Source of the DNA: a virus
Reading direction: 5' to 3' (one strand)
DNA length: 22,630 nucleotides
Virus record (IMG/VR): IMGVR_UViG_3300009154_000301
Location: 1 to 22,630 of that record
Below are positions 1-22,630 of the stretch, one piece after another. Both the position numbers and the translations under genes were made by a program. The notes under the pieces were generated by a model that saw only the letters and a program-made list of their open reading frames with translations, had not been told where the DNA came from and did no database searches. The stretch's first letter is position 1; each line of letters begins with the position of its first letter.

Positions 1-123
1 AACTCATTAAAAAACGCAGGCAAACCAAAAAGAACTAGTATTGGTCGTGGATTTCATAGCAAATCTATGATGAATAAACATAAAAGAAGAAGTTATAAGG
101 CTTATAGAGGCCAAGGAAGATAA
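1..123 (+). CDS. C-terminal end of an upstream phage protein (5' truncated by the window)
   Basis: Frame 1 is open from the first base to a TAA at 121-123 and encodes about 40 residues. This is the end of a gene that starts before the window. The tail is very basic, with many Lys and Arg, and finishes in a Lys/Arg/Tyr-rich stretch ending Tyr-Arg-Gly-Gln-Gly-Arg. A short Lys/Arg-rich tail directly before gp25 is consistent with a small DNA-binding or virion protein, but the visible part is too short to name a family. It is on the same strand as the baseplate genes, and a late promoter and gp25 follow after about 60 bases. The body of the protein is not visible, so function is left open. Confidence 0.6.
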   Translation, partial: NSLKNAGKPKRTSIGRGFHSKSMMNKHKRRSYKAYRGQGR

Positions 124-168
124 TCTTTACAATTATTCTAGTATTTCTAAATCATTTTCATAAATTCG

Positions 169-176
169 TATAAATA
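169..176 (+). promoter_or_regulatory. T4-type late promoter in front of gp25
   Basis: An exact TATAAATA, the late-promoter element recognised by gp55-type sigma factors in T4-like phages, lies 8 bases before the gp25 ATG and outside any gene. It would drive the gp25 - gp6 - gp7-position run, whose junctions are only 1-2 bases long and contain no further promoter. If transcription starts about 6 bases after the element, as in T4, the mRNA leader is only about 3 bases. Confidence 0.7.
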
Positions 177-184
177 TTAGAGTT

Positions 185-619
185 ATGGCAAATTACGATT
201 CAGGTTCTACAACTAAATTAAACAATAGTAATCGTGCTACAGTTAGATATAGTGATTTAGATTTAGATTTTGGACGTAATCCTGTAACAAATGATGTTAA
301 TGAATTAACTAATGTTGAGGCTGTAAAAAGATCAGTTAGAAATCTGATTAATACAACACACTTTGATAGGCCTTTTCATCCAGAAATTGGTGGAGATGTT
401 AGAACATTATTATTTGAACCAATGACACCATTAACAGCATTAAATCTACAAAGAAAAGTAGAAGAGGTGTTGGTAAATTTTGAACCAAGGATTAGTTTAG
501 TTCAAGTAGCTGCAAATCCTAATCCTGACGCAAACTCTTATGATTTGTCTATTTATTTTTATGTTATAGGCACAACTGAGTTGGTTCAAGTACAAACATT
601 TTTAGAAAGACTAAGATAA
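185..619 (+). CDS. 25: Baseplate wedge protein gp25 (GPW/gp25 family)
   Basis: This 144-residue protein matches the gp25/GPW lysozyme-like baseplate family in size (T4 gp25 is 132 residues) and motifs. An N-terminal DLDLDFG segment (25-30) leads into a region with VKRSVRNLI (48-55) and the segment FHPEIGG (64-70), followed by LLFEP. The family signature Glu-Pro-Arg is at 100-102 (NFEPRISL). In T4, gp25 sits in the inner wedge core with gp6 and gp53 and is part of the sheath-initiating machinery conserved in contractile systems. The gene is followed by gp6 after a single base, which suggests coupled translation. There is no good Shine-Dalgarno site, since the promoter itself occupies the expected place. 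The ATG at 185 is preferred because the usual short N-terminal extension before the conserved region follows it. Confidence 0.93.
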   Translation: MANYDSGSTTKLNNSNRATVRYSDLDLDFGRNPVTNDVNELTNVEAVKRSVRNLINTTHFDRPFHPEIGGDVRTLLFEPMTPLTALNLQRKVEEVLVNFEPRISLVQVAANPNPDANSYDLSIYFYVIGTTELVQVQTFLERLR

Positions 620-620
620 T

Positions 621-2507
621 ATGGCAAGTAACAAATTAACAGTATCAGATTTTGATTTTGATAATATAAAATCCAATTTAAAAACATTTTTACAAAGTCA
701 AACAGAATTTCAAGATTATAATTTTGAAGGTTCGGGTTTTGCTATTCTTTTAGATATACTAGCATACAATACACACTATCTTGGTTTTAACGCCAACATG
801 TTAACAAATGAAATGTATTTGGATAGTGCTGATATACGACAAAATATTGTTTCGTTGGCAAAAATGTTAGGTTATACTCCAAGTTCTGTTACTGCGCCTA
901 TAGCAAATCTTTCAATAACGGTAAATACTGGTAATAATGAGCCTGCAACAGTAACAATGTTAAAAGGAACAGCATTTACAACTTCAATTAATGGAACAAC
1001 TTATCAATATATTACAAATCAAGATTATACAATTTCTCCTGTTAATGGTGTTTATAATTTTTCATCAGTAGATGTTTATGAAGGAACATTAGTTACTTAC
1101 AGATATACTGTTGATGTAAATGACCCAGATCAAAAATTTATTATACCAAGTAATATGACCGATATTAATAATACTTTGACAGTTACAGTTCAAAATAGTG
1201 CTACAGATACAACACAAACTGTTTACAATTTATTAGATGTTGCCGTTCCATCTTATGGTACTAGTTTTACGGTAAATAATACTTCACCAGTTTATTTGTT
1301 ACAAGAAGTTGAAAATGGAAATTTTCAAGTATATTTTGGAGATGATATTATTGGTAAAAAATTAAGTGATGGTAATATTGTTATACTTCAATATATTGTA
1401 ACTAATGCAGACGCATCTAATGGAGCATCTAGTTTTAATTTGTCAACTACAATTGATGGATACTCTAATGTTACTATTGCAACAAATTCAATATCTCAAG
1501 GAGGTTCACCAGCTGAAACAAAAGAATCAATTAGATTTAACGCTCCTTTATCTTATGCAGCTCAAAATCGTGCAGTAACAACATCAGATTATGAAGTATT
1601 AGTTCGTCAATTATATCCAAATGCAAAGGCAGTAAGCGCATGGGGCGGAGAAAATAATGAATCTCCAGTTTATGGTACGGTAAATATTGCTGTGGTTCCT
1701 TATTCAGGAACTTCATTAACAACTTCAACAAAACAATATATTGTAAATTTATTAAAACCTTATAATATTGCTTCTATAAAACCTGTAATTTTGGATGCTG
1801 AAGTTACAACAATATTAATTACGAGTGATATTAAATATAACTCACGATTGACTTCAAATACATCAGATACTATTAAAACAAATATTATTAATAACATTTC
1901 AAATTATAATTCCAATACTTTACAAGTATTTGATGGCATCTTTAGATATTCAAAACTAGTAACTTTAATTGATAGTACAGACACTAGCATTACTTCAAAC
2001 ATAACTACAATAAAAATAAAAAAATCTTTTACTCCAATATTATCTACAAAAGAACAATACAACATTTATTTTAGAAATTCTTTATATAATCCTGTATCTG
2101 GTTATAATGCTTCACAAGGCGGTATTTTATCTTCTAGTGGTTTTAAAATTAATGGCGATACAACAAATGTTTATTACTTAGATGATGATGGTGCAGGCAA
2201 TGTTAGAAGATATTATTTAAATGGTTCTACAAGAGTTTATTCAGCAATTTCTCAAGGAACAATTAATTATTCAACAGGCCAAATTATTTTAAATTCTTTA
2301 AATATTACTCAAATAGAAAATATTGGAGGTAATAATTCTAGCGTTATTGAATTAACTGTTGTTCCTAATTCAAACGATATCGTTCCAGTAAGAGACCAAA
2401 TATTAAATATTGATTTGATTAATTCTTTTTTCACTGTTGAAGTAGATACTTACGCTTCAGGTTCATCTGACGCAGGAATAGGTTATACAACAGCATCAAG
2501 TAGATAA
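621..2507 (+). CDS. 6: Baseplate wedge protein gp6 (baseplate J-like)
   Basis: At 628 residues this is close to T4 gp6 (660). The N-terminal 100 residues carry the gp6 pattern of marine T4-like phages: a segment of the type FDFDNIKSNLKTFL, then a Leu-Asp-Ile-Leu-Ala-Tyr-Asn-Thr-His-Tyr motif near 45-54, then NEMYLDSADIRQNIVSLAKMLGY (around 64-86). The central region has baseplate J-like features: ETKESIRFNAP followed by RAVTTSDYEVLVRQLYP (around 300-334). In the virion, gp6 dimers form the ring that links the six wedges around the hub and contact gp25 and gp53. The gene starts 1 base after gp25 and ends 2 bases before the next start codon, so the three genes appear to be one translational unit. 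Confidence 0.92.
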   Translation: MASNKLTVSDFDFDNIKSNLKTFLQSQTEFQDYNFEGSGFAILLDILAYNTHYLGFNANMLTNEMYLDSADIRQNIVSLAKMLGYTPSSVTAPIANLSITVNTGNNEPATVTMLKGTAFTTSINGTTYQYITNQDYTISPVNGVYNFSSVDVYEGTLVTYRYTVDVNDPDQKFIIPSNMTDINNTLTVTVQNSATDTTQTVYNLLDVAVPSYGTSFTVNNTSPVYLLQEVENGNFQVYFGDDIIGKKLSDGNIVILQYIVTNADASNGASSFNLSTTIDGYSNVTIATNSISQGGSPAETKESIRFNAPLSYAAQNRAVTTSDYEVLVRQLYPNAKAVSAWGGENNESPVYGTVNIAVVPYSGTSLTTSTKQYIVNLLKPYNIASIKPVILDAEVTTILITSDIKYNSRLTSNTSDTIKTNIINNISNYNSNTLQVFDGIFRYSKLVTLIDSTDTSITSNITTIKIKKSFTPILSTKEQYNIYFRNSLYNPVSGYNASQGGILSSSGFKINGDTTNVYYLDDDGAGNVRRYYLNGSTRVYSAISQGTINYSTGQIILNSLNITQIENIGGNNSSVIELTVVPNSNDIVPVRDQILNIDLINSFFTVEVDTYASGSSDAGIGYTTASSR

Positions 2508-2509
2508 TA

Positions 2510-5074
2510 ATGTCTAAATTCAATAACAAGATTTCTAATCTTATAAACTCTCAGGTTCCAGAGTTTGTTTTAGAAGATCACCCAAAGTTTATAGAGTTTT
2601 TAAAAGCATATTATGCTTTTATGGAATCTGCTGAATTAAATGTTACAAGCGTAGAAACAACTGATGGTTTACAATTAGAATCAGAAACAAATCAAACAAA
2701 TGAATTATTGTTAGATGCAACAAAAATTGCTACAGATAGAACATCATTAGATGTAAATAGTAAAGTATTACTAGAAAGTTCTTTTTATGGTAAGTTTACA
2801 CGAGGAGAAATAGTAACAGGTCAAACATCAAAAGCAATAGCAACTGTTTTAACTGAAGATTTAATTAACGACCGTTTATTCATATCTGCTCAAGATAAAT
2901 TTATTATAGGAGAAACTATAGTAGGTTCTTCTTCAAACGCAAGTGCTATTGTAAATAATTATAAACCAAATCCTGTTGAAAATATACAAGACTTATTAAA
3001 TTTTAGAGACGCTGATAAAGTTATAGATAATTTTTTAACTCATTTTAAATTTGAGTTTTTGAATACATTACCTGATATTTTAGCATCAGGATTAAATAAA
3101 AGAAATTTAATTAAAAATATAAAATATCTTTATGGTCTAAAAGGTACAAGAGAAGGTAACAATTTATTTTTTAGATTATTATTTAATGAAAGTGCTGAAA
3201 CAATATATCCTAGAGACCAAATTTTAAGAGTATCTGATGGTAAATGGACAACAAATACAATTATTAGAGTTATTGCAACTATAGGTGATACAGCAAATTT
3301 AATAGGCAGAACAATAACAGGAGAATCATCAGGCGCAACAGCAATTGTTGAAAATGTTTCTAAGTTTCAAATAGAAGAAGATGAAATATCTGAAATTATA
3401 TTAAATGTAAATTCTATAACTGGAAATTTTTTAACAGGAGAACAAATTATAGGAACTAAAACAAACACAGATGATTATTATATTAAAGCAAATATTACAG
3501 GATTACTAAACGTACCTGTAATTACAAATGGTGGAAGTTTATATAATGTAAATGATAATATTGTAATTAATGGAGGAGGTCAAGGAGCATTAATAAAAAT
3601 TGACGCAGTAGGTCATGGAGGAATTAGTTCATTTTTTATTGATAATCCAGGAACTGGTTACAAAATTGGCGATGATTTATTTTTTAATAATGCAAATACT
3701 AATGGTGGTGCGGCAGTTGCAAAAGTGCAAATCGTAAATGGCGGTTTATTAATAGAAGATTCTTTAGGTGATATTGTTTTAGAAGATGCAACAACTAAAG
3801 GCGACCCCTATACAGGAAATATTTTGGTTCAAGAATCAGCAACAGGCGCAGGTGATATTACAAAAATCAGATTAATTAATTCAGGAACAAATTATACTTC
3901 TTTGCCAACGGTTACCGTTACAAGTTCTACAGGAACAAATGCAACAATAAAAGCATATGGTAATACTATAGGAAGAGTTCAATCAATTAAAATTATAGAA
4001 TCAGGAAAAGGATATGAAAATTCTCCATCACCTACTTTAACTTTACCTTTAAATATTTTATTTACTCAACGTTCAGGAAATTTTGCTGTTGGAGAAAATA
4101 TTACAGGTTTGGCTTCTGATAATTTAACTATAGTTACAGCAAAAATAATTAATTTCAATTATAATACAAACATTATAAATCTTTCTAATGCAACAGGAAT
4201 TTTCGGTGTAGGAAATACAATTACGGGTTCATTAACAAATGCTACAGCAAAAGTTGAAATATTAGACCAAGCTACGGCTACAACTAATGTTACTTCTTTA
4301 TTAAATACTTCAGGTTCATATATTAATCAAGATGGTTGGTTAGATGAAAACAGTATGTTAATAGAAGATGATTTGATTTATCAAGATTTTTCATATATTA
4401 TAAAAGTAGGCAGAGCAATTAGAGATTGGAGAGATAGTTTTAAAAAGACTATGCACCCGGCAGGATTTTATATATCAAGCCAAGTTAGTATTAATTCACA
4501 AATTAATGCACGTTTAAGAAATGTCACAGGCGTAAATTCAGGTACTGAATATAATCCTATACAAGAAGTTATTAATTCTGGTATATTTGGTACAGTATTT
4601 GGAAGAAGATTAGGCACAACTGTCGATGGTACTTCATTAAATGCAACACCAAATGTTGGTGTAGTTCCTTTTGCTAAAGCAGGAACACATAAATTCTTTA
4701 CATCAAATACTAGAGATACTACTTTAAGAAGCAGTATTACTTTTAATTTCCAAAAAACGCCTTATTTAAATGTAAGAGGAACAAATAGTTTTTATGGTTA
4801 TGCAAACGCAGGACCTCGTATGAGAAATATAAATCGTTTTGCTTTTACAATGTTTAGTGGAAGTGGTCATCCTCAAAATTCGTTAGTAGGCAATGACCAT
4901 AACACTTCAACATACATTAACCCTATGTTAATCTCTAATTTTGAAGATTTTTCTATAATAGGAACAAAAAAGAACGGTACCGATGGTACAACTGTGGAAA
5001 TGGGAGATATTAGTAATGTTAATTTAAAAACTTATGTTGCTTTACCAACAGAAATAACTGTAAGTCAGCCATAA
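2510..5074 (+). CDS. Large baseplate/tail structural protein in the gp7 position
   Basis: This 854-residue protein sits between gp6 and gp8, where T4 has gp7, so a wedge-arm role is the best positional guess. Sequence alone does not prove gp7 homology. The first 40 residues (ISNLINSQVPEFV, then DHPKFIEFLKAYYAFME) are a motif common near the start of marine myovirus baseplate proteins. Residues 155-235 form a conserved-looking core (DLLNFRDADKVID..., NLIKNIKYLYGLKGT, FFRLLFNE). Six degenerate copies of a short module of the type F-x-x-G-E-x-I-x-G-x-x-S-x-A-x-A-x-V lie at about 96-113, 131-148, 264-280, 307-325, 525-545 and 565-582. Glycine-rich GGxGY/VGD stretches fill 340-510. A W-R-D-S-F-K-K-T-M-H-P-A-G-F motif is at 640-653. 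A gp53-type or gp7-type assignment needs a profile search. Confidence 0.75.
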   Translation: MSKFNNKISNLINSQVPEFVLEDHPKFIEFLKAYYAFMESAELNVTSVETTDGLQLESETNQTNELLLDATKIATDRTSLDVNSKVLLESSFYGKFTRGEIVTGQTSKAIATVLTEDLINDRLFISAQDKFIIGETIVGSSSNASAIVNNYKPNPVENIQDLLNFRDADKVIDNFLTHFKFEFLNTLPDILASGLNKRNLIKNIKYLYGLKGTREGNNLFFRLLFNESAETIYPRDQILRVSDGKWTTNTIIRVIATIGDTANLIGRTITGESSGATAIVENVSKFQIEEDEISEIILNVNSITGNFLTGEQIIGTKTNTDDYYIKANITGLLNVPVITNGGSLYNVNDNIVINGGGQGALIKIDAVGHGGISSFFIDNPGTGYKIGDDLFFNNANTNGGAAVAKVQIVNGGLLIEDSLGDIVLEDATTKGDPYTGNILVQESATGAGDITKIRLINSGTNYTSLPTVTVTSSTGTNATIKAYGNTIGRVQSIKIIESGKGYENSPSPTLTLPLNILFTQRSGNFAVGENITGLASDNLTIVTAKIINFNYNTNIINLSNATGIFGVGNTITGSLTNATAKVEILDQATATTNVTSLLNTSGSYINQDGWLDENSMLIEDDLIYQDFSYIIKVGRAIRDWRDSFKKTMHPAGFYISSQVSINSQINARLRNVTGVNSGTEYNPIQEVINSGIFGTVFGRRLGTTVDGTSLNATPNVGVVPFAKAGTHKFFTSNTRDTTLRSSITFNFQKTPYLNVRGTNSFYGYANAGPRMRNINRFAFTMFSGSGHPQNSLVGNDHNTSTYINPMLISNFEDFSIIGTKKNGTDGTTVEMGDISNVNLKTYVALPTEITVSQP

Positions 5075-5089
5075 GATGCAATTATCGTG

Positions 5090-5103
5090 TATAAATATAA
5101 ATA
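5090..5103 (+). promoter_or_regulatory. Tandem overlapping late promoter elements before gp8
   Basis: Two TATAAATA elements (5090-5097 and 5096-5103) share two bases in the 47-base gap before gp8. A Shine-Dalgarno-like AAGGAA follows at 5111-5116, and the ATG is at 5122. Either element leaves a short leader that keeps the ribosome site. The pair would let gp8 and the DUF4815 gene be transcribed separately from gp25-gp6. Confidence 0.7.
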
Positions 5104-5121
5104 GAAATTTAAGGAAATAAC

Positions 5122-6579
5122 ATGCCAGCAATTATAACAAACAAATTTAGAGTAATCAATAGTCAAAATTTTTACAATTCATTTACGGGTAATTATTATT
5201 ATCTAGGTGTTGGTCGACCAGAGGCATGGGCAACATCTACAAGAGGTGATGCAAGAACTGTAAACGAAGGAACAGATTCTTCTCCTATATTGCCAGCTGA
5301 TTCATTACAATCACAACTTTATACTTACAATGATTTATTAGCCGTTAAACGAGTTACAAGTTCAAATGTTTCTTATGTTGTACCTAGAATTAATTGGGTT
5401 ACAGGAACTGTTTATGATTATTACAGACATGATTATGGTGATTATATTACAGGCACAACAACTCCATTAACATCAACAAGTGGTGCTTCAAATCTATTTG
5501 ATGCAAATTTTTATGTTATAAGTTCTTCGAACAATGTTTATAAATGTTTAGATAATAATGGTGGTACAGCTTCTACAATTGAACCAACCGGAACATCAAC
5601 AACTATTTCAACTACAGGTGATGGTTACAAGTGGAAATATATGTACACGCTATCAGCCTCACAACAAATTAATTTTCTATCTACAGATTTTATGGCAGTT
5701 TCTACAGATGGAACTGTATCAGCAGCAGCAGTTAATGGTGGCATTCATATAGTAAAAATTAAAACACCAGGAGCTGGTGGAACAAACGGAACTTATACAG
5801 GAATTCCTATTAGAGGAGATGGTTCTTCAGCTACAGTTACAATTACAGTTTCAACAGGCATAGTTTCAAATGTTACTGTTACAAATCCAGGTTCAGGTTA
5901 CAGTTACGGATATATTAAAGTGTCTGATATAGTTTCAGCAGGCGCTACAGGTCTATCAGGAACAGAATTAGATGTTATAATTGAACCACAAGGCGGTCAT
6001 GGTTATAATGCTGTTGAAGAATTGGGTGGCTTTTTTGTAATGTTAAATGTAAATTTACAAGGTGCTGAAACAGCAAATAGTGGTGATTTTGATGTTAATG
6101 CTTCATTTAGAAAAACTTTATTAATACAAAATCCTTATTCAAATGGTTCTCCAGCAACTTCTTCAACTCTTAGAGGAACAAAAGCAGTTTTATTAAATTC
6201 AACACCTACACCAGGAACTTTTCAAATTGGTGAAAATATTACTCAATCAACCACTGGTGCTACAGGTATAGTGGTAGATTGGGATGCAACAAATAAAATA
6301 TTATATTATGTACAAACTAGATTTACAAATCAAGGTATAGATAGTAATGGAAATAAAACATCACTTTCAGGTCTTAATATAATTACAGGTGGAACTTCAG
6401 GTGCAACAGGCACTCCTATAGCAACAACTGCAACAGTAAACAATGTTTCATTCACGAGTGGTTATTCTGCACCAGAAATTGATGCACATTCAGGTAATGT
6501 TATTTACATAGAGAATCGTTCACCAATAAAAAGAGCTTCAGACCAGACAGAAAATATTAAGTTAATAGTGGAGTTTTAA
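5122..6579 (+). CDS. 8: Baseplate wedge protein gp8
   Basis: The 485-residue product has the gp8 pattern of marine T4-like phages. The start reads MPAIITNKFRVINSQNFYNS. It is followed by a Y-L-G-V-G-R-P-E-A-W segment (27-36), then NWVTGTVYDYYRHDY (91-105), then FYVISSSNNVYKCLDNNGG (130-148) and DGYKWKYMYTLS (168-179). The end (about 453-485) has IYIENRSPIKRASDQTENIK, a closing motif shared by gp8-like baseplate proteins. It is longer than T4 gp8 (334 residues), partly because of a central glycine-rich insert and a module of the type FQIGENITQSTTGATGIV at 367-384, related to modules in the preceding gene. In T4, gp8 dimers tie gp7, gp10 and gp6 together in the wedge. The start is supported by AAGGAA 6 bases upstream of the ATG and by the late promoters before it. 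Confidence 0.88.
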   Translation: MPAIITNKFRVINSQNFYNSFTGNYYYLGVGRPEAWATSTRGDARTVNEGTDSSPILPADSLQSQLYTYNDLLAVKRVTSSNVSYVVPRINWVTGTVYDYYRHDYGDYITGTTTPLTSTSGASNLFDANFYVISSSNNVYKCLDNNGGTASTIEPTGTSTTISTTGDGYKWKYMYTLSASQQINFLSTDFMAVSTDGTVSAAAVNGGIHIVKIKTPGAGGTNGTYTGIPIRGDGSSATVTITVSTGIVSNVTVTNPGSGYSYGYIKVSDIVSAGATGLSGTELDVIIEPQGGHGYNAVEELGGFFVMLNVNLQGAETANSGDFDVNASFRKTLLIQNPYSNGSPATSSTLRGTKAVLLNSTPTPGTFQIGENITQSTTGATGIVVDWDATNKILYYVQTRFTNQGIDSNGNKTSLSGLNIITGGTSGATGTPIATTATVNNVSFTSGYSAPEIDAHSGNVIYIENRSPIKRASDQTENIKLIVEF

Positions 6580-6585
6580 GGTATC

Positions 6586-9500
6586 ATGCCAAGTCCAACA
6601 GACTTTAATTTAAAGCCATATTATGACGATTATGATCCTGAAAAAAAGTTTCATAGGATTCTTTTTAGACCTTCGTATGCGGTTCAAGCTAGAGAATTAA
6701 CACAATCTCAATCAATACTTCAAAATCAAATAGAACGTTTATCAGACCATTTATTTGATAAAGGTGCCATGATTATTCCTGGAGATATTTCTTTTGATTT
6801 AAATTATTCTGCTGTAAAACTTACTTCAAAATCTTATTCATCAATTTCAGATTATATTGGTAAAAAATTAACAGGGTTAACATCAGGAGTTGTTGCTACG
6901 TGTGTTAACGCTATTGCAACTACTGGAACTGACCCTGATACTTTATATGTAAAATATACACAAGCGGGAACAAATAACAGTTCTACTACTTTTACATCAG
7001 GCGAAACAATTAATGCTACAGCAATAGGAGGAGGTCCTACACTTGCAACGGCCATTGTTAATTCAACAGCAATTGGTTCTTCGGCTAACATAAATGCTGG
7101 TGTTTATTATATAAATGGTTTTCAAGTTTCTGTAACTCAACAAACAATCATATTAGACAAATATACAAATACACCAAGTTATAGAGTTGGTTTACAAATT
7201 GTTGAAAGTTTTGTAACGCCAAATGATGACGCTTCTTTAAATGATAATGCACAAGGTTCTTCAAACGTAAATGCGCCAGGAGCGCACAGATTTAAAATAG
7301 ATTTAATATTATCTAAATTGAGTTTAACATCCACAAATGACCAAAACTTTGTAGAACTATTAAGATTAAATAATGGTATTCGTTCTAATCAAGTTACTTC
7401 TACAGCATATAATGTATTAGAAGATACTTTGGCAAGAAGAACTTATGACCAAGCTGGCGACTATACAGTTTCTGATTTTAAAATAGATATGAGAGAAAAT
7501 CTTTTATCAGGAAATAATAGAGGTATCTATGCTGATGGTGATGCAACTAAACTTGCAGCAGGTATATCACCAGGTAAAGCATACGTTAAAGGTTATGAAA
7601 TTCAAAAACTTGCAACATCTTATGTTAATTTAGATAAAGCAAGAGACTATTCAACATCAAATAATTATAAAACAAATTTTAATTTACAAAACTATGTAAA
7701 TGTTACTAACGTTTATGGTTCACCTGATATTACTTCTGTTTCTGGTGAGGTATCACCTTATAAAGATGTGCAATTATTCGATACACCAACAAATTCAAGA
7801 GGTACTGCTAAATCAACTGTTGGTGTAACTGTACCACAAATTGGTAGAGCAAAATCAAAAGGTTTTGAATATAATTATGGTTCTTCAGCATCTGGCATAT
7901 TTTCAAGTTCAGGATTAACAACTTCAGTCTTTAAACATTATCTATTTGATATAGAAATGTTTACTCATCTTAATATTTTAACTGCACAAGCATTTACAAG
8001 TGGAGAAAAAGTAACAGGTGGCACTTCAAGTGCTTTTGGTTACGTTCAATCCATATCTGCTACAAAATCAGCAGCAGTTTCAAGTATTTCAGTTGCAAGT
8101 CCTGGAGTTGTAACATTAAACGCACATTCATTTTTAGAAGGCCAACAAATTACATTAACAGGTGGAACATATTCAGTTAATTCTGCTGCTGTTTCTTCAC
8201 CTACTGTTTATACTGTTAAAAATCCTTCAACAAACACATTTGAATTATGGGATTCTACAGGAATTAATTCTATAAATGTAACAGCATTTAGTTCTGGACC
8301 AACTGCAACTCATGGTGTTGTAGTATTAAATGATATAACAGGAACATTTATTTCTGGTGAAACAATTACAGGCGCAACTTCAAGTAACACTGCCATTATT
8401 CAACAAGATAGATATGGATTTTTAGGTGCTGATGCAAAAGATTTTACGGAAACTAGACAAATTTCTATGTCAGGTTCTCCAACTTATACAGCTGACACTT
8501 CAATAGATTCTGTTTATGGTGATAATTATCAAATATATGGTCAATTATCAGTTGCAAATAATGGTGGTGCAACTTCTGCTACAGCAGTTCAAGGTTTTGG
8601 TACACTGTTTACACAAGAATTGAGAATAGGTGATACTATTACTTTTACAACAGATGCAGGTTCTTTAATAACAAGAACAATTCATGCAATTTATTCAGAC
8701 ACATCTTTAACTTTAAACACCGCTGTGGGTGCATCAGATGTATCAACAAAAACTACTGCAATTAGAAAAAGACCTAAAATTCAAGGTTCAAATTTAAATA
8801 CTTCAATATTTAAATTACCTTACAACAGAATTAAAACACTAAAAACAACTCTTAATAGTGGCTTATCAAATACAAGTTTTTATGTAAGAAGAAATTTTAC
8901 CGCAACATTATCTAACGGTTCGGCTACTATAACAGCAGGAACAAATGAACAATTTGTTGGATTATCAGATAGTGATTATACAGTATCTGTAATGGTTGCA
9001 AATTCAGGTTCAACTACAGCAGGAAACGTTTTAAGTTTAGATGGTAACAATCCTCAATCTACACCTATTTTCACATTAAGTGGTTCGCCTGTAGGTTCAG
9101 CTTTAACATTAAATTTTGGAACAGCATATTCAAATGCAAAAATTAAAATACTTGCTACATTATCGGTTAATGTTGCAAATGCAAAAACAAAAACATTAAA
9201 TACAGGAACACAAGTTTCAATTTCAAACCAATCTATTATACAATCAGGTATTATTGGTTTAAGTAAAGCTGACATTTATCAATTAAGCAATGTTTACATG
9301 TCTCCAAATTTTAGTACGCCTGCTACGACAAGTCATACGGATATTACTTCAAGATTTACTTTAGATAATGGACAAAGAGATAATTATTATGACATAGGTA
9401 GATTGGTATTAAATTCTGGCGAATTAAAACCAACAGGGCAATTATTGGTTGTTTTCAGTTATTTTTCTCACGGTTCAGGAGATTTCTTTTCAGTAGATTC

Positions 9501-12500
9501 TTATACAGGTCAAATATCATATGAAAACATTCCTAGTTATACTTCTGATACTACAGGTTTTGTATATGATTTAAGAGATAGTTTAGATTTTAGACCAAGA
9601 GTTGCTGATAATTCTACAATAAACAGTTCTACAGTAGATAGAAATTATACAAGTACTGGAGCTTCTTCATTTGATGTTGTAAAATTTAATTCAGATGTAA
9701 GTAACGATATAGAATATTATTTACCTAGAGTTGATAAAATTTTCTTAGATAATTTAGGTAATTTTCAAGTTGTAAAAGGTTCAAGCTCTTTAAATCCACA
9801 ATTACCTAGTGCTATTGACAATGCAATGCAAATTGCTACTGTTTATTTAAATGCTTATACATTAAGTACAACAGATTTGGTTGTAGAAAAAGTTGATAAT
9901 AGAAGATATACGATGAGAGATATTGGCCGTTTAGAAACTAGAATTTCAAACGTAGAATATTACACTCAATTATCTTTATTAGAAACACAAACTCAAAATC
10001 AACAAATACAAGATGCACAAGGATTTGACCGTTATAAAAACGGATTTATAGTTGATAATTTTACAGGTCACGGAGTAGGTGATGTAACAAATTCTGATTA
10101 TCAATGTTCTATGGATATGGCCAATGGTTTATTAAGACCAATGTGTACGGCTAGAAATGTTGGTTTTTTAGAAACAAATACAGACGGTACTGCAACTTCT
10201 AATATAGTTAGAGCAAATAATAATTATCAAAAAACTGGAGATTTAATTACTTTACCTTATACAGAAGTAACTTCAATACAACAACCTTATGCAAGTCACG
10301 ATGAGAGTGTAAATCCATTTAGTATTTTCACTTGGGTTGGTGGTGTAAATCTTGATCCTCCTACTGATGACTGGACAGAAACGAACAGAGTTCCTGATCT
10401 TGTTGTTAATATACAAGGTTCTTATGATACATTAGTTCAAAATTTAGGTAATCCAAATTTACAAAGTGTAGAAATTGATACTGTTTGGAATTCATGGCAA
10501 GATACATGGTATGGTACTCCTACGGAAGCAACAACTACTAATTCAGGCGCATATAGAACTACAAATCAACAAACATCAACAGCTGTTGGTGGAAGATTTA
10601 ATGGACAAACTAGAGGAGCTGGTGGTTGGACTGTTGAAGCGGTTGATACGGTTACTACAACTTCTCAACAAATTAGTCAAACAAGAACAGGTATTAGAAC
10701 AGCAATCGTTCCAAATATTGTTCAAACATCATTAGGAGATAAAGTATTAAGTGTTGCTTTTATTCCTTATATAAGAAGTAAAACTATTAATTTTACAGGA
10801 ACAAGATTAAAACCAAATACAAGAGTTTATCCTTTCTTTGATGGTATTGCAATTAGTTCTTATGTAACTCCAACAGGAGGAATATTAGGTGGTAGTTTAA
10901 TTACAGATGTTAATGGTGCTGTATCTGGTACATTTACAATTCCTAGTCCAATATCAGATTCAAATCCAAGATGGCAAACAGGTAGTAAAGTATTTCGTTT
11001 AACAAGCAATTCAACAAATTCTTTAACAGATGTTAATACATCAGCTGAAGGTGATTATATTGCACAAGGTTTATTAGATACTGTTCAAAATACGGTTATC
11101 TCTACAAGACAAGCTCAAACAGTTAGACAAGATGTTAGTGACACTCAAAATATTGTAAGAACATCTACAAGAACAACACAAAATATTATAGAATGGATTG
11201 ACCCAATTGCACAATCATTCTTAGTAGATGATACTGGTGGAGTATTTGTAACTTCTGTTGATTTATTCTTTAGTTCTAAAGATAATAATATTCCAGTAAC
11301 AGTTCAATTAAGAGAAATGCAAAATGGTTATCCAACAAGAACATCAATACCTTTTGGTGAAGTAGTTAAAAATCCAGCAAATGTAAATGTTAGTGATGAT
11401 GCCACTGTTGCTACAAAATTTACTTTTCCTTCACCAGTTTATTTACAAGAAAAAACAGAATATTGTTTTGCAGTAATATCTAATAGTAATGATTACAGGG
11501 TTTATGTAGGAACAATAGGTGAAAATCAATTGGTTTCTAATAGAAAGATATCTAGTAATCCTTATGCTGGTTCTTTCTTTAAATCACAAAATGGTTCAAC
11601 ATGGACAGCAGACCAAACAACTGATATCATGTTTAATATTAATAAAGCCGAATTTGAAAATACAACAGGTACGGCAACATTTGCTAACAAAGAATTGGCA
11701 TCTACATTATTAAATACAAATCCTATAAGAACAACAAATACCTCAAGTGTTGTAACGGTTTATCACAGAGGTCATGGTATGCACAGTTCAAATGACTATG
11801 TAACTATTTCAGGTATTCCTGCAGGAACATATAATGGTATTGCACATACAGCATTGAATGGAACATTTACAAATTTAACAAACATAACTTTAGATAGTTA
11901 TGATATCACTACAACAGGTACAGCAACTTCAAGTGGTGATGTAGGTGGTTCTGCTGTTTATGCTTCTCAAAATTATATTATGGATACAGCAAACATTAAT
12001 ATACAAAATTTAACTGTATCAGGAACAAATATTTCTTATTCTTTAAAAACTACAAGTGGTAAATCTATAAATGGTTCAGAATCAGAATTTTTATTGTCAG
12101 ACACAGCAAGCAATTTTGCTCCAGGAAATAATATTTACTTTAATAATCCACAAATGATTGCAAGTGCAATTAATCAAACATCAAAAATGAATGGCAGTAA
12201 ATCATTATTCTTAACTTGTAATTTAACAACAACAAATGTGAATGTGTCTCCGGTTATTGATACATCAAGAACAAGTATTGTTGCTGTTCAAAATAGATTA
12301 AATAATCCTACAAATGGAAATACACCAAATTTTATAGATGATATTTCTTCTACAGGAACTTCTACATCAGCTGTTTATGTAACTAAACCAATTACATTAA
12401 CAAATACTTCAACAGCACTTAACATTATTTTAACTTCAAACGTAAGACCAAGTGCAACCGTAAAAGTTTATTATCGTACAACAGATTCTACACAAGTTAA

Positions 12501-12720
12501 AAATATTAATACATTATCTTGGACTCCAGTAAATGGTACAGGTTCAGAAGATGTGACAGTTACTCCTTCTTCAAACTCAGTAACATTTAATGATTATACA
12601 TATTCAGATAGTAATATTACAGGATTTACTGCATTTCAAATTAAAGTGGTATTGAAAGGAACTAATTCTTCTCAACCACCAGTTATATCAGCGTTAAGAG
12701 GAATTGCATTAGCATTATAA
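6586..12720 (+). CDS. Giant DUF4815-type baseplate/tail protein
   Basis: With 2044 residues this is the largest gene in the window. The N-terminus (PYYDDYDPEKKFHRILFRP at 11-29, then QARELTQSQSILQNQIERL) is the hallmark of DUF4815 proteins in marine T4-like phages. Later landmarks are a FRPRVADN-type motif near 1005, an RDIGRLETRISNVEYYTQL segment near 1110 followed by a DNFTGHGVGD stretch, and an IDPIAQSFLVDD motif near 1538 leading into a beta-rich domain. Inserted between them are several Thr/Ser-rich modules: SGEKVTGGTSS near 475, SGETITGATSS near 588, and two modules resembling phage hits to the E1-FCCH profile near 505-560 and 1720-1770. Its place after gp8 matches T4 gp9/gp10, so a peripheral wedge role joining fibres to the baseplate is inferred. 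AAGG lies 4 bases before the ATG. Confidence 0.82.
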   Translation: MPSPTDFNLKPYYDDYDPEKKFHRILFRPSYAVQARELTQSQSILQNQIERLSDHLFDKGAMIIPGDISFDLNYSAVKLTSKSYSSISDYIGKKLTGLTSGVVATCVNAIATTGTDPDTLYVKYTQAGTNNSSTTFTSGETINATAIGGGPTLATAIVNSTAIGSSANINAGVYYINGFQVSVTQQTIILDKYTNTPSYRVGLQIVESFVTPNDDASLNDNAQGSSNVNAPGAHRFKIDLILSKLSLTSTNDQNFVELLRLNNGIRSNQVTSTAYNVLEDTLARRTYDQAGDYTVSDFKIDMRENLLSGNNRGIYADGDATKLAAGISPGKAYVKGYEIQKLATSYVNLDKARDYSTSNNYKTNFNLQNYVNVTNVYGSPDITSVSGEVSPYKDVQLFDTPTNSRGTAKSTVGVTVPQIGRAKSKGFEYNYGSSASGIFSSSGLTTSVFKHYLFDIEMFTHLNILTAQAFTSGEKVTGGTSSAFGYVQSISATKSAAVSSISVASPGVVTLNAHSFLEGQQITLTGGTYSVNSAAVSSPTVYTVKNPSTNTFELWDSTGINSINVTAFSSGPTATHGVVVLNDITGTFISGETITGATSSNTAIIQQDRYGFLGADAKDFTETRQISMSGSPTYTADTSIDSVYGDNYQIYGQLSVANNGGATSATAVQGFGTLFTQELRIGDTITFTTDAGSLITRTIHAIYSDTSLTLNTAVGASDVSTKTTAIRKRPKIQGSNLNTSIFKLPYNRIKTLKTTLNSGLSNTSFYVRRNFTATLSNGSATITAGTNEQFVGLSDSDYTVSVMVANSGSTTAGNVLSLDGNNPQSTPIFTLSGSPVGSALTLNFGTAYSNAKIKILATLSVNVANAKTKTLNTGTQVSISNQSIIQSGIIGLSKADIYQLSNVYMSPNFSTPATTSHTDITSRFTLDNGQRDNYYDIGRLVLNSGELKPTGQLLVVFSYFSHGSGDFFSVDSYTGQISYENIPSYTSDTTGFVYDLRDSLDFRPRVADNSTINSSTVDRNYTSTGASSFDVVKFNSDVSNDIEYYLPRVDKIFLDNLGNFQVVKGSSSLNPQLPSAIDNAMQIATVYLNAYTLSTTDLVVEKVDNRRYTMRDIGRLETRISNVEYYTQLSLLETQTQNQQIQDAQGFDRYKNGFIVDNFTGHGVGDVTNSDYQCSMDMANGLLRPMCTARNVGFLETNTDGTATSNIVRANNNYQKTGDLITLPYTEVTSIQQPYASHDESVNPFSIFTWVGGVNLDPPTDDWTETNRVPDLVVNIQGSYDTLVQNLGNPNLQSVEIDTVWNSWQDTWYGTPTEATTTNSGAYRTTNQQTSTAVGGRFNGQTRGAGGWTVEAVDTVTTTSQQISQTRTGIRTAIVPNIVQTSLGDKVLSVAFIPYIRSKTINFTGTRLKPNTRVYPFFDGIAISSYVTPTGGILGGSLITDVNGAVSGTFTIPSPISDSNPRWQTGSKVFRLTSNSTNSLTDVNTSAEGDYIAQGLLDTVQNTVISTRQAQTVRQDVSDTQNIVRTSTRTTQNIIEWIDPIAQSFLVDDTGGVFVTSVDLFFSSKDNNIPVTVQLREMQNGYPTRTSIPFGEVVKNPANVNVSDDATVATKFTFPSPVYLQEKTEYCFAVISNSNDYRVYVGTIGENQLVSNRKISSNPYAGSFFKSQNGSTWTADQTTDIMFNINKAEFENTTGTATFANKELASTLLNTNPIRTTNTSSVVTVYHRGHGMHSSNDYVTISGIPAGTYNGIAHTALNGTFTNLTNITLDSYDITTTGTATSSGDVGGSAVYASQNYIMDTANINIQNLTVSGTNISYSLKTTSGKSINGSESEFLLSDTASNFAPGNNIYFNNPQMIASAINQTSKMNGSKSLFLTCNLTTTNVNVSPVIDTSRTSIVAVQNRLNNPTNGNTPNFIDDISSTGTSTSAVYVTKPITLTNTSTALNIILTSNVRPSATVKVYYRTTDSTQVKNINTLSWTPVNGTGSEDVTVTPSSNSVTFNDYTYSDSNITGFTAFQIKVVLKGTNSSQPPVISALRGIALAL

Positions 12721-12727
12721 GGAATTT

Positions 12728-12946
12728 ATGAAATTAAAAGTTCAAGGTTATGAATCGTTAATAAGAGACTCTAATTCAAAAGCAATTGTAAATGTTGCTA
12801 CAACTGATTATCAGTTATATATGAACAGAGTAAAAATTAGAGAACAACAAAGTGATGAAATTAGAAATGCTGTTAAAGAAATCAATTGTTTAAAAACAGA
12901 ATTAGAAGAAATTAAATGTTTATTAAAAGAGGTAATTAAAAAATAA
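12728..12946 (+). CDS. Small protein with a C-terminal coiled coil
   Basis: This is a 72-residue protein of unknown function. The N-terminal half (KLKVQGYESLIRDSNSKAI) is a short segment of the kind found in small proteins beside T4-like marine tail genes. The C-terminal half, from about residue 38, is rich in Glu, Lys, Ile and Leu with heptad-like spacing, and two Cys sit near 53 and 63. A parallel coiled coil that helps a fibre or chaperone trimerise is plausible but not shown. The gene starts 7 bases after the DUF4815 stop with AAGGA overlapping that stop, and ends 2 bases before the next gene, so it is co-translated with both. Confidence 0.7.
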   Translation: MKLKVQGYESLIRDSNSKAIVNVATTDYQLYMNRVKIREQQSDEIRNAVKEINCLKTELEEIKCLLKEVIKK

Positions 12947-12948
12947 TC

Positions 12949-13284
12949 ATGTCTATTAGAAGTGTACAATCAACCAATACGTTAGATAATTTTAGAACTA
13001 CCTTTAATAGTTTAGGTACTGATGTAGGTGATGTTTCTACTTTAAGTACAACTGCAAAAACGGTTGTTGGCGCTGTTAATGAATTGGTGAGTAGTTTAGG
13101 CGAAGTAAATTCAATAACTTTAGGTTCTAGTAGTGTTTCTTTAGGTGGTACTTTATCAAGTATAGTTGGATTAACAAACATATCTGGCAGCGGAACAGTT
13201 AATTTTACTACAGATGTACAAGTAAATAGTGTATCTGTAGCTACAAAACCTTTTGCAATTGCATATTCTATAGCATTAGGTTAA
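12949..13284 (+). CDS. Small tail/fibre-associated structural protein
   Basis: The 111-residue product begins with SVQSTNTLDNFRTTFNSLGTD and TTAKTVVGAVNEL. This 'TLxxFRxxFN...TTAKxxxxAxNEL' pattern is common at the start of marine myovirus fibre and structural proteins. The rest is a Ser/Gly/Thr/Val-rich beta-type sequence with no signal peptide or membrane segment. A role as a fibre base or connector is inferred. No strong Shine-Dalgarno is present: GAGG at 12930-12933 is too far from the ATG, so translation probably follows from the upstream gene 2 bases away. It is the last gene before a 121-base gap with two late promoters. Confidence 0.7.
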   Translation: MSIRSVQSTNTLDNFRTTFNSLGTDVGDVSTLSTTAKTVVGAVNELVSSLGEVNSITLGSSSVSLGGTLSSIVGLTNISGSGTVNFTTDVQVNSVSVATKPFAIAYSIALG

Positions 13285-13325
13285 TTAAATAATGAAGTGT
13301 TGATGAAAAGAAGTGTTAAAAATAA

Positions 13326-13333
13326 TATAAATA
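13326..13333 (+). promoter_or_regulatory. Late promoter element (distal) in the 13285-13405 gap
   Basis: An exact TATAAATA lies 72 bases before the ATG at 13406, in non-coding sequence. It is followed by a run of A+T-only inverted repeats and a second TATAAATA at 13364. It may be a second start for the fibre-region transcript or a chance match in A+T-rich DNA. Confidence 0.45.
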
Positions 13334-13363
13334 GGTGTATTATAATATTAGAAACAAAAGTAT

Positions 13364-13371
13364 TATAAATA
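13364..13371 (+). promoter_or_regulatory. Late promoter element (proximal) for the small-protein/fibre group
   Basis: An exact TATAAATA lies 34 bases upstream of the 13406 ATG. An ATTA-repeat stretch (about 13377-13394) and an AGGA Shine-Dalgarno site at 13395-13398 follow. The order promoter, leader, ribosome site, ATG is what a T4-type late transcript would show. It starts a new transcription unit after the DUF4815 group. Confidence 0.65.
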
Positions 13372-13405
13372 TAATAAATTAATTAATTAATTTTAGGAAT
13401 TAAAA

Positions 13406-13777
13406 ATGGCAAGCACATTCAAAAGAGTTGCAAAAGCAAGTGTCACAGCATCTCAAAACGCAGGATCAGCTGATGCAATATACACAGTACCAGCAGGAGC
13501 CAGCTCTACAGCTTTAAACTCAATTATTATTGGTATTTCACTTTGTAATAAAACAAGTTCAGATATAACAGCTGGAGTTTACTTATCAAATTATGACGGT
13601 ACTAACAATGCTTATATAGCAAAAGGTGTTACCGTACCTGCTAATACAACTTTAGAAATTATGCAAGGTAATAAGTTAGTGGTTATGAACTCAGGTTCTG
13701 CAGGAGATGTAATTAGAGTTGAAACTAATACATCAACATCACTTGATGTAGTATTATCAGTTTTAGAAAACGTTTAA
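13406..13777 (+). CDS. Small virion structural protein, beta-rich
   Basis: This 123-residue protein has an alternating Ser/Thr/Val/Ile/Ala composition. Landmarks are TFKRVAKASVTASQN at the start, IYTVPAGASSTALNSIIIGI near 25-45, VTVPANTTLE near 76-85 and a closing VVLSVLEN. The layout resembles the small beta-sandwich proteins often found in marine phage tail clusters, in which a 'TVPAG...' strand precedes a central core. No enzyme motif, signal peptide or membrane segment is seen. It sits behind a late promoter with AGGAATTAAAA directly before the ATG, and the same ribosome-site sequence recurs before the next gene. A decoration or fibre-connector role is inferred only from position and composition. 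Confidence 0.7.
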   Translation: MASTFKRVAKASVTASQNAGSADAIYTVPAGASSTALNSIIIGISLCNKTSSDITAGVYLSNYDGTNNAYIAKGVTVPANTTLEIMQGNKLVVMNSGSAGDVIRVETNTSTSLDVVLSVLENV

Positions 13778-13797
13778 TAATTAGTTAAGGAATTAAA

Positions 13798-14043
13798 ATG
13801 TCGAGATATATACCGGATTTTAAAAAACCAACGCAAGTTAAAATTAGAACATATGCCGGCGATGGATCAACTTCAACCTTTACTGTTAGTGGTTCTTTAA
13901 GCGCAAAAAAAGTATTAGTAAGTTTAAATGGATTGCAACAAATACCTGATACTAATTATCAAATTGTAAATACTACTTTAACTTTTTTAACAGGTGCGCC
14001 TGCCGCAACAGATACAATACAAATAGTAGAACTTCCAATATAA
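13798..14043 (+). CDS. Small fibre-type module protein
   Basis: An 81-residue protein made almost entirely of one recurring phage-fibre module: AGDGSTSTFTVSGS, then KKVLVSLNGLQQIPDTNY, then a TLTFLTGAPAATDTIQIVEL ending. In many phage fibres this GDGSTxxFTV...VLVSLNGxxQ...TLTF..AP..GD.I.I.EL module occurs as a domain. Here it is a free-standing gene. It is preceded by AAGGAA at 13787-13792, 5 bases from the ATG, and ends 10 bases before the next gene. It probably forms a small beta domain that docks on a fibre or baseplate. The partner cannot be read from the sequence. Confidence 0.75.
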   Translation: MSRYIPDFKKPTQVKIRTYAGDGSTSTFTVSGSLSAKKVLVSLNGLQQIPDTNYQIVNTTLTFLTGAPAATDTIQIVELPI

Positions 14044-14053
14044 AATATATTTT

Positions 14054-14545
14054 ATGTTAAATGTTGAAAAAAATGTAATACCTGGTTTTAATCCAGTAGG
14101 AAATAAGAATAATACTGGTAAAATAAATAGTAATGTATCAGGTGAAGATTTAGATAGAGATTTTGAATATGGTGAGTTAGATACTAAAAATGGTGTTTTA
14201 GTTAAAAAAGTAGCCGAAGAAATAATACGTTTAATAAAAGAAAGTCCAAATAAAAATCATTTAGAATTAATAGAGTACATACAAGAAAAATTTAAATTAA
14301 TTGAAATTCCTACAATTGATTTAAAAGATACATTATGGTATAAATTGACTGATGGTGAACATTTAGGTCAAAATATTCAAGGTTTTAAAATAGTTACGGA
14401 TGGTAAAGGAAATAAAAAAAAAATACATCACATAGGATTTTCTTCCGATGTTGATTATCTTGATGGTCTTATAAATAGGATGATACAAAAACTTAAGCAA
14501 TTAGGATATTTTGATATTATAAATAGTAAAGGTAACAACAAATAA
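14054..14545 (+). CDS. Unrecognised 163-residue charged protein
   Basis: Not recognised. Unlike its Thr/Ser-rich neighbours it is rich in Lys, Glu, Asp, Ile and Asn and looks mixed alpha/beta. It has a flexible Asn-rich N-terminus (1-30), a helical stretch KKVAEEIIRLIKESP (51-65), a second helix near 72-85, a KDTLWYKLTDGEHLGQNIQG segment (91-110) and a C-terminal helix LINRMIQKLKQLGYF (139-153). No catalytic motif, signal peptide or membrane span is visible. There is no Shine-Dalgarno within 12 bases of the ATG. Its composition suggests a chaperone or assembly factor rather than a virion part, since such proteins often lie next to the fibre they help fold. That is a guess. Its 3' end contains two late-promoter matches serving the next gene. 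Confidence 0.65.
   Translation: MLNVEKNVIPGFNPVGNKNNTGKINSNVSGEDLDRDFEYGELDTKNGVLVKKVAEEIIRLIKESPNKNHLELIEYIQEKFKLIEIPTIDLKDTLWYKLTDGEHLGQNIQGFKIVTDGKGNKKKIHHIGFSSDVDYLDGLINRMIQKLKQLGYFDIINSKGNNK
14470..14477 (+). promoter_or_regulatory. Late-promoter-like match inside the 163-residue gene
   Basis: An exact TATAAATA overlaps codons for Ile-Asn near the end of the 163-residue gene, 78 bases before the ATG at 14556. Because it is inside coding sequence and another copy lies closer to the gene, this one may be fortuitous. Confidence 0.3.
14518..14525 (+). promoter_or_regulatory. Late promoter for the glycine-rich fibre gene
   Basis: An exact TATAAATA lies 30 bases before the ATG at 14556, within the last codons of the preceding gene. 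The distance to the start codon is like that of the promoters at 13364 and 17530. It would give the fibre gene its own late transcript. Confidence 0.55.
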
Positions 14546-14555
14546 ATTTATTCAA

Positions 14556-17141
14556 ATGGTAAATATTAAAGTTAGAGATCAAAATACAAATTTCGGTTCA
14601 GATACTGATGGGTTAGTTATACCAACAGGTACTACAGGTGAACGTGTTGCGAGCACAGGCGCTATCAGATATAATACTTCTTATGGTTGTTTAGAATATT
14701 ACACAGGTACTACTTGGGTTTTATTAGAAGCTCAACCTACAGTTACATCTATTTCTCCAGATTCTATTACAGTAGATGGTGTTACTACAACTCCTGTTAC
14801 AGTTACAGGTACAAATTTTAACGCAGGTGATACTATTACTCTTACTTCAGATGATGCTTTATCTACTATTACTCCTTCTACAATTAGTTACGTTAATGGC
14901 ACTACTTTATCTTTTACAACAGGTGCTACACAATTAAGTAATTTACAAGGAACAGGAGTTTCAAATTTAACAGCTGTAAAAATTTTAGGTACTGTTGGTA
15001 CATTTAGTTGTGCAACCGCTTCAAATACATTAGCTGTTGATCAATTAATTACATTTACAGGAAATTTAAGCGACTCTTATACAATGAGTAGTATTGCTAC
15101 TACAGGAACTGCAGGTCAATTTTCATGTTCTTCAGCAATTCCAGCTATAACTGCAGGTCAAACAGTTACAATTTCAGGAACTCAAAGCACTACATTATCA
15201 AGCGTTAATATTACAGGTCCAGATACAGGTACTATAACAGGTGTTTCAATTACAGGAACTTCTGGTCAGTTTTCATGTACTTCAACTACTTTAGTAGTTG
15301 GTCAAGCTATTACAATTACTGGTACATTTGGTGGTACAGGAAGTATTTCAGGTTACACAACAGGAACAACATATTATGTAATTGCAACTAATGGTACTCC
15401 TACTGGAGCTACAACATTTACACTATCTACAACAAGAAATGGTACAGGTGTTGCAACAACTACTGGTACTCCTACAGGATTAACTTATACAAAAAACAAT
15501 TTAACAGGAACAATTGCATTTGACCCTACAACAAATAGTTCAGGCCCTACTTTAGCTGTAGGTAATATTGTTATAATTTCTGGTACATTAGGTGGCACAG
15601 GTACTATTACAGGATATTCAGATCCTACAACTTATTATATTATTGCAACTGATGGTTCAAACTATGCACAATTATCAACAACTTCAGGTGGTACGGCAGT
15701 TACAACAACTGTTGGTACTCCTACAGGATTAACTTATACAGCTTCAGGTGGTGGAACTATTTCTGGTTATTCAAATCCAACTACTTATTATGTAATAGGA
15801 ACTCCTACTCAAACATCATTTACTTTATCTGCATCATCAGGTGGTTCTGCAATTACAACTACAAATTATGGTAATGGACAGTTTTTATCTAATATGAGTT
15901 TTAGTTTAGGAGGAGGAACGACAGGAAGTATTTCTGGTTATTCATCTGGTAATATCTATTATATTACAACAACTAACGGTTCAACAACATTTACTTTATC
16001 AGCAACTAAAAGAGGAAGTGCTATTACAACTACAGCAGGTAGTCCTACAGGATGGACAACTTATCAATCTGATTATATACCAGCAAAATCTCCATGGGAC
16101 GTTACAGTAACTTCAGCTGGAGGAAAAACAGCAACTTTATTAAACGCATTAAACACAAATTCAGGCCCTTATTGGATAACTCAAGCAGGAACTGTTACAA
16201 ATAGTTTTAGTGCAAATAGATCATTAAGTTATCAATTGTTAGCGGAAAGCCCTCAATCTTTAACTCTAACATATTCATTAGCATCAGGAAGTTTACCAAC
16301 TGGTGTTACTTTAAGCTCATCAGGTTTATTATCTGGAACAATAACTCCACCAGGAGTTCAAACAACATACAATTTTTCAGTAACTGCTACAGATACAAAT
16401 GGTCTTACTGCAACAAGGTCATTTAGTATTGCTGTATATCTTTCAGCAATTCAAACATTTACCTCAAGCGGAACATTTACAGTTCCTACTGGACTTACCG
16501 CAGTAGATGTATTAGTCGTTGCTGGAGGTGGTGGCGGTTCAGGACAATGTAATATTGGTGGTGGAGGTGGTGCAGGTGGTTTAATTTATAGACCAGGTTA
16601 TCCAATTACACCAGGTACTCCAATAGCTGTTACAGTAGGTCAAGCAGGTTATCCAGGCGGTAATTCAATATTTGGCGGATTAACTGCAATTGGTGGAGGT
16701 CAAGGAGGATTCTTCGCAGCTCCTTATCCAGGCGGTTCAGGCGGCGGTGGTGGTGGTAATGTTTTCCATCAAGGTGGTTTTGGCGGCGGTACTGGTACTC
16801 AACCAAGTCAACCAGGAGATTCAGGTACTTATGGATTTGGTAATCCAGGAGGTCAGGCTGCTTACAACAACGGCCCAGGTGCTGCTGGTGCTGGCGGTGG
16901 TGGTGCTGGTGGTGGTGGAGGTAGTGCTGGTAGTCCTACATCAGGTGGTGGAGGAGGAGCTGGACGAACTTATTCCATTTCAGGAAGTTCTGTAGAATAT
17001 GCTGCAGGAGGCGGAGGTTCTCCTGGAGGTGGTGCTGGTGGCCCAAGCACAAATGCAACAAATAAAGGTGGCGGTGGAGGTGCCGGTGGTACTCCTAACA
17101 CAGGTGGTGGTGGACCAGGTGTTGTTATAGTAAGTTACTAA
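14556..17141 (+). CDS. Multidomain tail fibre with glycine-rich C-terminal adhesin-like region
   Basis: This 861-residue protein is a chain of recognisable parts. Residues 18-57 form a fibre start of the type IPTGTTGER...TGAIRYNT...LEYYTGTTWV. Residues 61-123 resemble an IPT/TIG immunoglobulin-like domain (VTSISPDSITVDG, VTVTGTNFNAGDTI). Residues 145-503 hold repeated modules with FSC...VGQAITITGT, GTTYYVIATNG and TTFTLS...GTPTGLTYT blocks. Residues 555-627 look like a putative Ig (He_PIG-type) domain (SGSLPTGVTLSSSGLLSGT). Residues 631-861 start FTSSGTFTVPTGLTAVDVLVVAGG and become glycine-rich, as in Gly_rich_2-type phage domains. Long glycine runs there suggest a stack of polyglycine-II helices like that of the S16 gp38 adhesin. 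This end is the best candidate receptor-binding tip. No intramolecular chaperone motif was identified. Confidence 0.82.
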   Translation: MVNIKVRDQNTNFGSDTDGLVIPTGTTGERVASTGAIRYNTSYGCLEYYTGTTWVLLEAQPTVTSISPDSITVDGVTTTPVTVTGTNFNAGDTITLTSDDALSTITPSTISYVNGTTLSFTTGATQLSNLQGTGVSNLTAVKILGTVGTFSCATASNTLAVDQLITFTGNLSDSYTMSSIATTGTAGQFSCSSAIPAITAGQTVTISGTQSTTLSSVNITGPDTGTITGVSITGTSGQFSCTSTTLVVGQAITITGTFGGTGSISGYTTGTTYYVIATNGTPTGATTFTLSTTRNGTGVATTTGTPTGLTYTKNNLTGTIAFDPTTNSSGPTLAVGNIVIISGTLGGTGTITGYSDPTTYYIIATDGSNYAQLSTTSGGTAVTTTVGTPTGLTYTASGGGTISGYSNPTTYYVIGTPTQTSFTLSASSGGSAITTTNYGNGQFLSNMSFSLGGGTTGSISGYSSGNIYYITTTNGSTTFTLSATKRGSAITTTAGSPTGWTTYQSDYIPAKSPWDVTVTSAGGKTATLLNALNTNSGPYWITQAGTVTNSFSANRSLSYQLLAESPQSLTLTYSLASGSLPTGVTLSSSGLLSGTITPPGVQTTYNFSVTATDTNGLTATRSFSIAVYLSAIQTFTSSGTFTVPTGLTAVDVLVVAGGGGGSGQCNIGGGGGAGGLIYRPGYPITPGTPIAVTVGQAGYPGGNSIFGGLTAIGGGQGGFFAAPYPGGSGGGGGGNVFHQGGFGGGTGTQPSQPGDSGTYGFGNPGGQAAYNNGPGAAGAGGGGAGGGGGSAGSPTSGGGGGAGRTYSISGSSVEYAAGGGGSPGGGAGGPSTNATNKGGGGGAGGTPNTGGGGPGVVIVSY
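14988..16064 (+). repeat. Repeated fibre modules inside the 861-residue protein
   Basis: Residues 145-503 are built from shuffled copies of three short blocks. Block A (FSC...GQxITITGT type) is at about 148-168, 188-208, 238-256 and, degenerate, 332-343. Block B (SGYxxGTTYYVI type) is at 263-277, 351-364, 402-414 and 459-471. Block C (FTLS...G..ITTT.GTPTG type) is at 288-312, 372-395, 422-436 and 479-500. At DNA level a 28-base stretch is identical at 15464-15491 and 15713-15740, 83 codons apart, which points to recent in-frame duplication. Confidence 0.75.
16446..17138 (+). other. Glycine-rich domain coding segment (residues 631-861)
   Basis: This segment encodes many GGG and GGGGG runs separated by Ala, Ser, Pro, Asn and aromatic residues, beginning right after the Ig-like part. 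The DNA is locally G-rich and GGT/GGA-rich, unlike the A+T-rich surroundings. Variation in such loops changes host range in T4-like phages with gp38-type adhesins. By analogy this is the likely receptor contact, but homology to gp38 has not been tested. Confidence 0.65.
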
Positions 17142-17194
17142 ACAACATATTGTTTCAGTACAATACTAATTTATTTTAAAAAATAAAAAAATGT

Positions 17195-17527
17195 ATGGCC
17201 GATCAAATAGCAAATTTATTTTTAGACGCAGGCGCAACATTTTCATCTGATGTAAATGTTACTGATAACGAAGAAAATCCATTAGATTTAACTGATTGGA
17301 CTGCAAAAGCCAACTTATCAAAAAGTTATTCTCCTACTCAACCTAAAATACCTTTTAATATTGTAAAATATAATGCTGAAGGTATTGTTGCTATTAGTTT
17401 AACTCCTGAACAAACAATTCTTTTAGAAGAAGGTCGTTATGTTTATAATTTGGATATAGTTAACAATATTGACAATTCTGTTATAAGAGTGCTTGAAGGA
17501 ATAATTACTGTTACACCGGCAGTTTAA
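17195..17527 (+). CDS. Small beta-rich tail protein (possible BppU-N-like fold)
   Basis: The 110-residue protein has the order FLDAGATFSSDVNVTDNEENPLDLTDW, a charged middle with a lysine-rich strand, then VAISLTPEQTILLEEGRYVYNLDIV and a closing RVLEGIITVTPAV. This 'D-x-x-G-N-P-x-D-L-T...L-T-P-E-Q-T...G-x-Y-x-Y-x-L-x-I' pattern recurs in small marine phage structural proteins and recalls the N-terminal domain of lactococcal BppU-type baseplate proteins, which anchors receptor-binding parts. That comparison is weak. The ATG at 17191 is out of frame, and the start used is 17195. No Shine-Dalgarno is present, and the upstream 53 bases are A+T-rich with no convincing late promoter. Confidence 0.7.
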   Translation: MADQIANLFLDAGATFSSDVNVTDNEENPLDLTDWTAKANLSKSYSPTQPKIPFNIVKYNAEGIVAISLTPEQTILLEEGRYVYNLDIVNNIDNSVIRVLEGIITVTPAV

Positions 17528-17529
17528 TT

Positions 17530-17537
17530 TATAAATA
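17530..17537 (+). promoter_or_regulatory. Late promoter before the 69-residue gene
   Basis: An exact TATAAATA starts 3 bases after the TAA of the 110-residue gene and ends 21 bases before the ATG at 17559. AAAGGA at 17548-17553 gives a clear ribosome site in the short leader. Confidence 0.65.
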
Positions 17538-17558
17538 ATTAAACAACAAAGGACTTAA

Positions 17559-17768
17559 ATGACACAAGCAAGTTTAACTAAAACACAAGTAAATGTACAA
17601 ATACCATCAAGAACACAGTTAAATAATTCATCATTAAAATTGAGATTGTTGAATGATGTTAATGCGGCGTCTTTACAAAATGGAGATGTAGTTCAATATA
17701 ATTCTACTACAGACCAATTCACGACAGCTCCTGTTAATATAACTAGAGTAAACGGCGGTTCTTTTTAA
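17559..17768 (+). CDS. Small fibre-associated structural protein
   Basis: A 69-residue protein. Its C-terminal half (KLRLLNDVNAASLQNGDVV, then QYNSTTDQFTTAP) is the 'LxDVxxxxLxxGDVLxYNSxTDxF' module commonly seen in phage fibre and tail proteins. The N-terminal half is rich in Thr, Gln and Asn. It has its own late promoter and Shine-Dalgarno site and is the last plus-strand gene before the glycosyltransferase block. Its stop codon TAA (17766-17768) overlaps the stop codon of the converging minus-strand gene, so there is no space for an intergenic terminator. A role in fibre assembly or attachment is inferred. Confidence 0.72.
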   Translation: MTQASLTKTQVNVQIPSRTQLNNSSLKLRLLNDVNAASLQNGDVVQYNSTTDQFTTAPVNITRVNGGSF

Positions 17769-19117
17769 CTTTTTAAATTCTTATTAAAAGAATCTATAGT
17801 TTTTAAATTAAAAGGAAATGCGTTTCCCCATATTGTAGATTTTCTTACCCAACCTAATGCGGCAATAGGACTTGTAATAGCCAAAGGTATATCAGAGTGG
17901 CCGCTATCTTTATTTTCTCTGGAAAAATAATAATTATCTAAGTCGTGTACAACGCCTTTTTCTTTTAATTCATTTAATAACTTTTTTGCTGTTTTATAAG
18001 TAATTGCATAAGCGTGCCCACCATATAGATTTTCTATATCTATAATCTCTTTAGGGCCACCTGCTGTTTGACTATCATATTTACTTGGGTCTGTAAGTTT
18101 ATATCCTAACGAAACTATTTTATTGTGAGGTATTTCTATATTTATTTTATGTAACATAATAGCATCATGTTCAAGTATTATAGCACATTCTTTATTTTTT
18201 ACAATTTTTTTCCATATATTAAAATGACTTGCAGTACAACAAGCACAAGCATCTGTCCAATCGTTCCAAGAATTATAAGATACTTTGTAATCAAAGTTCT
18301 TCCATACTTCTTCTTTAGTTATGTTTTCATAACCTTCAAAACTTTCCCATTCAAGACCAATTGCATCACAAGATTTAGCACAACCTCTTGCATAATCAAT
18401 AGATATAGGATTTTTAGTTGTTAGAATATAGGCTTTTGTTGGTATCATACTTTTAGTATCAGAGTTTTTTTTATTAACAATTTCTGTTTTTTGTTCTATT
18501 ATTTTTTTAATAGGTTGAGGGTTAGAATCTACTATAAATGTCTTTGAACCTGTATGTGAACATTGAATTGTTACGTCTGCATATATTTTAAAACCTTTGG
18601 CTTTTGCTTTACGGCAAAAATCGACATCTTCAGATACTGTATGTTTATGGTCAAGTGCTGAATGATAAACAAATTGAGGATAACCTACATCTTTTAATAC
18701 TTTAGATTTAATAAGAACACAACCCATACCACAAGCGGCTATTTCTAAAAACGTAAGATGTTTAATTTTTTCATAAGGTATATTACTATTACCACCATGA
18801 GCATTTTTTTCATAAATTTCTAATGTATGTTCATGTTCTTTTCTTTGTATATACAAACCAGATACCATATCAACATCATGTTTTAATAATTTTATAAGTG
18901 TATCTTTTGGAAATGCAATATCACTATCTACAGAAAACAAATAATCATAATGAATTGCCCAATGAGATATTAAATTTCTTATTTGGTCAATTTGATAACC
19001 ATAAAAAAATTGAAATTCGGTTTTATATCCTTCAGGAACTTCTAAATCGTATATTGCTTTAAACGTTGTAGGTTCAATATTTTTATTTGTTGGTACAGCA
19101 ATTAATATAGTTTTCAT
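17765..19117 (-). CDS. Bifunctional glycosyltransferase: GT2-like GT-A domain fused to a GT25-like domain
   Basis: This 450-residue protein has two predicted transferase domains. Residues 1-195 look like a GT-A nucleotide-sugar transferase: a start of the type MKTILIAVPTNKNIE, a VDSDIAF segment whose D64-S65-D66 is the metal-binding DxD, and SEDVDFC (162-168), the late acidic motif of GT2-like enzymes. Residues 225-400 resemble family GT25: AYILTTKNP at 229-237, CCTASHFNIWKKIV at 293-306, an ILEHDAIML acidic motif (E316-H317-D318; family consensus EDD) and GGHAYAITYKTAKKLL (366-381). GT25 includes bacterial lipopolysaccharide galactosyltransferases and eukaryotic procollagen galactosyltransferases. 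There is no signal peptide or membrane segment, so it should act in the host cytoplasm. It overlaps the upstream glycosyltransferase gene by 4 bases (ATGA), which implies coupled translation. Donor and acceptor are unknown. Confidence 0.82.
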   Translation of the reverse strand: MKTILIAVPTNKNIEPTTFKAIYDLEVPEGYKTEFQFFYGYQIDQIRNLISHWAIHYDYLFSVDSDIAFPKDTLIKLLKHDVDMVSGLYIQRKEHEHTLEIYEKNAHGGNSNIPYEKIKHLTFLEIAACGMGCVLIKSKVLKDVGYPQFVYHSALDHKHTVSEDVDFCRKAKAKGFKIYADVTIQCSHTGSKTFIVDSNPQPIKKIIEQKTEIVNKKNSDTKSMIPTKAYILTTKNPISIDYARGCAKSCDAIGLEWESFEGYENITKEEVWKNFDYKVSYNSWNDWTDACACCTASHFNIWKKIVKNKECAIILEHDAIMLHKINIEIPHNKIVSLGYKLTDPSKYDSQTAGGPKEIIDIENLYGGHAYAITYKTAKKLLNELKEKGVVHDLDNYYFSRENKDSGHSDIPLAITSPIAALGWVRKSTIWGNAFPFNLKTIDSFNKNLKS

Positions 19118-21141
19118 TGTGCCAATATTTTGTTTGCGTTTTTAGTCTGTTCTTCTGAATTAACTTTGTAATCATTTAATGGACTAATATCATTATAATT
19201 ATAAACAATATCTGATACAACTTTTATTTTACTAGGGTCGGCCTTTTCTATAACAGTATAAAATATAGAACCATCGCCGCCTGCTTTATACCAATTCTCA
19301 TTTTCGTCTTTAAAATTACTATCACTAACACCGTTTAAAAGATAACATTTAAATGTTCTTAAATGTGTATAAGGCATATTCCAATTAAACTTGTGTTGTC
19401 TATATTTTTTTTGTAGTTTGATTTCTTCAGGATAATGTTGAGATACTAAAGGTATATTATCTACCATTGACCAACAAGAACCATAAGTAAACTCTGTTGT
19501 ACCGTCATATAGATTATTATAAAAATGAAATATTTGATTATCGTTTACTAAAGAATCATCACCATCTAAAAGCATTACAATATCATCTCCTTCACAAAAT
19601 TCAACCATTGCTTCTATTTGATTTCTTACTGCTCCTTTATTTTCTGTATTTTTTATTACTTTTACTTTATTACTTTCAAATTGTTTTGCAATTCTATAAC
19701 TGTTGTCTGTAGAACAATCATCTATAACAATCATTAAATAATTATCATAATCTTGTGTGATTACTGATTGAATACATTTTGCAATATATGATTCTGCATT
19801 ATACATTGGAGTTATAATTATCATTCTTTGTTGTGTATTTCTTGGTATATAATTTTCTTCTTGATTGCTAAATTTTCTACCAAATATTGTTTTAATTCTT
19901 GAATTGATATAACTTACTTGTTTATAATCTTCCTTTAATAGATATAAACCTAATTTTTTATAGATATGTTGTTTCCATTGTAATGCAACACTATCCCAAC
20001 CTACAACATCTTTTATAATATTACAAGCATACATTTTTTGTTGATGTAAATAACGGTCTTTGTTTGCTTTTAATACTGTTTCTACAAAACGATCTTCTTG
20101 ATATTTTTTATTGATATGAGGAAATAATCCATTTGGTTCTATAGGGTGGTCTATTAGATAACAAGCTGATTCTATTGCTGTTTCTTCTAATGCACCAAAA
20201 CGATTTGTAATTAAAGGAGTGTTATAAGCAATAGATTCTAAAGTTGAAATGCCAAATGTTTCTGGGAAAACACAAGGGAACAACATGAAACTTGCTTGTG
20301 ACATAATATCAGCAATCTCAGATTGTTTTATGATACCAGTAAACTCTACATCTAATTTTTTATATTTTTCATCTGCAATTAATTTTCTGTATTTTATTTC
20401 TTGTATATCAGGTTCATTGTTTTTAAACTTATAAAATCCACCAATAACTTTTAATTTAGCTTGTGGTATTTCTTTTTTAATTCTTTCCCATATATTTTCT
20501 ACTAAAGGAACCATACCTTTAGATAAGGCCGCATTAAAAACACATAAGAAAGGGTCTTTTGCTTTTATATCTATGTCATCTTTATATTTTACAATACCAT
20601 TACGAGTCATAAAAACATGTTTTTTTATTACTTCAAACATTCTTTTATTACCATGAGCACAATTGGTAACATAAGAAGTATGAAAATCGGAAAGAGTAAA
20701 TATTTCATCTAAGTCTTTATGAATTAACATATCTTCTAATAGATGATCTCCGTACATAGAAAATGTATCGTGCATCCACATTGCTTTTAATTTAGCAAAT
20801 TTTTTTATTGAAGCGTATCGTTTTGGTTTGAATCTTGTAAATTGGCCGTATAATTGTTCTGGTAAAAATGGTATAACTGTTCTTGATGAAATAACAACAT
20901 CAAATTTAAAATCGTGTGGAAAATCTAATCTTGTATGGTCAAAATATTTAACATTATCAAAAGTGCCTTCATTTGAATTTGTATCAATACAGTTGTTAAA
21001 AACAGTAACATCAAAGTTCTTTTTAGCAAGTTCTCTAGCTAATAAAATAACTGCGGATTCTGAACCTCCTAAACCTCTTTTGTTAAGAGTATCACCATCA
21101 TAAGACAGTCCAATAATGTCAATAATTGCAATAGATATCAT
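19114..21141 (-). CDS. Bifunctional glycosyltransferase: GT4-type GT-B domain fused to a GT2 domain
   Basis: The 675-residue product joins two transferases. Residues 1-400 are GT4-like. GLGGSESAVILLAREL (23-38) is the glycine-rich acceptor-side loop, VFNAALSKGMVPLVE lies near 201-215, and FPETFGISTLESIAYNTPLI (292-311) contains the nucleotide-sugar E-x7-E type motif. Residues 438-660 are GT2-like. IITPMYNAE is at 442-450, DDCSTDNS at 474-481, a KNTENKGAVRNQ segment follows, and LDGDDSLV (525-532) supplies the DxD metal site. Both domains keep their core motifs and look active. It is the first gene of a two-gene minus-strand operon behind the palindromic promoter at 21171-21182. No Shine-Dalgarno is visible before the ATG (TTTTTTTAA). 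The likely role is transfer of successive sugars to a glycan or protein late in infection. The target is not known. Confidence 0.85.
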   Translation of the reverse strand: MISIAIIDIIGLSYDGDTLNKRGLGGSESAVILLARELAKKNFDVTVFNNCIDTNSNEGTFDNVKYFDHTRLDFPHDFKFDVVISSRTVIPFLPEQLYGQFTRFKPKRYASIKKFAKLKAMWMHDTFSMYGDHLLEDMLIHKDLDEIFTLSDFHTSYVTNCAHGNKRMFEVIKKHVFMTRNGIVKYKDDIDIKAKDPFLCVFNAALSKGMVPLVENIWERIKKEIPQAKLKVIGGFYKFKNNEPDIQEIKYRKLIADEKYKKLDVEFTGIIKQSEIADIMSQASFMLFPCVFPETFGISTLESIAYNTPLITNRFGALEETAIESACYLIDHPIEPNGLFPHINKKYQEDRFVETVLKANKDRYLHQQKMYACNIIKDVVGWDSVALQWKQHIYKKLGLYLLKEDYKQVSYINSRIKTIFGRKFSNQEENYIPRNTQQRMIIITPMYNAESYIAKCIQSVITQDYDNYLMIVIDDCSTDNSYRIAKQFESNKVKVIKNTENKGAVRNQIEAMVEFCEGDDIVMLLDGDDSLVNDNQIFHFYNNLYDGTTEFTYGSCWSMVDNIPLVSQHYPEEIKLQKKYRQHKFNWNMPYTHLRTFKCYLLNGVSDSNFKDENENWYKAGGDGSIFYTVIEKADPSKIKVVSDIVYNYNDISPLNDYKVNSEEQTKNANKILAQ

Positions 21142-21170
21142 TTAAAAAAACATTTATATAAAGTTATAAT

Positions 21171-21182
21171 TATTTATAAATA
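21171..21182. promoter_or_regulatory. Palindromic divergent late promoter
   Basis: TATTTATAAATA is a perfect 12-base palindrome. It contains TATAAATA on the plus strand (21175-21182, facing the collagen-like fibre gene) and on the minus strand (21178 back to 21171, facing the glycosyltransferase operon). It lies in the only divergent gap of the window (21142-21242), 29 bases from the minus-strand ATG and 60 bases from the plus-strand ATG. If both are used, only one polymerase could occupy the site at a time. Confidence 0.65.
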
Positions 21183-21191
21183 TACTATAAC

Positions 21192-21209
21192 ACAATATAC
21201 CAGTATTGT
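21192..21209 (+). other. Hairpin at the predicted 5' end of the collagen-fibre mRNA
   Basis: ACAATA (21192-21197) and TATTGT (21204-21209) are inverted copies with a 6-base loop. The predicted transcript start is about 21188, so this would be a hairpin at the 5' terminus. It could protect the mRNA or be an operator half-site, but the stem is short and A+T-rich. Confidence 0.3.
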
Positions 21210-21242
21210 CAATAACTTATAGAATTTAACATTTAGAGAGAA

Positions 21243-22630
21243 ATGTCAGATACCATTATAATAATAAAGAATAGTAACGTTCCAGGTAAAGTACCTCAAA
21301 CTACAGATTTACAACCAGGAGAATTGGCTGCAAATACCTACGATGGTAAACTCTATTTATTACGAGATACAACAAGTACTGGTGGTACACAACAAGTAGT
21401 TCAAGTAGGTGGAACTGGTAATGGTTATACAGGTTCAGTAGGATATTCCGGTTCAAAAGGTATTGATGGTTACACAGGCTCAAAAGGTATTGATGGTTAT
21501 ACAGGTTCAAAAGGTACTGATGGTTATACAGGTTCTATAGGATATACAGGAAGTTCTGGTGACAAATATGTTACATCTTCATCAACATCTTTTACTTTAG
21601 GAAATTCAGGAACACAAACAATAACAGTTGGAACAGGATTAAGTTATACAATAGGCCAAGATATAGTTATTGCATTTGACATTTCAAATATTCAATATGC
21701 TACGGTTACTTCTTATACTTCAGGAACAGGTTCTTTAACATTTACAAAAAATAGTTTTGTAGGTTCAGGTAGTCATAATACATGGACAATTAATTTAGAT
21801 GGAGCTGCAGGCACTCAAGGTTATACTGGTTCTGCTGGAACAGCTGGAACAGGTTACAATGGTTCTGTTGGATTTACAGGTTCTGTCGGTATAGGATATA
21901 CAGGTTCAAAAGGTTATACTGGTTCACAAGGTTATAATGGTTCACAAGGTTATACTGGTTCTGCTGGAATAGGTTACAATGGCTCTGTTGGATATTCCGG
22001 TTCTATTGGTTATTCTGGTTCACAAGGTTTACAAGGTTATTTCGGTTCTTCTGGATATACAGGTTCAGCCGGTCAAGATGGTTATGATGGTTACACAGGT
22101 TCGGCCGGTGCAGGTTATACAGGTTCAAAAGGAGATACTGGTCAAGGATTTAATATCGCTAAGATATATTCTTCTGTTGCTGCCTTAAACGCTGATACTA
22201 ATCCAACAGGAATTAATATAGGTGAATTTGCTATTATCAATACAAATGATACATCAAATCCTGATGATGGAAAATTATATCTATGGAACGGTACTAGTTA
22301 TAGTTTTATTGTTGACCTTTCAGGTACAACAGGTTATACAGGTTCTGCCGGTATAGGATATGTTGGTTCACAAGGATATGCCGGCTCAGTAGGATATTCC
22401 GGTTCAAAAGGTATTGATGGTTACACAGGCTCAAAAGGTATTGATGGTTATTCAGGTTCACAAGGAAATTTAGGATATACAGGATCATCAGGCACTGGTT
22501 ACACAGGATCAGCAGGAGCTGGTTATACAGGTTCAACAGGATTTACAGGTTCACAAGGTATTGTAGGATTTACAGGATCAGGAGCAGATAGTCCTTTAGT
22601 TTTTACAACATCGGGAATTTATAGAACACT
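21243..22630 (+). CDS. Collagen-like tail fibre (3' truncated by the window)
   Basis: The frame is open from ATG 21243 to the window end: 462 codons plus 2 bases, no stop. The N-terminus (VPGKVPQTTDLQPGELAAN, then DGKLYLL) is a common phage-fibre attachment module. Three collagen-like Gly-X-Y blocks follow at about 61-107, 187-302 and 360-447, dominated by Gly-Tyr-Thr-Gly-Ser-x units. Between them lie non-collagenous beta-type modules at 108-186 and 303-359; the second contains GEFAIINTND and DGKLYLWNG, echoing the N-terminal module. No Pro occurs within the triplet blocks. The protein should trimerise into a thin rod used as a fibre or whisker for host contact. GAGAG at 21236-21240 is a fair ribosome site 2 bases from the ATG. 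The gene is read divergently from the glycosyltransferases and shares the palindromic promoter. Confidence 0.85.
   Translation, partial: MSDTIIIIKNSNVPGKVPQTTDLQPGELAANTYDGKLYLLRDTTSTGGTQQVVQVGGTGNGYTGSVGYSGSKGIDGYTGSKGIDGYTGSKGTDGYTGSIGYTGSSGDKYVTSSSTSFTLGNSGTQTITVGTGLSYTIGQDIVIAFDISNIQYATVTSYTSGTGSLTFTKNSFVGSGSHNTWTINLDGAAGTQGYTGSAGTAGTGYNGSVGFTGSVGIGYTGSKGYTGSQGYNGSQGYTGSAGIGYNGSVGYSGSIGYSGSQGLQGYFGSSGYTGSAGQDGYDGYTGSAGAGYTGSKGDTGQGFNIAKIYSSVAALNADTNPTGINIGEFAIINTNDTSNPDDGKLYLWNGTSYSFIVDLSGTTGYTGSAGIGYVGSQGYAGSVGYSGSKGIDGYTGSKGIDGYSGSQGNLGYTGSSGTGYTGSAGAGYTGSTGFTGSQGIVGFTGSGADSPLVFTTSGIYRT
21435..21500 (+). repeat. 66-base perfect direct repeat, copy 1
   Basis: This stretch is identical to 22386-22451 (offset 951 bases, 317 codons). 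It encodes residues 65-86 in the first collagen-like block. The identity extends over silent positions (for example TAC-ACA-GGC-TCA), so it reflects recent duplication or gene conversion rather than protein-level constraint. Confidence 0.9.
22386..22451 (+). repeat. 66-base perfect direct repeat, copy 2
   Basis: Second copy of the repeat at 21435-21500, encoding residues 382-403 in the third collagen-like block. Recombination between the copies would remove 951 bases in frame, including both non-collagenous modules and the central block. Confidence 0.9.

Follow-up and report, generated by a model that had tools for sequence, protein, structure and literature searches.

What do glycosyltransferases (GTs) act on when their genes stand antisense among the tail fiber genes of a phage? 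Marine and freshwater phage genomes often carry GTs, whose role is usually taken to be the modification of LPS or DNA. The question was raised by IMGVR_UViG_3300009154_000301, a T4-like virus of aquatic bacteria, of which a stretch of 22,630 nt (the window) was analyzed. As the first-pass annotation had described, it contained two fused genes on the minus strand, gene A (19114 to 21141; 675 aa, GT4 + GT2) and gene B (17765 to 19117; 450 aa, GT2-like [GT2'] + GT25), which overlapped by 4 bp (ATGA), and every other substantial gene of the window was on the plus strand. The pair was flanked by small fiber genes on one side and by a collagen-like tail fiber gene, the proposed acceptor (21243 to 22628, plus strand, 3' end cut at the contig end), on the other. 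The convergent neighbor of this cassette, retained in most loci, encoded a 110-aa fiber-associated protein (17195 to 17527, plus strand; phrog_3304/1084, 'L-shaped tail fiber protein assembly'), and the stop of a 69-aa ORF (17559 to 17768, plus strand) overlapped the end of gene B. A VrlC-like baseplate protein gene (6586 to 12720, plus strand; phrog_358) marks the window as part of the host-recognition island described for pelagimyophages (PMC7029224), and identification of the homologous site in HTVC008M supported this assignment.

The domain composition of gene A was established by Pfam, AlphaFold, fold comparison, and alignment of relatives, and that of gene B by Pfam and PHROG. In A, the GT4 part (about 19942 to 21141, minus strand) matched Glycos_transf_1 (PF00534) at residues 190 to 333 (E 1.8e-11, 44.3 bits, curated cut-off 26.4), and the GT2 part (about 19192 to 19833, minus strand) matched Glycos_transf_2 (PF00535) at residues 442 to 592 (E 8.7e-24, 84.8 bits, curated cut-off 23.3). 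The AlphaFold model of A had a pLDDT of 88.9 and a pTM of 0.90; its GT4 part resembled MshA 3c4q (Z 29.7, rmsd 2.9, 336 aligned). In B, the C-terminal GT25 domain (about 17768 to 18442, minus strand) matched Glyco_transf_25 (PF01755) at residues 248 to 389 (28.7 bits, curated cut-off 24); this half of the structure model was of low confidence. The N-terminal GT-A domain GT2' (about 18530 to 19117, minus strand) was a weaker, GT2/GT21-like case: it matched phrog_1574 (E 5.5e-25) but stayed below the Pfam cut-offs (PF00535, 17.0 bits against 23.3; PF13506, 18.6 bits against 21.7). In relative L004, the PF13506 score was 22.3 bits. Its fold resembled the LH3 accessory domain (Z 17.2) and STIV A197 (Z 16.8); since the GT-A fold was supported and the family profile cut-off was not reached, the B N-terminus is called GT2-like. 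The four domain calls of the first-pass annotation stood, that of the B N-terminus being the weaker one. Matches of the B C-terminus to PPR and FolD in PDB sequence searches were judged to be chance or repeat effects, and a Pfam match to THF_DHG_CYH was dismissed as below its own cut-off.

Catalytic motifs were kept in relatives, and the loss of catalytic sites that had been named beforehand as speaking against the pathway was not seen: E294-x7-E302, DGDD 526-529, and AGGD 620-623 of A were invariant among 24 relatives, D64-x-D66 of B was nearly invariant and E163-D164 invariant in its relatives, and E316-H317-D318 of B was invariant among six GT25 relatives. The residues looked for were E-x7-E in GT4, DXD and an acidic base in GT2, and an acidic cluster in GT25. 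As judged from sequence, all four domains retain catalytic-type residues and look intact, and A (dN/dS about 0.15-0.2) and B are under purifying selection.

The cassette recurred in about 75 environmental phage loci, in which GT4-GT2-GT2' was the conserved core and the end module was exchangeable: (i) FkbM methyltransferase, (ii) another methyltransferase (Methyltransf_24), (iii) FkbM plus GT25, or (iv) GT25 alone. A methyltransferase was the usual end module, and the GT25 domain was absent from most relatives of B. Local BLAST of the window against L003 disclosed a junction in gene B (18456 to 18485, minus strand) at which 30 bp stood where L003 has 627 bp (net -597 bp, in frame) and the FkbM domain of close relatives was gone. 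A GT25-only end was found outside the window on just one contig, 99% identical, and that of the window is a derived variant. The idea of a pathway was supported, but the conserved unit consisted of three core GTs and an end module that can be exchanged, usually a methyltransferase, and not of four GTs; we infer the four steps and the attachment of the glycan to the fiber. The arrangement beside a fiber proved to be conserved when related phages were surveyed, as had been proposed: among 22 non-redundant clusters, a motif-rich fiber gene (see below) was divergently adjacent to the cassette in 17, and a fiber-assembly-like gene lay on the opposite side in 14. Homologs were usually beside fibers and not consistently away from them. 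Cyanophages also had the B N-domain by itself, close to gp25 or at other sites, with no other part of the cassette. In cultured phages Mosig, Melnitz, HTVC008M, and DSL-LC02, the cassette was absent from the homologous site; no relative of A in cultured phages exceeded about 40% identity even across short stretches, none spanned most of A, and GT4-GT2 was absent from 38/38 comparison records. A bacterial origin was looked for by a genome scan with two short patterns, which returned a single MAG contig that was itself a phage fragment, carrying the fiber-A-B-110 aa order and the same palindrome (see below) as the window.

The 462 aa of the window fiber (3' end cut) contained the motif G-[Y/F]-x-G-S 31 times. 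Position 5 of G-[Y/F]-x-G-x was Ser in 1623/1636 cases (99%), and each of the six Ser codons was used (234 AGY and 1389 TCN). In 119 control collagens (12,330 triplets), six motifs of this kind were present. This invariance could be structural (collagen packing) instead of enzymatic. In the reverse test, viral records were chosen solely by a GYTGS collagen DNA pattern (counted at >=25 kb) or by a GDTGP collagen pattern; among the matches listed, A was present in 32/43 GYTGS-chosen records and in 1/50 GDTGP-chosen ones, the latter record also having a motif-rich ORF (Fisher p about 2e-14 among the matches listed, with sampled records that were not phylogenetically independent). The remaining 11 of the 43 records listed had no visible cassette, and many of these were fragments; conversely, four cassette-bearing clusters had no motif fiber in the sampled records. 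Cassette and motif fiber co-occurred also where the cassette was located elsewhere in the genome, and in some carriers they were far apart (38 kb or more).

Gene A and the fiber gene were divergent and had in common one predicted palindromic T4-type late promoter, TATTTATAAATA (21171 to 21182, both strands), in which TATAAATA was present on the minus strand at 21178-21171 toward A and on the plus strand at 21175-21182 toward the fiber. The T4-type consensus has TATAAATA at -13 to -6 before late genes (PMC1524935), and the site in the A/fiber gap agreed with it in sequence and position and was conserved among relatives. The window had ten TATAAATA matches, each no more than about 90 bp ahead of a correctly oriented gene start; since this raw count did not exceed chance (6.4 expected), the call is convincing by position and conservation only. 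The palindrome was present in the A/fiber gap of 45/68 loci and in 0/18 other divergent gaps. Across A-bearing loci (875 kb), it occurred 47 times, always in the A/fiber gap, the one case without gap assignment (L041) being just upstream of A. A sigma70-type site with a TG extension (TTGACA-17-TATAGT; 21184 to 21212, minus strand) overlapped the late promoter in the A direction only. It scored 11/12, the best among 39 sites in 12700-22630; because the scan as a whole gave fewer sites than shuffled sequence (39 vs 55.5), the evidence was restricted to this single site, which was conserved in relatives (<=1 mismatch in 36/69 loci, at a fixed offset from the palindrome where present). A has a strong predicted sigma70-type promoter besides the late one. 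The link to late expression drawn in the first-pass annotation held for the bidirectional TATAAATA site, but expression need not be purely late.

Since cassette and motif fiber co-occur across many phages, the enzymes probably sugar-coat the fiber. We give a probability of roughly 70% that the phage encodes, with A and B, a soluble glycosylation module by which a short glycan is assembled directly on the collagen-like tail fiber of the phage itself; most likely, the cassette O-glycosylates these fibers, probably on G-[Y/F]-x-G-S, with a swappable cap. One core GT domain would start the chain on a motif hydroxyl, the other two would extend it, and the last domain would finish it: most relatives would O-methylate the chain, and GT25 would add a further sugar in the window. 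Ser is the invariant candidate for the acceptor hydroxyl, Thr is possible, and Tyr is unlikely because Phe freely replaces it in the motif. From the shared late promoter, enzyme and fiber would be made together while virions assemble; from the sigma70-type promoter, the enzyme would already be present beforehand. The glycan may make the fiber stiffer, shield it, or tune its binding.

The first-pass annotation had put host surface polysaccharide on a par with the fiber as the target, and enzymes modifying the LPS O-chain or capsule during infection, e.g., to exclude other phages, would accord with the published reading of GTs in the same island (PMC7029224), with the LPS and capsule enzymes among the GT4, GT2, and GT25 families (WaaG, chondroitin synthase, and WrtF were among the fold matches), and with a sigma70-type promoter toward A suiting early action on the host. 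It would remain unexplained, however, why the cassette co-occurs specifically with one collagen motif, why it has a bidirectional late promoter in common with the fiber, and why it is absent from other collagen-fiber phages; polymerase, flippase, and lipid-carrier genes were not seen beside the cassette in the window. We regard this target as unlikely, and the fiber, which had been one of two options, is now clearly preferred because cassette and motif-rich fiber co-occur across many contigs, adjacent or not.

That co-occurrence might itself be without function, cassette and fiber merely traveling as neighbors in a mobile host-recognition island, which is known to be hypervariable and cassette-like (PMC7029224); the records are also related by descent. 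This account is less probable still. Against it stand the persistence of the pairing at distances of at least 38 kb, the conservation of the linked promoter, purifying selection, and the near absence of the motif from the 119 control collagens. Decoration of hypermodified bases in the phage genome is very improbable: phage GTs often act on DNA (PMC12619734) and an early-type promoter is present, but this reading would not account for the late promoter, fiber linkage, and collagen motif and would have no need of a glycan chain with modular methyl caps, and the window showed no base-hypermodification gene.

For fiber glycosylation, a wider form is advanced tentatively, at somewhat short of even odds: a phage-specific O-glycosylation with its own sequon G-[Y/F]-x-G-S (glycan on Ser) would coat the fibers of many uncultured aquatic phages, some of >300 kb, swaps of the end module between relatives (methyl cap, other methyl cap, or extra sugar) would serve to vary the coat, and the palindromic bidirectional late promoter would lock expression to the fiber in T4-like carriers. 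One widespread GT set is thereby given a specific, testable substrate and a motif for virion proteome searches. If true, the tail fibers of many aquatic phages would be self-made glycoproteins whose cap can be exchanged, with consequences for fiber stability, avoidance of unwanted binding, and host choice, and an enzyme array for glycosylating collagen-like proteins would be available.

Among known systems, the GTs of the pelagimyophage island are found at the corresponding site in related phages, likewise downstream of VrlC. PMC7029224 describes them as assorted, mostly GT8, and assigns them to LPS, and its accessible text describes neither this conserved antisense cassette nor the fiber link. 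Mycobacteriophages carry glycans on virion proteins (capsid and tail tube; cited in PMC12619734), which are other targets, and the accessible text of that paper does not describe a collagen fiber or a methyl-cap array. STIV A197 resembled the B N-domain (Z 16.8, 175 aligned, rmsd 4.5) with a weak sequence match (E 0.017), but it is a single-domain GT-A protein of a Sulfolobus (archaeal) virus. The best Foldseek match of B was COLGALT1 9evj (E 1.6e-14), which has a GT-A domain and then GT25, in the same order as B; the rmsd across both domains was about 20, with the weak GT25 half of the model included. COLGALT family membership, prompted by the fold matches, is not claimed, as the sequence profile of the B GT25 domain did not find COLGALT1, and the likeness may be a convergent fusion since GT25 is absent from most relatives of B. 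Mimivirus L230 glycosylates viral collagen (PMC9614988, PMC7826918); COLGALT1/LH3 and L230 differ from the cassette in acting on hydroxylysine, and a lysyl hydroxylase was not noticed in the window.

Clostridioides difficile SgtA puts an O-linked sugar on Thr (and Ser) of BclA3 Gly-X-Y repeats (PMC7157674). As in this system and that of Bacillus BclA, where a GT gene adjoins a collagen-like surface protein gene, the cassette adjoined a collagen-like protein with Ser-bearing G-[Y/F]-x-G-S repeats; SgtA/BclA3 differs in its bacterial spore protein, GPT repeats, and single GT, in place of a multi-domain array. Chlorovirus PBCV-1 A064R and A111/114R are soluble virus proteins in which two or three GT domains follow one another, and A064R ends in an O-methyltransferase capping the glycan carried by the capsid protein of the virus itself (PMC7826918, PMC9614988). 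The chlorovirus system differs in its algal host, its N-linked glycan on a capsid protein, and its other GT families. To our knowledge, its GT and acceptor genes have no promoter in common. The window cassette had no chlorovirus-type capping methyltransferase and, this having been lost, is not classed with that type, while most relatives have a GT core ending in a methyltransferase (FkbM or Methyltransf_24), and by analogy the cassette family would work like the chlorovirus type.

The 22.6-kb uncultured-virus contig represented the part of a T4-like phage genome that encodes the baseplate and fibres: homologues of gp25, gp6 and gp8, a VrlC-like 2044-aa protein (phrog_358), and then small and large fibre genes were all located on the plus strand. 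The minus-strand pair noticed in the first-pass annotation was confirmed there, namely A (19114-21141; GT4 plus GT2) and B (17765-19117; GT2-like plus GT25), whose ORFs overlapped by 4 bp. The GT4 and GT2 domains of A (675 aa) and the C-terminal GT25 domain of B exceeded curated Pfam cut-offs; the GT2-like N-terminus of B (GT2') fell under the cut-off and was assigned by a phrog_1574 match and a GT-A fold. The structure model of A was good (pLDDT 88.9), and that of B was well modelled mainly in residues 1-190, with a weak GT25 part. Loss of catalytic sites, raised earlier as an argument against function, was not seen in any of the four domains: (i) GT4 E-x7-E (294, 302) and GT2 DGDD and AGGD of A were invariant in an alignment of 24 sequences; (ii) in B, DxD 64-66 was nearly invariant and E163-D164 invariant among relatives, and GT25 EHD 316-318 was invariant in six sequences. 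Compared to its relatives, A displayed dN/dS of about 0.15-0.2 (dN 0.10-0.22, dS 0.64-1.3), and nothing in the motifs or these ratios suggests decay of A or B.

The first-pass annotation had described a four-glycosyltransferase set; all four domains were present in the window, while the unit conserved across loci was a GT4-GT2-GT2' core with a variable end. This core was encoded by two ORFs or one fused ORF (865-1389 aa), and its ends were GT2'-FkbM (23 loci), GT2'-Methyltransf_24 (23 loci), a fused core with FkbM (9 loci), a core with separate FkbM (3 loci), GT2'-FkbM-GT25 (5 loci), and GT2'-GT25 (only the window and its relative L002); thus, the core is conserved and the end exchanged. Compared to the 88% identical locus L003, the window had 30 bp in place of 627 bp, so that 199 codons, those of the FkbM domain included, were lost in frame, and its cassette is a methyl-less, GT25-ended variant. 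In record L379, a fused GT4-GT2-GT2'-FkbM array was followed by an independent ORF of 170 aa that gave a GT25-like match, and hence GT25 may be gained as its own gene. Four records of very large phages (L369, L371, L373, and L374; 52-328 kb) carried a doubled GT4 in a single 1361-1595-aa ORF (GT4-GT4-GT2-GT2', some with FkbM).

An IMG/VR pattern scan detected A in at least 75 loci and B, by its own patterns, in at least nine, and neighbouring genes were then compared, most records being fragments. GT2' adjoined A or was fused to it nearly everywhere. The usual order was a collagen-like fibre gene (21243-22628 in the window, plus strand) divergent from A and then B, running into a convergent 110-aa fibre-associated gene (17195-17527, plus strand; phrog_3304), with outer neighbours varying from locus to locus. 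The placement beside fibre genes recurred in relatives: a divergent motif-rich fibre lay next to A in 17 of 22 non-redundant clusters (90% identity), and the 110-aa gene on the opposite side in 14 of 22. The cassette was not found at the homologous site of cultured phages Mosig, Melnitz, HTVC008M, and DSL-LC02, where the 110-aa gene was followed, in most cases after a small gene, by a fibre gene in the same direction, a cassette-free version of the site. A bacterial source was considered, but the one bacterial MAG contig with A, found in a scan with two short patterns, was itself a piece of phage DNA with this gene order. An 861-aa fibre-like protein (14556-17141) with a long glycine-rich C-terminal domain (PF21722) represented a second fibre-tip kind adjoining the cassette.

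The cassette-neighbour fibres bore G-[Y/F]-x-G-S repeats. Ser was last in 1623 of 1636 G-[Y/F]-x-G-x stretches (34 proteins) regardless of x, which was T in 1276 and otherwise Q, S, V, D, A, or N; Tyr and Phe interchanged (883/754). All six Ser codons were used (234 AGY and 1389 TCN), and thus the residue itself is being maintained, beyond mere copying of the repeat. Control collagen-like ORFs picked by another repeat had six motifs in 12,330 triplets, and the motif was almost absent from cassette-free comparison loci, except L116. When a DNA pattern encoding three consecutive GYTG(S) units was the sole criterion for choosing viral records, A was present, among the matches listed, in 32 of 43 records of at least 25 kb (counted from tables), versus 1 of 50 such records picked by GDTGP collagen (Fisher p ~2e-14, the records being related to one another); the single exception, L377, also had a motif-rich ORF nearby. 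Among 38 comparison records, from related T4-like or cultured phages, GT4-GT2 was found in none and a lone GT2' in six. Mere joint travel of cassette and fibre in one island is weakened by carriers in which the two were unlinked: the picked motif gene lay 38-51 kb from A in several, and further in a 230-kb record, so that positional linkage alone does not explain the pairing. Where A did not adjoin the fibre, the motif was found elsewhere in three of six records tested.

The A/fibre gap contained TATTTATAAATA (21171-21182), a palindrome matching the T4-type late promoter consensus (PMC1524935) in both directions. The late-promoter link proposed for the cassette thereby took the form of a predicted bidirectional promoter common to A and the fibre, recurring in this gap in 45 of 68 loci. 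All 47 palindrome copies in 875 kb of A-bearing sequence sat at the A/fibre site (in L041 directly before A, where the contig ends), and none of the 18 other divergent gaps there had it; after de-duplication it occupied 9 of 17 gaps, the rest having late promoters otherwise placed or none recognised. A sigma70-type TTGACA-17-TATAGT with TG extension pointed toward A only, and 36 of 69 loci had it with one mismatch or none. Consensus and conservation therefore predict only a late-type promoter for the fibre, and early- plus late-type promoters for the enzymes. Since the two late sites overlap and simultaneous occupancy is unlikely, the shared palindrome may also balance the amounts of enzymes and fibre. 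The remaining TATAAATA sites of the window (169-176, 5090-5103, 13326-13371, 14470-14525, and 17530-17537) each lay a short way upstream of a plus-strand structural gene, consistent with a T4-type late programme. Action on host polysaccharide, the reading published for glycosyltransferases of the same island (PMC7029224), agrees with the sigma70-type promoter; neither the motif nor the co-occurrence nor the late promoter common to A and the fibre would be expected from it, and DNA modification accounts for even less.

Direct cytoplasmic O-glycosylation of the fibre is the simplest reading: one core domain would transfer the first sugar onto the motif Ser (or Thr), two chain extensions would follow, and a cap would be added last. 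The top Foldseek match of B was human COLGALT1, and its N-domain was about equally alike to the LH3 accessory domain and STIV A197; because the GT25 model is weak, the COLGALT1 likeness is a lead rather than family membership. In cyanophages S-SCSM2R (near a 2OG-Fe(II) oxygenase) and S-T4, stand-alone phrog_1574 relatives of this N-domain preceded gp25 by a few genes. In the archaeal Methanobacteriales virus vir323, a phrog_1574 GT gene preceded that of a collagen-like tail protein by two genes, possibly an independent GT-collagen pairing. By analogy, precedents exist for each part of the proposed fibre glycosylation: SgtA, which transfers GlcNAc onto Thr/Ser of BclA3, a collagen-like protein encoded by the adjacent gene (PMC7157674); A064R, a single polypeptide extending and methylating the chlorovirus capsid glycan (PMC7826918, PMC9614988); and mimivirus L230, which glucosylates viral collagen.
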